Assembly: GCA_021234155.1 (NCBI GenBank)
Contig: JAJEKV010000145.1
Location: 1-64,000, forward strand
Reading direction: 5' to 3'
DNA length: 64,000 nt
DNA from: Isoetes taiwanensis
Taxonomy: Eukaryota > Streptophyta > Lycopodiopsida > Isoetales > Isoetaceae
How positions within the stretch are numbered: position 1 is the stretch's first letter; each line of letters starts with the position of its first letter. The position numbers were made by a program, and so were the translations under genes. Shown piece after piece: positions 1-64,000 of the stretch. The notes below the pieces were generated by a model. The model worked only from the letters and a program-made list of their open reading frames with translations. It did no database searches and was not told the DNA's origin.

Positions 1-188
1 ATTATGATGATGATGCTCCAGATGACCTTAAGAATATAAATGCAGAAGCTGAGGAGAACACCAGTGAAGAAGTAGGTGACTCAGAAGAAATACAAGTCTA
101 AAATCACGGTATTTCAGCTGAGCCATCAGAGTCATCAACCAGTGCTGACATACCATCAAGAAAAAGGAGAACCACTGAAGTAGAAAGG

Positions 189-1166
189 TTGCAGCAAGCA
201 AATATCAAGATTGATCCATCAATTCATGGTAGAACAACTCGAGGTAAGAGTAAAAGACTTCAAGATATAGAAGGAGAGCTGGATAGTATATTTGAGATCC
301 TGACTCATCTAGATCCAGCTATTCCAAGTACATATGAGGATGTATTAAATTCAGCAGATAAGGATAAATGGATAAATGCTATGAATGAAGAAATGAATTC
401 TTTTCACAATACTAACACATATGAACTTGTTGATATTCCTTGTGGAAAGAACATTGTTGGAAACAAGTGGCTATTCGAAATTAAAAACAGTGTGGATGGA
501 AAAGACACCTAGATACAAGGCTAGACTAGTGGCACAAGGATTCTCCGTAAAAAAAGGTCGATTTTGATGAAACTTTTTCTCCATTAGTCAAAATGAATAG
601 TGTGAGAATGTTCTGGCAATTGCAAATGCATGTGATTTAGAAGTACATCATATGGATGTTAAAGACCGCATTTTTGAATGCAACTTTAGAAGAAGAAATA
701 TTTATGAAGCGGGCTCGAGATTTGGCAGGGAGCTAACAAAGTTTGGAAGCTTCGGGGAGAAGCGGTGTATGGTTTGAAAAGCAGTCCCCTCGAGAATGGT
801 ACAAGTGCATGGACCGGTTTTTTAAGAGAGCAAAAATTTATTAAATTAGATAATGATGGTAATCTTTACAAGTTTCAAGATGGAGAAGAATGGTGTGTCT
901 TAGCCTTATATGTTGATGACAATATAATGGTGGCTAAAGGAACAACCTGCTTGAATATGTGTAAAGATTTGCTAAGACAAAGATTTGAAATGACCCGACT
1001 TAGAGAGTTGAAAAACTTTCTTGGTGTTGAAATGAGCGCAGAAATAGAGGCGGAGGGAATAGTAATGCTCACCCAAAAGAAACAAATATATGACATGTTG
1101 AAAAAATTTAACATGCAAGACCGCAAAGTATGTAAAACTCCCGCTGTACTGGATGTAAGTATTTGA
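189..1166 (+). pseudogene. Copia A reverse transcriptase remnant
   Basis: This is the RT domain of a Ty1/copia polyprotein, which copies element RNA into DNA in the virus-like particle. Frame 1 (189-512) ends in the N-terminal RT block GNKWLFEIK. After frameshifts, 765-1166 carries VYGLK-like sequence and the catalytic motif ALYVDDNIMVA (about 900-932). The middle (520-760) still encodes DETFSPLVK-like and HHMDVK-like blocks in shifted frames. Several breaks sit where CAG would be expected from the sister copies: 'gaagcgggctcgag' here corresponds to Met-Arg-Gln-Ala-Pro coding sequence in copia B. The frame is dead as read, but some breaks may be sequencing errors. Confidence 0.85.
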
Positions 1167-1330
1167 AAGCACGTGTCCACAAAATGAAGGTGAGAGAAAA
1201 GATATGGAGTCGATTACCTTTGAGATCCCTCGGTTGGATGTTTAGCATATGTGGCCAATTGCACAAGGCCTGATATTGCACATAGTGTTAACATATTAGC
1301 GAGTACAACACTAATCTGGAAGAGAGAACA

Positions 1331-1888
1331 TTGACCGACAGCAAAAAACGAGTTTTAAGATATTTAAAAGGTACTGCTGAAGAAGGAGTTGCATACAAAA
1401 CTAACAACTTGGAATTAGAAGGGTTTTGTGATGCAGATTGGGGAGGAGATATAGATACAAGGAAATCAACTTCAGGATATCTTGTCATGCTGGGAGGAGC
1501 CCCTATATCTTGGAAATGCAAAAAAACAAACTGCCATAGCTATGTCCAAAGTCTTGGCGTAATATCTTCTTTACTACTTTATGCTCAAAAGGAAATTATT
1601 TGGGAGAGAAGGTTAATCATAGAACTGGGATTTGAACAATCATTGGCTACCAACATTTGGTGTGATAGTACAAGCTGCATTGCTTTATCAAAGAATCCAG
1701 TCCTACATGAAAGGACTAAACATATAGAACTTGAAATGCACTTTATCAGGGAGGCTGTCAGAAAAAATCTTGTAAATATGGTATATATCAGGACTGAAGA
1801 TCAGTTAGCAGATCTGCTTACGAAATCTCTAGCTGAGACAAGATTTAGCTATCTAAAAGGAAAAATAATGCATATAAGTATAACATGA
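1331..1888 (+). pseudogene. Copia A RNase H domain
   Basis: This is the RNase H part of the copia polyprotein, which removes the RNA strand during reverse transcription. Visible blocks are KRVLRYLKGT, CDADWGGDIDTRKSTSGY, ISWKCKK, CDSTSCIALSKNPV, RTKHIELEMHFIREAV and DQLADLLTKSLAE, in family order. The usual SSAEAEY box after ISWKCKK is garbled (HSYVQSLGV...), so a catalytic acidic residue is probably lost and the domain inactive. The frame continues open to 1888, just before the purine-rich tract. It is out of frame with the RT remnant upstream. Confidence 0.88.
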
Positions 1889-1895
1889 AGGAGGA

Positions 1896-2621
1896 TGTTA
1901 ATTTATCTGCATAATCATGTTATATTATATGCTACAGCTAACCTGGTTGATGAAGAAAATGTGCAGACAAAGAAGCTAGGGATCACAAGTTGAAGCCTAT
2001 GCAATCATGGGTGTTACATATGGTTAAAGGGAATTAAGTTTAAATGGTTTAAAGCATATTATTCGTAAAAACATGTGTTCAATGGTTGAAGGTTGTGATC
2101 GTTCCCAAACGAATGCATGTGGGATATATCGAAGTGACTGTATTGCTATTCTGATGCACAAGGATCTAGCCGTAACCGCCGGATTTACCTATATAGGGGT
2201 TAGCAGAAGACATATTCATTATCGGGGGTGCTTGAAGCAGGCGATTTGGGGATTACTTGCAAGTGCAGAAGTTCAGAAGTTCGATCCAACCTCGGTCAAT
2301 GCAAAGCTAATTTATGGTCAATACCTTATGAACAGTAGAATATTCAATGGTAGTTGAATATTTTGTTTGAAGTCCTTGTGATTTAAGTGGATTGAATATT
2401 GCCATTGTATTTGTGGAACTCAAGGATTGTTGGAAATTCTTATTGCATTTGCACCAAGGAATTAGTGACCATAACTTGGCTTCCTTGGTGCTAGATTTTT
2501 GAATCATTGAAGAAGTTGTCTAGTTCTACTATAAATATATCCTTTTAAAGGTTGTAGTGAACTTGTGAAGTGTTGAAACATCCTTGCTAGTGGAAAGTTA
2601 AAGTGTTATTTGATTCTAACA
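1896..2621 (+). repeat. 3' LTR of copia A
   Basis: It follows the polypurine tract GAAGGAGGA (about 1888-1895). It begins TGTTAATT and ends TTCTAACA, giving TGTTA/TAACA terminal inverted repeats. A TATA-like TATAAATATATCC lies near 2530, the expected promoter position in an LTR. The boundaries are inferred from these ends plus the abrupt restart of copia B coding sequence at 2622. The partner LTR is outside the window. Confidence 0.7.
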
Positions 2622-4208
2622 TGCCCTAAGTTAAAGAATGAATTGATTTGTTATCATTGTGGAGGCAAAGGCCACATTGCATCTAAATGTGCAACACCAA
2701 AGGAATATGGTCGAGGCAGAGGCAAGGGAAAGGAGTTTGGAGGTGGAAGAAATATAAACAGAGGGAGAGGAGGCAAAAGATCTGCTGGAGTACACATTGC
2801 TCGAGAACATAATGATGAAGAAAAATCAGAGGTTGAAGATGAAAATGAGGTAAAACTTGCTCTATCTATTATGGATAAGGAAATAGAGTCTAACAAAAAT
2901 CCTGATGCTTTTGTAGTTGATAATGGAGCTGAAAGATCAGTAGTGCAATCATCTACCCTGCTCAAAAATGTTTCAAAAACAAGTTCAAAGAATATTCAAG
3001 TTGGAAGTGGAGAGCTATTACAAATAGAAGGAAAAGGCTTGCTGCAGTTGCTAGACTTAGAAGGGAAGATAGTAGACATTGAGAATGTGTTGTGTGTACC
3101 TTGCATAGTCAAGAATTTTATTTCTGTAAGTCAGCTTGTTGACTTAGGAAATAGAGTCAATTTTGACTCAAAAGGATGTAGAATTTATCTTGATAATGAA
3201 TTGAAGTTTTTTGCAAGAAGATGTGGCAACTTGTTTCAAATGGAAAATCACTGCTATAATAGTGTGAATTCTGTTGGCATGTCTGAAACTGAATTATGGC
3301 ACAATAGACTTGGACATACAAACTGCAATAACCTCAAAGTATTGGCAAAGCAAGGATGGATTGATTGTAAAAACTTGCAAACAGAAAAATTCATTTGTGA
3401 AGGATGTATGCTGGGAAAATTGAATAGGTTACCTTTCAAAAGGACTAAGAGCAGGGCAAGTCAAGCTTTGGAACACGTTCACACGGATTTGTGTGGTCCT
3501 CTAAATGTTAGAGGAAGATCTAACAAGAGATACTTCATTACTTTCATAGATGATTATAGTAGGATGTGTAAATGCTATTGTCTTGAAAGAAAATCTCAGG
3601 CTTTGATTGCTTTTAAACAGTATGTATCAGAAGTTGAAAGAGAAACAGGCCTAAAAGTGAAGTGTATCAGATCAGATCGAGGAGGGGAATATTTGTCCAC
3701 CAAATTTAAACTTTTTTGCATTACTAATGGGATCAAAAGGCAACTTACATGCAGGTACAGTCCTCAGCAGAATGGAGTAGCAGAGAGGAAGAATAGAACC
3801 ATAATGGATGCAGTAAGAGCAATGATTAAACACAGTGGCTTGCCAAACTATCTCTGGGAGGAAGCACTCAAAACAACTATTCTTATACAAAACCAATTAC
3901 CATCTGCTGCTTTAAAAGGTAATGTACCTAAACTTCTCTGGTCTAATTCAAAGGGAAAAATAGATTTTAGTTTGCTCAGAGCCTATGGGTGTTTAGCATA
4001 TTCACATATTCCATCAGAGTTAAGAAAGAAATTGGACAGCAAATCTGAGATAGGATATCTTGTAGGGTATGATAGTGAATCAAAGGGGTACAGACTGTTT
4101 GTACCAAGCACAAAGCAGGTTATCATTAGTAGGGATGTAATTTTTGATGAGGAGACTCTTTATAAGGACAGACTTAAGAAGAAAGAAAAAGATATGAATG
4201 GGATGTAG
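2622..4208 (+). pseudogene. Copia B gag C-terminus, protease and integrase
   Basis: Domains in order: the end of zinc knuckle 1 (CPKLK); zinc knuckle 2, CYHCGGKGHIASKC (CX2CX4HX4C, about 2650-2692); a basic Gly/Arg stretch; aspartic protease VVDNGAERSVV (about 2910); the GAG-pre-integrase block LWHNRLGHTN...CEGCMLGK (about 3295-3420); and the integrase core with HTDLCGP, RSDRGGEY and NGVAERKNRT supplying the D, D and E catalytic residues (about 3480-3800). The protease motif reads Asp-Asn-Gly where the family has Asp-Ser/Thr-Gly, and copia C has DSGA. Asn there is likely damaging. The frame closes at 4208 in the linker before RT. Confidence 0.9.
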
Positions 4209-4258
4209 ATCTAGACTCAAATGATGATGGTGATGAGCAGATCACAGATGATAACAGC

Positions 4259-5379
4259 ATGAGCAATGAAAAAACAGCAAATCAAGAGTCATTCATTGAA
4301 CATGAGAAAGTGGATAGTATGTCAAATGAGCAGGTTATCAAAAGAAGAAAGACTCAAACAGAAAAGTTAATTGAGGAGGCTAGAATCGACAGCAATGAAT
4401 ATGGAAGAACAGAAACTGGGAAAAGCAAAAGATTGGAGCAGTTATGTCATGTAAATGATCAGATCTTGGCAATAATGGAAGATGTGGAAACACCTCAGAA
4501 ATTTGAAGATGCTCTAGAATGTGGAGACAAAGACAAATGGGTAGCTGCAATGAAGGATGAGCTGGAATCCTTCAAACAAACTCAGACCTATGATATAGTG
4601 GATTATCCTGCTAATCATAATGTAATTGGAAGCAAATGGCTGTTTAAGGTAAAGACCAATGCAGATGGAAGCAAAAAATTTAAAGCAAGACTTGTTGCAC
4701 AGGGATTTACACAAAAAAAGGGAATTGATTATGATGAGACATATTCTCCCATTGTGAAACTTACTAGCTTAAGGCTTTTGGTGAGTTTATCTAATGCTTT
4801 AAACTTGGAATTACATCATATGGATGTAAAGACCGCCTTCTTGAATGCTAAACTAGAAGAAGACATATTTATGAGGCAAGCTCCAGAGTTCGAAGTTGGA
4901 GAAAACAAGGTCTGGAAATTGAATAGGGCAGTTTATGGGCTGAAGCAGTCACCAAGGGAATGGTATCTCTATATTGATAACTTTTTAAGGGAACAAGGGT
5001 TTGAGAAATTCAGAAATGATGGAAACATGTATAAATATCAGTTGGCCAATGCTTATTGCATATAGCTTTATATGTCGATGATTGTATCATGGCTGCCAGC
5101 AACATTGATTGCTTGAATCATTGTAAAAATTTACTAAAACAAAGATATCAAATGTCAGACTTGGGAGAACTAAAACAATTTTTGGGAATTGAAGTTGAAA
5201 GGGATAGGAAAAAGAAAGTATTGAAGCTGAAGCAAAGTAGGCATATTGATAATATGCTTAAAAGGTTCAACCCATATGAAGCAAACATTGCAAAAACTCC
5301 TGTTGTACCAGGGCATCAATTGACTGCTGAGATTGCTTTATCAGAATATGAGAAAGGAGAAGGAAAAAGTCCCTTATAG
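4259..5379 (+). pseudogene. Copia B reverse transcriptase
   Basis: Frame 4259-5065 holds the linker and RT blocks GSKWLFKVK, FKARLVAQGFTQ, DYDETYSPIVK, HHMDVKTAFLNA (catalytic Asp) and YGLKQSPREW. A one-base shift near 5060 moves reading to 5056-5379, which carries the catalytic ALYVDDCIMAA and LGELKQFLGIEV. A second shift near 5370 joins the RNase H frame. RT residues are well preserved apart from these indels, so the frame may have been functional recently. Together with 2622-4208 and 5333-6052 this would be one polyprotein. Confidence 0.9.
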
Positions 5380-6052
5380 ATCACTGGTTGGTTGTCTCTT
5401 GTATCTTGCAAACAATACCAGACCAGATATTGCCTATATTGTGAATATTCTAAGTAGGAGAAATCATAATCCCAGCCAAATTCATTGGCTAGCAGCCAAG
5501 AGAGTTTTAAGATATCTCAATGGAACAAAACATCATGGGATTATGTTTAACTCTGAAGATTTAAATTTATGTGCATACAGTGATGCAGATTGGGGAGGTG
5601 ATCTGAGTGCCAGAAGATCTACTTCAGGGTTTGCAATTTATCTTGGAGGAGGAGTTATCAGCTGGAAATGTAAAAAACAAGATGCAGTAGCCATGTCATC
5701 TGCAGAGGCTGAATATGCTGCAGCATCTTTGACAGCTAAAGAAGTAATCTGGCTTAGGAGGTTGTTTGAAGAAATGATGTGCACACAAATCAAGCCAACA
5801 ATTATATTGACTGACAGCCAAAGTTGTATAGCCATTGTTAAAAATCCAGTAGAGCACGAGAGAACCAAGCATATTGAACTGAACATGCATTTCATCAGGG
5901 ATTTGGCAGCTAAAGATTATATTGAAATGAGATACATAAACACCAATGATCAAGTTGCAGATATTTTTACAAAAGCTTTGGTTGAAAGGAAGTTCACATA
6001 TTTCAGAGACAGCCTGAATGTGCAGGAATATATGATGAAGGAGGCATGTTAG
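5333..6052 (+). pseudogene. Copia B RNase H and polyprotein C-terminus
   Basis: The frame encodes the RT tail (SLVGCLLYLANNTRPDIAY, thumb/connection) and a complete copia RNase H: YSDADWGGDLSARRSTSGF, WKCKKQDAVAMSSAEAEYAA, LTDSQSCIAIVKNP, HERTKHIELNMHFIRD and DQVADIFTKAL. All core acidic residues appear present. The stop (TAG, ending 6052) overlaps the first bases of the predicted 3' LTR, with the purine tract AAGGAGGCA just before it. Confidence 0.9.
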
Positions 6053-6830
6053 AATATGACCATGAGTCATCAAATATTCCTGAAGATCTGTGGAACTGAA
6101 CTTCTAGCAGAATAATTGATCAGTTCATGATCAAGTGCATATACAAGTGAATTTACATGATAAGTGAAATCACTCTTAGCCAAGGTCATGGAAAAGGTTA
6201 AAGGACGCCATATTTGAATTCGATCATGAAGGTATATGGTTCCTTTTAAATGAGACCCATATTCGAAGTTCTAAAGGTTAACTTATTAAGGGGGATAAAG
6301 ATAAGTTGATCGAGATATTTGCAAGAGGTAATGGCCGAAAATAAGGAAGGAAAGTTGACAATCTAATTTCGTGGATCAAGCGAAACCGTCTCCGGATCGG
6401 CCGTTGCTGAACCCTGTAAATAACCCTGTGAATAGAATAGAATAGAATAGAATAGAATAGTTTTTTTAACGTCCACGGAGACCAATAGGTCATGGGACCC
6501 ATACAATGGACTAGTACAATCATTACTACTAGGATTAAAAAACCCCTGCCTCGAAAGGTTTTCAAGGGATAAACAATTGTATATAAGAGAAAATGGGATG
6601 CCGAATTTGATGTAAAGGAGGCAAATACAGAAGAATTTGTGATTGGAAAACTCTATGTCTACTGTTCATTTGAGCATATAGAGCATTGCTACAGTAACTC
6701 GGCATTTTAAATTACGATCACTATTGAATTGAATTATGAACTTATCTTCAATGGTTTATTAAGGTTCATATAGATAAAAAGGTGTGATCTAGGCAATTTC
6801 TCTAAGGTCTCTAGTTTTCTAATACCAACA
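6047..6830 (+). repeat. 3' LTR of copia B with LINE fragment inside
   Basis: The LTR starts TGTTAGAATATG directly after polypurine tract GATGAAGGAGGCA, a common copia LTR opening. A TATA box (TGTATATAAGAG, about 6577) lies in the middle and the proposed end is ACCAACA at 6830. A LINE 3' fragment (6431-6568) interrupts it, leaving about 640 bp of LTR. The 5' partner is not in the window, so the right boundary is inferred from the TG...CA ends only. Confidence 0.6.
6431..6568 (-). mobile_element. 5'-truncated LINE 3' end with (TATTC)n tail
   Basis: On the plus strand this reads (GAATA)n, a short T-run, the block GTCCACGGAGACCAATAGGTC and AACCCCTGCCTCGAAAGG. The same order occurs at 41,183-41,330, the 3' end of the minus-strand LINE. 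It is therefore a short 3' fragment of that family, inserted in copia B's LTR. No clear target duplication was seen. Confidence 0.75.
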
Positions 6831-8206
6831 GATGTTAGAACATCTTTCTGAAAGAGATTCTGACTATAAAATGCATTGTGGAAAAATTTCGAAGTGCTCT
6901 AATACTCGTTTATATTGGTCAGACATGATAAGGATGCAGTGTGCTGTTAAATCAAACCTGCATGCAATGAGAGCATTGAATTATTTGCCTTTCATTGAAT
7001 ATTATGAGATCTTAGATTCTTTGTTGCCTCTCATTCATTCTCGGAGATTCAGACCAATATGGCAATTGTATTGAATCTATCTTTAGAGAAGGAGAACAAG
7101 TTGAAAGTTGCTTTATAAAAGTGTAGTGTAGTCTGTGCTTTGTATGACTGATTTCTCTAACAATTTTCTTCTGGGCAAATTTTTCCAGCTCTATTATAAT
7201 TTTATATCTTTATGTAAATATAAATGTAATGCTTTTATTCTTCTCACATAATAGGCATGATTTTGCTATTTTCCTTGTGACTCTTGGCCATATTTCAATC
7301 TACATTGTCAAATTTTCCCAACGATTATCTCTTTGAATTTTGTGTATTGTCTCTTCGAATTTCATGGCTCTACATTTCGCCTCTTGGGCAGACTATGGAT
7401 TGAATAATATGTTTAATTATTTTGCATGATTTTGCATCCAGGGTGTTTTCACTTATGATGGTCATGTTGGTCAAGCTCATGGGGCAAGCGGATTTGGGGT
7501 GGTTGGTGCACAACAGAATCAAGATCCCCTTATTGAAGAGCATTTAGTGGTATTTCCATGGGGCTGAAGGGCATCAGTTTGATGGAGTATTCCAATATTT
7601 TAAGGCTATGAACCAATACTATAGCCTAGAACCTAATTAATATCAAATTACATGTTTTTTGGATGTTCTGAGCACATATAACACTTTCATGAAGCAAAAA
7701 AATCTTGTCATAAGTAGTGCTTATACATTATAAGATCATATTGCTCTTCTCTGCATCTTATGGGGTTATGTCAAACATCTTTGCAAGTACCTATAAGTGT
7801 CAATTGACCTGCGCTTACTAACACGCAATACAATGGGGAGGGATAATCCCAAGACTAAGGAATTGTTTAGCGATTGTGTGAGGGCCCATGTGAAGACCAA
7901 AACTTTCCCACATGGTATTATATATCGCATGCGAGTTGGCAAGATACTTCCTAATGCTGAAGCTGATTTATTACTAAATCAATTGCACTGTTATTGTTGC
8001 TTTTGTTAATGCCTATTCTTTTATAGGACAAACCACTACCAACGGTACATTCTTACTCTTGGTTTCTTGTATGATTTCTATTTAAATGCTGAATGTGGTT
8101 GAAAAAAAGATGCATTTTAAATAGAACGAAAAACTTCTGCCAGAATAGATGGTCCTAGGTTTTATCCGAGTAAGGAATGGACTAGCAAATTTGTTGGTAA
8201 AGGTGC

Positions 8207-8209
<3 letters not shown>
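6831..8209. other. Unassigned stretch, possible retrocopy or exon remnants before a poly(A) run
   Basis: No recognised gene. A possible exon follows CAG at about 7,440 and encodes GVFTYDGHVGQAHGASGFGV-like Gly-rich sequence. A 70-codon ORF lies at 7797-8009 (contains GRDNPKTKELFSDCVRAHV). Neither matches a family known to me. The stretch ends in a 30-base A-run, so part of it may be the 3' end of a retroposed transcript. Only a protein search could confirm this. Confidence 0.25.

Positions 8210-8239
<30 letters not shown>
8210..8239 (+). repeat. Poly(A) run, 30 bases
   Basis: Uninterrupted A-run after GGTGCATT. It could be the tail of a plus-strand retroposon whose body lies to the left. It directly abuts the hairpin array. 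Confidence 0.8.
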
Positions 8240-8241
<2 letters not shown>

Positions 8242-8565
8242 AGCGGACGAATATATGAAGGCATTGCCGTTAGCATTAAGTTAGACTAACTTAATAGGCA
8301 TCTATGCGAAGCAATTTCCATTAGCATTAAGTTAGCGCTAACCTAACCAAGACATGTGCGAACACAATTTTATTTTGCCGTTAAGTTAAAAAAATAACCT
8401 AACTTGTTTTTGTGCGAAAGGATTTAACTAGTTTCCGTTATGTTAAAGTCTTAACGGAAAGATAACTTAGTCTTGGTGCGAACGTAAGGGAGGGTCTCTT
8501 TTAAGTTTAACTGGGCAGTTAAAATTTTTAATTTAATCCTAACTTAATGACGGGTGCGAAGGTAC
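8240..8565 (+). repeat. Array of five diverged hairpin units separated by TGCGAA
   Basis: TGCGAA occurs at 8305, 8357, 8413, 8477 and 8555, and before each copy lies a different inverted repeat built on GTTA/TAAC. Examples are ATTAAGTTAG-A-CTAACTTAAT (8275-8295), TTAGCGCTAA, CCGTTA...TAACGG and TTTAACT-GGGC-AGTTAAA. Spacing grows from 52 to 78 bases. No ORF is present. The function is unknown. It could be a decayed hairpin satellite or part of a foldback element. Confidence 0.6.
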
Positions 8566-8639
8566 CCTTATTTGCTTAAAATTACATTTTCAAAATTTTT
8601 AGGTTTTGATACAATAAGTGAGGGTAGCTGTTGATGAAA

Positions 8640-9180
8640 TCGCGTCATCTATATCGTCACGTGTGGCATTACCAATAACAACAGTTGCAGTATCATATTT
8701 TTTAGCATTGTAGTGGCATAATAGTATCATATGTATCATCATCTATAGTTGCAATTATAATATCATGCATTTTGTCCCTGTGGTGCTATAATAGTATTAG
8801 CTATAGGATCACATAAATTGCTATAATTAAATCATTCATAACATAATGTCACCACGAGACTATAATAGTGTCAACTATAGCATCACCTATATTGCTATAA
8901 TTAGGTGACTTATAATGCCAACACGAGCGTCATCCTTTGTACCATCCTTTCTAATTGATTAGTATCAGATGTAGCATCATTGATAATGTCACATATAATA
9001 CCACATGAAGGTTATGATTGTATCATTATTAACGTCATATATTGTTATAAATTAGACCATAATTGTATCAAATATAACTTCACATTTTCCACCACTTATA
9101 ATACCATCTATAAGGCTAATTTTATCTCATCCCTAAATTCATAGTGTCAATCATAGTATTATTAATGTCAACAAGAATAA
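8640..9180. repeat. AT-rich low-complexity block (ATC/ATAGT words)
   Basis: Degenerate recurrences of words such as ATAATAGTATCA, CTATAGCATCAC and GCTATAATTA, without a fixed period. Block 37,290-37,740 has the same word usage in the opposite orientation. No coding potential. Confidence 0.55.
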
Positions 9181-10123
9181 CTGAGAATCACTTACAGCTT
9201 TGTTCAGAAAAAAAATTTATGCATTAAAGGAAAATTTTGTGTAGTTTGTAGAGAAGCTTGCTAGTTTGCCCTTTCCCTTTCTGCCTATAATTTTCTATAA
9301 ATCTAACAGCGCAGTTTTCCTGGAATTTAAAATGTAGTCTATGATTTCCTATGAACTTAAAATCAACCAGCAAGTTCCTTAAAATTTAAAAGTTGATCAT
9401 AAAATCAGTTATCTGATATAGTTTCAATTTTATACAGCATATTATACAGATGGGCAAAAATATAGTGATTCTTTAACAATAACACAGTGGAAAACACTAG
9501 CTTTCCACTAGCTTATAGCATTATGCATGATAAGAAATCGCCCCAAGTCAGACAAATTTTTGAGAGATGGCAATGTGACTACTTCAGAAAGATGATACCA
9601 CAATACGCTTCATGATAAAAAAAACACCATCTCCACATCTCATCTGGAAATTTCGTGTTTGAATTTTTGAGATGGTCAACATTTGCTGGTAGGCCTAAGA
9701 AAGATAGTAGCACAAGCACAACAATGGATAAGCACAATGACAAGATTCAGAAGGGAATAACAGCCACTTGTAGATGATGAAATTGAATATGGGAAGACAT
9801 CTGTAATATCTACCAAGAGATGTTGTATCTGCAATAAAAACATTATTGTTCAGATATAATATGACAAACAATACAAGTTCTAAAGCATCTAAGCAATGGA
9901 TTCAACTAATCTGCTTTCATTTCTTTACCAACAATTTAAAATGCACAGAACACATGAAGAATGCAATCCCAAATAATATACTATAGCTGAAACAAAGCAT
10001 TTCCCATGTCCATTGAGGAGCCTGACAGCTATGGACTTTAAAAAATACTCGTCCTGTGCAAAAATCAGCCCAGAAAGAAAGACTAAAAATGGCAAGAAGC
10101 CGCTAGCAGGTGCCAAAAAACCT
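9181..10123. other. No recognised feature
   Basis: AT-rich unique-looking DNA. I see no domain, repeat or RNA gene here apart from the candidate exon that starts at its right edge. Confidence 0.5.
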
Positions 10124-10213
10124 CTAGCGCTTAGATCCTCCAGCTCCAACCAACAAATACCCTGTTGCAAATACACAGACGGCCATGGCTGAGTAAGCAG
10201 TTTTGTAGCTCGG
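10124..10213 (-). CDS. Candidate terminal exon of a small membrane protein
   Basis: On the minus strand a pyrimidine-rich stretch and TTGCAAAGTAG form a plausible splice acceptor. Thirty codons follow, starting PSYKTAYSAM and ending GGSKR plus stop. The centre (AVCVFATGYLLVGAG) is hydrophobic and long enough to be one membrane segment. I do not recognise the protein. Copia C is inserted 23 bases upstream of this acceptor, so any intron here now contains a 5.4-kb element. Upstream exons were not identified, although a possible donor (GTAGCAG/GTCAGT) lies just beyond the element. Chance is a real alternative for so short a frame. Confidence 0.25.
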   Translation of the reverse strand, partial: PSYKTAYSAMAVCVFATGYLLVGAGGSKR

Positions 10214-10236
10214 CTACTTTGCAATTAAGAAAGAAC

Positions 10237-10807
10237 TGATAGGAATTGAGCAAAATATATATTCTTAATTCAAATGTCCAGCAAGATTTATCATTAACAA
10301 CTTGACTTAGCAAGTAATAAGAGAGCCAAAATATGGTCACTAATCCCTTAATACTTATTAATCATAGTTCAATCAATCTGTAACATAACCGTTACTATGC
10401 CCAACACTCCTGGCCGCTCACACTGCTCCTCACAACACACTGATCTATATATCACCCACAGTATATGAAATCCGACGGTTCAGGTGATGATATACTTTCC
10501 AAAAATGTCGTACAGGTGTCAATCATTGCCTTTGAATTGTTGAAACCTAACCGGGTTTCATACGTATTCTTTTCACGCGTATTTTATACGGCGGAAAGCG
10601 TATGGGGCGCTGATAGACTTTAATCGCTTTAAAATTCAATTCTACGCACCTCAAAGTAAGGCAGCGCCCCTTTTTCATTTTGACACTCTTCACTTACATT
10701 CACTGCCACTGCTTCTCATGAATGCATGTACAACTCATAACCTACTGCCACTGCTTCTCATAGGTAGAGTTCAATGATTTACACGACTTATATGCTGAAA
10801 CCTTTCA
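10237..10807 (-). repeat. 3' LTR of copia C
   Basis: Direct copy of the right LTR, 571 bp. Visible differences are GCAGCGCCCC versus GCAGCACCCC and ACTCTTCACT versus ACTCTGCACT. A 17-bp word CTGCCACTGCTTCTCAT occurs twice inside each LTR, about 42 bases apart. Confidence 0.95.
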
Positions 10808-10820
10808 CTCCTCCTTCAGC
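10808..10820 (-). promoter_or_regulatory. Polypurine tract of copia C
   Basis: In element sense GCTGAAGGAGGAG lies directly between the RNase H stop and the 3' LTR, the position used to prime plus-strand DNA synthesis. Confidence 0.85.
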
Positions 10821-12100
10821 TTATAAGTCTGCTACATTCAATTGCTCTCTGAATTTTACAAATTTTACCTCTGACAATGCTTTTGTAAACACATCTGCTA
10901 CTTGACTATTGGTTTCCACATATCTCATTTGTATGAGGTTCTTCTCTGCTAAATCTCGTATGAAGTGCATACTTAGTTCAATGTGTTTGGTTCTGTCATG
11001 GAATACTGGATTTTTTACAATGGCTATGCAACTCTGACTGTCAGTCCATATTTCTGTAGGATCTTTTTGCATACATCCTAACTCATCCAACAATCTTCTT
11101 AACCAAACTAATTCTCTGGCAGCTAAGGATGATGCAGCATATTCTGCTTCAGCTGAACTCATTGCCACTGCTGCTTGTTTCTTGCACCTCCAGGTTATGA
11201 CACCTCCTCCTAAATATATAGCATAGCCAGAAGTAGATTTTCTTGTATGCAGATCTCCTCCCCAATCTGCATCACTATAACAAGTCATAGTTAGGTTTTC
11301 TGAATCAAAACATATACCATGAGTTTGTGTTCCCTTTAGATATTTGAGAACTCGCTTGGCTGCCTCCCAATGTTCTTTAGTAGCATCATGATTCCTTCTG
11401 CTCAAGATATTTACAGCATAGGCAATGTCAGGTCGTGTACTGTTTGCCAGAAAGAGTAAGCACCCAATCAGTGCTCTATATGGTACATTTTCCATTTTAT
11501 TTTCTTCATCTTTTGAGACGTTGTGAACATATGTCAGTCTATGCCCTGTTGTCATTGGAATTTTGGATGGCTTTGCCTCAACCAGCTTGAACCTTTTAAG
11601 CATATTTTCTATATGTGTTCTTTGATGCAATTTTATCCATTTCTGCTTCCTATCCCTGATAACCTCAATTCCAAGAAACTTCCTCAGTTCACCCAGATCT
11701 GACATTTGAAACCTTGACTTCAAAATGCTTTTGCACCTGTTGAGGATTTTCAAAGAATTTGCAATCATGATACAATCATCCACATATAAAGCTATAATGC
11801 AATATTCTCCATCTTCTTCAAATCTATAGAGATTTCCATCATTATGTAACTTTTCAAACCCCTGTTCTTGTAAGAAACCATTTATACATAAGTACCATTC
11901 TCTTGATGACTGTTTTAGCCCATAGACTGCCCTATTTAGTTTCCAGACCATATCCTTGCCATGTGAATATCCTGGAGCTTGCTTCATATAAGCCTCCTCC
12001 TCAAGTGTGGCATTTAAGAATCTTTGTCTTCACATCCATGTGATCGGCTCTAAATTTAATGCATTTGCCATAGCAAGCAAAACTCTAATGCTCGTGGAGC
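10821..12100 (-). pseudogene. Copia C reverse transcriptase and RNase H
   Basis: Open frame 11,987-10,821 holds the second half of RT and all of RNase H: VYGLKQSSREW, ALYVDDCIMIA (catalytic YVDD), LGELRKFLGIEV, then YSDADWGGDLHTRKSTSGY, WRCKKQAAVAMSSAEAEYAA, TDSQSCIAIVKNPVF, RTKHIELSMHFIRDLA and SQVADVFTKAL, ending FREQLNVADL. The catalytic residues look intact. The first RT blocks (ARLVAQG, DYDETYSPIVK, HMDVKT) lie just upstream in shifted frames around 12,000-12,180. Hence a nearly complete enzyme is broken by few indels. Confidence 0.93.
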
Positions 12101-12104
12101 TTGA

Positions 12105-13753
12105 CTATAGGAGAATAGGTTTCATCATAATCTCTTCCCTTTTTCTCAGTGTAACCTTGAGCAACCAGCCTTGCCTTAAATTTCTTCTTTGCCATCGATT
12201 AACTTTTACTTTGTACAACCACTTGCTTCCAATTACATTCTGTTTGCTATCAGCCTTGACAAGGTCATAAGTTTTAGTTTCTTCAAAGGATTTGAGTTCA
12301 TCATTCATGGCAGCTATCCACTTATCTTTGTTCTGACTTTGTAGAGCATCTTCAAAGTTTTGTGGAATGATTTCATCTTCTAAAATAGCCATAATCTGCT
12401 CTGGCTCAAATGTAACATGTCTTCTACTTTTCCCTGACTCATCTCTGCCATATAGTTTTCCCTCCTCTAGTTTAGCTTCCTCTACTAATTTTTCTGTCTG
12501 AGTTTTCCTTTTCTTTTTTTCCATATGATGACCAATTGACTCCTGACCTTCTGTCTGTACTTCTGGAGTCTCCATTTCAGTTTGCATTGTTGAACTCTTC
12601 ATTTCTGCTGTACTCAAGTCCTGCTTTTCTTCTTCATAATCATCTGCATCATCTAAATCAAACATAGGCGTCTCTGGTCTTGTTGTGACAATTTTGATTC
12701 CCTTTTTGTATCTATCCTTATAAAGTATGTGCTCATTAAATAAGACATCTCTGCTGACCAATACAGTCTTTGATTCTGGGACATATATTCTATATCCTTT
12801 AGAATGCTCATCATAGCCTACAAGAAATCCAACTTCAGCCTTGTTGTCTAATTTCTTTCTCAATTCAGTAGGAACATGTGCATAAACTAAACATCCAAAA
12901 GCTTTTAGCTTCTCATAGTTTATATTTTTCTCTGGATTCCATATAGCATCTGGGATGTTTCCTTTTAAACTTGCTGTAGGCAGTATGTTTTGTATTAACA
13001 CAGCAGTTTGTAATGCTTCTTCCCAAAGCTTGTTGGGCAGACCACTTCCTTTTAGCATGGCTCTGACTGCATCCATTAAGGTCCTGTTCTTTCTTTCTGA
13101 GACCCCATTTTGCTGAGGAGAGTATCTGCAGGTTAGCTGTCTTCTAATTCCATGAGCAACACAAAACTGTTTGAATTGTTTTGCAAGGTATTCACCTCCT
13201 CTATCAGACCTAATGCATTTGAGTTTGAGATTGGTTTCTCTCTCCATCTAAGCTACATATTGTTTAAATGCACTCAATGCTTGAGATTTTCTTGTCAAAC
13301 AATATGTCTTACATTTTCTCGCTATAGTCATCTCAGAAATGTTATAAAGTATCTTTTGTTGGTTCTCGCTTTGCACATTTAATGGGCCACATAGGTCGAA
13401 TGTACCAACTCAAGGGTTTCTTGAGCCCTCGCTTTTACTTTTAGAAAATGGCAACCTTGTTTAATTTGCCCAATGCACATCCTTCACAAATAAATTCAAT
13501 TGCCTCACCGGTCATGATAATTTATGTAGCCTTGCTTTAATAACCATTTCAGATTCTTACGATTTGTGTGTGCCAATCTTTTGTGCCATAGATCTACACT
13601 CTCTTCTTGAATTGAATTTATGCTATGATGCATAACATTATCCATCTCAAATAAATTGCCAACTCTTTTAGCAAAAAACTTCAACTCATTATTCAAGAAC
13701 ACATTACATTTATCTCCTTCAAAACAACTCGTATCCCAAATCATAAAAGGCAC
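12105..13753 (-). pseudogene. Copia C integrase, linker and RT start
   Basis: Frame 13,753-13,505 has the GAG-pre-integrase block DLWHKRLAHTN. The zinc-binding CX2C part and first catalytic Asp (DLCGPLN, about 13,390) are in damaged, shifted sequence at 13,250-13,500. Frame 13,247-12,105 continues the integrase core with CIRSDRGGEYL (second Asp) and NGVSERKNRT (Glu). The C-terminal GKG-like region LVGYDEHSKGYR, an acidic linker and the RT opening GSKWLYKVK follow. The integrase would join cDNA to the genome but is not continuous here. Confidence 0.9.
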
Positions 13754-15042
13754 TAACGTAAATTAAATTTACGATTATAGGGTAGTACACAAAAACATCT
13801 TCTATGTTCACAACATTGCCTTCAAGATCTTCTAGCTGCAACAAGCCCCTTCCTTTTACTTCTTGAAGTGCTCCATTTCCAACTTGGATTTTCCTGGAAC
13901 TTGTAGTTGATATATTCTTCAACAGCTCAGTAGATTGGACTACTGATCTTTCAGCTCCACTATCAACTATCAAGTGATCAGATTTATTAGTGCCTATGCC
14001 TTCATGCACAACAGCAAATTCAATATTTACCTCATCTTCGTCTATTTCCTGAGTAACTCCTTTTGCATTATCCTCCTCTTCTTGCATTACATATGCTTTC
14101 TCATAGCCTCGACCTCTTCCCCTTCCTGATCTGCCCCTGCTAGATTCTCCTCTTCCTTTAGATTTTCCATAACCTTTTGGTGTTGGACACTTTGAAGCAG
14201 CATGGCCTCTCCCTCCACAGGTATAACAATTAAATTCTTTCTTAAGCTTAGGACATTCATTCTTATAGTGTCCTGACTCATGGCAGTTATAGCACACAAT
14301 TTTTTCTTTCCTTTTAACAAACAAGACTTCAGGAGTGTCTTCATTTTGACTTTGCCTTAAGATTTTCTTCTGTTCCCATTCAGTTCTTAAGGTAGTTTCA
14401 GCTTCTTCCCTAGTCTTGCATGAATTCCTAATGAACAAGGCCAATGTCTCATTGTCACCTATGGCTCTTGATATTTGCAACACCTGACTCCTTTCAGATA
14501 TTACAACTCCAGCACCATATAGATCAACTATTAAGTTGTCAAATTTATTAAAAAACTCTCCCACATCTTCATCTTCTCTTAATTTTAAGCCCCTTAATTC
14601 ATTTTCAAGAAGATCTATCTGAGAGGAAGTTTTTTCCTCATAATGTTTCAACAAAAACTTCCACATGTCTCTAGGTCCAAGAGATCTAAGCTTAAGGCGA
14701 ATGGAAGGACTTACCTTGCATGAAATGATCCCTTGTGCCTCTTTAGCCTTGACTTGCAGAGACTTCCCACCAGTTGAACTGCTAACTCCTCCTGGCTTTA
14801 TCATCACCAAGGTGGACTTTTTGCAGACGTTCTCGCTTTTCAGCTGCAGAACCACTGGCAGACTTCGGACACACTGCTCAAGACTCCTGCTTGTGCACTT
14901 ACAGTTCCATTTGGATCTACCAAATCCCAGAGGTCTTCCACCTCCAACACATATTTGATGGCATCCTTCCAAACCTGGAATCCTGGGCCACCTTTATACA
15001 CATCTATTGTGTTCAATAAGCTTGCTGCAAATCTACTAGACA
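13719..15042 (-). pseudogene. Copia C gag and protease
   Basis: The probable start is the ATG at 15,042 (MSSRFAASLLNTID...), eight bases inside the primer site, giving the capsid N-terminus FQVWKDAIKYVLEVEDLWDL. A shift near 14,870 moves to frame 14,972-13,719, which holds the copia gag (UBN2-like) region, two zinc knuckles (CYNCHESGHYKNEC and CYTCGGRGHAASKC) and the protease motif LIVDSGAERSVV. Gag packages the RNA and the protease matures the polyprotein. The frame ends with another shift near 13,750. Confidence 0.9.
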
Positions 15043-15049
15043 TGTTGTA

Positions 15050-15061
15050 GCTCTGATACCA
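15050..15061 (-). promoter_or_regulatory. Primer binding site for initiator Met-tRNA
   Basis: In element sense TGGTATCAGAGC follows the 5' LTR end (CCTATCA) after one base. It is complementary to the 3' end of plant initiator Met-tRNA, the usual primer of copia elements. Confidence 0.92.
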
Positions 15062-15062
15062 C

Positions 15063-15633
15063 TGATAGGAATTGAGCAAAATATATATTCTTAATTCAAA
15101 TGTCCAGCAAGATTTATCATTAACAACTTGACTTAGCAAGTAATAAGAGAGCCAAAATATGGTCACTAATCCCTTAATACTTATTAATCATAGTTCAATC
15201 AATCTGTAACATAACCGTTACTATGCCCAACACTCCTGGCCGCTCACACTGCTCCTCACAACACACTGATCTATATATCACCCACAGTATATGAAATCCG
15301 ACGGTTCAGGTGATGATATACTTTCCAAAAATGTCGTACAGGTGTCAATCATTGCCTTTGAATTGTTGAAACCTAACCGGGTTTCATACGTATTCTTTTC
15401 ACGCGTATTTTATACGGCGGAAAGCGTATGGGGCGCTGATAGACTTTAATCGCTTTAAAATTCAATTCTACGCACCTCAAAGTAAGGCAGCACCCCTTTT
15501 TCATTTTGACACTCTGCACTTACATTCACTGCCACTGCTTCTCATGAATGCATGTACAACTCATAACCTACTGCCACTGCTTCTCATAGGTAGAGTTCAA
15601 TGATTTACACGACTTATATGCTGAAACCTTTCA
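15063..15633 (-). repeat. 5' LTR of copia C
   Basis: 571 bp, same ends as the left LTR. A TATA-like GATATATAGATC lies in element sense near 15,270. It is adjacent to the primer site and to the AGAAC target duplication at 15,634-15,638. Confidence 0.95.
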
Positions 15634-15763
15634 AGAACTGACCTGCTACGAACTCCAATCTACAGCTTCTCAAATCACGCAACGAAGAGATCCAATGGAT
15701 TGTGTTGCCGATCCAAAACCCGGCCCATTCACATGGCCGCTTGTCCCTAACCCTACTGATTCT

Positions 15764-15765
<2 letters not shown>

Positions 15766-15794
<29 letters not shown>
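15766..15794 (+). repeat. Poly(T) run at the left end of the 2.9-kb array
   Basis: Twenty-nine Ts after CTGATTCTGG, joined directly to the first base of unit 1. Telomere-like CCCTAACCCTA occurs just before (15,745-15,755). The other unit junctions have only 5-8 Ts here, so most of this run belongs to the target or the insertion process. Confidence 0.85.
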
Positions 15795-15798
<4 letters not shown>

Positions 15799-18668
15799 AT
15801 GACTATGCCTATTCTATGTGATAGGAAATTTCTAGTTATCATTTTGAGTTGTGAACTTCCCTTGGATATTATATGCATAGTTCAAAATCACATGCTCTAA
15901 TGGCATTTATAGTATGAGCCACTATCCCAACGTATGCATTTATTTATAAGAAAGAGAGATCCACTTTTTCCTTATTAAAAGTTGCATAATACATGCAAGT
16001 TGTATAATACATGCATGTTTGCCACTTGTTGACCATTTCTTTTGCATGCATTTCCAAGTGCATGGAATTCCAATGGGGTTACTTCCACAATTGCATATGG
16101 AAGGCAATTGCACGTCCCCCTTTTTGCACAGGTATGGAAAATCATATGCTATCTTTATTTATGGCTTTTCTATTGTCTTGGCACGATCACGGTGACAATA
16201 TCTCACACATATACCTAAACGTAACCCCTAATGCTTAGGTTTTCAGATTTCTTCAAAGCGCTTCCTAATACAAAGGCTTATGCTGTTATCCTCTATTCTC
16301 CCTTATTCTCGATTGCTATAGACCCACGTAAGCATCCGCTATGATCCTCTCCAAAGCAAAATTGAGGTCCTTATCTCATATTAGAAGACTGAGCTCTTAA
16401 TCGCCCTCTTCTTATTTTTTGCAAGCATTGTTGCTTATATAAGCACTACATGCATATCTCTTGTTTATGTAAACCTAACTCGGCAAAATGAACACCTTAT
16501 GCTTCTTTGGCCGTAAAGAATGCCGCCAGTGATGTCGGACATATATCGGAAGCAAAAGGAACCGTAATGGTGCTCACCGCTTCAAAACTCAACAAGAGGA
16601 CATCTTACAATAAGGTAAATTGATATTTCAGTTTATATTTTCAATAAATTGTGCATTTTTCTTAAAGCTTGATGCTTTAATCATGGATAAATGGTTCTTA
16701 CTTGCTCTTTAAAATGGTAACATCCTTCTAAACCAATGGTTTGATGTTCATGCTAATACTTCACCGGTGTTCTTTCTTAAACATACATAACTGTTCATTT
16801 GTCCCTTCCATGTTTCAGATTTTCTAAACTAACAGGCAAAAGGTTACAAAGGCGATCGGTTATAAACCGAGGCTCCATTTGTACCTTTTGGCCCTTCATT
16901 CATTACCAAGCCTATTGCTAATGATTTGATGTGGCCTGCACCGACCTCTCCTCGCTTTTTGTCGCCGCTTTTGTGTTTGTTAGTTGGAGTAATTTAAAAT
17001 GGAAGTGGAGTTAAGCTTTTACAACATGCACCATATTTTTCTCTCAGTGGAAGAACAGTCTCCATAAATCATGACATAAAGTTACTCTTCAAAACTTGTA
17101 AAGGTTTAAACGGGTTGGGTATGCTCTTTTAGTGAAGACATTTTCATATGGTCTCGTACATTCAAGCCATAGTTTAATCTTGTCAAAATGCTTTCTTCAT
17201 TGCCATTGCTTTGTTTGCGATTACTTGTAGCCGCATTACTTGTAGTCGATGTTAAATATTTTCCTCTCAAACATTATGTAAATTTCGGTCCATACATTCT
17301 TTGATTTATGAGAATGCCTTCTATTATATAGTCGGGTCTAATAAATCATGGCAATGACATACTTGATTGGTTGCTTAAAAAATAAGTTACAAAATATTTT
17401 TCTTCTTGCAATGATTATTCCCTTGCATGTGCAATTTATATTTCCAAGAGGGCTTTCTTGATTTTGTCCCGATTTAATGACTTTTAATGACTCTAACGGT
17501 TTGTCTACATTTGACATTTGAAATACAATCAATTGGGCGCTTTGATTCTTTGGCCTAATCTCTTTGGCCTAGATTGTTATATCAACTTACCCGTAAATTT
17601 CTTGGCTTGTAAAAGCCGAAGTTTATAAATAATAGATAATCTGGTTCAAAGGTTATTCTTGATTTATCTACTCACTGGTTTTGGTGATTTTTTGTCCAAA
17701 GGTTTTAGAGGCTAAAGGACAATAAGTACCAGATAATTCTTACGTAAGTTTGAATCTGGGTTGATAATACAGTCCTTGGGATTGACCGAGGATTGATGTC
17801 CGACCTAGGATTCTAGGTTTGGCTGGGTTTTTTTTAGACACTTCAACTCCTTGGTATAACCAGGGTTGCTTATGTCCTTTAGCCTCAGCCTTGTAAAGGA
17901 AATAAGTAACAAAAAATTGCATGATACTCACATTGATCTGACATTGTTTCAGGATAAAAGCAAGTACATTGAAGAAAGTGGACTTTGAAGTTGTCCCTAC
18001 ATGAAATAATAAGCTGACCGCATTGGGGTAAGAAGTTAACAAAATGGAGTACCCAATGATAGCTATCTAGAGGAGATGGACTTGGTGTCATCTCTCCACA
18101 CAGTACAGGGAGCGCCAGCTGCAAATCAAAAAAGGAAATGTTGGACATGAACATGGACATACTATCAATGGTTAAAAGGTATGCAATTGTTTAAATGCAC
18201 AAAGTATATGGGATTACCCTTATAAATTACACCAGATAGAGATCGGAAAAAAAACAAAGAGGTCATGTACCTCATATGCCATTCGGCCACAATAAAAAAA
18301 TAGCCATTTATATGGCTTCCATTCTATGGCCTATCACAGTCCATCGGTGAAGGACATAATAGATATCATCACCAAATTTGCAACCAACAAATTTGGCAAA
18401 TATAGATCCAAAAAGAAAGTTTGCTGTATATACGACATAATGTTTTCTCGAGGACTCAAATATGGTGTACAAGGTCTCATACAAATGATCAACGTACCAA
18501 GACTAAAATGGTAGGTCTATAACTGATCCTTAGTGTGATTCAATAGGGTATAAAATTCACAATAGGGTTGGGTTTGACCTCTGATAGTAGGGGTCAGCCC
18601 TCCCCTATGATACTGATTTCAAAAAAAATGGTCTAACCCAGTCCCTCACGGATGGAGGTAGGCTTTTT
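15795..18668 (+). repeat. Array unit 1
   Basis: Starts AATTATGACTATGCC. The pLTR part ends at the T-run 17,828-17,835. The internal part begins AGACACTTCAACTCC and ends with the hairpin-like GACC...GGGTC stretch and CGGATGGAGGTAGGC. It is the most divergent unit, with many small indels relative to units 2-4, mostly at CTG/CAG positions. The ORFs in it are short and not conserved between units. Confidence 0.9.
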
Positions 18669-21565
18669 AATTATGACTATGCCTATTCTATGTGATAGGA
18701 AATTTCTAGTTATCATTTTGAGTTGTGAACTTCCCTTGGATATTATATGCATAGTTCAAAATCACATGCTCTAATGGCATTTATAGTATGAGCCACTATC
18801 CCAACGTATGCATTTATTTATAAGAAAGAGAGATCCACTTTTTCCTTATTAAAAGTTGCATAATACATGCAAGTTGTATAATACATGCATGTTTGCCACT
18901 TGTTGACCATTTCTTTTGCATGCATTTCCAAGTGCATGGAATTCCAATGGGGTTACTTCCACACAATTGCATATGGAAGGCAATTGCACGTCCCCCTTTT
19001 TGCACAGGTATGGAAAATCATATGCTATCTTTATTTATGGCTTTTCTATTGTCTTGGCGATCCACGGTGACAATATCTCACACATATACCTAAACGTAAC
19101 CCTAATGCTTAGGGTTTTCAGATTTCTTCAAAGCGCTTCCTAATACGCGTGCAGCCATATCTTTGTTATCCTATTCTCCTTATTCTGATTGCTATAGACC
19201 CACGTAAGCATCCGGCTATGATCCTCTCCAAGCAAAGATTGAGGTCCTTATCCGTTAGAAGACCGGGCTCTTAATCTGTCCTCTTCTTATTTTTTGCAAG
19301 CATTGTTGCTTATATAAGCACTACATGCATATCTCTTGTTTATGTAAACCTAACTCGCAAAATGAACACCTTATGCTTCTTTGGCCGTAAAGAATGCCGC
19401 TTGTGTGATCTTTGGACATATATCGTGAAGCAAAAAGGAACTGTAATGGTGCTCACCGCTTCAAACTCAACAAGAGGACATCTTACAATAAGGTAAATTG
19501 GATATTTCAGTTTATATTTTCAATAAACAGGTGCATTTTCCTTAAAGCTTGATGCTTTAATCATGGATAAATGGTTCTTACTTGCTCTTTAAAATGGTAA
19601 CATCCTTCTAAACCAGTGGTTTGGATGTTCATGCTAATACTTCACTGGTGTTCTTTCTTAAACATACATAATTGGTTCATTTTGTCCCTTCCATGTTTCA
19701 GTATTTTCTAAACTAACGGGCAAAAGGTTACAAAGGTCGATCGGTTATAAACCGAGAGGCTCCATTTGTACCTTTTTGGCCCTTCATTCATTACCAAGCC
19801 TATTGCTAATGATTTGATGTGGCTGCAGGTACCGGACCTCTCCTGCTTTTGTCGTTGTTTTGTGTTTGTTAGTTGGAGTACTGAAAATGGAAGTGGAGTT
19901 AAGCTTTTACAACATGCAGTCTGCTATTTTTCTATTGTGGAAGAACAGTCTCCATAAATCATGACATAAAGTTACTCTTCAAAACTTGTAAAGGTTTAAA
20001 CAGGTTGGGTATGCTCTGCTCTAGTGAAGACATTTTCATATGGTCTCTCAGACATTCAAGCCATAGTTTAATCTTTGCCGAAAATGCTTTCTTCATTGCC
20101 ATTGCTTTGTTTGCGACATTACTTGTAGTCGCATTACTTGTAGCTGATGTTAAATATTTTCCTAACATTATGTAAATTTCGTCCATACATTACTGGATTT
20201 ATGAGAATGCCTTCTATTATATAGTCGGTCTAATAAATCATGGCAATGACATACTGATTGGTTGCTGCTAAAATAAGTTACAAAATATTTTTCTTCTTGC
20301 AATGATTATTCCCTTGCATGTGCAATTTATATTTCCAAGGCTTTCTTCAGGTTTTGTCCCCATTTAATGACTTTTAATGACTCTAACGGTACTTGTCTAC
20401 ATTTGACATTTGAAATACAATCAATTGGGCAGTTTGATTCTTTGGCCTAATCTCTTTGGCCTAGATTGTTATATCAACGGACAGAAATTTCTTGGGCTTG
20501 TAAAAAGCCGAGTTTATAAATAATAGATAATCTGGTTCAAAGGTTATTCTTGATTTATCTACTCACTGGTTTTGGTGATTTTTTGTCCAAAGGTTTTAGA
20601 GGCTAAAGGACAATAAGTACCAGATAATTCTTACGTAAGTTTGAATCTGGGTTGATAATACAGTCCTTGGGATTGACCGAGGATTGATGTCCGACCTAGG
20701 ATTCTAGGTTTGGCTGGGTTTTTTTTAGACACTTCAACTCCTTGGTATAACCAGGGTTGCTTATGTCCTTTAGCCTCAGCCTTGTAAAGGAAATAAGTAA
20801 CAAAAAATTGCATGATACTCACATTGATCTGACATTGTTTCAGGATAAAAGCAAGTACATTGAAGAAAGTGGACTTTGAAGTTGTCCCTACATGAAATAA
20901 TAAGCTGACCGCATTGGGGTAAGAAGTTAACAAAATGGAGTACCCAATGATAGCTATCTAGAGGAGATGGACTTGGTGTCATCTCTCCACACAAGCTGAG
21001 GGGCGCCAAAACAAATCAAAAAGGAAATGTTGGACATGAACATGGACATACTATCAATGGTTAAAAGGTATGCAATTGTTTAAATGCACAAAGTATATGG
21101 GATTACCCTTATAAATTACACCAGATAGAGATCGGAAAAAAAAAAGAGGTCATGTACCTCATATGCCATTCGCCACAATAAAAAATAGCCATTTATATGG
21201 CTTCCATTCTATGGCCTATCACGATCCAATCGGGTGAAGGACATAATAGATATCATCACCAAATTTGCAACCAACAAATTTGGCAGCTATAGATCCAAAA
21301 GAAAGTGTTGTCTTGTACATACGACATAATGTTTTCTCGAGGACTCAAATATGGTGTACAAGGTCTCATACAAATGATCAACGGCCAAGACTAAAATGGT
21401 AGGTCTATAATCTGTGATCCTGTTAGTGTGATTCAATAGGGTATAAAAATTCACAATAGGGTTGGGTTTGACCTCTGCTGTATAGTAGGGGTCAGCCCTC
21501 CCCTATGATACAGATTTCAAAAAAATGGTCTAACCCAGTCCTACGGATGGAGGTAGGCTTTTTTT
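18669..21565 (+). repeat. Array unit 2
   Basis: Same layout as unit 1, 2897 bp. It carries the telomere-like palindrome AACCCTAATGCTTAGGGTT at 19,098-19,116. An acceptor-like TTGTTTCAG precedes GATAAAAGCAAGTAC in the internal part, the same position class as the TTTTTCAG before the ORF in the autonomous PLE. Confidence 0.9.
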
Positions 21566-24480
21566 AATTATGACTATGCCTATTCTATGTGATAGGAAAT
21601 TTCTAGTTATCATTTTGAGTTGTGAACTTCCCTTGGATATTATATGCATAGTTCAAAATCACATGCTCTAATGGCATTTATAGTATGAGCCACTATCCCA
21701 ACGTATGCATTTATTTATAAGAAAGAGAGATCCACTTTTTCCTTATTAAAAGTTGCATAATACATGCAAGTTGTATAATACATGCATGTTTGCCACTTGT
21801 TGACCATTTCTTTTGCATGCATTTCCAAGTGCATGGAATTCCAATGGGGTTACTTCCACACAATTGCATATGGAAGGCAATTGCACGTCCCCCTTTTTTG
21901 CACAGGTATGGAAAATCATATGCTATCTTTATTTATGGCTTTTCTATTGTCTTGGCCGATCACAGTGACAATATCTCACACATATACCTAAACGTAACCC
22001 TAATGCTTAGGGTTTTCAGATTTCTTCAAAGCGGCTTCCTAATACAATTACCACCATATCTTCGTTATCCTCTATTCTCCCTTATTCTCGATTGCTATAG
22101 ACCCACGTAAGCATCGGCTATGATCCTCTCCAAGCAAAGATTGAGGTCCTTATCCGTTAGAAGACCGAGCTCTTAATCATCCCCTCTTCTTATTTTTGCA
22201 AGCATTGTTGCTTATATAAGCACTACATGCATATCTCTTGTTTATGTAAACCGAACTCGCAAAATGAACACCTTATGCTTCTTTGGCCGAAAAGAATGCC
22301 GCTTGTGTGATCTTTGGACATATATCGTAGAAGCAAAAAGGAACTGTAATGGTGCTCACCGTTTCAAACTCAACAAGAGGACATCTTACAATAAGGTAAA
22401 TTGATATTTCAGTTTATATTTTCAATAAACAGGTGCATTTTTTCTTAAAGCTTGATGCTTTAATCATGGATAAATGGTTCTTACTTGCTCTTTAAAATGG
22501 TAACATCCTTCTAAACCCGATGGTTTGATGTTCATGCTAATACTTCACCGGGTGTTCTTTCTTAAACATACATAATTGGTTCATTTGTCCCTTCCATGTT
22601 TCAGATTTTCTAAACTAACAGGCAAAAGGTTACAAGAAAGGTTGCGATCGGCTATAAACCGAGAGGCTCCATTTGTACCTTTTGGCCCTTCATTCATTAC
22701 CAAGCCTATTGCTAATGATTTGATGTGGTCGCAGTACCGGACCTCCCCGCTTTTGTCGCTTTGTTTTGTGTTTGTTAGTTGGAGTACTGAAAATGGAAGT
22801 GGAGTTAAGCTTTTACAACATGCAGTCTGCTATTTTTCTACTGTGGAAGAACAGTCTCCATAAATCATGACATAAAGTTACTCTTCAAAACTTGTAAAGG
22901 TTTAAACAGGTTGGGTATGCTCTGCTCTAGTGAAGACATTTTCATATGGTCTCACGTACATTCAAGCCATAGTTTAATCTTGGCTGAAAAATGCTTTCTT
23001 CATTGCCATTGCTTTGTTTGCAAAGATTACTTGTAGTTTTGCATTACTTGTAGCTGATGTTAAATATTTTCCTCTCAAACATTATGTAAATTTCGTCCAT
23101 ACATTCTTGGATTTATGAGAATGCCTTCTATTATATAGTCGGTCTAATAAATCATGGCAATGACATACTGATTGGTTGCTGCTAAAATAAGTTACAAAAT
23201 ATTTTTCTTCTTGCAATGATTATTCCCTTGCATGTGCAATTTATATTTCCAGTAGGCTTTCTTCAGTTTTGTCCTGATTTAATGACTTTTAATGACTCTA
23301 ACGGTACTTGTCTACATTTGACATTTGAAATACAATCAATTGGGCAGTTTGATTCTTTGGCCTAATCTCTTTGGCCTAGATTGTTATATCAACGGACAGA
23401 AATTTCTTGGGCTTGTAAAAAGCCGAGTTTATAAATAATAGATAATCTGGTTCAAAGGTTATTCTTGATTTATCTACTCACTGGTTTTGGTGATTTTTTG
23501 TCCAAAGGTTTTAGAGGCTAAAGGACAATAAGTACCAGATAATTCTTACGTAAGTTTGAATCAGGTTGATAATCTGATCCTTGGGATTGATCGAGGATTG
23601 ATGTCCGACCTAGGATTCTAGGTTTGGCTGGGTTTTTTTTAGACACTTCAACTCCTTGGTATAACCAGGGTTGCTTATGTCCTTTAGCCTCAGCCTTGTA
23701 AAGGAAATAAGTAACAAAAAATTGCATGATACTCACATTGATCTGACATTGTTTCAGGATAAAAGCAAGTACATTGAAGAAAGTGGACTTTGAAGTTGTC
23801 CCTACATGAAATAATAAGCTGACCGCATTGGGGTAAGAAGTTAACAAAATGGAGTACCCAATGATAGCTATCTAGAGGAGATGGACTTGGTGTCATCTCT
23901 CCACACAGTACAGGGAGCGCCAGCTGCAAATCAAAAAAGGAAATGTTGGACATGAACATGGACATACTATCAATGGTTAAAAGGTATGCAATTGTTTAAA
24001 TGCACAAAGTATATGGGATTACCCTTATAAATTACACCAGATAGAGATCGGAAAAAAAACAAAGAGGTCATGTACCTCATATGCCATTCGGCCACAATAA
24101 AAAAATAGCCATTTATATGGCTTCCATTCTATGGCCTATCACAGTCACTGGTGAAGGACATAATAGATATCATCACCAAATTTGCAACCAACAAATTTGG
24201 CAGCTATAGATCCAAAAAGAAAGTGTTGCTGTACATACGACATAATGTTTTCTGAGGACTCAAATATGGTGTACAAGGTCTCATACAAATGATCAACAGC
24301 CAGTACTAAAATGGTAGGTCTATAATCTGTGATCCTGTTAGTGTGATTCAATAGGGTATAAAAATTCACAATAGGGTTGGGTTTGACCTCTGCTGTATAG
24401 TAGGGGTCAGCCCTCCCCTATGATACAGATTTCAAAAAAATGGTCTAACCCAGTCCTACGGATGGAGGTAGGCTTTTTTT
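21566..24480 (+). repeat. Array unit 3
   Basis: 2915 bp. Telomere-like palindrome at 21,996-22,014. Differences from units 2 and 4 are again clustered at CWG trinucleotides. Confidence 0.9.
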
Positions 24481-26546
24481 AATTATGACTATGCCTATTC
24501 TATGTGATAGGAAATTTCTAGTTATCATTTTGAGTTGTGAACTTCCCTTGGATATTATATGCATAGTTCAAAATCACATGCTCTAATGGCATTTATAGTA
24601 TGAGCCACTATCCCAACGTATGCATTTATTTATAAGAAAGAGAGATCCACTTTTTCCTTATTAAAAGTTGCATAATACATGCAAGTTGTATAATACATGC
24701 ATGTTTGCCACTTGTTGACCATTTCTTTTGCATGCATTTCCAAGTGCATGGAATTCCAATGGGGTTACTTCCACACAATTGCATATGGAAGGCAATTGCA
24801 CGTCCCCCTTTTTTGCACAGGTATGGAAAATCATATGCTATCTTTATTTATGGCTTTTCTATTGTCTTGGCCGATCACAGGTGACAATATCTCACACATA
24901 TACCTAAACGTAACCCTAATGCTTAGGGTTTTCAGATTTCTTCAAAGCGGCTTCCTAATACAGTGCCGCCATATGCTGTTATCCTCTATTCTCCCTTATT
25001 CTGATTGCTATAGACCCACAGAAGCATCTGGCTATGATCCTCTCCAAGCAGCATTGAGGTCCTTATCTGTTAGAAGACTGAGCTCTTAATCTGTCCTCTT
25101 CTTATTTTTGCAAGCATTGTTGCTTATATAAGCACTACATGCATATCTCTTGTTTATGTAAACCGAACTCTGGCAAAATGAACACCTTATGCTTCTTTGG
25201 CCAGAAAGAATGCCGCTTGTGTGATGCTGGACATATATCAGGAAGCAAAAAGGAACTGTAATGGTGCTCACCGTTTCTGAAACTCAACAAGAGGACATCT
25301 TACAATAAGGTAAATTGGATATTTCAGTTTATATTTTCAATAAACAGGTGCATTTTTCTTAAAGCTTGATGCTTTAATCATGGATAAATGGTTCTTACTT
25401 GCTCTTTAAAATGGTAACATCCTTCTAAACCAGTGGTTTGGATGTTCATGCTAATACTTCACTGGTGTTCTTTCTTAAACATACATAATTGGTTCACTTG
25501 TCCCTTCCATGTTTCATATTTTCTAAACTAACAGGGCAAAAGGTTACAAAGGCTGATCGGCTATAAACCGAGAGGCTCCATTTGTACCTTTTGGCCCTTC
25601 ATTCATTACCAAGCCTATTGCTAATGATTTGATGTGGCTGCAGGTACCGGACCTCTCCTGCTTTTGTCGCTGTTTTGTGTTTGTTAGTTGGAATACTGAA
25701 AATGGAAGTGGAGTTAAGCTTTTACAACATGCAGTCTGCTATTTTTCTACTGTGGAAGAACAGTCTCCATAAATCATGACATAAAGTTACTCTTCAAAAC
25801 TTGTAAAGGTTTAAACAGGTTGGGTATGCTCTGCTCTAGTGAAGACATTTTCATATGGTCTCTGTACATTCAAGCCATAGTTTAATCTTGCTGAAAATGC
25901 TTTCTTCATTGCCATTGCTTTGTTTGCAGCATTACTTGTAGCTGCATTACTTGTAGCTGATGTTAAATATTTTCCTCTCAAACATTATGTAAATTTCGTC
26001 CATACATTACTGGATTTATGAGAATGCCTTCTATTATATAGTCGGTCTAATAAATCATGGCAATGACATACTGATTGGTTGCTGCTAAAATAAGTTACAA
26101 AATATTTTTCTTCTTGCAATGATTATTCCCTTGCATGTGCAATTTATATTTCCAGTAGGCTTTCTTCAGTTTTGTCCTGATTTAATGACTTTTAATGACT
26201 CTAACGGTACTTGTCTACATTTGACATTTGAAATACAATCAATTGGGCAGTTTGATTCTTTGGCCTAATCTCTTTGGCCTAGATTGTTATATCAACGGAC
26301 AGAAATTTCTTGGGCTTGTAAAAAGCCGAGTTTATAAATAATAGATAATCTGGTTCAAAGGTTATTCTTGATTTATCTACTCACTGGTTTTGGTGATTTT
26401 TTGTCCAAAGGTTTTAGAGGCTAAAGGACAATAAGTACCAGATAATTCTTACGTAAGTTTGAATCTGGGTTGATAATACAGTCCTTGGGATTGACCGAGG
26501 ATTGATGTCCGACCTAGGATTCTAGGTTTGGCTGGGTTTTTTTTTT
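24481..26546 (+). repeat. Array unit 4, pLTR part only
   Basis: Contains only the first 2.06 kb of the unit and ends GGGTTTTTTTTTT before unrelated TATAGGTTAG. It has the largest number of CTG/CAG trinucleotides at sites where the other copies vary. Telomere-like palindrome at 24,912-24,930. Confidence 0.9.
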
Positions 26547-28285
26547 ATAGGTTAGTTTAGATTACTCATAGGAAAACAGACAACACATTTGAAATGATAT
26601 AAAATTTCCAGACACTTTAATTCGCAAAAAGCACGGGTAATTCACATGTGCTAGAATATACTCAGATATTTGGCACAACTGGCCTAAACTTGCTATAGGT
26701 GTTAGTCTGCCCATCGCACCTATTAGTGGTCGAGGCCTATGGCAACTCTAGAAACCTGAAAACCGGCATCGATTCTTCAGCATTTCAATCTGTGATTCGT
26801 CTGATCTTTATGAGAGTAGGGCCTAAACCTGGTGTGGGCATTAGTCTCCCCGTCGCCCTGTCACTGGTCGAGCCCCAACATCTTTGTTCAAATAGGCATC
26901 CTCAATCGAACATCCAATGTATTTGGTAGAACTGAAAAATTCAACTATATGTATTGTTTGTTATGGGTATAGGCATGTCAGGTTACAAAATTGTGGCAAA
27001 CTCATAGAATCGTTCCTTTTTTATCCTACTTCTGTAGCTTGGGGGGCTTTGGCAAAGCTTAGTCTTCTGGTATTGTACAAGCCATGAGGTATTCTATTTC
27101 ATATCTTTGTTGCCCCCGATTTGTGCTATTGCTTCATTTTTTTTGCAATTTTTTAGCATTAGAAGTTATTTTGGTGAATAGGCATGATTTACCTACTTTG
27201 TTATTTATTTTGTACACCAAAATCATTTTCACATGCTCGCCGGAGTTTATTACCTGCCACAGTACACCGAGTTTTGACAGATATGTACAACTCTAACCTG
27301 GTTGGAACACAAGCATTTGAAAAACATCATGAGTGCTCTAGCAATGGGTCTTAAGAATCATGCCACAGCCAATCATGCATGAAGCAAAAACTCTAGAATA
27401 TACGTGGTAATTATGTAGTGCCCCTTCTTGTGGAATGTGAAAGTGTATTTCATGTACAACAGGCTTTCAAAAGGTTACCTTGTCAAAATGAATGGTTATA
27501 GACTCTTTTTATGCGAGGTGAATTGAATCTGAACAATCTCCAACCTGTATAGAAAATGCAGAGGATGACTGCATATGTGTTAGACGTTATACACTTGTTC
27601 TAGAGAGAAAAACATTGAGATAGAGAATTGGGGCCTTTCTCCATCTGTTGATATAGATTATACACTTTAGCTATCTTGGATCTTTTGCTTCTAGATGTTG
27701 AATCTTATTCTGTATAGATGCACATGACATGGACAGCTTCCCAGTTCTAAGAGCGAAAATCATAGTTAAGATTATAAGGTTGCAGAAGAGTACTTGCATA
27801 TATACTTGTATGCCTTCTGTAGTCATCATATCCAGCAATGATAATCTTCCACTAATTAATTAGACTTGATCTTAGAACCATAGTTCATAATCATCATAGT
27901 AATAGATATATCCCGGGAATTTTGAACTTCCTATATACAATAATCATGGTTCCTTATTAAGTAGATATTTGATAGATCTCACCCTGTTTGATCCAACTTT
28001 GGAAGTACTATGATCTTCATGTATCCAACCCATTTGTAACACTAATCTTTGAACCAGCTTTAATGAAATCCATGTGCAGGCCAAAACCACCTAGCCAAGA
28101 TATGCCATATGATTTGCCAAGCCCTGTTCATATGATCCGCCAAGCCCTGTATTAACAATATGCATTCCCCACTAGTGCAGCCAGAAGTCTAAGATCTACA
28201 AAGCCTGTAACCAAGCATTAAAGATACAGCACCAATCCAAACATTAACAATACACTATTACACAAACCACTTAGCCCAACTGCAT
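26547..28285. other. No recognised feature
   Basis: Unique-looking AT-rich DNA. A 21-base phrase (ATATGATTTGCCAAGCCCTGT) is repeated with two changes near 28,107-28,150. No protein domain or RNA gene was seen. Confidence 0.5.
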
Positions 28286-28524
28286 CCCGGGGGATTCACC
28301 TTTCATTAGCGTATAACCCATGAGAGTTCAACGGAGGGGTGTTTTTTAGACCATTTGTGTACGTATACTTAGGGGTTAGGGGTGTTTTTAGGCACTAATC
28401 TGGAGCAATATCTATACACATAGGGGTCAAATTGCCTTTTAAAAATGTGTATACAAGGGGGGTTTTTTGCTACCCTCCGAACGCAGATGCCATACCCCCT
28501 TTATGCATAAGTGCATCCCCCGGG
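28286..28524. mobile_element. 239-bp MITE with CCCGGGGGAT ends
   Basis: Terminal inverted repeats CCCGGGGGATTCAC and (reverse complement of the right end) CCCGGGGGATGCAC. Perfect 8-bp target duplication AACTGCAT at 28,278-28,285 and 28,525-28,532. No coding capacity. Eight-base duplications occur in hAT, P and a few other DNA transposon superfamilies. The ends do not match the usual hAT CAG(G/T)G start, so the superfamily is open. Confidence 0.8.
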
Positions 28525-28532
28525 AACTGCAT

Positions 28533-29800
28533 GACAAGATAGAACTAACACTAACAATAGCTAAGGATGTACAACAACAGAACCGACTACATAAGAGCGC
28601 TGGCAAAGCAGTGGCTAAGCAACCTAAGCATGTATCAGGTGGCACAGGGCATGCAAAATATGAAAATCAAACTAGCGCCAAAGCACACAAGGCAGCCAAC
28701 ATGATATCTAAGCAGCCAGCCTTTTTAAGATGATCGAAAGCAGTTTACAAACCACTAGGCCTTTCCATTAATGTATTTCATATCCATTTTAAAGCATCAA
28801 CATAGCTTCTATTTGGTGCAAAAATGTGGAATCAAATCATTATTTATTACCAGAAAGACAGGCTATCCAGATTTTTAGATTGAAGACTTTATTGCAATCT
28901 GTAACATACAATACAGACAAACTGCTCCATTTTGTATGTTTGGTTCATAATACATATTCGACGAGGTGGGCGACGAGGTGGGCGACGATGTATGAACCGA
29001 TGGGCGATGACCAGCTAAGTGCCCTTCCCGGACTCCTAATACATTAGTATTGTTCTTATAAAGGATTAGATTACGTCCATCTTTCTTAGAAAATAATCTA
29101 GATAATATACAAGCGAATGTATGCTCGGGCCGAGAAGGAACATCTAGCTATCTGTGTATGATTACGACATCTGTGCTAGATCATGACAAATGGATGTAGC
29201 AGAAAAATGTAAAAGGTAAGACAGATAGTGTGCGAAAACAGGCAACTCAAACCGGCATGATGGGAGCATAAGAGGGTGATGCAAACTCTCAGATGAGGAG
29301 AGTCGGGGGGGGAGGAACTCAAGACTCCGGCGATGGGCGATTCAAAATTTCAGAGCCGTTAAGAAATAGATATAGGAATAAAATAAAATAAAATAAAAAT
29401 AAAATAAATAATTTGGAAAACCGAAGAATTTGGAAAACAAAGGGGGTGGAACGCGGCATAGTGGGGAAAGAACACCAATCGTCTGTACAGTAACAAAGGA
29501 GGGGACACGTGGCGGAGACGGGATAGAAAACGTGCTGATAATAGTAAAAATATGTAAAAATATATAAAATATAAAGCGTCGGGAGTTAGCGCATATGATT
29601 GGACGTGACGGATAGTAGTAATCATGACAGCTACGGTAGCCATAATAATGAAAATATAGGGAAAATAGGAAAGTATACACGTGTCAGCTAACGGGCTAGG
29701 GATAAGTGGCGGGGATTAGCAGACGAAAACTCTTGTGACAGGATAGGACAAGACTGGCATTTAAGGTGGACGGCCGGAATTAAGTGGGCGGGAAATCTGA
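28533..29800. other. Unassigned DNA with simple repeats
   Basis: No gene recognised. It contains a 12-base tandem GACGAGGTGGGC near 28,960-28,990 and an (AAAAT)n tract at about 29,378-29,410. Two G-box-like ACGTG elements lie at about 29,509 and 29,680, upstream of the Cys-rich ORF. Confidence 0.5.
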
Positions 29801-29810
29801 CAGATTTCGT

Positions 29811-29842
29811 AAACCCTAAATACCCTAAACTCTATATAACAG
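29811..29842 (+). promoter_or_regulatory. Telo-box and TATA-like promoter before the Cys-rich ORF
   Basis: AAACCCTAAATACCCTAAAC, a plant telo-box type motif, is followed by CTATATAAC at 29,832-29,840. The ORF starts about 155 bases downstream, a plausible 5' UTR. G-box-like ACGTG motifs lie further upstream. Inferred from motif order only. Confidence 0.45.
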
Positions 29843-29993
29843 TTATAACGAAGGAAAGAGTGAGTGTGAAGATCATTCCTTAGAACTCAAGATCTCCCGG
29901 CCCCTTGAGCGCCTCAGCGTCTCAAGCTCTGGAATTTAGGCCAAACAGGGAAGCGCCAACACGTTTCAGCCTCCGGCCCAGCTCCGAAACAAA

Positions 29994-30542
29994 ATGGACA
30001 AAGGTAAGAAAGTTCTGGTGGATTTAGATGGGGAGAAGAAGGTCGGCAAGAAGCGCTCCAGCTCTGGCACTCCAGGCAACCTCACGGTGCCATTCAATCC
30101 AGATCTTGAGGAGCTTAATCCCTGGTGCATCTGCTTTGACAGTTGTATGTGCCTAAGCAGAGGTTTGCCATCATGCATCAGTTGCGGCCGTGTCCATTGT
30201 CTTTACTGTGATCGGATATACCATGCACAGTCCATGCGAGATAGTGGTTATACCCTGGGATTGCTGGAAGTTCTCGGAGTATTAGGCGACAAGAACGACT
30301 CAGTGAGGCGCCAAGACATGGATCGAACTATGCAGTGCTTCAACAGATTACAAGTTTATGCTGCGATACAAAGGTCATCGAGTTATCAACATAACCTTTT
30401 GGTTTGTGATTTCGGGAAGGTCTGTATCTACTGCTGCGAGAAGAACCCCGTTGATTTTCTGTGTAGGGCATATATGGGGAGAAATCTGGAAAAGATTAAA
30501 AAGATCGGGGAGCCGTCCTCAGAAAAGAAGCCAAAAAATTAG
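29994..30542 (+). CDS. Intact 182-residue Cys-rich protein, unknown
   Basis: ATG at 29,994 is the first in-frame start after the TATA-like box. The N-terminus is Lys-rich (MDKGKKVLVDLDGEKKVGKK). From residue about 40 there is a dense Cys cluster, CICFDSCMC, then CISCGRVHCLYCDRIYH, resembling a zinc-binding fold with CX2C pairs, and near residue 145 another pair, CIYCCEK. The C-terminus is again Lys-rich. There are no membrane segments. I do not recognise the family. It precedes a degraded LINE on the same strand and may be its first ORF or a host-derived gene. It is the longest undamaged non-pol frame in this part of the window. Confidence 0.5.
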   Translation: MDKGKKVLVDLDGEKKVGKKRSSSGTPGNLTVPFNPDLEELNPWCICFDSCMCLSRGLPSCISCGRVHCLYCDRIYHAQSMRDSGYTLGLLEVLGVLGDKNDSVRRQDMDRTMQCFNRLQVYAAIQRSSSYQHNLLVCDFGKVCIYCCEKNPVDFLCRAYMGRNLEKIKKIGEPSSEKKPKN

Positions 30543-31625
30543 TCCACTCAGAAAAAAAGGGGATACGTGCCATGCCTTTTCGGTCATATCTTTTTGTTTT
30601 ACTCTCTTCTGTTTTTTGTTTTTGTTTAAGATAATCCTTTGATCAAACTGTTTAGATCCAACAATGATATTAATTCTCGGGAGGCCGGCAAGGATAGATA
30701 ATTTGTAACAGCTTTTGGCTGTAAAACACTCAGTGCAGTTAATCCCGATCAGAAGGGATACAATTTTTGTCTGAAAAAATCGAGTATGGGTAGGAATGGC
30801 TGAAAAGGCCAGGAAATGTAACTGAAAGAAACAATTTCTCTTTTGAATAGAGTATAGAATTATGCAGTAAGTATATAGCTGTGCCTCAGTGTTGATCACT
30901 CTCCCCCTAAAGTAAGAACGACATATCCCTTATCTATATCTCGGAGACCAACATAATTGAACCAAATTAGCGGCCTAATGGTTGTAACTGAGTATCTCCC
31001 CATACATCTCGGAGGTGACCACATGAAACCATATAGGGTGGTACATGGGGATTTCGGGAAGGGTACATGGGGCTGGCTTGACGATAAACTATTCTACAAA
31101 CGGCTTCATTTCAGTAACAGGCACAAACTGAACGACCAACGAGATGTCAAAAATTGAACATATGGTAACATTTCTATGCAACGACTGTGAGGTATGCCCG
31201 AATAGGGGACAAAAATGGTGTATACTTAAGATTTAATAATTGACACCTATACGTGAGTAAATACAGGTATATGAAATTAAGAAGATGCACATAGCAGGTT
31301 GGCAGAAATATGACCGAAAGTAAGGAAGAGTGTATGGATAATAGGGAAACAACTCTACGGGTGGGGACCCACAGAGGGGGCAAAAGATAAGAAAGAAAAT
31401 AATACGACAAGGCATGTAAATGTACTACATACGATGTATTGAGGTAAGTATAGATATAACTGTAGAGGTGTATATGATATGATGCTAGTAAAAGTGAAAG
31501 GGTACGTCAACCTCTCTTAACCCAGGAGATGCAACAACCACAAAGGAGGGACGAACAGAAACCAGATAAATAAGGGGTCCAGGAGTAGATGGTGCAAAGG
31601 GTGGAAGGCTAAGCTATAGGACAGA

Positions 31626-31837
31626 GAGACGGGTGTCTCCGCCATACACCAGGACAGAGTGGGAAAGTAACCCACCGGCTGGTGCCGACTGCTAAGCAAC
31701 AGACACCAACTTACCCGGCCCATAAAATGGAAACAAAAAATGGAAGTGGAAAGACAGAGGTTGCCAAGTACGGGATAGTGGGAGGCAACTCCCCGACCGT
31801 ACACCAGGATAGTGAGGATCCAGTCCTCCGGTTGGTG
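31626..31837 (+). repeat. Two tandem double-hairpin modules
   Basis: Module 1: GAGAC-GGGT-GTCTC (31,626-31,639), then CACCAG...CTGGTG (31,647-31,684) with an inner GTGGG...CCCAC stem. Module 2: GGGAG-GCAA-CTCCC (31,780-31,793), then CACCA...TGGTG (31,802-31,837). Stem sequences differ while pairing is kept, which suggests selection on RNA shape. It lies in the putative LINE 5' region. Confidence 0.45.
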
Positions 31838-33264
31838 CACCAAAGTCACAAAAAACCCACGGCCAAAAAGGATACAACGAAAACAAGGCAGTTCATATGG
31901 TGCCGGAAATCACGGAATCCTGGGAATTGAATACAAATCTAAGGACCAGCCAAAAGACGCAGTAAAGAGCGGACACAAACACCCAATAGTCGTATCTTGG
32001 ACGGGATAATTCGAAATTTGATCAAAAACCGAAAGGATATGGGGGAAAACGCCCGAACGGCTACATAAGTGAACACGATATAGTAAGCCCGCGGAAGAGA
32101 AACAGGAAACAGGAAAACACAGAAGAGAGCGAACGGCGGGAAAGGAATTCGGCGAAGCGATATAGCCACAACAATAGAAGGAAGAATGGCTAGCCAAACA
32201 GAGCCGGGGCAAGCAGAAGAACTCAAACAAGATCTGGCAGGACTTCTTGGCTCGGCCGGTAAGACTCGAGACCAGCCAAGGATGGAAGCGCCAACACATC
32301 GCGCCCAGCGCAACAAAACAAAGAAGTTTATAGGGAAAGTGGAAGAACGGGTGCGGTGGTGGAAGATACGTGAGGTGGAAATCTGAAGAGGATGGAGGAG
32401 GTGGAGAAAGAAAAGGCGGAAATCATACAAAGGTTGGTGATATTAGAAAAGAAACAAATAGATTTAGATGCGTGGGCGTAGTTTTGATAGGATTAAACCA
32501 TTACATAGTGGAGTTCAAAGAACGAGAAAGGATAAAGCATGATGTAAGGTTGATAGGGTAGCCGAAAGGCCTAACGGTAGACACGCTTCGCGGTCAATGG
32601 GCAGAAATAATGGAGAACGCTTTTTTGAACACGGAATGTGATAGTGAAAGCAACCCAAGGAGCTTGGAGAGGGAGGGCGAGACATATAAATGTAACCATG
32701 AGGGACCCGCAGCCAAGGAAAGAATCATTCACGCCTACGTGGTTCAAAACTAAGGAATGGACTCAAAGTACAAGAGGCCTTAACATCCATGCAGAGGCAG
32801 GGGTTACAGAGGGAACTGGCGAAAGTCAGAGAACTGAGTCGGGCGGGAGTACAAGCAGGGGTAAAGAATGGGAAACTATACCTCAAAAGAGGCCGAGAGA
32901 ACACACCGCAAGAACCGACAATGCAGGGGGATGGGATGGACCCACAGGATCCGAGGGGAGATGGGCACCACGAAACGGAGGCAACAAGAGGACCGGGACA
33001 GCTGAAACAGATAAGGGAAATAGCACCATCTGGGGCAATAGGACCGAAAAACAATTTCAAAGATTCTAAATACGCATACAGCTAGGGTGGGGAAACGGAA
33101 AAGAGGTCGGAAGGGACCTAGACCAGAACATAACGCTGACAAGGGAAAGAGGGGGGGATCAGGGAGCAAAAACGAGGGGACAGTTAAGAAAGGGACACGC
33201 ACTAGAACAGCAGGGAGGCAGGGGAGTACAGAAAGGAAGGAAGAAGTAACGCTCTGGTTGTACG

Positions 33265-34062
33265 GGATATCCTTGGGATGATGGAGAATGCCTACACGAA
33301 GCACGAGACCAGGATATCATATGCCTGGTAGAGACATGGGAACACAGCACAAAGAGGCTACCAGATGAACCAGGGTACACATTGTTCACGTGTTGGAGGG
33401 AAAGTGTATGTTTAGCTTTGGGAGTTGGTTACTGGGGTTATACGATGATGATCCCCGACGTGGTAGAACTTAAAAGCCTATACGTGTCTTCCACTTTGGT
33501 TGCCTTGACCGGCAGTGGGATATTCTGGCTAAGCCTGTAAAAGATGCTATTGGAAGTGCAGGGCTAGCCTGCTACATTAGGAATAGCAGTGTCAAAAAAG
33601 CATGTATTTTGGAAAATGACATTAATAAAAGATAATATTTGCTAATAGTATACTATCCACCCCAATGTGATAAACTGGAACTATTAAGCATGGGAGAGAT
33701 TGTCATGAAACACAGGGATAAGGGAATGTTGATCATAGTAGGGGATATTAACGCAAGGACGGGACGGGAGCAGGCGCAGAAAGCAGGGATAGACAACGAG
33801 AGTGGGCAAAGGGACACAGCCTAAGAGGGAAGAATGGCAACAGGACACAGTAGACGAAATGGAGATGACAGCGAGAGGAGAAACATTGATAGAGGTATGT
33901 ACAACTACAGATACAATTATATGTAATGGTCTAGGAAGATGGGAGGCTTCAGGCCAGTTCACAAGCACAAACGCTCACGGGAGCAGTATAGTGGACTATG
34001 TGATAGCAAATGAGGAAGCAATAAAGGAAATCGGAAAGATGGAGTTAGGGGAGGGGCGCTAG
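33265..34062 (+). pseudogene. LINE endonuclease domain (plus-strand LINE)
   Basis: Apurinic-type endonuclease that would nick target DNA to prime reverse transcription. Visible blocks in shifted frames are DIICLVETWEHSTK (about 33,315, catalytic Glu of the ET motif), VYYPPQCDK (about 33,650), IIVGDINARTG (about 33,730, the GDFN-type motif), TIICNGLGRW (about 33,915) and AHGSSIVDYVIAN (about 33,975, the Ser-Asp box near the C-terminus). Stops and shifts interrupt at about 33,540, 33,633 and 33,824. Confidence 0.82.
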
Positions 34063-34639
34063 AAAGGAGGGAGGGACACAGACCCATACCAAGCCAAGAT
34101 GAATGTGGCAAGGGGAAGAACAGAAGACAAGCAAGGAAGAGGCAAAACAGGCCAAAATAACAAAGCTTAAATTCGTGAGAAAACAGAGGGAACATTCATA
34201 AAAACAGTAAAAAAAAAAATAAAGGAAAAGGAATGGGGCGAGGGAATGAAGGATGAGGGGAATGACATGAATGACATCTTGGAAGAAGCAAAAAACGGCA
34301 TTTGGGAGGAGAGAAAGAGGAAGGAGGGCTATAGCATTTCTCGAGGTCAAGATGGTTTGACGAAGGCGCATAGAACAAATCGAAGGAGAGTCAAACAGTA
34401 AAAGGGACCGAGGCATACCAAGAGGAACGCTGCAAATATGTGAAAATAGGAAAAGGAAGAAAGCTCGACTCAAGAATCACCAAAGGGGATTGGGTCAAGA
34501 TCCAAAAAGAGACCTAAGGCATTTTGGAACAATATGAAAAAAGGATAAAAAAACGAAAGCTGGTACAGTAGCAGGGGAGGAGGGGAGAGGAATGGAAATA
34601 AAATAGACTGGACAAGATACCTGGAACGCCTGTACAGAA

Positions 34640-35640
34640 CAGGGGCTGCACCAATCATGGCTCCAGAAGGTAGACACAAACCTCCCTTCTCCATGGAAGA
34701 GGTGACATGGGCACTAAACAAAATGGCAAACAATAAGGCCCCGGATCTATATGGGCTAACAGCGCGTAGGAACAGAGATAGTAGGGATCATAACAGCAAT
34801 ATTCAATGAGGTAGTACATTCAGGCCTACCGGAAAGGTGGCAGTTTAATAAGGTAATCCCGCTCCATAAAGGAGGAAACAAAGAATAACCGAGTAATTAC
34901 AGGACTATTATGGTCAGTTCAGTATTCGCGAAATGGTTCGGGAAAACTTTGGATCGAAACCGAAAACATGGGCGTAAGGTGGAAGCTCGTGAGCACAAGG
35001 CCAGCCGGTTTTCACCGCAGAGTACTCGACTACGCACCATTTGGTGACCCTAAGGATAATGATAGAGCGCACAAGGGAAAGTAACAAGAAGATCATATGT
35101 TGCTTCGCGGACTTCAAGAAAGCCTTCTTCTGCCGCTGCCTAGAGACAAACTTCTACCGAGACTAAAAGGACTAAGAGCACCGTAAGGGTTAGTAGGATC
35201 AATTGCAAGGCTATACCAAAAAGGTATATGCCAAAACAGAGGGGAAGGAGAAGCCATAGAATGCACACAGAGTAAAGCAAGGATGTCCACTATCACCCAC
35301 ACCGCTTTGGGATATACACATAGATGCCCCTACAGAATTTGTCATCGAGAGACGGGGAGACAAAGGAAGCACCAATGATAGGGAAAACAAAAGTCCCAAT
35401 AATGCTATATGCGGATGATCTAGGTATGATGGCGACCAAAGCCAAAGGGATGCACGTAATGCTAGAGATACTAGAAGAATTTTGTGTGGAGACAGGGTGA
35501 CCATCAACAACCCGAAAAACAAAAATAGTGACCTTCGGTACAAAAGATAAAACACAGCCATTTAGATACAAGGGGAAGGAACTAGAAGAAACCACGTGGT
35601 GGTATATCCGGGATACGACACACATGGGGAAGTGGTCAAA
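34640..35640 (+). pseudogene. LINE reverse transcriptase (plus-strand LINE)
   Basis: Blocks in order: MEEVTWALNKMANNKAPDLYG (about 34,690; family form NGKAPGxDG), VIPLHKGGNKE...NYRTIMVSS (about 34,855-34,920), CFADFKKAF (about 35,105, motif A, where the second catalytic-region Asp position reads Phe), KQGCPLSP-like sequence (about 35,275) and MLYADDLGMMA (about 35,402, motif C intact). Multiple frameshifts are present. RT of this clade would copy its own RNA at the nicked target. Confidence 0.82.
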
Positions 35641-36299
35641 AGGAGCGGATACCGATTCCAAGCAAAGAATAGGCAATTATTACATCATGATGAATTATTG
35701 CAACAACAATAGGATCACCAACTGGGGAAATCAAAGCATACCTATTTAGCACAATAGTAGCATCAACACACAAATTTTGTGCACGGGTGTGAGACATGGG
35801 GACCGGCCTATCGAGAAGAAATGGGAAAAACAAGAAGGCATATTGAGGCAATGGCACCTGACAGAATTTCGTGAAAGACAGTACATCATTAGCAACAATC
35901 TTATACGAGACAGGGAGAAAAAGCCAATGGAAGTGAGGGCATGGGAAAGAACAATTAGGGTACCTATTAAAGGACAACAAGTTATGGGAAAGAGGACAAA
36001 CTGTCGCCACTAGCGATAGATGAATCAGCAAAACAAAGACATAAAAGAAGGCAAGGGATGGTTTAACGAATTGGCGAAGTGGACGGCAAGTATGGGGATG
36101 CAACTAAGTCAGATTATACAAGCGGACGGATGGGACGAAGAATGGACAGGCAGAGCAATGAGGAGCTGGCTGGCACTGCACACAGTGGCCTAAAACAAAG
36201 CGGCTATTAGGAACCTTCAATCCGGGGGACAAATAGGGCATATCACGCATTAAAAAGCAAAGATGTTGAATAAGAGTAACAGGGAACGCCGGGCCGATT

Positions 36300-36649
36300 C
36301 GTGATGGGGAGCCACGACCCTCATGGGGAAAAGATAGATGGAGGAAAATAGACAGAGCAGAGCGAATATGTCGAATATGTGACTCAGGGAAAATAGAAGA
36401 CGAAGAGCACATGGTAAAGGAGTGCCCGGTCTACACCGACATAAGGTCCAAATTTAACAAGGTCAGGTGGGATCTCCCACTCCCAGCACTGATGGACAAA
36501 GAAGAGACACTCACAGATGTAGCGAAAGCTATAAAAGAAATGATAATAAGACACCGGGGGGTGCACAAAGAGAGAGGGCTAATAATCTAAGAAGCACGGA
36601 TGAGGCGAATCAGAGAGGCCCACAAAGCACAGTTCAAAACTGTTTATAG
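36300..36649 (+). pseudogene. LINE C-terminal CCHC region
   Basis: At about 36,364-36,430 the plus strand encodes RICRICDSGKIEDEEHMVKE followed by CPVY, a CX2C...HX4C zinc-binding motif typical of LINE C-termini. The minus-strand LINE has a matching region (ECHALQICPAF at about 41,540-41,580). Confidence 0.7.
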
Positions 36650-36794
36650 CGATGCATTGTGTATGGCCAAGAAGCCAGATATAAGCACGATGCGGGTAAT
36701 ATAAAGAACAAGAGAAGCCCGCTAGATGGCTACATAAAACCTATGCGTCTGTTTGCTGGCAGCACCCTTTGGGAGCTCGCAGGACGCTACACAA

Positions 36795-36868
36795 GTCCGG
36801 GGGCCTCACGGCCTGAGGGACGTTAATGTATATTCTATTCTATTCGATTCTATTCTATTCTATTCTAT
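36795..36868 (+). terminator. LINE 3' hairpin and (TATTC)n tail
   Basis: GTCC (36,795-36,798) pairs with GGAC (36,818-36,821) around GGCC-TCAC-GGCC, followed by (TATTC)n at 36,831-36,868. The same hairpin-then-tail layout is found on the other two copies in this window. It is probably the RT recognition end rather than a transcription terminator. Confidence 0.65.
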
Positions 36869-37289
36869 ATCCAAACCTGGTTAGAAGCGCTCGGTATAGC
36901 AACGTCATGCCTTGCAACCATTAAGCATCATGCCAAAACTGCTTCCAAAATTGTTCTTAGGGATATGAGACAATCGAAAAAGAGCTCAAGAAGCAGTGGT
37001 TTTGGCTCAAAACTCCACGATTATTGCTTCAAGTATTAGAGTTAGATCTTTGTAGAGGTCCTGCCAATAAACATCACCAAACATCCATTTGATATGGAAT
37101 CCTTCTTCAAACAAATAGAATCCACTGGCTTATGGCATCAACATAGTATTCTGCTTCACTGGCATATCAGATACACCCAAGGCATCAAATCGATGCCATT
37201 GGCATAGCAAAGGCATCATAGTATTCTTTGTTCCTCTAACAATATTATTTTGTGTACTTTATCTATATGAGTTTGAAGAAGGTAGTGCC

Positions 37290-37740
37290 ATTACAAATGA
37301 TATTACAATTGTCATAAGCATTAACACTTGTATTATCATTATCAAAATTACAACAAGTATTGATAGTAAGAGTGATGTAGATCGTGATATTATCCATGAT
37401 GCTATTATCGACACATAAAGCACTATATCTACCACTGATATAATAGTGTCAATATGTGATAATATAGATGAAGCTATGGGTGATACTATAACTGGCCTAA
37501 GCTATAATAGCTATATTGCTATTAACACTGTTGGAGTAATAAATGATGGTAAAGTTGTTAGAACATATGATATTATTCGTGACGCTATTAATACTACATA
37601 TATTGTCATTAATTGGTACTGATATAATTGTTGACCAAATTTATGACAATGTTGATGATGCTATAGATGATAGTATATTGTCGTTGGTAGTGTCACTGTA
37701 CCTTGAATATCATTATTTATATCACTTAATACTTTTTAGA
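37290..37740. repeat. AT-rich low-complexity block, inverse of 8,640-9,180
   Basis: Recurring words such as GATGCTAT, ATAATAGT and GTGATATTAT. In reverse complement these resemble the block at 8,640-9,180. The open frame 37,543-37,926 across it has low-complexity composition and is not believed coding. Confidence 0.5.
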
Positions 37741-38520
37741 ATTTTAGGTGATATGAAAGTGATGAAAAATGGCCATCCTCTTGTAGTGTTGGACGTCCTT
37801 TCATGCTATCAGATCTTCCATATTCCATATTTAGTGCTCTATTGCTTTGTTTTGGCGTCCTTTGGTGCACTGTTCCTTTGTTTTAGTTTTGTTGCAGCTT
37901 CCAAGCATATCAGAGACTGCCGCTAAGTCGCAACAACACTGAGATCCTTTCCATGGTAGACATGTGAAAATTCGAAGTTATTTGACCAGTCCGCAAGATC
38001 AGATGATGCTTTTGGTCATGGAAAAATCAGACAAAGAAGAAATAGAGGAACACCATAGCTGACACAAAGAAGAAACAGGGGAACAAAGGGGAAAGAAATA
38101 GAGGAGGCAGGTGTAACTGGAAGAACCTGTCCTGTGGAATTTGGCTACGCAACTTCCATTCTGCATTGTAGGAGAGCGCTACGTGGCAGCATCATATTAC
38201 ACCCCACCTAAAAAATGCGACCCAATTTGCGTGCTCATTTCATTCATCACTCTTCAAGCGCGGAGGCCTGCTTGACCTTCCTGAAAGAAGGCCACATGGC
38301 CTTTCTCTCAACGTAAAGGCAGGTTAGATGAAATTCAGGCCAGGCAGCCAACCATCATGTGCCACGTGGCTACATTTCGTTTAAAGAATGTTAGTTAAAA
38401 ATTTGCGACGCGTGCGAAAGTGGCTTCTCTCTTTTTACTCGACCATTCAGAGTTTCTACCCGCAATTCTGTTGTTTCTATCTGTCCAATCCAGTCGTGCC
38501 ACGTGTCTGCATCCAGGAGA
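37741..38520. other. Unassigned DNA with three ACGTGG/ACGTGT motifs
   Basis: CTACGTGGC (about 38,180), GCCACGTGG (about 38,362) and GCCACGTGT (about 38,500) are G-box/ABRE-like and precede the duplicated segment. This could be promoter-like DNA, but nothing downstream confirms a gene. Confidence 0.3.
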
Positions 38521-38524
38521 AGAT

Positions 38525-39715
38525 TCTGGCATGTTCAGATATTTGTGAAGATTACATTTTCCTACTCAAGAACAATCAAATAGATCAAGGTGATAATGAA
38601 GCCATGTTTGGAGACATACTTGGAAGTTATGCTCGCTCCAAATCCGGCTTTAAGAAAGCTGCTAAGGTAACTCTTGTAAAAAGACTAGTAGGGTGCAGGA
38701 GCATATATTATAGCCAGTGATGACTTTAAGGTGTGAAACTTCATAAAGTTGCTATATTTTACCATCTTTTAAAATCTGGATTCGATGGTTTACTAGGATG
38801 CATACGCTAAAGAACTTCATAAAATCGCCAAAGTTTGATAATATTGCATCTCAATTATAGTAAACTCGCCAAATTAATGGACATTTTACAGTAAAAACCT
38901 CAATTTTTGGTAAAACATCCAATTCTGTTAAATTCGTTTCTATAAAAATGTTGGAAAAATAGGAAACAATCGCCACCATTTCTATAGTTTAGAAGCAGCT
39001 AGAGGATGATAAAGTCATCCCTGATTATAGCTGATGTAAGTATGCTTTCAAGTCTTTTGCCAATTGTAATTTTCAAGATGCTAGTATTCAGAGATGGTGC
39101 ATTATCATTGCATTGCTAGTAATATAGAAAATAAGATTGCAACATAAATCTTCCATGATTTGGCCTTTAACAATCTCAAGTTAAATTTTAAGGGATCGAT
39201 TTGCCTAAATGATATACTCACATAATTCTTGCAGCTATCTTTTCATTCCCAAGTTGTCAGTGTGCAAATACCTTGTTCATGACTTATCTTCTTCAAGGAA
39301 TATTTACATTATCTTATGATCTTCATATGGAAAACGGGAAAAATCTTACTGGGCAAAATATAAATGGCAATGACTGTATTACATCTTGAGAATATACAGA
39401 ACCTGAGTAGACAACAAAACTACGAGAAAAATACAGAGGATTTGAATGCGTCGTTGCAATGTATAACTTTGCATGCTTATTGGGAATATGGCAAAGCAAG
39501 AGTAGCAAGAATAGCATTGTATGTATCGCCAGTAAGACCTTGAAAATATAGCTTGTAGAATTAGATAGATAGTAGTAGATATATGTAAGGTGGGATGAGA
39601 TGGTACTTAGTCTACAAAAGCAACTAAACTGGTGGAAAGTCGCAAAAGTTATCACTAGCAGGACGAATTGTAGTAGCAAAGCATGTGCTGTCCAATACAC
39701 ATATATACATATCGT
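38525..39715 (+). repeat. Duplicated segment, copy 1, with possible exon
   Basis: Matches 45,490-46,530 over about 1 kb. The left part encodes NNQIDQGDNEAMFGDILG... and GFKKAAK followed by GTAACT, a possible exon with splice donor. Copy 1 lacks about 120 bases present in copy 2 and gained the 309-bp MITE. I do not recognise the encoded peptide. The Cys pair of copy 2 (YACSKCGF) reads YARSKSGF here, so this copy is more decayed. Confidence 0.7.
38715..39023. mobile_element. 309-bp hAT-like MITE, copy 1
   Basis: Ends CAGTGATGACTTTA and, in reverse complement, CAGGGATGACTTTA. Perfect 8-bp target duplication ATTATAGC at 38,707-38,714 and 39,024-39,031. The unoccupied allele is seen in the sister segment near 45,801 (GTTATAGC once). 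The 8-bp duplication and CAG(T/G)G ends fit hAT transposons. No coding capacity. Confidence 0.9.
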
Positions 39716-40560
39716 CATTTCTACTAGCTCCCCCAGATAAGGCACATGAGATGGAAGCAACGATTAGGAATTTTGTCTGGGGAGGGAACAATGAGAAGGA
39801 GCTTGTGTTAAAATTGCCTGATGAAAATTTAAGAGGGCAAAAGAAGGACGAGGTATAGGCATGATAAGCATAGGCTTACAGAGCAAAATACTTGTGGAAA
39901 AATTTATGTGGAACATTTTGGAGGGAAATGTGAACTCACCAGGTCTGCAACTCATAAGTCAGGCTCCGTTGTATTCATGTAGGCACAATAAAGTATGACC
40001 ACAAGTTGCCCTTCCATGGTTTCTTTTCAGTAACAAGTGCTGACACCTTCCCTTTCCTTAAAGGTTTACTAACAACATGGAAAATAGTGGAAAAACTATT
40101 CACATTAAATAACTGTGCTTTGATGTTGCTACTACCCCACCATGGTGGATTTTAGTTAACTTGCATGACAAGATTGGACCTCTTGCATTAACAGCAGATG
40201 CTAGAGTGGCAAGGTGATGGACGAGCCACAGTATAAATTATTGCTCAATGTGGTATAAGAATGGTCAGCTAAGTGGATGGGCTGAGTTTAAACATGAATT
40301 TGGCTACAACAATCTGATAGAGAATGTGAGCAATCTGTAATGCATTTAGAGCTTTCTAAAAACATAGATACTTATCTTCTAATGGTGACCCGCATCAACC
40401 ACGGAATCGGGTTGCTCGACCATATCCATGCCACTCCAAGAATACAAGAAAAGAATATTCATTTTTGCCCTAATCCCATACTAAAAAACATACAATACCC
40501 ACCTTTAACCATTAAAACCATATGTAATAAACATACCCTTTCATAAACTAGCAAACCTTA
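39716..40560 (+). pseudogene. Decayed LINE (L1-type) RT C-terminal remnant
   Basis: Encodes MEATIRNFVWGGN at about 39,750, matching the plant L1 phrase I-x-x-F-x-W-G-G. A degraded SIGLQSKILVEKFMWN stretch (family: GGLGI.SL...N.ALLAKW.W) follows. Stops and shifts are throughout. A second copy lies at 61,886-62,700. Confidence 0.6.
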
Positions 40561-41182
40561 CCAGAACAAAAGGTAAAAACGGCCCACCATTACGTGAATC
40601 ATAAAAACTACATCCTTGGGTTGTCCCTAAAGGGCAAGCCCTCCTCTTCTAATGTGTTATTTGAAATATTTCGGCTACATTTCAGTATATACCCAAATAT
40701 ACCCTCTAATTGGCCTACACTTAATGGGCAAATTACGTCGGTCGAAGGGTTACATCCTAGAAGAAGCTTGCAGAGTCCATTGATGCCACCACTAAAAGAA
40801 TAGGCTTGGTAATAGATGCTGATGATTCTGCTTCAGGTAAGAAGAATAGGCTTCTCCAAATTTATGTTGACCCATGTAGCTCCTTTTTTGTCAGCAGCTA
40901 GAATTTAACAAGGGGGTGGATTCAAACAGATAGAGTACCTAAAAAATGCAGCAGACTAAATAAGAAGATGGTGAAATCTCGGATGGGAGTCTTGAATCTG
41001 GTAATTGAAATCATGAATGGAGTAAGGAATAGGAAATGAAGCTTCAGAATGCATATCTTCTTGTAAAGGTTTCGTCCAATTTCTGGAAAGACATCATAAA
41101 ACAGGTAAAGGTTAGTCTCTAACAATTTTGCTTTTGGTCTTGTTTCCTGTTTTAGAACCAAATATTCCTTCAAGGATTTGAG
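40561..41182. other. No recognised feature
   Basis: AT-rich DNA between the L1 remnant and the minus-strand LINE tail. No domain, repeat or RNA gene was seen. Confidence 0.5.
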
Positions 41183-41251
41183 AATAGAATAGAATAGAAT
41201 AGAATAGAATAGGTTTTTTAGCGTCCACGGAGACCGATTGGCCTATGGGAC
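41183..41251 (-). terminator. LINE 3' hairpin and (TATTC)n tail, minus strand
   Basis: The plus strand shows (GAATA)n at 41,183-41,213, then a short T-run and GTCC...GGAC pairing between 41,223 and 41,251. Same layout as at 36,795-36,868 and 6,431-6,500. Confidence 0.65.
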
Positions 41252-41494
41252 CCAAACAAAAAGAGAGCAGCAAGCGTATTACTGACAGGATTAAAAAACC
41301 CCTGCCCCGAAGGTTTTCGAGGGAAAGACCTTAGCAGTAATAAGTATGCTGGCACGCTATACAATTGTATAGGACAGTTCAATACCGTCCCGGAGGACAC
41401 AACTGAGTCCGTGCATCCATAACCTCCTGGAGGCATGACCCCAATAAACCCACTGATGCCGTATTCAATAACTCATGCAACGGTTGGCCAGGCA

Positions 41495-41991
41495 CTAGTA
41501 ACCGAACATACCGCTCTCGGATTGGGCAAACGCTGGGCAGATCTGGAGGGCATGACATTCAACCTCAATGGCGCCACGTGGTAACACCGGGCAAAGCCTT
41601 TTGCTCGTGCTTCCCGAGCCCAACGTCCCCCGTCTCAATGCGGAGGCGATGTGCACCCGCGAATGGAAATTATAAGTCCAAGGCTTCTTCATGGGCGTTA
41701 GGTTGTACAAGTATCTTGATCACGGGCCTCTCGTAAGCCTAGGATTGACTTGTTCTGGCGATAGTGTGCCAGCTTAACGTCGCGTCCCGAAATCATCCCG
41801 AGCTTGCGAAGGAAAGTAGCATCTAGGTACAGCTTAAGGGCCTTCTGATCTTTCTTTGTCCTTACATGTACGCATCTATTTGTCTGTACACCCCAGCATG
41901 AGAACCACTGAGCTTGCTTGTCCTTCCAGCAGGCTTTCAGGCGTTGGGGACCCATCGCCATGGCCAAGGTTGGGTAAATGTGTATCACCAA
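41495..41991 (-). pseudogene. LINE C-terminal region (minus-strand LINE)
   Basis: Frame 41,991-41,698 continues RT-distal sequence (LDATFLRKLGMISGRD...). Frame 41,710-41,495 has IASALRRGTLG and CPVLPRGAIEVECHALQICP, corresponding to the LINE C-terminal zinc-binding phrase in which C...E.H.L..CP is conserved. A shift near 41,700 separates the two. Confidence 0.65.
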
Positions 41992-42109
41992 TAGCGACCA
42001 CCTTCTAGAAGTAAATGATATGGCATTCCAATGCAGCCCGTTGAAGGGGTAGAAAACCTGTCTCCTGGAGTAGGATCTGGTATGGAACTGTGGACTTTAC
42101 CCCAAGGGC

Positions 42110-43704
42110 TCATGCCAAGAAGGCTTTCTGCACCTGCGCGAGGTCATTCCAGGTGTTGAGGGATATCACCGGACCCCACACTTCTACTCCATACAAAAGG
42201 ACCGCCTCGACCAAGGCCCGAAACAAGTGTGACTGGTGGCCCCAGGCATACAACTCTGCCTTGTGGCTATTGTTCTGCATGGCATATAGTGCTTTCCAAC
42301 CCGCCGTGACCCGCAACCTGATGGCAGTATCCCAATGGATGGTAGTAGAGAACTCGATCCCCAAGTACTTGTCGGTCGGAGCCACCTCTACATCTTGTCC
42401 CTGGTAAGTGAATGAGGGAAGCCTTGGCTGACGGGACGATGAAACTAGCAGCACCCTAGTTTTGGCCAAGTTAACTCGCATGCTAGTGAATCGGCAAAAA
42501 GTGTCAAGAGCATCCAGGTGATGTTGCATGTCCTCTGGAGTATAGGCCAGGAGGTTGATATCGTTAGCATATATGAGTTGTCGGATTGTGTGATGCATGA
42601 GATGGGCGCCTGCACCTCCATGCTTAGAGAGCCAATCTTCCAACTGGTCAATGTATAGGCCAAAGAGTGTGGGGGAGAGGGGGCAACCCTGACGCACTCC
42701 AATACTACCGATTACCGGGTTGTTTCCTCGACGATGTGATACGGCCCTAACATGTCTCGTTATAGCCTATATAATCGTGATACTCGCAAGTCAAAGGGGT
42801 CCCCGACCGCCGCTAGATCGTCCCCATAATCTGTCGGGGCACCGTGGTCAAAAGCTTTTGTGAAATCCCCAACAAAAAGATACGGTTTTGTCGGTGATTC
42901 CTGCTATCCTCAATCAATGTGCACGAGTGAAGATATGATCAATGGTGGAATGCCCGGCGAAAACCTGCACGTGAGAGCTTCGCATATCGCCTCCTCGCCC
43001 ATATTGTCGGCCCGGCCGTCAAGGATGTCAGCCAACAGTTTTGCAAAGAGAGAGCTGACCATAATAGTACGATAGTTGGCCGGGCGGTCAGGGTCCCCTG
43101 CCTTGTATATGGGCACAACTCTACTAGTGGTCCACTGCGGAGGGAAGCTTTCTTGCAATGCTTTATTGAATAATGCCGTGAGGACTGGCACCAGTGGAGG
43201 CCCAGCCCATTTCAGAAGTTCCGCCTGCATGCCATCTAAATCTGCTGCCTTCCCATTAGCTAGACGTTGTAGGCCCATGATGACATCCCCCTTTGTGATG
43301 ACCAGAGCCATGCCTATCTGTGGAGGGATTGGTGTCCGGCCCCTGAGCGGGTCGTAAAGCTGTTGCAAGTATTGTACCCATTGCTCCGAGGTGATGTTCC
43401 CTGTGGGCTGTGCAGTCTTGCTCAAGACCCTTCTCCAGAATGTCTTGGGGTGCCGATCCAAGAGACCAAACATCTGCTGCTGATGCTCTGCGAGGTATCT
43501 GGCTTTCTTGTTCTTGAGGAAGGATCGGTATTGACTGATGGTCTGTGGGCGGGAGGTGGGATCAGACTTGGCAGAGTGTGCGTTTGAGCTCCCGACACTC
43601 ATCATCGAACCATCTGTTGCGGGGGAAGGTGGTAGCGCCCGAGGTTCGCCGTGGGCGGTCTCTCCCAAAGCATCTCTCGGCGGTGCCGAGGCCGGGTGAG
43701 TCAA
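42110..43704 (-). pseudogene. LINE reverse transcriptase (minus-strand LINE)
   Basis: Frame 43,704-42,910 has LANGKAADLDGMQAELLKWAG and VVPIYKAGDPDRPANYRTIM. Sequence around 42,890-42,835 encodes FVGDFTKAFDHGAP (motif A with Asp). Frame 42,697-42,110 starts MRQGCPLSPTLFGLYIDQLE (motif B) and has LIYANDINLLAY where motif C should be YADD. Asn replaces a catalytic Asp (GAT to AAT), so the enzyme would be dead even if frames were joined. LAKTRVLLVSS and YLGIEF (thumb) follow. Frameshifts lie between 42,910 and 42,700. Confidence 0.88.
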
Positions 43705-44090
43705 CCGAGCCGGTTGCTATTGCAAAGTCTTGTACCCATTGCTCCGGAGGTGATGTTCCCCGTGGGTCAATGGTAGTCTTGCTCAAGACCCTTCTCCAGA
43801 ATGTCTTGGGGTGCCGATCCAGGAGACCAAACATCTGCTGCTGATGCTCTGCGAGGTATCTGGCTTTCTTGTTCTTGAGGAAGGATCGGTATTGACTGAT
43901 GGCCTGTGGGCGGGAGGTGGGATCAGTGACTTGCCGGAGTGTGCGTTTGAGCTCCCGACACTCATCATCGAACCATCTGTTGCGGGGGAGGTGGTAGCGC
44001 CCGAGGTTCGCCGTGGGTGGCCTCTCCCAAAGCATCTCTCAGCAGCTGCCAGAAGCAGGTGAGTCAGCTGAGCAAATTGCTGTTGAAGTG
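43372..44090 (-). repeat. Tandem duplication (about 368 bp) in the LINE linker
   Basis: TTGTACCCATTGCTCC recurs at 43,372 and 43,740, and the following about 350 bases match closely, including TCCAGAATGTCTTGGGGTGC and GAACCATCTGTTGCGGG. The duplication covers the endonuclease-RT linker and breaks the frame. A second, 57-base duplication lies at 44,651-44,762 in the endonuclease part. Confidence 0.85.
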
Positions 44091-44309
44091 TGGGGAGTTG
44101 CAGCAGTCCTGCCAGGTCATGCTCAAGCAGCTGGGCATAGGTCCCTGCACAGTCGTAGTCCAGGCGCAGCTGAGGCACCTGGGGTGTTGAGGCAATAGAT
44201 GCACGGCGAGCTTGCCAATGGAGATGCACGAATAGGGCTGGTGGTCTGAGTCCACTTCCTCGTCCCGAGTGTCTGTTCCAATGGAAAAATGGGTAACCAG
44301 GTGCAGATC

Positions 44310-44795
44310 CTATTCCTCAACCAGCAGATAATCCACCACACTGGAGCCACCCCCTTGGTTCTCCTGTCTACAAGTACAGCAGCTGGAAGATGGCCATCGT
44401 GCCAACCCATTACAGATAACCAGGTCAAAGATACTACTGAGCAACAACAACTGCCTGCCATAGCGCGAAATATGGTTGTCGTCTGATATCCTTGACCAAG
44501 CCACCTCTGCGGGGTTCAACTGCAAGACGTCCTCTGCCAGGGGAAATTTTGGGACCTGCTCGGCTCCTGTGCGTGCATTAAAGTTGCCAAGCAACATAAC
44601 CTTGTCCAACTGTTTGTGCTGCTGTATGCCATCATATAGATCGACATAGGGCTCCAATCTATCCACATCCGAATGAGAAGCAATTAAGATATTTATCAGG
44701 CTTGCCCGCTCCAATCTATCCACATCCGAATGAGAAGCAATGAAGATATTTATCGCTTGCCTACTCTTCCCCCCCCCCCTCAACAACAATTTCAC
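44310..44795 (-). pseudogene. LINE endonuclease C-terminal part (minus-strand LINE)
   Basis: The open frame has DKVMLLGNFNARTG (GDFN-type motif, Asp to Asn), LLLSSIFDLVICNGLARWP and GGGSSVVDYLLVEE, the last third of an APE-type endonuclease. The N-terminal catalytic ET motif is missing because of 5' truncation. The phrase NIFIASHSDVDRLE occurs twice, from the 57-base duplication. Confidence 0.82.
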
Positions 44796-45489
44796 GCCTC
44801 TTATAGACTATCCACATAGTAAGACACCTCAGTTAAAATTAAAATGTCATCTATTCGATCATATGATTCTACTATCGATGGTAGAGAAAATTAGAAATTT
44901 GCTGAAAAATCATCTATTGGCCTTCCCCGTACATCGATCTCTTTCGTCATGCATTGGATTGCCAAATTCTCTAGTATAAGGCTCTGCCTCTTTACATTGT
45001 GCATTTATAGGGAGCAGTTTATTTTATTGCGTTCTTTCAGTTTATGGGCATCTAGAAGGGCCCATTTTAGTTTGACCTAGCATCTTCTAGTAGCCATCCG
45101 TAGTGCTTGAGACCTGGTGCAATTAGAGCTCCTTAGCAGCCACGATGCTTATATTTGTTCTGAATGCTTCTAACTGCATGCATCTCTGAACGTTACTTTT
45201 TTGTGGATACAATGGAAGCCAATAAATCCAATTCGAATATGCAATTCTAGAAGGTATTATATTGTTGGCCTCACAGATAACTTTTTTGTTTTCTTGTGCT
45301 TCATCTTGACATGATGATTGTATGTGTACTTTCATATGCCATGTTCCAAACTCATCGACATGCTCTGGAATAACTGTCGCATAAGCGCAACCCATATCTC
45401 CACTTCTATTTTCTATTTTTAACACATGGATCAACATTAACTTAATGGTGTAATGTCTTTGTATAAAAACGTGATTTACATTTATTTTG
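44796..45489. other. No recognised feature
   Basis: AT-rich flank between the LINE and the second copy of the duplicated segment. The minus-strand frame at 45,123-45,500 has no recognised domain and is not believed coding. Confidence 0.5.
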
Positions 45490-46530
45490 TATTCTGGCAT
45501 ATTCAGATATTTGTGGAGATTATATTTTCCTACTCAAGAACGATCTGCGGATGGTCAATCTTTTGCAAAATGGAGACATATTTGCAAGAGAAAAGCAAAA
45601 TCTTAAGCTAAGATCATTTTCCTTTTCTTGTCCAAGAAGTATTGTCCAGGATTGCTTGTGTAGCAATGATCAAATAGATCAAGATGATAATGAAGCCATG
45701 TTTGGAGACATACTTGGAAATTATGCATGCTCCAAATGCGGCTTTAAGAAAGCTGCTAAGGTAACTCTTGTAAAAAGACTAGTAGGATGCAGGAGCATAT
45801 GTTATAGCTGATGTGAGTATGCTTTCAAGTCTTTTGCCAATTGTAATTTTCAAGATGCTAGTATTCAGAGATGGTGCATTATCATTGGATTGCTGCTACT
45901 GTAGAAAATAAGATTGCAATATAAATCTTCCATGATCTGGCCTTTAACAATCTCAAATTAAATTTTAAGGGATTGATTTGCCTAAATGATATACTCACAT
46001 AATTCTTGCAGCTAAGATAAATTTCACTTTATCACAAAAAACAAATACAATTTTTTCATTCCAAGATGCTAGTGTGCAAATACCTTGTTCATGACTTTCT
46101 TCTCCAAGGAATATTTACATTATCTTATGATCTTCATATGGAAAATGAGAAAAATCTTACTGGGCAGAATATAAATGGCAGTGATTGTATTACATCTTGA
46201 CAATATACAAAACCTGAGTGAACAACAAAACTAGAGTAAAATACAGAGGATTTGAATGCATTGTTGCAATGTATAACTTTGCATGCTTATTGGGAATATG
46301 GAAAAGCAAGAGTAGCAAGAATAACATTATATGTATCGCCAGTAGGACCGTGAAAAATTAGCTTGTAGAATTAGAAAGGAATGAGGTATGTAATGTGGGA
46401 TGAGATGGTACTTAGTCTACAAAAGCAACTAAACTGATGGAAAGTCGCGCAAAGTGCAGGAAGAATTGTAGTAGCAAAGCATGTGTTGTTCAATAGACAT
46501 ATATACTTATCTTCTTATCATTATATGAAG
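45490..46530 (+). repeat. Duplicated segment, copy 2, with possible exon
   Basis: Sister of 38,525-39,715 without the MITE. Frame 45,551-45,811 encodes NEAMFGDILGNYACSKCGF and KKAAK, then GTAACT (possible donor). The Cys-X2-Cys pair could be part of a zinc site. It looks like a captured or decayed gene fragment inside a dispersed repeat. The product is unknown. Confidence 0.7.
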
Positions 46531-47280
46531 ATAAATTCAATTGTGAAAACCAAGAAGCTAACTAAGAGAGGCCAGAAGAAGAGAGGTACACAACTGAAAG
46601 AAAGCCACATCTGGGCATCTCCACTAAAAACCAACAATAATGGCCACAATCCTCAATAATAGCCACAGTGCTAAAGCCACATCTGGGCATCACCACTAAA
46701 AACCAACAATTAGCCACAATGCTTACAATGCTAATGCCACAGAGAAATCCAACAAGAGTAAAGGATGCCTGCCCAACTTAAGCCACCATGCCACAAAGAG
46801 CCACACATTAGCGACCATGCTAATGCTGCCCGAGCCACAAAGCTCCTCCACAGTCTGCACAACAGAGAAATCCAACAAGAGTAAAGGAATTAGTGGAAGC
46901 AAATGTTGAGAAGGAACAAAGGTCTATCCCAACACTTAGATAAACTCACAGAATAGAGAGAGGGTGGGTGGGTGGGTGGGTTGTTGAGAAGGATGGTTCA
47001 CGGTAAACAATGGAGATGCAGATGAGCTGATGGAAAAGAAGAGAGAAAGAAGGGCATAAAAAGGACGATAGGAACTTGTAACTGCCAAAACTAACTCATG
47101 GCAATGATTTTGACAATTACATTTATCTTCTTATCATTATACGAAGTTAAATTCAATTGCCAAAACTAGCAAGCTAACTAAGAGAGGCCAGAAGAAGAGA
47201 GATGCACAATTGAAAGAAAGCCACATCCGGGCATCTCCACTAAAAACCAACAATAATAGCCACAATGCTGAAAAATAGAG
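46531..47280 (+). repeat. Dispersed repeat with internal direct repeats
   Basis: 46,531-46,660 and 47,131-47,272 are near-identical (CTAACTAAGAGAGGCCAGAA, GGGCATCTCCACTAAAAACC). Between them, GCCACAAT-type words repeat. 46,980-47,110 matches 52,858-52,985 (GTTGAGAAGGATGGTTCACG to CATGGCAATG). The family recurs beside the DIRS-like element and as the target of the retrocopy at 52,975. Confidence 0.7.
46962..46980 (+). repeat. (GGGT)n, G-quadruplex-capable
   Basis: Four consecutive GGGT units followed by GGG give five G-runs with one-base loops, a strong quadruplex pattern on the plus strand. The sister repeat near 52,850 lacks it. Confidence 0.75.
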
Positions 47281-47289
47281 GCAGCTGTG

Positions 47290-48372
47290 TTAAGGGGTGT
47301 AGGGAGGCGTAGTGGAAGCCAACAAAAAGGCCAAGACACTAGGATCTTCAAGACCTAAGCCTAAGGAACGAGAAACAAGCAGTTGTTGTTGGATAGATGG
47401 CAAAACATAACCATCTTTAGCTAAATTAGAGCGCCAACGACCATGAGCCTTAAAAATTCTATCCGAGACACTCGAAGCAGCTGCTGAAGTGGCTCCTCCT
47501 CTCCTTGCTGAATGGGTACCAAAGGTACTAGCGTCTTTGCCAATGGCAGCAAGGCAAAGCTTAAACCAAGTTCTCGGGGTGGAATATGAGACAGACCCTC
47601 TCCTCAGATAACAACCATGATGTGTCACACGTATGCCCCTAATCAAATGGCCACCAGTCACACCATCCACTTCGGCGTAATTCCCCATCCTCAACAGTCT
47701 TTCCAAAAGGCCGACGGGGCAATAAGGACCAGAGAAGCGGGCAATAGAAACCCAAACACCAACACCCAACTGATCTGTCTTTGAAGAACGAATAAAAAGG
47801 CTAGCATGGGTATCCAAAATTAAAATCTCATTCCAAAGAAAGGATAGCAGCTCCTTACTGCATAGGAAAGCAACAAAGGCAATAACAATAGATGTACATC
47901 TCATAATGTCCAAAAGAGAAGCTGAAGGAGAAGCAAAATGTTCAAAAAGCTTGCGGATCATATGAGGAAGGATGGATTGTTTCTTATTAAGCGAAGGAGT
48001 GGACAATCTCTTAGCCACATCTCGAGCAAGGCCAACTAGAGGATGATCTGTAGGCTTTGAGTAACCGACAAGAAGGTGATGAAAAGCAACAACAGCAATG
48101 GTCGTGCTGATACGAGCTAATGGATTAGAAAAGGAAGTGAGCAGCAAAGTGAGGAAAAGGCAAACAGTGGAAGGCTCCGCAGGTAGGAAAACCAGGTTCT
48201 TAATCTTGCACCAATCCTTAAAAAGGTTCCAAACATGTTGATAACCCCTCAAAGTACTTTCAGATCTAGAAGACACCAAAAACTTTTGAAAACAGCTCTT
48301 CAACTTAAGCAACTCATCGTCGCCACCCAACGTTAGCCAGAACTCATGAAGAAAAAACATCTGCAAGAACAC
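47290..48372 (-). pseudogene. Tyrosine recombinase of the DIRS-like element
   Basis: 360-residue open frame, the longest intact one in the element. It has an N-terminal core-binding region (SESTLRGYQHVWNLFKDWC, residues about 35-55) and a catalytic domain. HSARRGGATS (the H-x-x-R box), FKAHGRWRS (the His/Trp position) and KDGYV (nucleophile Tyr) are present. The first catalytic Arg, expected in the phrase FLRxxEL, reads FLCSKELL. Cys by a CGC to TGC change would inactivate the enzyme. This enzyme would integrate circular cDNA without an integrase. It could be incomplete at the N-terminus. Confidence 0.88.
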
Positions 48373-48452
48373 AACTCACCTAATTAGTATTCACAAATCG
48401 TAACGCAATAATAGGACTTGTCCGCTTCCGACGCGACAACTTAGAGGTTGAG

Positions 48453-49775
48453 CTAGGTACAAGACCTTCCACCCGCAGGGAAATACAAGTGGTCTACAAT
48501 CTTCGAATCCCATTCTCCAGCATCATCGTGTAGGGCTGGCCACCAAGGAGCTGATTCCCAATGAAAGACCACCAGGGTGCAATCGGCTTTGCAGGCTCTA
48601 AAAATGCAAAAGCTTTGAAGATCAAGGCTGGTGGAGGCAAGCAATAGTTATTTGCACCATTCCAAGACTGAGAGAAGGCATCTGGAGGGCAAGGGTCCCC
48701 TGGGATAGGTGCCAACAGTTGAAATTAGGTAGGAGATGGTTGTCTAGATTGGCAAAGCGATCCCAATCATGGGGTCCCCAGGCTAGGTCAATGATGCAAA
48801 AAACCTCAGGCATCATAGTCATCAAAATCCTTCGGCCAAACACTGTCATGAACGACGCAATCATACCCAAGAAAGAAGCAAATTTGCGGGTAGACACCTT
48901 AGACTCCAAGGAAAGCGACTTGGCCAAATCCAAAAACTTCTGACGACGCTGTGGTGCAATAGGCAAGAGTCCTGACGACGAACTGACCATAAATTTTAAG
49001 AACTTCACTTCAAAGGAAAACTCAAGTTGACACTTGTGCGGAGCAATGACAAACCCAGCAGAACTAAAAGCTTGGAGGACAAAAGCACGCGAGAAGTAAA
49101 AATGTTTGGAAGCCACAGCAAAAATAAAGTCATCCACATAGGGAATACAACGAACTGAATTAGCCCTAAAGTGTTTTACTATTTGACGGATCAATTTTGT
49201 GAACACATAACATGCAGTAGATAGACTAAAAGGGAGGGCTGTGAACATGTATGACTTCCCCTGAAACTGGAAACACAAGTAAGTCCAAGATGATGGTTGC
49301 ATAGCCATATGGTGATAACCTGAATGAAGATCTATGGTAAATAAGCCATCATCCATTCTCAAAACCACTGGTAACTCGTTGATAGTTTCATATTTTAAGG
49401 TCTTTTGTCGAAGAATTGATTGATATAATGGAGATCCAAGATTAAGCGAAGTTTGTTACCTGCTTTAGGAACTACACCTAGGGGAGAGTTGATGAAAGGG
49501 TTGGAAGGAGATTCAATGGCCGCACCAGCTTTAATCAAGTCTTGAATGGCAGAGTACACGAAAGAAGAGTGTTGTGCCACGAGAGGTTTTGACCAAGGTT
49601 GCGAAAGAGGGGAATTTAGCCAAGGGAGTTTGTAGCCATTTTTTATCCAATCCAATACCATAGAGCTATTAGAAATTGATTGCCAAAATGGAAAATGATC
49701 TCTTAAGCGAGTGCTAAGGGAATGGGTCGAGGCACTGGAAAAAACATTTATATTTGGACACAAACAAATCATCAC
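48453..49775 (-). pseudogene. RT-RNase H of the DIRS-like element
   Basis: Frame 49,775-49,395 has WIKNGYKLPW, IESPSNPFINSPLGVVPKAG and KLRLILDLHYIN, the DIRS-type RT opening. Frame 49,368-48,622 has DDGLFTIDLHSGYHHMAM (motif A), FTALPFSLSTACYVFTKL (motif B) and CIPYVDDFIF (motif C, YVDD at 49,129-49,140), then an RNase H region. Frame 48,715-48,494 has DAFSQSWNGANNYCLPPPAL, typical of the RNase H end of DIRS/Ngaro. Shifts near 49,385 and 48,640 break it. Confidence 0.88.
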
Positions 49776-50011
49776 ACGAGATATTTAGAACCCCTGGAAA
49801 TTATAACACAAAGGCGCATTAGGATTTTTAAAATAAACTCGAGCGTAAAATGAGAACACTAAACAATAGAATGGAAAGAAGAAGTACAATTGACTCCCAT
49901 TATTGAAATACATCAACGACAACATCTCAACTCAACTGAGAAAGAACTACACTTAATTAAGATCTATTATAAAAAATAGCATTAGGATTTGCAAGCAGCG
50001 GGAGACGCAGT

Positions 50012-50920
50012 TTTTTTTGAAGAACGACAAACTTTATTGAAACACCAAGCCAAAAGCCAGATACAAATGCAGAGGCGGGAATAAAATTTCAGAGGATAAT
50101 ATGATCCACTGAATATAACCACCAGCCTATGCATAAGACAACACACTCAAATAGGACTCAAATATCAACTGTCACTTGGCAGGAACAAGCGAAGAACAAT
50201 GGTAGGCCTTAGCGATTCTAGCTTGTGCGTCCTGGAGGACTACTGCAGGGGGAATATCTAAACCCTGAAAGATACACAATCTTCTGCGCTTCCAGATGGA
50301 CCACAACAACCATCCTGATGCCAAATGAAATGCTTGACTCCGCACCTTATTCCAAGTATTCGGGTAAATAGCCAGAAGCACTTGCTGACTTGTCAATGTC
50401 ACATGAAAAAGAGAGAGCAGCCAAGACCAAACAGGCTGGAGATTATCACATAAAAAGAAACAAGCTCAATGGTCTCATCCCTTTGCTTGCACAGTGGGCA
50501 GAGTGCTAACACTCGAGGATCAAATATGTGGACAAGCACATTCACCCGAGGGCATCTATGAAGAATCTGCCACCAAAGCACAACCACCTTAGGATGGAGT
50601 AGTTTATCCCAAGCCCAAGTCCACATACGTCTCCAACTAGGAGGTGAGAGCTGAAGGGACCACTTAGTGGACGGTAGAAGGATATCACCATTGACAAGCA
50701 GCCTATACATAGAGTTCACAAGCCTATGCCCATGAACACTCTGGTGGGAAACCCACATGCACCCTTCGATAGCCTCTGGAGCAGCCAATGGCAGAGTACT
50801 AGCAACCTTTTGCCAAATAGGTCTATCCCATCGAGACAATAAGAATTTTGTTTGAAAGAGTTGCCAAGTCTCTAACTGGCCAGAATCATACCAAGTTGCA
50901 ACAGTTAAGATCCCTGTTGC
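50012..50920 (-). mobile_element. 5'-truncated L1 fragment with RT C-terminal zinc region
   Basis: In minus sense 50,839-50,399 encodes SRWDRPIWQKVASTL, WAWDKLLHPKVVVLWWQILH and CPLCKQRDETIELVSF, the zf-RVT region at the C-terminus of plant L1 RT proteins (W-x-L-x-P-K...W, CX2C). The second frame, 50,402-50,172, ends with ASGWLLWSIWKRR. A short A-run (50,015-50,022 as T) ends the fragment. It is inserted inside the DIRS-like element, same strand. Confidence 0.8.
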
Positions 50921-50929
50921 TGAGGCGCA

Positions 50930-51572
50930 GGAGAAATCAAAGATTTAATAGGACACCGCGCAGCCATATGGTCTGGTCTCTAACAAATAAAGCACAATCC
51001 TGACATACCAAAGGATCTTTTCTGCCTACCCTGACTAGGTCCCCATTCAAAAGCCAGCTTGCGAGCCTGACGGAGCCTCTTGTCATTATATGATGCAAAG
51101 GACCCAAATTCAAAACATTCTGCTACTTTAGGCCCATCCTGATCCCTTATAATTACCACTTGCTTCCGATTACCAATCATAGCATTACCTTTGTCAATAC
51201 ACTGCTGCAGGAAAGGAGTCAGATGCTTCTCGATCCTCAGTTTGCTCTCAATATCTGCAAAAACATCTTCAACCTCATTAAGGAAATCAAACTGGCGTAT
51301 GTTGCTTTCCAACTTGAGAGCTGGAGTCCTGGACTTCTTGCTTTTCTCTCAATTTCTTGTTGCAAAGCTATTATCTTCGCATCCAACTCACCCAAACGGT
51401 CATCCCTGTTGGACGCTAAACATTGTTTCATCCCCTTGGCCCAAGCTGGAGCACGGGACTGCTCTTCAGGGTCAGCAAAAGTATCCTGTAGCATATCAGA
51501 GGACTCCGCTAGCAGACATTTACCCAGCCTAATGGCCTCAGCCTTTGAAGAATCCTTTGGTAATCTAGACAT
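50930..51572 (-). pseudogene. Gag-like ORF of the DIRS-like element
   Basis: Frame 51,572-51,237 encodes a coiled-coil-prone stretch (LGELDAKIIALQQEIERKA). After a shift near 51,310 the frame to 50,980 has FEFGSFASYNDKRLRQARKL and ends CFIC-stop. Reading through the TAG gives RPDHMAARC, completing a perfect CX2CX4HX4C zinc knuckle. A CAG to TAG change would explain the stop. Assignment to the element rests on position and strand plus the nucleic-acid-binding knuckle. Confidence 0.6.
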
Positions 51573-51639
51573 AACTGTAGAACCCAGGAAGGGCTGTGAT
51601 AAACCAGGTCTGCCTTACAGCAAACAAGGAATTGACTTC

Positions 51640-51948
51640 AGTGATGACTTTATCATCCTCTAGCTGCTTTTAAACTATAGAAATGGTGGCGATTGTTTCC
51701 TATTTTTCCAACATTTTTATAGAAACGAATTTAGTAGAATTGGATGTTTTACCATAAAATTGGAGTTTTTACTGTAAAATGTTCATTAATTTGGCGAACT
51801 TACTATAATTGGGATGCAATATTATCAAATTTTGGCAATTTTATGAAGTTCTTTAGTGTACACATCCTAGTAAACCATCGAATCCAGATTTTAAAAAATA
51901 GTAAAATATAGCAACTTTACGAAGTTTCACACCTTAAAGTGTTCACTG
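51640..51948. mobile_element. 309-bp hAT-like MITE, copy 2 (inverted)
   Basis: Reverse complement of the copy at 38,715-39,023, same length. Perfect 8-bp target duplication ATTGACTT at 51,632-51,639 and 51,949-51,956. It is only slightly diverged from copy 1, so both insertions are fairly young. Confidence 0.9.
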
Positions 51949-52130
51949 ATTGACTTACAACAAAAAGGGGATTGAACAAGTTGTTACAGCAAAAAGGGTA
52001 TTGACTTACAGCAAAAGGGGATTGAACAAGCTGTCACAGCAAAAAGGGAATTGAATAAGTTGTAGGCCTGCGCAATTGGGGTGAATGCTAGGCTATGGTG
52101 AATGCTAGGTGAATGCTAGGCTGCTTACAC
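51949..52130 (+). repeat. Degenerate minisatellite (TTACAGCAAAAAGGGGATTGA)
   Basis: Several imperfect tandem units of CAGCAAAAAGGGGATTGA type at 51,949-52,060, then GTGAATGCTAGGCT repeated at about 52,080-52,125. One partial unit lies on the other side of the MITE (51,615-51,639), so the MITE split this tract. Confidence 0.65.
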
Positions 52131-52974
52131 ACTAATAAACCATGGAACAAGAAGGCCACACAGCCAACTTTGTGTAGATAACAATGACAGAATAAGGGAC
52201 CACAAAGAAAAAAGTTGATCTGCGCTAAATAAACCCCGGTCTGCTAAAGAAGGGGCTGGAAAATCCTGCAGCCAAACCGTTCCATGCTGGGGAACTCGGA
52301 CAGAAACCCGCCAAATCCACTGCTAGAAACTCCCACAGAAATGATGTTAAAGCAAAAATGGATTTAACAAACCTAATGACCCGTAGACAAGAAACTTCAA
52401 CGCTGGGAAACCTAAAGGACCAAGCTAAAGCAAAAGCTGAAACTCCAACAGAGCTGATGTCGAAGCAAATAAGGAAGTGGTCCTTTGACGGCCTTCCGAG
52501 CAAAATCAAAATATCAACAGCCGATCAAGATCCACATCAGCCGATTAACGACCCTAAACCAAGAACATATATGTGCAACCGAAATCAGGAACAGACGACC
52601 CAAACAACAGCCGAAAAAACCTCTGAATCAGCCGATTAACCCCTGGAGCCAAAAATCCCCTGAAATAGCCGATTATCCCCTGGAGCCAGAAGAAAGTTGA
52701 AGCCAGAAGAAAGTTGAAGCGTGCAAGAACCGATTAGGGGCAGTGCAAAAGACTAGCAAGAAAACTTGTAAAGGTAGATATGGAAATGGGCGAAGCCGCC
52801 AAGGAAACCACAAGGTACAAAATGGGAAAACACAGCCAGAGACAGAGACGGATTTGTGTTGTTGAGAAGGATGGTTCACGGTAAACAACGGAGATGCAGA
52901 TGAGCTGATGGGAAAGAAGAGAGGAAGAAGGGCATAAAAAGGACGATAGGAACTTGTAACTGCCAAAACTAACC
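52131..52974. other. Unassigned DNA with small tandem duplications
   Basis: No gene recognised. GAAACTCC(C/A)ACAGA recurs 112 bases apart near 52,327 and 52,439. AGCCAGAAGAAAGTTGA is doubled at about 52,683-52,718. The end (52,858-52,974) belongs to the dispersed repeat also seen at 46,980-47,110. Confidence 0.5.
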
Positions 52975-53009
52975 CATGGCAATGGTTTTTTTTTTTTTTT
53001 TTTTTTTTT

Positions 53010-55095
53010 ATTATTATGAGGATATCTCAGATAATGGAAGTAATAATTGAAAACCATTACTCTATCTAACATGATTGGACAAATATGGACATATGAGGTA
53101 ATGGTATAAGGAGTATAGTTTTCCCAAATTATAATTAAAAATACAAGAAAGATAACGTAATGGTTTATTCAAAATTGTCTTTTAACCTTTTAGGGTTATG
53201 CATGATCGACATCTACCATGGCCGGTATCAAGGAACGGCCACAGATGAAGGCGTGACCTCTGTCCGGCAATAAGCTGCTCACAAATTCCGTTTTAGGTAT
53301 GTTCTTTCTCTGCTGGAAACTTAAGGACACAACTTAAGATGTATGGGAGATGTCTAAGTACACGCCATATTCTGCTATAAATATGTGCATGTCAATCCAT
53401 TCGGATGGCCCTTCCTGTGCTTCTGTCTTGGTGAGGGAGAGACGCTGGATCAGATGTAACTATTGGTTAATGGGTAGAAAGAAGGGTGATTTAAACATGG
53501 CCACTAGGAAGAGGCTGGAGTTTGAAAGGGAAGCAGGGCCAAAGAACAAGAAATTGTTCGATTTTAGAAGAGCAGCCAAAGGCCCCAGGCGTAATAACAA
53601 GAAGAGTTCTTCAATCTCACGAAATGATGTTAGTAATACCAACATCAAGGAAGGGGAATGCTAGCACCAAAGCCGCTGAAAACACTGTGCAAGAGGTCGT
53701 GCAATCAAAGAGGTTGAGACTTCTCACAAAGAACCGATCCTATGAAGGCACCAACCAACTCATCTTTACAATTGGGAGCTCTCCAAAAATCAAGACCATT
53801 CGTGTTTTGGGTTTCTTCCTTTTATTTATACTTAATGAGTAATATAGACTTAGATCTAGTGATCTGCTTATGAAAATGAATAAAGCATGAAATATTTCTG
53901 TCATCTTACATTCTGCTTTAACTGGATCTGGTATATGACCATGAAAAGCTGCAGTCTACAAACTTGTTGCCTAAAATTGTCCAGATCTGAATAATCCAAA
54001 GGGTTTTTAGGTAATAAAATGTATTGAGCCTAATAATGCATTCTTTAATTTGCATTTGATTAAGGTTTTATTCCTAATTATGAAGCAGATCTCATGTTTG
54101 TTTGACCAGTTCAAGTTACATACGTCTGGCAGGTGTTAACCCATTATATGGACTAAGATCTGGCATGAGATTGATTAGATGATATAAACCTGCTCGTATC
54201 ACTTCGATAGGATAAATGCGCAAGGTTAAATGATCCATGTTGTATATATAGAAATAGCTAAGGTTAGATAAGCCTTGGTAAAATAACATGGTAAATGGTT
54301 TAGCAGAATATACCACTGGACTAAATAAGTAAACTCCATGTGATGGTGTTTAATGGACAGAGGTCTGGATTTACTGCTAGTAATTTGATTTTCAGTTGAG
54401 CAGCATAGCACAAGGGGCTGGCCATAAACTAATGGCAATCATGAAGTAAGTACATGGGTAACTTCAAGTAAAAACTCACGATGGCTCTAAGGTAAGGGAG
54501 CATCTGAGCATGAAGGATCTGGAAATGTAACTAAATCTTGCCTCACTGTTTTTAATACCAGTAGAACTTGGAACTATTCACATGCACAGTTATGTTTTAA
54601 TACATTGTGGCATGGTAAAGGGGATAAACCCAAGAAAACCTATAGCTTACCTGTCAGTTCTGCCTTAATTACCCTACCCTGGCTAATCTTTGGCTGTTTA
54701 ACTGCAGGTAACCAGGTTTTCTTGTTCCATGCTTTGATGTTTCTACTTCTACTTAAGCTATGGTTCAAACTACAAGCTATCAAGTAAGCATGTTCCATAA
54801 GGAGAAATTCAATGTATGAAAGTCACCAGAAACATGTACGCTTTGGAACCTATGTATACATTCGATGGGATACCTCATTGGATACAATCATAAGGTTTAA
54901 TGGTTAAACAGTTTGATTTTTTGGAAATATGTGTACCTTTGAATTTATCCAATATCTGGAATTTTAATCTAACTTTATCTTTGGCCTAGGAAATTTGTCC
55001 TGTAGATTTTCTAGGGCTGCAAATTGCAGACTTAATTTTTCTGTAAGAATTTTTAAGTTTGGGAATCTGGAAACAGATTGTATAAGGGTTTTTTT
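53010..55095 (+). repeat. Left pseudo-LTR of the PLE
   Basis: Matches 59,121-61,213. Differences concentrate at CWG sites, for example CATCTGAGCATGAAGGATCTGG here against CATCCGAGCATGAAGGATCCGG there. It contains TTTTAGGGTT, one plant-type telomere heptamer (53,187-53,197), and an ORF (53,350-53,842). Confidence 0.92.
53350..53842 (+). pseudogene. Basic ORF in the left pseudo-LTR
   Basis: Starts MSKYTPYSAINMCMSIHSDG and contains the basic stretch RKRLEFEREAGPKNKKLFDF. After a shift near 53,640 it ends GFFLLFILNE-stop. The copy in the right pseudo-LTR (59,463-59,957) encodes the same peptide with shifts at other places, so a consensus of about 165 residues is likely. Rich in Lys/Arg and Ser, possibly a nucleic-acid-binding first ORF. 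No known domain was recognised. Confidence 0.5.
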
Positions 55096-55191
55096 ATCTT
55101 AGACTCAGCTTTCTAGTTTTACTAGAGACCAAGATAAAGTTATATTCTTACAGGATTTGTAGAATGCTAATTATTTGAATAAATTTTTCAG

Positions 55192-56220
55192 GAACTTCCA
55201 AAGATAACTGAAATTGAAGCTAGTGATCATTGGATCAAGGAGCTAGTACTCTTCAAGTATAATGAGTGTGGCATTGAGAGCCCCAATATTGCAGTGCAGA
55301 CCATTTTGGCCTGCATTAGAAACAAAGAAATTCATGAGTATATCACTTTCAAAGAATGCAACCTGGTGGACAAAACAAGATCTCCAAATACTTGGTTGGG
55401 CTTCAAATTACCGGTTCAAGTTATTCTCCTTTCCAAGAAGGCAAATTTCGAATACAATAAGTGCAAAGGGGCTATCCTGGAAGTCTATAACAACATCAAT
55501 AGTATCCTATATCAGAGAACATGCCAAGAGGATGACATTGCTCGTAATTTTATGAAAGGTCTTACTGCCTTAGAGAAGGGTAATGGTATCCCTAACTCAT
55601 TTCATTCTGCTAATGAGGATAACACCTGAAACGTAGGATCTCAATGTCTTTTTCTCCGATAAAGATCTCTTTATTGGTGACCACCGCTAATACCAATTGA
55701 AAATCCTCAAGATAGCCAAGGCACTCTGGAAGAGGTGCCTAATCTCACATTAGGAAATTCCTCTTGTTTCCCAATCATTATTGAACAATCTGTTGAATGT
55801 CTAGCTGCTGGCTATGACCACGCTATTTGGAAAAGTCAAAATTTCGGTGCCCTAGCTCCAATCAACTCTGACACTTGGATTGCATTAGCAGGGATCACTA
55901 AAGATGAAATCAGCAAGGCTAAAACAACTGCAGTAAAGTTGGAGAAAATCTTTACTTATATTAACCCTGGGCTCCCGTTTGATATGACCTTTCTTGATGA
56001 AGTATGCAACAAGGACCCTACTATTCAACTGTGCCAGAAGGGCCACATGGCCTTCCCCGGGGAAAGAAGAGATGATTTTTTTCCTCAAAAGGATGTAGGC
56101 GCACTCATGGGCCATATTTCAAGTGCAAATGCTTCAAGAACAAAAATCTACATGCATGTGGCATTATTTGGTTTGACCAGTAATCTGGTACTTATTAAAC
56201 CATATGGAGTCAGTTTATGA
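55192..56220 (+). pseudogene. PLE upstream ORF region, unknown protein
   Basis: After AATTTTTCAG (a plausible splice acceptor at 55,191) an open frame begins ELPKITEIEASDHWIKELVL and runs to 55,629. A second frame, 55,735-56,220, encodes FPIIIEQSVECLAAGYDH, WIALAGITKDEISKAKTTAV and CQKGHMAFPGERRDDFFPQK. They are probably one protein broken by a shift at about 55,630-55,735. I recognise no domain. The position is N-terminal to the RT, and the protein may be a PLE-specific extension or a separate ORF. Introns inside PLEs are known, which makes the acceptor credible. Confidence 0.55.
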
Positions 56221-56394
56221 AGAGACTTCCCTATTGAGAAAATGGTGATCATCACTAAACTCCTTAATAATGCACTAAAACCCTCTGTTATTAAGATTTG
56301 GCTTTATCCGAAGTCGAAAAAACTATGGTGGAAATGACCATGATATATCTTTGATAACTCGATACCAATCTGAAAGCCCTCTATGGGAACTCAA

Positions 56395-57060
56395 GGATGG
56401 CGGACATAGTTGAAAAAACAGTGAAACCTATCTCATTTCTGCTGGATAGTTCAGATTTCACTAATAGAAACTCTATGTACAAGAAGACTAATATCAAAAG
56501 CAGGAATACTAAACCTGCTCCTAAAGTGGTTTTCAAAATGGCGCCCAGAATTACCGTGGATCCTACTTTGGCTAAATGTAATCATTGCCTGAGTTGTTTG
56601 CTAGTCTCCCGACAGTGATACTATCATCAAAGGTGGCAATAAAGTTATATCTCTGGATGACAATACACCCCCTGATATTGAACAAGTTGAACAGACTCAG
56701 TGAGAAAATGAAACAGTGTGACATTAGTCACCATATAGCATTTGCTTTGATATAATAGAGCTTCTATGCTCGTGCCATATTGTAAAACTTTTTTGACAAT
56801 ACTTATATAATGACATCTTTTTGGCCTATAGCTTAATATGTTTCAGTTTAGCTAATATAGCACGTTTTACTAACTATTCTGTTCATGTAGGAAAATAATG
56901 CACATACCAGAGTCATCACCATGGATATCAACAGAAAAAGACACTTGAAGTCTAACAAAGAATCAAAGGACAAGAGAATAGTACATCTTACTTTCCTGTC
57001 TAAATCCTTGGAAAAAATGGATGTCGAAAAAATATTTTACACAAATATTGGGGAAGCACT
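56395..57060 (+). pseudogene. PLE linker region before RT
   Basis: Short frames: MADIVEKTVKPISFLLDSSD at 56,397-56,618 with a Cys pair CNHCLSC, and about 56,900-57,070 encoding the basic stretch MDINRKRHLKSNKESKDKR then VHLTFLSKSLEKMDVEK. An AT-rich gap (56,720-56,895) with GTAG-like ends (TTCATGTAG at 56,890) may be another intron. Low coding quality. Confidence 0.4.
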
Positions 57061-57072
57061 CCAGACAAAGTA

Positions 57073-58971
57073 ATGGATTTGGTTGATAAAACTACATTTG
57101 CCTGGAGATACATTGGGCAGATAAAGGACAGAGTATATAAACCTTACTCTATATTTGCTGAAAACAAAAACATAAAATGCCCGTGCTGCAATCCATTTCT
57201 TGCAAAATACATTGACCCTAATATAGGTCATGTGAGAACTACAGATCTGGGAGTTATCCATTGCAAAAAATTAAGAATGGCGTTTGCCAAGGGGCTCAAT
57301 CATATCCCTGATTGCAGCTTTAATGTGCAGAGTTTTATGGAGGATTTTGCTATGCTATGCCAGCAATTTTGGGAGGTTCATAAATATGATACTTTGGACC
57401 TGACTGACTCAGATAAGGAAAACATTACTTCATTACTGATGAAATATGCACACATGGAAGTTGTAGAAATCAGGAGAGATCTACCATTTAGAAGATTTCT
57501 GTGGAATGATCCTGAGGTTTGTAAAAACCTGGAATGGTTGATACGCAATTTATACATTTACGGTTTGACAAAGCCGGGTAACAATCCAAAGTTCATTTGC
57601 CAAGAACATATTCTAGATATGGCCAGAAAAAGAATGAATGGGGATGACTTTGAGAAAATAGCAGATGAACCTGACAGCATCAAGATGCAATGTAAGGAAT
57701 ACATTCAGAAGATGTTAACAAATGCAAAATGCTGCCATAATAAACTTCCATATCTGATGGCAAGTTTCAAAGCACACAAATCGGAATACAGATGGTTAAC
57801 TAATGCATTTGAATCCATCTTTTCAGAGATGGCACAATGGATCACCGCCATACTCAACAACTTCTTGGAGATCCGGCCTCTACTTTGCAAATGCACTCAC
57901 CGCACCCTACACTATTCTACAAAGGCAAAATTAATGCATCATGGATAGTAAATTCTTCCTATGATGTAATCCCAACCTTCCATGCGAGGATTGATAATGT
58001 ATTCTCACCGACATCACAAAGTGTTATGAGAATATACCTCTTTATGGAGAAGACGGGATCATTGAAATCCTTAATGACATCGAAGGAATTAGTATGGGAA
58101 CATATGAGACCGGACCAACGTAAGTCGCACATGTTAATAAAAAAAAGAAAAAGATGGAGACTTCAAAATTAAATGGGAAAGACACATTAAAAGGATATTG
58201 AAAAAAACATGCTTTGGTCCATTGTGAAGAAAGATGACTTCAATGAAATAAATGCATGGCTCCCCGACCCACTCGCTACCTCCAATGCTGTAATGATATA
58301 TGGAGACAGAAAAAAGGCATTCCCATGGGATTCTCATGTAGCCCAAATTTTGGTGCAATCAGACCCCCGGCATGAGTTAAAATTCATGTTAAAACTTGCT
58401 CATTATGGAAGGTTTCTGGACATTAAAAAGTTCGACTATGCAGCCAGATACATTGATGACCTCAATGTTATCAATGCTAATAATATTGAAAACTTCTTCT
58501 TGGCAGACGGGGAACTTACAGTTTACAACATGAAACATCTCGGCATTAAGGATGAAACTATTTATAGGGTTGCTGACAATGTGAAGTATGGTTACATGGC
58601 AAACTTTCTCAACATCACTATTAAAGTTGAAGATAAGAATAGGGGGCTTTACTCCATCTCCAGGTATGATAAAAGAGTTAATCTACCCTTCCAAGTTTAC
58701 AAGTTTATCAAAGCCGATAGCCGCGGACCATCTTGCGTGCTCTTAAAGTAATAATCTCACAAATCATGCCCTATCTTTATGCACACTCGATCATGCCGGT
58801 GCGTACCAAGATATATACAACTTGATAATGACATTTGCTGACAATGGTTTTGGTGAAAAAGAGGTCTGCAGAACTGTCTCAAGATATCTGCAGAAAGAAC
58901 ACTTCCCTGGTCTTCTGTACAACTTTGGAGACATGGTACGTGTACTTAATGCGAAAATAGCAAAAGGCTAA
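57073..58971 (+). pseudogene. Penelope-like reverse transcriptase
   Basis: Blocks in order: CPCCNPFLAKYIDPNIGHV and RMAFAKGLNHIPDC (PLE N-terminal KGLNxxP region, about 57,180-57,315); LPYLMASFKAHKSEYRWLTN (the finger block LPxLYxxxKxHK, about 57,745-57,805); CYENIPLY (motif A region, about 58,022); GIPMGFSCSP (motif B, 58,316-58,345); RYIDDLNVIN (motif C, Asp-Asp at 58,449-58,463); NFLNITIKVED and YDKRVNLPF (thumb); then SNNLTNHAL. The end is FGDMVRVLNAKIAKG-stop. Frameshifts lie near 57,940, 58,020, 58,320 and 58,745. No GIY-YIG follows. Confidence 0.85.
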
Positions 58972-59120
58972 ATAGGTGCTGGAGATGTCTTACTTGTTAA
59001 AATATTGTGAGGGCAGGGCCTTTGCTACAAAGAAGGCCCCGCGCACCCCTTTGTCGTATGAATTGCATTAACGCCTAGGTTTGCAATTGCCCCCAAACAA
59101 CGGATGGAGGAAGGCTTTTT

Positions 59121-61213
59121 ATTATTATGAGGATATCTCCGGATAATGGAAGTAATAATTGAAAACCATTACTCTATCTAACATGATTGGACAAATATGG
59201 ACATATGAGGTAATGGTATAAGGAGTATAGTTTTCCCAAATTATAATTAAAAATACAAGAAAGATAACGTAATGGTTTATTCAAAATTGTCTTTTAACCT
59301 TTTAGGGTTATGCATGATCGACATCTACCATGGCGGTATCAAGGAACGCCACGATGAAGGCGTGACCTCATCTCCGTCCGGCAATAAGCTGCTCACAAAT
59401 TCCGCTTTAGGTATGTTTTTTCTCACTGGAAACTTAAGGACACAACTTAAGATGTATGGGAGATGTCTAAGTACACGCCATATTCTGCTATAAATATGTG
59501 CATGTCAATCCATTCGGATGGCCCTTCCTGTGCTTCTGTCTTGGTGAGGGAGAGACGCTGGATCAGATGTAACTATTGGTTAATGGGTAGAAAGAAGGGT
59601 GATTTAAACATGGCCACTAGGAAGAGGCTGGAGTTTGAAAGGGAAGCAGGGCCAAAGAACAAGAAATTGTTCGATTTTAGAAGAGCGCCCAAAGGTCCCG
59701 GCGCGTAATAACAAATGAAGAGTTCTTCAATCTTCGGAAATGATGTTAGTAATACCAACATCAAGGAAGGGAATGCTAGCACCAAAGCTGCTGAAAACAC
59801 CGCGGCAAGAGGTCAAATCAAAGAGGTTGAGACTTCTCACAAAGAACCAGATCCTATGAAGGCACCAACCAACTCATCTTTACAATTGGGAGCTCTCCAA
59901 AAATCGAAGACCATTCAGGTTTTGGGTTTCTTCCTTTTATTTATACTTAATGAGTAATATAGACTTAGATCTAGTGATCTGCTTATGAAAATGAATAAAG
60001 CATGAAATATTTCTGTCATCTTACATTCTGCTTTAACTGGATCTGGTATATGACCATGAAAAGCTGCAGTCTACAAACTTGTTGCCTAAAATTGTCCAGA
60101 TCTGAATAATCCAAAGGGTTTTTAGGTAACAAAATGTATTGAGCCTAATAATGCATTCTTTAATTTGCATTTGATTAAGGTTTTATTCCTAATTATGAAG
60201 CAGATCTCATGTTTGTTTGACCAGTTCAAGTTACATACGTCTGGCAGGTGTTAACCCATTATATGGACTAAGATCTGGCATGAGATTGATTAGATGATAT
60301 AAACCTGCTCGTATCACTTCGATAGGATAAATGCGCAAGGTTAAATGATCCATGTTGTATATATAGAAATAGCTAAGGTTAGATAAGCCTTGGTAAAATA
60401 ACATGGTAAATGGTTTAGCAGAATATACCACTGGACTAAATAAGTAAACTCCATGTGATGGTGTTTAATGGACAGAGGTCTGGATTTACTGCTAGTAATT
60501 TGATTTTCAGTTGAGCAGCATAGCACAAGGGGCTGGCCATAAACTAATGGCAATCATGAAGTAAGTACATGGGTAACTTCAAGTAAAAACTCACGATGGC
60601 TCTAAGGTAAAGGGAGCATCCGAGCATGAAGGATCCGGAAATGTAACTAAATCTTGCCTCTCAAGCTTTTAATACCAAGAGAACTTGAACTATTCACATG
60701 CACGCTTATGTTTTAATACATTGTGGCATGGTAAAGGGGATAAACCCCAAGAAAACCTATAGCTTACACCGGCCCGGCGCGCCCAATTACCCTACCCCAG
60801 CTAATCTTTGGTCGTTTTACCTGCGGTAACTGTGTTTTCTTGTTCCATGCTTTGATGTTTCTACTTCTACTTAAGCTATGGTTCAAACTACAAGCTATCA
60901 AGTAAGCATGTTCCATAAGGAGAAATTCAATGTATGAAAGCTGCTGTAAACATGTACAGTTTGGAACCTATGTATACATTCGATGGGATACCTCATTGGA
61001 TACAATCATAAGGTTTAATGGTTAAACAGTTTGATTTTTTGGAAATATGTGTACCTTTGAATTTATCCAATATCTGGAATTTTAATCTAACTTTATCTTT
61101 GGCCTAGGAAATTTGTCCTGTAGATTTTCTAGGGCTGCAAATTGCAGACTTAATTTTTCTGTAAGAATTTTTAAGTTTGGGAATCTGGAAACAGATTGTA
61201 TAAGGGTTTTTTT
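59121..61213 (+). repeat. Right pseudo-LTR of the PLE
   Basis: Second copy of 53,010-55,095. It begins after CGGATGGAGGAAGGCTTTTT and ends at AGGG plus T-run (61,207-61,231, which merges with the retrocopy tail). Telomere-type TTTAGGGTT at 59,301-59,309. Region 60,660-60,800 shows the strongest C/G-rich replacements of CTG/CAG words. Confidence 0.92.
59463..59957 (+). pseudogene. Basic ORF in the right pseudo-LTR
   Basis: Same peptide as in the left copy. Frame 59,463-59,708 has the N-terminal half and 59,715-59,957 the second half (KEGNASTKAAENTAARGQIK, then LQLGALQKSKTIQVLGFF). The single break near 59,700 falls at CCCGGCGCG, where the left copy reads CCCCAGGCG, a CAG site. Function unknown. 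Confidence 0.5.
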
Positions 61214-61231
61214 TTTTTTTTTTTTTTTTTT

Positions 61232-61870
61232 AGAAACGGCAGTAATATTATATTACATGTAAATACATAGTAATACAAAAGGACAGGGGGAAACCCTGTT
61301 ATAAAGGCCAAATTGAAAAATGGCCTTGACTCTCCCAAGGAGGATAATTACCTAAATTCAAACACTGATTAAAGGTTTTTAGGAATAACAGAATTAAAAT
61401 TATAAAAGCATTAAGTTTCACTTGTTCTGATAATCCCTGCTAGTGTACTGAAACTTCAGTTTTCTGTGACTCCATCCAAGGATATAATTGCCGAGGCATG
61501 GATGGTATATTTGAACAGCAGGTCTGCTCTATAGGAGGAGGAATCCAGAATGTGGAGGATTCACGGATCCCGGGCCCCTATACAGATTTGAAGCTTCTCC
61601 TCGAAATAAGGCTTAATTTCCTGTTTGAAAAGCCAGATATCTTCATCTTTCAATACCTGCTGTAAGGTTCGGATCATGATCGTTTCTGTTTTGACCCATT
61701 GCAGAGCTGCCAACACCTCCTGATGAGACATGGGTCGGGTATCCTCCGGGACCTCTCTGGCATGGCCGCCCTCATGATGCTTATTGACTAGATAATCTGT
61801 CAGAGACATTAGAAATAAGAAGAAAAGAAAGCATAGAACCCTTGAAAAGAGCCCAAAGCATCCCATTACA
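61232..61870 (-). CDS. Retrocopy with intact 101-residue ORF, unknown
   Basis: In minus sense the insert begins TAATGGGATGC directly after the target duplication. An ATG three bases in opens a 101-codon frame ending at 61,561 (IGARDP-stop). About 330 bases of 3' UTR-like sequence and the poly(A) follow. The N-terminus is hydrophobic (GLFSRVLCFLFFLFLMSL), like a signal anchor. Then come HHEGGHAREVPEDTRPMS and a charged helix-like part (VLKDEDIWLFKQEIKPYFEE). I do not recognise it. It could be a complete small protein or, if 5'-truncated, the C-terminus of a larger membrane protein. The parent gene is not in the window. Confidence 0.5.
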
Positions 61871-61885
61871 TGGCAATGGTTTTGA

Positions 61886-62700
61886 CAATTACATATATCG
61901 TCATTTCTATTAGCTCCGCTAGATAAGGCACATGATATGGAAGCAATGATTAGGAATTTTGTCTGGGGAGGGAACGATGAGAAGGTGCTTTTGTTAAAAT
62001 TGCCTGATGAGTAAGAGGGCAAAAGAAGGAGGAGGTATAGGCATGATCAACATAGGCTTACAGAGCAAAATACTTGTGGAAAAATTTATGTGGAACATTT
62101 TGGAGGGAAAGGTGAACTCACCAGTTCTACAACTCATAAGTCAGGCTCCGTTGTATTCATGTAGGCACAATAAAGTATGACCACAAGTTGCCCTTCCCTG
62201 GTTTCTTTTCAATGGTTTAAGAACAAGTGCTGACGCCTCCCCTTTCCTTAAAGGTTTACTAACAGCATGGAAAATAGTGGAACAACTATTCACATCAAAT
62301 AACAGTGCTTCAATGCTGCGACTACCCCACCATGGTGGATTTCAGTTAACTTCCATGACAAGATTGGACCTCTTGCATTAATAGCAGATGCTAGAGTGGC
62401 AAGGTGGTGGACGAGTTGCATAAATAAATTATTGCTCAATATGGTATAAGAACGGTCAGTTAAGTGGATGGGCTGAGTTTAAACATGAATTTGGGCTACA
62501 ACAATCTGAGAGAGAATGTGAGCAATCTGTAATGCATTTAGAGCTTTCTAAGAATAGAAATACTTATCTTCTAAACACGGTGACATGCATCAACCATGGA
62601 ATCGGGCTGCTCGACTGTATCCACGGCACTCCAAGAATACAAGAAAAGAATATTCCTTTTTGCCCTAATCCCATACTAAAAAACATACAATACCCCTTTT
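61886..62700 (+). pseudogene. Second decayed LINE (L1-type) remnant
   Basis: Near-copy of 39,716-40,560. MEAMIRNFVWGGN at about 61,938, then SLQSKILVEKFMWN-like sequence in broken frames. Together with 52,858-52,974 it forms one copy of the dispersed repeat that was the target of the retrocopy. Confidence 0.6.
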
Positions 62701-64000
62701 AATCAAGTGAAATTTGCAACCGAAGAAGTCACTTGGGAAAAGGAAGAGGGTTGCAGAGGAACTTCCTCTCTTTTTGAATTCCTAAGCCAGGGAGCATGCA
62801 ATCTAGAAAATGTGCTTGTGAATGTAAAATTATATGATGTGTGCAAAACTTTTTTACCTTGTAATTATTTTGGATACAATTTCTTAATGATGAAGTATTA
62901 CTTTGTTCAAGTGGAATGCTCTAATTAATCATGTTAGATTAAGTGTAACGACGCTGAGACGAACAACCATTTTTTTCTTTTGGGGGAGAGGGGGGGTAAT
63001 ACTCCTTGTGTTGTATATACAACTGTCCCTACTTTGAGTGTCCATGTGGGACAATCACCATGTCACTAACACTCAATGGCAACCCACGTTGGGGGGAAGC
63101 TGGATCCATCATAGCCATTAAAGTCCTTGTAAGGATAAAAAATCAAAAGTATGATGGTGGGGTGCAAAAGCAGGCGTCCAGATGCATATTTACAGCATGC
63201 ATATAGCATCCCATTTGGCATCTTGCTTAAGGTGATGTTGATGCTAGTGGATGGTAATTAGGTAATCATTAGGAACAAGTAACAACTCCAATGAATGACG
63301 GAACTTTAATATATTATATATTAAAGTTACCCTTATACCTTTTTAGATACTTTGTGACCTAATTCTAATTCTCCTTATTTAAACTCCTCATTGGTTGCTT
63401 CTGCTTTTTTGATCCTCCTCTGCCTCAGCTCTAATGCCCTCTCCTTGAAGCTTCGGCCTTGCTCTTGGACTTCACCACCAAGATCAGCAGCTTTGGATGC
63501 TACAACGTTAGTGGGTCATCCCCATTTGATGCTTTACTGATGATGATCTTGTTCTTATGTTCCATTCAATGCATACTATAAAATGATGCTCTTTTAGTAG
63601 GTTAAATGGACCAAATTTAACAGGTTAGAAAGTTCCTACCAGGGTTAGATGGACCGAATCCAGTGGAGCGCGTCCATCCTTCCAGTTCACTGCAACCAGA
63701 CACGAGCAAACAGATTGGTAAATGAGACATAAGACCAAGAACTTCCACAAAAATAGCAGAACCTTAAGAAAACAGATCTGTTAGGTGCTTATCTTGGCGT
63801 CAACTAGGCCCCGCATCAAACAACTGGGGAGGGATGGTGTTTGGATGCCAAATCCCTCCCTCTTTTTGAAGGGTTTAGCGCCATGATGAAGCCTTACACC
63901 TGTTGTGTGAGGCATTGCACCCCACAAGCTTTGCCAATTTGGCGGAAAAGAGCACTCAGCTTCATTATAAATTGAGATAGGGGAGTTTCAAGAGACGAGT
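62701..64000. other. No recognised gene; one perfect palindrome
   Basis: AT-rich DNA. The frame at 62,707-62,928 (MKFATEEVTWEKEEG...) has no recognised domain. CAAT- and TATA-like words occur near 63,380 and 63,970 but nothing supports a promoter. Confidence 0.45.
63302..63328. repeat. Perfect 12-bp-arm palindrome
   Basis: AACTTTAATATA, three bases, then its exact reverse complement. AT-only arms, so a weak hairpin. Could be chance or a foldback remnant. Confidence 0.6.

Follow-up and report, generated by a model that had tools for sequence, protein, structure and literature searches.

A Penelope-like retroelement of the lycophyte Isoetes taiwanensis, without a detectable endonuclease, that probably enters poly(dT)/poly(dA) tracts

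Penelope-like elements (PLEs) deficient in endonuclease keep introns and form tandem units, and Coprina is one such element of fungi. Others are Athena of rotifers and elements of Selaginella, reportedly described by Gladyshev and Arkhipova in 2007. Telomerase combines a reverse transcriptase (RT) with a structured RNA, which anneals to a 3' end that carries repeats. The portion of PMC12477314 used here reports endonuclease-deficient PLEs from a lycophyte host and describes them as telomere-associated. Poseidon of Anolis carolinensis (Frangieh et al. 2024, PMC11167929) has a GIY-YIG domain and a hammerhead, and it starts at a site without homology to the DNA that is cut. For rotifer Penelope elements, the portion of PMC3846280 used here reports that cis sequences can carry foreign DNA, and that one insertion was joined by microhomology without a duplication, which we count as a likeness to the element described below.

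The window analysed here is a stretch of 64,000 nt of the Isoetes taiwanensis genome, in which a sequence-only reading had proposed a plant PLE without endonuclease; the host is indeed a plant, a lycophyte. Our main reading, to which we give a probability of roughly 0.7, is that an endonuclease-less Penelope-like retroelement enters poly(dT)/poly(dA) tracts that were already in place, among them a different retroposon's poly(A) tail; we infer that priming is directed by a structured RNA, R1, and by a U7 stretch.

Layout, coding content and classification

The element lies on the forward strand between a T24 run (52986-53009), which is its left end and the site A junction, and a T25 run (61207-61231), which is its right end and the site B junction; neither run had been mentioned in the sequence-only reading. 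The left pseudo-LTR (53010-55095) spans site A to site B, and the right pseudo-LTR occupies 59116-61206. The direct repeats of about 2.09 kb reported around the RT are confirmed: 53005-55095 and 59116-61213 align with 96.3% identity over 2110 columns, far above chance. They are parts of a tandem unit of about 6.1 kb, and longer tandems occur at other loci, such that these long pseudo-LTRs arise from partial tandem units (A-B-A-B and longer). The ORF that the pseudo-LTRs were said to carry as their own is, in the best reading, no separate gene but exon 1 of the element's gene. Exon 1 (MGRKKGDLNMATRK...) is degenerate in the left copy (53470-53802), and in the right copy (59583-59918) it has a candidate frame whose 3' end falls at a CAG/GT donor. 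Exon 2, the C-terminal part of ORF1 (55192-56703), and exon 3, the RT (56891-58971), are both frame-broken in the window, while relatives have open frames of about 500-520 aa and about 690 aa, respectively. The RT blocks GIPMGFSCSP (58316), RYIDDL (58446) and YDKR (58665) are present as described, but in this frame-broken RT. Between the RT stop (58969-58971) and the start of the right repeat at 59116 there are about 145 bases, close to the 150 proposed, and internal site A (ACGGATGGAGGAAGGC followed by T5) lies at 59100-59120.

The exon 1 donor CAG/GT is found in 7 of 10 loci. Phase-0 acceptor-like sites precede exon 2 in at least seven copies and exon 3 in 8/8. These intron-like sites, seen in sequence only, may mark introns kept in the genomic copies. 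Spliced mRNAs would encode ORF1 from exons 1 and 2, and probably the RT from exons 1 and 3.

Among 3178 candidate RT places in the Isoetes taiwanensis genome, many of the 126 that were scored have frames open over about 690 aa. The core RT motifs (IPMG..CSP and YxDD), in spellings that we take to be PLE-like, are conserved in 10 open copies. All 10 of 10 RT members match the RVT_1 profile at E<=1; the best match has E 2.3e-6, and the first member falls below the curated cut-off. Three pairs of moderate divergence give a dN/dS of about 0.09, by which the family's RT is under strong constraint. In hhalign, RT motif 4 aligns with its counterpart in the plant's own TERT at E 0.013 but with a probability of 3%, which is suggestive at most; Gypsy, LINE, DIRS and Copia pieces give no motif-to-motif RT alignment. 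A PDB profile search with the RT has no match at E<=1, and IMG/VR has no relatives of the element.

We find no GIY-YIG domain within 33 kb of any of the 126 scored RT matches (scoring covered 150 of the 263 GIY-YIG candidates; a domain that has diverged far could escape). In the RT protein and that of exon 2, Pfam detects neither GIY-YIG nor an integrase or LINE endonuclease. Among forward-strand ORFs longer than 70 aa, no PLE-type RT is seen in two GIY-YIG neighbourhoods, L035 and L036; by eye, L036 carries a helicase-like ORF. Within this scope, the search for GIY-YIG that had been suggested as a check agrees with the endonuclease-less reading. Rfam finds no hammerhead in the window, nor in four other loci (L011, L015, L017, L020); the Rfam scan gave three chance-level matches to unrelated families. 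By its RT motifs and its partial-tandem pseudo-LTRs, we assign the element as probably Penelope-like, without a detectable GIY-YIG. Neither the LINE pattern, in which 5' truncations scatter and a single end has poly(A), nor the LTR pattern of integrase with fixed short duplications is seen: both ends are fixed at internal T-tracts.

The association with telomeres is not supported. TTTAGGG/CCCTAAA repeats in arrays of at least three are absent from the 228 kb of loci. Out of 33 copies, the 21 on contigs longer than 5 Mb all lie at least 345 kb from the contig end; four on shorter contigs are within 100 kb of an end, which is uninformative for telomere position. For those copies whose position is informative, we reject a link to telomeres. 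No attachment to telomeric repeats was seen (33 copies, 228 kb), so the element is not filed with the Athena/Coprina telomeric type.

Insertion ends and the tracts that receive them

All 11 independent insertions in which both ends could be read start at internal tract A and end at internal tract B, and are flanked at both ends by runs of T10-T34, with lengths taken from a nanopore assembly. This count leaves out L012, L013 and L018, whose ends are not readable; C1032 (L021, L032) is counted once with the window insertion, and C1060b with C1084. In zones chosen by position, runs of T>=11 occur in 14/20 left zones, where the run need not be the element's end, in 9/18 right zones, and in 0/47 control tiles; they are absent from 6/20 left and 9/18 right zones. 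The corresponding counts for A>=11 are 1/20, 0/18 and 2/47. The right ends with T10 (both gene-less cases, see below) and T11 (L019) have few T's above the internal sites; at internal site A the tract is 5-11 T's long.

Lacking a recognisable endonuclease, the element may depend on existing breaks, and T-tracts could be fragile sites at which cDNA is captured by end joining without annealing to A and B. Such capture predicts scattered ends. Each unit offers four to nine tracts of T>=6 (seven copies and one gene-less unit), and the same two are used in 11/11 events, so we regard this explanation as very unlikely.

Two empty-site comparisons and one nested retroposon reveal the state of the target before insertion. 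In the first comparison, L015 reads T23...element...T20 and the corresponding site in L037 is a T14 run; five family copies (L038-L042) carry T9-T18. In the second, L043, L044 and L045 have T9, T13 and T10 where the gene-less array is bracketed by T29 and T10. The empty sites show the T-tract only, with no other duplication. The window insertion sits in the tail of a dispersed retroposon of about 660 bp including its T-run (61232-61866, reverse strand), whose poly(A) tail, a T-run on the forward strand, received the element; the 11-bp target duplication of this retroposon, CATGGCAATGG, brackets both (52975-52985 and 61869-61879). These cases indicate that the T-tract predated the insertion in the three events open to comparison. 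C1032 (L021, L032) was considered as an empty site for the window insertion and rejected, as it carries the same insertion; for C1084, a joined-flank search found no empty site. As to duplications outside the T-runs, the 11-bp match of the window is equalled by 6 of 200 random left-flank points. Flank matches of 8-9 bp at C1060a, L015 and C1038 are equalled by 13, 22 and 43 of 200 random points, and NA, C1084, C1060b and L020 have none.

The elements could instead be moved in trans by LINE machinery, a poly(A) RNA being inserted by target-primed reverse transcription with the T-runs as its tails; the host retroposon in the window has a tail and an 11-bp duplication of this kind. A LINE insertion is expected to leave one tail and a scattered far end; the element has two ends fixed at internal tracts, its T-runs all lie on one strand, the empty sites have the T-tract alone, and its own RT is strongly constrained. 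We consider a LINE origin of these insertions extremely unlikely.

A structured RNA shared with a gene-less array

The sequence that we read as intron 1 contains, upstream of site B, an RNA structure of about 139 nt with compensatory changes, R1 (54602-54740 in the left copy, 60718-60858 in the right). R1 is a long hairpin that includes splice-like sequence, and the segment 54600-54800 folds with z -3.52. The core structure is recovered again on a sequence-only alignment, in which 15 of 31 pairs have two-sided changes. The covariation score is 0.313, against 0.164 for shuffled and at most 0.138 for slid alignments. R1 has no Rfam match. Just 5' of internal site B (T7, 55089-55095), and likewise in the presumed intron 1, is a small hairpin, AATCTG-GAAA-CAGATT (55064-55079), that pairs in 11/11 sequences; its variation is not above that of shuffles, and the window copy folds no better than shuffles (z -1.12).

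R1 recurs in the same window in a gene-less tandem array (15.8-26.5 kb) with ends similar to those of the element. The array (15795-26536, forward strand) consists of four A-B segments in tandem units of about 2.89 kb, with internal site A tracts from 18664, 21559 and 24474. It is bounded by T29 on the left (15766-15794) and, after a different hairpin (fold of 26500-26546), by T10 on the right (26537-26546), an uneven split of T's. It has no ORF longer than 131 aa. R1 is found there with E 1.9e-8, matched in two of the four units (19724-19858 and 25540-25673).

We have considered that R1 might instead be a splicing regulator, a small-RNA precursor or an undescribed ribozyme of the pseudo-LTR, rather than a signal recognised by the RT. 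Its place inside intron 1 with splice-like sequence, its long hairpin and the lack of an Rfam match speak for such a role, and we take it as a serious possibility, though the less probable one. Against it, R1 is kept in the gene-less array, which, with no ORF above 131 aa, has no evident need for splicing control, and R1 stands upstream of site B both in the element (349 nt) and in the array (864 nt).

The orientation of R1 bears on the template strand. An antisense transcript with terminal A's at site A could serve as template, the left T-run being its tail and the right one a microhomology junction. This possibility was raised for rotifer Penelope elements and would fit intron retention, according to the portion of PMC3846280 used here. 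Several site A starts read T-ATT, the antisense of AATAAA, and an antisense poly(A) RNA would also produce the T's of the left end. The R1 matches, in contrast, are all on the sense strand (32/32), internal site A has so few T's, and right ends do not scatter but always fall at site B; we find an antisense template unlikely.

Proposed mechanism and comparison with known systems

In the mechanism that we favour, entry of a sense RNA into existing tracts, the template strand, splicing and transcription start site are read from sequence. The unspliced RNA would be recognised via its structured RNA, and its U7 at site B would anneal where the tract exposes a poly(dA) 3' end, which would prime the RT. 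The RT would then extend leftward through one or more units, and the poly(dT) end of the other strand could prime second-strand synthesis at any site A, on the cDNA's A-tracts. The outcome would be a full unit with a partial one, a longer tandem, or a solo pseudo-LTR. Because spliced mRNAs would contain neither site B nor the structured RNA, only unspliced RNA would be copyable, and therefore the intron would be kept.

More tentatively, and with less than even confidence, we suggest a telomerase-like retroelement with poly(dA) as its 'telomere'. The structured RNA and the U7 template in intron 1 would limit templates to unspliced RNA, homopolymer ends would be targeted without an endonuclease, and the gene-less partner would use the same RNA in trans. 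If true, this would explain why Penelope-like elements retain introns. The use of other retroposons' poly(A) tails as landing sites would be an unusual nesting rule. The questions at stake are how endonuclease-less Penelope elements enter away from telomeres, which part of the RNA the RT recognises, and why introns are retained. Each can be tested at the bench in this family, whose scored RT places number at least 126 and which also provides a gene-less partner, a compact RNA that covaries, empty sites and open ORFs.

Like telomerase, the Isoetes element is proposed to use an RT with a structured RNA annealing to a 3' end; the RNA in this case is the entire element and a homopolymer takes the part of the 'telomere', a likeness without demonstrated homology. 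With Poseidon (PMC11167929) it shares tandem and partial-tandem arrays, RNA-internal initiation of reverse transcription (which we infer for Isoetes), a stem loop at the initiation site (presumed in Isoetes) and a hypothesised protein-binding stretch nearby; it differs in having no detected GIY-YIG or hammerhead, and in that T7 gives its presumed initiation site a match to the target. Pseudo-LTRs, partial tandems and an intron (in one rotifer family, putative in Isoetes) are common to rotifer Penelope elements, which, in the portion of PMC3846280 used here, have an endonuclease, pseudo-LTRs of about 0.2 kb and duplications of 8-10 bp in several copies. With Athena, Coprina and the Selaginella PLEs the Isoetes element shares an RT without GIY-YIG, tandem units and, putatively, kept introns, and a lycophyte host has been reported for that group; those elements are telomere-associated, as far as the portion of PMC12477314 used here describes them, whereas around the Isoetes copies no telomere arrays were found, and those that can be judged are internal, in T-tracts.

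The element and its coding exons

The direct repeats of about 2.09 kb claimed in the sequence-only reading were confirmed at 53005-55095 and 59116-61213, with 96.3% identity over 2110 columns, as was the short gap between the RT and the right repeat, the RT stop lying about 145 bases 5' of it. The RT motifs were also found (at 58316, 58446 and 58665), but not all in one frame, the window copy being broken. The claimed lack of a GIY-YIG domain is supported: none was found in the RT and exon 2 proteins of the element. PF01541 matches the genome in at least 121 places, from 150 scored of 263 candidates, and the nearest scored one is 33 kb from any of 126 RT places. The ORF taken earlier as belonging to the repeat itself is present there, but we read it as exon 1. 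It starts with MGRKKGDLNMATRK and, in 7 of the 10 loci examined (L009, L010, L011, L014, L015, L016 and L020), continues up to a CAG|GT junction; in L017 and L018 the frame ends before the junction, and the ORF was not found in L019.

Those RT places come from a genome search with the RT part, which gave at least 126 matches, many in open frames near 690 aa (126 of 3178 candidates scored); 10-kb stretches around 12 of them were taken as L009-L020. The core motifs are common to ten open RTs, all of which match RVT_1 weakly, and no conserved ATG is found near their exon start. For three RT pairs dN/dS is 0.038/0.444, 0.026/0.285 and 0.076/0.828, a ratio of about 0.09 in every case; in two pairs of greater divergence it is 0.082/1.556 and 0.150/1.822, with dS near saturation. 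The RT exon begins directly after ...TGTAG|G in 8/8 copies printed. Exon 2 is preceded by an acceptor-like AG and ends at a near-constant position with a true stop, TGA or TAA depending on the copy; its proteins (n=6) match no convincing Pfam family (best E 0.085). In the simplest reading, exon 1 would have two alternative splice partners, exon 2 giving ORF1 and exon 3 giving the RT, with phase 0 at both junctions.

The genome also holds many short GIY-YIG ORFs (L035, L036), some of which may belong to Helitron-type elements, because in L036 a helicase-like ORF lies upstream (by eye).

Insertions run from site A to site B and end in T-runs

Comparison of copies shows that each unit contains a pair of internal T-tracts. 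Site A reads, for example, ACGGATGGAGG.AGGC then T5-T7, and site B consists of a hairpin, often AAGG, then T7. All 11 independent insertions with both ends read start at A and finish at B. Their left/right T-runs are 24/25 in the window insertion, 17/19 in C1038 (with an additional left end, T23, 0.65 kb off), 25/19 in C1060a, 20/23 in C1084, 13/15 in L014, 23/20 in L015, 18/11 in L019, 27/14 in L020, 34/16 in the L011 solo repeat, 29/10 in the gene-less array (a tandem relative without evident genes) and 22/10 in a gene-less solo repeat at C907. C1032 is the same insertion as that of the window and C1060b the same as C1084, each counted once; the ends of L012, L013 and L018 were left out, and one end was read in L016 (right, T17) and in L017 (left, T30). 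The shortest right-end runs (10, 10, 11) exceed the internal tracts by only a few T's, and in L019 the internal site A is itself T11. By eye, element ends abut other elements' ends at T-runs in L014, L019, L020 and C1038. Two left ends belonging to one family lie 650 bp from each other (G000:C1038:6593180 and 6593830), and each is preceded by its own T-run.

The whole 64-kb window has three runs of T>=13, every one an element end, and one of A>=13, A30 at 8210. The gene-less array (15766-26546, 2.89-kb units) follows the same end rules as the element, and its partial relatives include a series at about 9.4 kb spacing (C1007:5529453-5557553). Other features of the window are a Copia-type element by eye at 10235-15633 (minus strand), probably young because its 573-bp repeats are 99.65% identical; tyrosine recombinase-like and RT-like ORFs, DIRS-like by eye, at 47290-49455 (minus strand); and a strong AT skew, 0.17-0.40, across 6 kb at 30001-36000.

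For a test by position, we took 20 further RT matches without internal stops in list order, skipping loci covered before and some that were truncated or clustered. Left zones (901 bases at the expected left end, n=20) have T>=11 in 14 cases and A>=11 in one, against 0/47 and 2/47 in control tiles of the window outside elements; these runs are counted by position, and in L061, L062 and L072 the run may not be the element end. Right zones (1001 bases at the expected right end, 18 of the same 20) have T>=11 in nine and A>=11 in none, and by eye a site-B-like hairpin precedes the first T-run, plainly in 7/9 and less strictly in L088 and L092. Fisher tests for T>=11 give 4e-10 and 1.5e-6, which serve as guides since the control tiles are from one window. 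The flanks of one insertion (L070 and L090, C623) hold mutual inverted repeats, CTGCCCGCCAC / GTGGCGGGCAG, as if the T-tract had sat in a hairpin. Short TTAGGG-like stretches stand right before the T-run in two left flanks (L070, L075).

Several sites point to T-tracts before insertion. The right flank of the window insertion is a dispersed retroposon of about 660 bp (at least 42 matches, itself included; 40 of 362 candidates scored). Elsewhere, copies of it (L022, L024) have T-rich runs of their own at the start, and CATGGCAATGG flanks retroposon and element together (6/200 random left-flank points matched equally well); the window element thus sits in the retroposon's tail. In L023, another element's site-B-like end is joined to the tail of the same retroposon. 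For L015, an empty site reading GGTTTC-T14-AG is given by the paralogue L037, which aligns on the two sides of the insertion (92% and 88%), with T9-T18 in five family copies; the element's T7 plus a duplicated T14 would yield about T21 per side, and 23 and 20 are observed. For the gene-less array, empty sites in paralogues L043-L045 have T9, T13 and T10 with flanks continuous on both sides; the filled-site T total fits duplication, yet the split is uneven (29/10). No empty site was found for C1084 by searching with its joined flanks.

A structured RNA upstream of site B

Within intron 1, the families share a well-conserved block of the pseudo-LTR (54602-54740), and the fold of 54600-54800 (-57.5 kcal/mol, z -3.52) is equalled by 0/200 shuffles. 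With 16 sources and E<=1, a covariance model built from 8 sequences found 26 matches, and with 73 sources and E<=0.01 it found 32, all in the sense orientation. The structured RNA is present in 11/12 ten-kb loci (the exception is L012), interrupted in L014 (2170-2347); the match in L092 is truncated. In the gene-less array, 2/4 units match as well, with E 1.9e-8 and 1.2e-7. The window at 27000-52800 has no match at E<=10, and Rfam gave chance-level matches only.

The model-fitted alignment has two-sided changes in 28/43 pairs. A second alignment, made from sequence alone, used 16 of the 32 matches; those omitted were for the most part second copies, together with the interrupted and the truncated match. 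From it RNAalifold recovered the same core with 15/31 pairs changed on both sides, and the covariation score is 0.313 versus 0.164 shuffled and at most 0.138 slid. Because related sequences can beat shuffles without structure, more weight falls on the slid control and on the gene-less array than on the shuffles. The small hairpin before B is paired in 66/66 cells across 11 sequences, with too little variation for a covariation test, and the window's own folds no better than shuffles (z -1.12). Directly 5' of its T-run, the gene-less array carries a distinct hairpin (z -2.11; 4/200 shuffles equal it).

The unspliced RNA as the proposed template

By position, site B and the structured RNA both fall in the stretch from the donor of exon 1 to the acceptor of exon 2; given this arrangement, the unspliced RNA would be the sole template. 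Among the titles and abstracts searched, which do not include three central papers about telomeric or permuted elements, none describes Penelope-like elements in Isoetes and none links Penelope-like elements to homopolymers, poly T or an insertion preference. An endonuclease-bearing element initiates internally, at a position without homology to the DNA that is cut (PMC11167929). In the Isoetes element, by contrast, the proposed initiation site would match the target.
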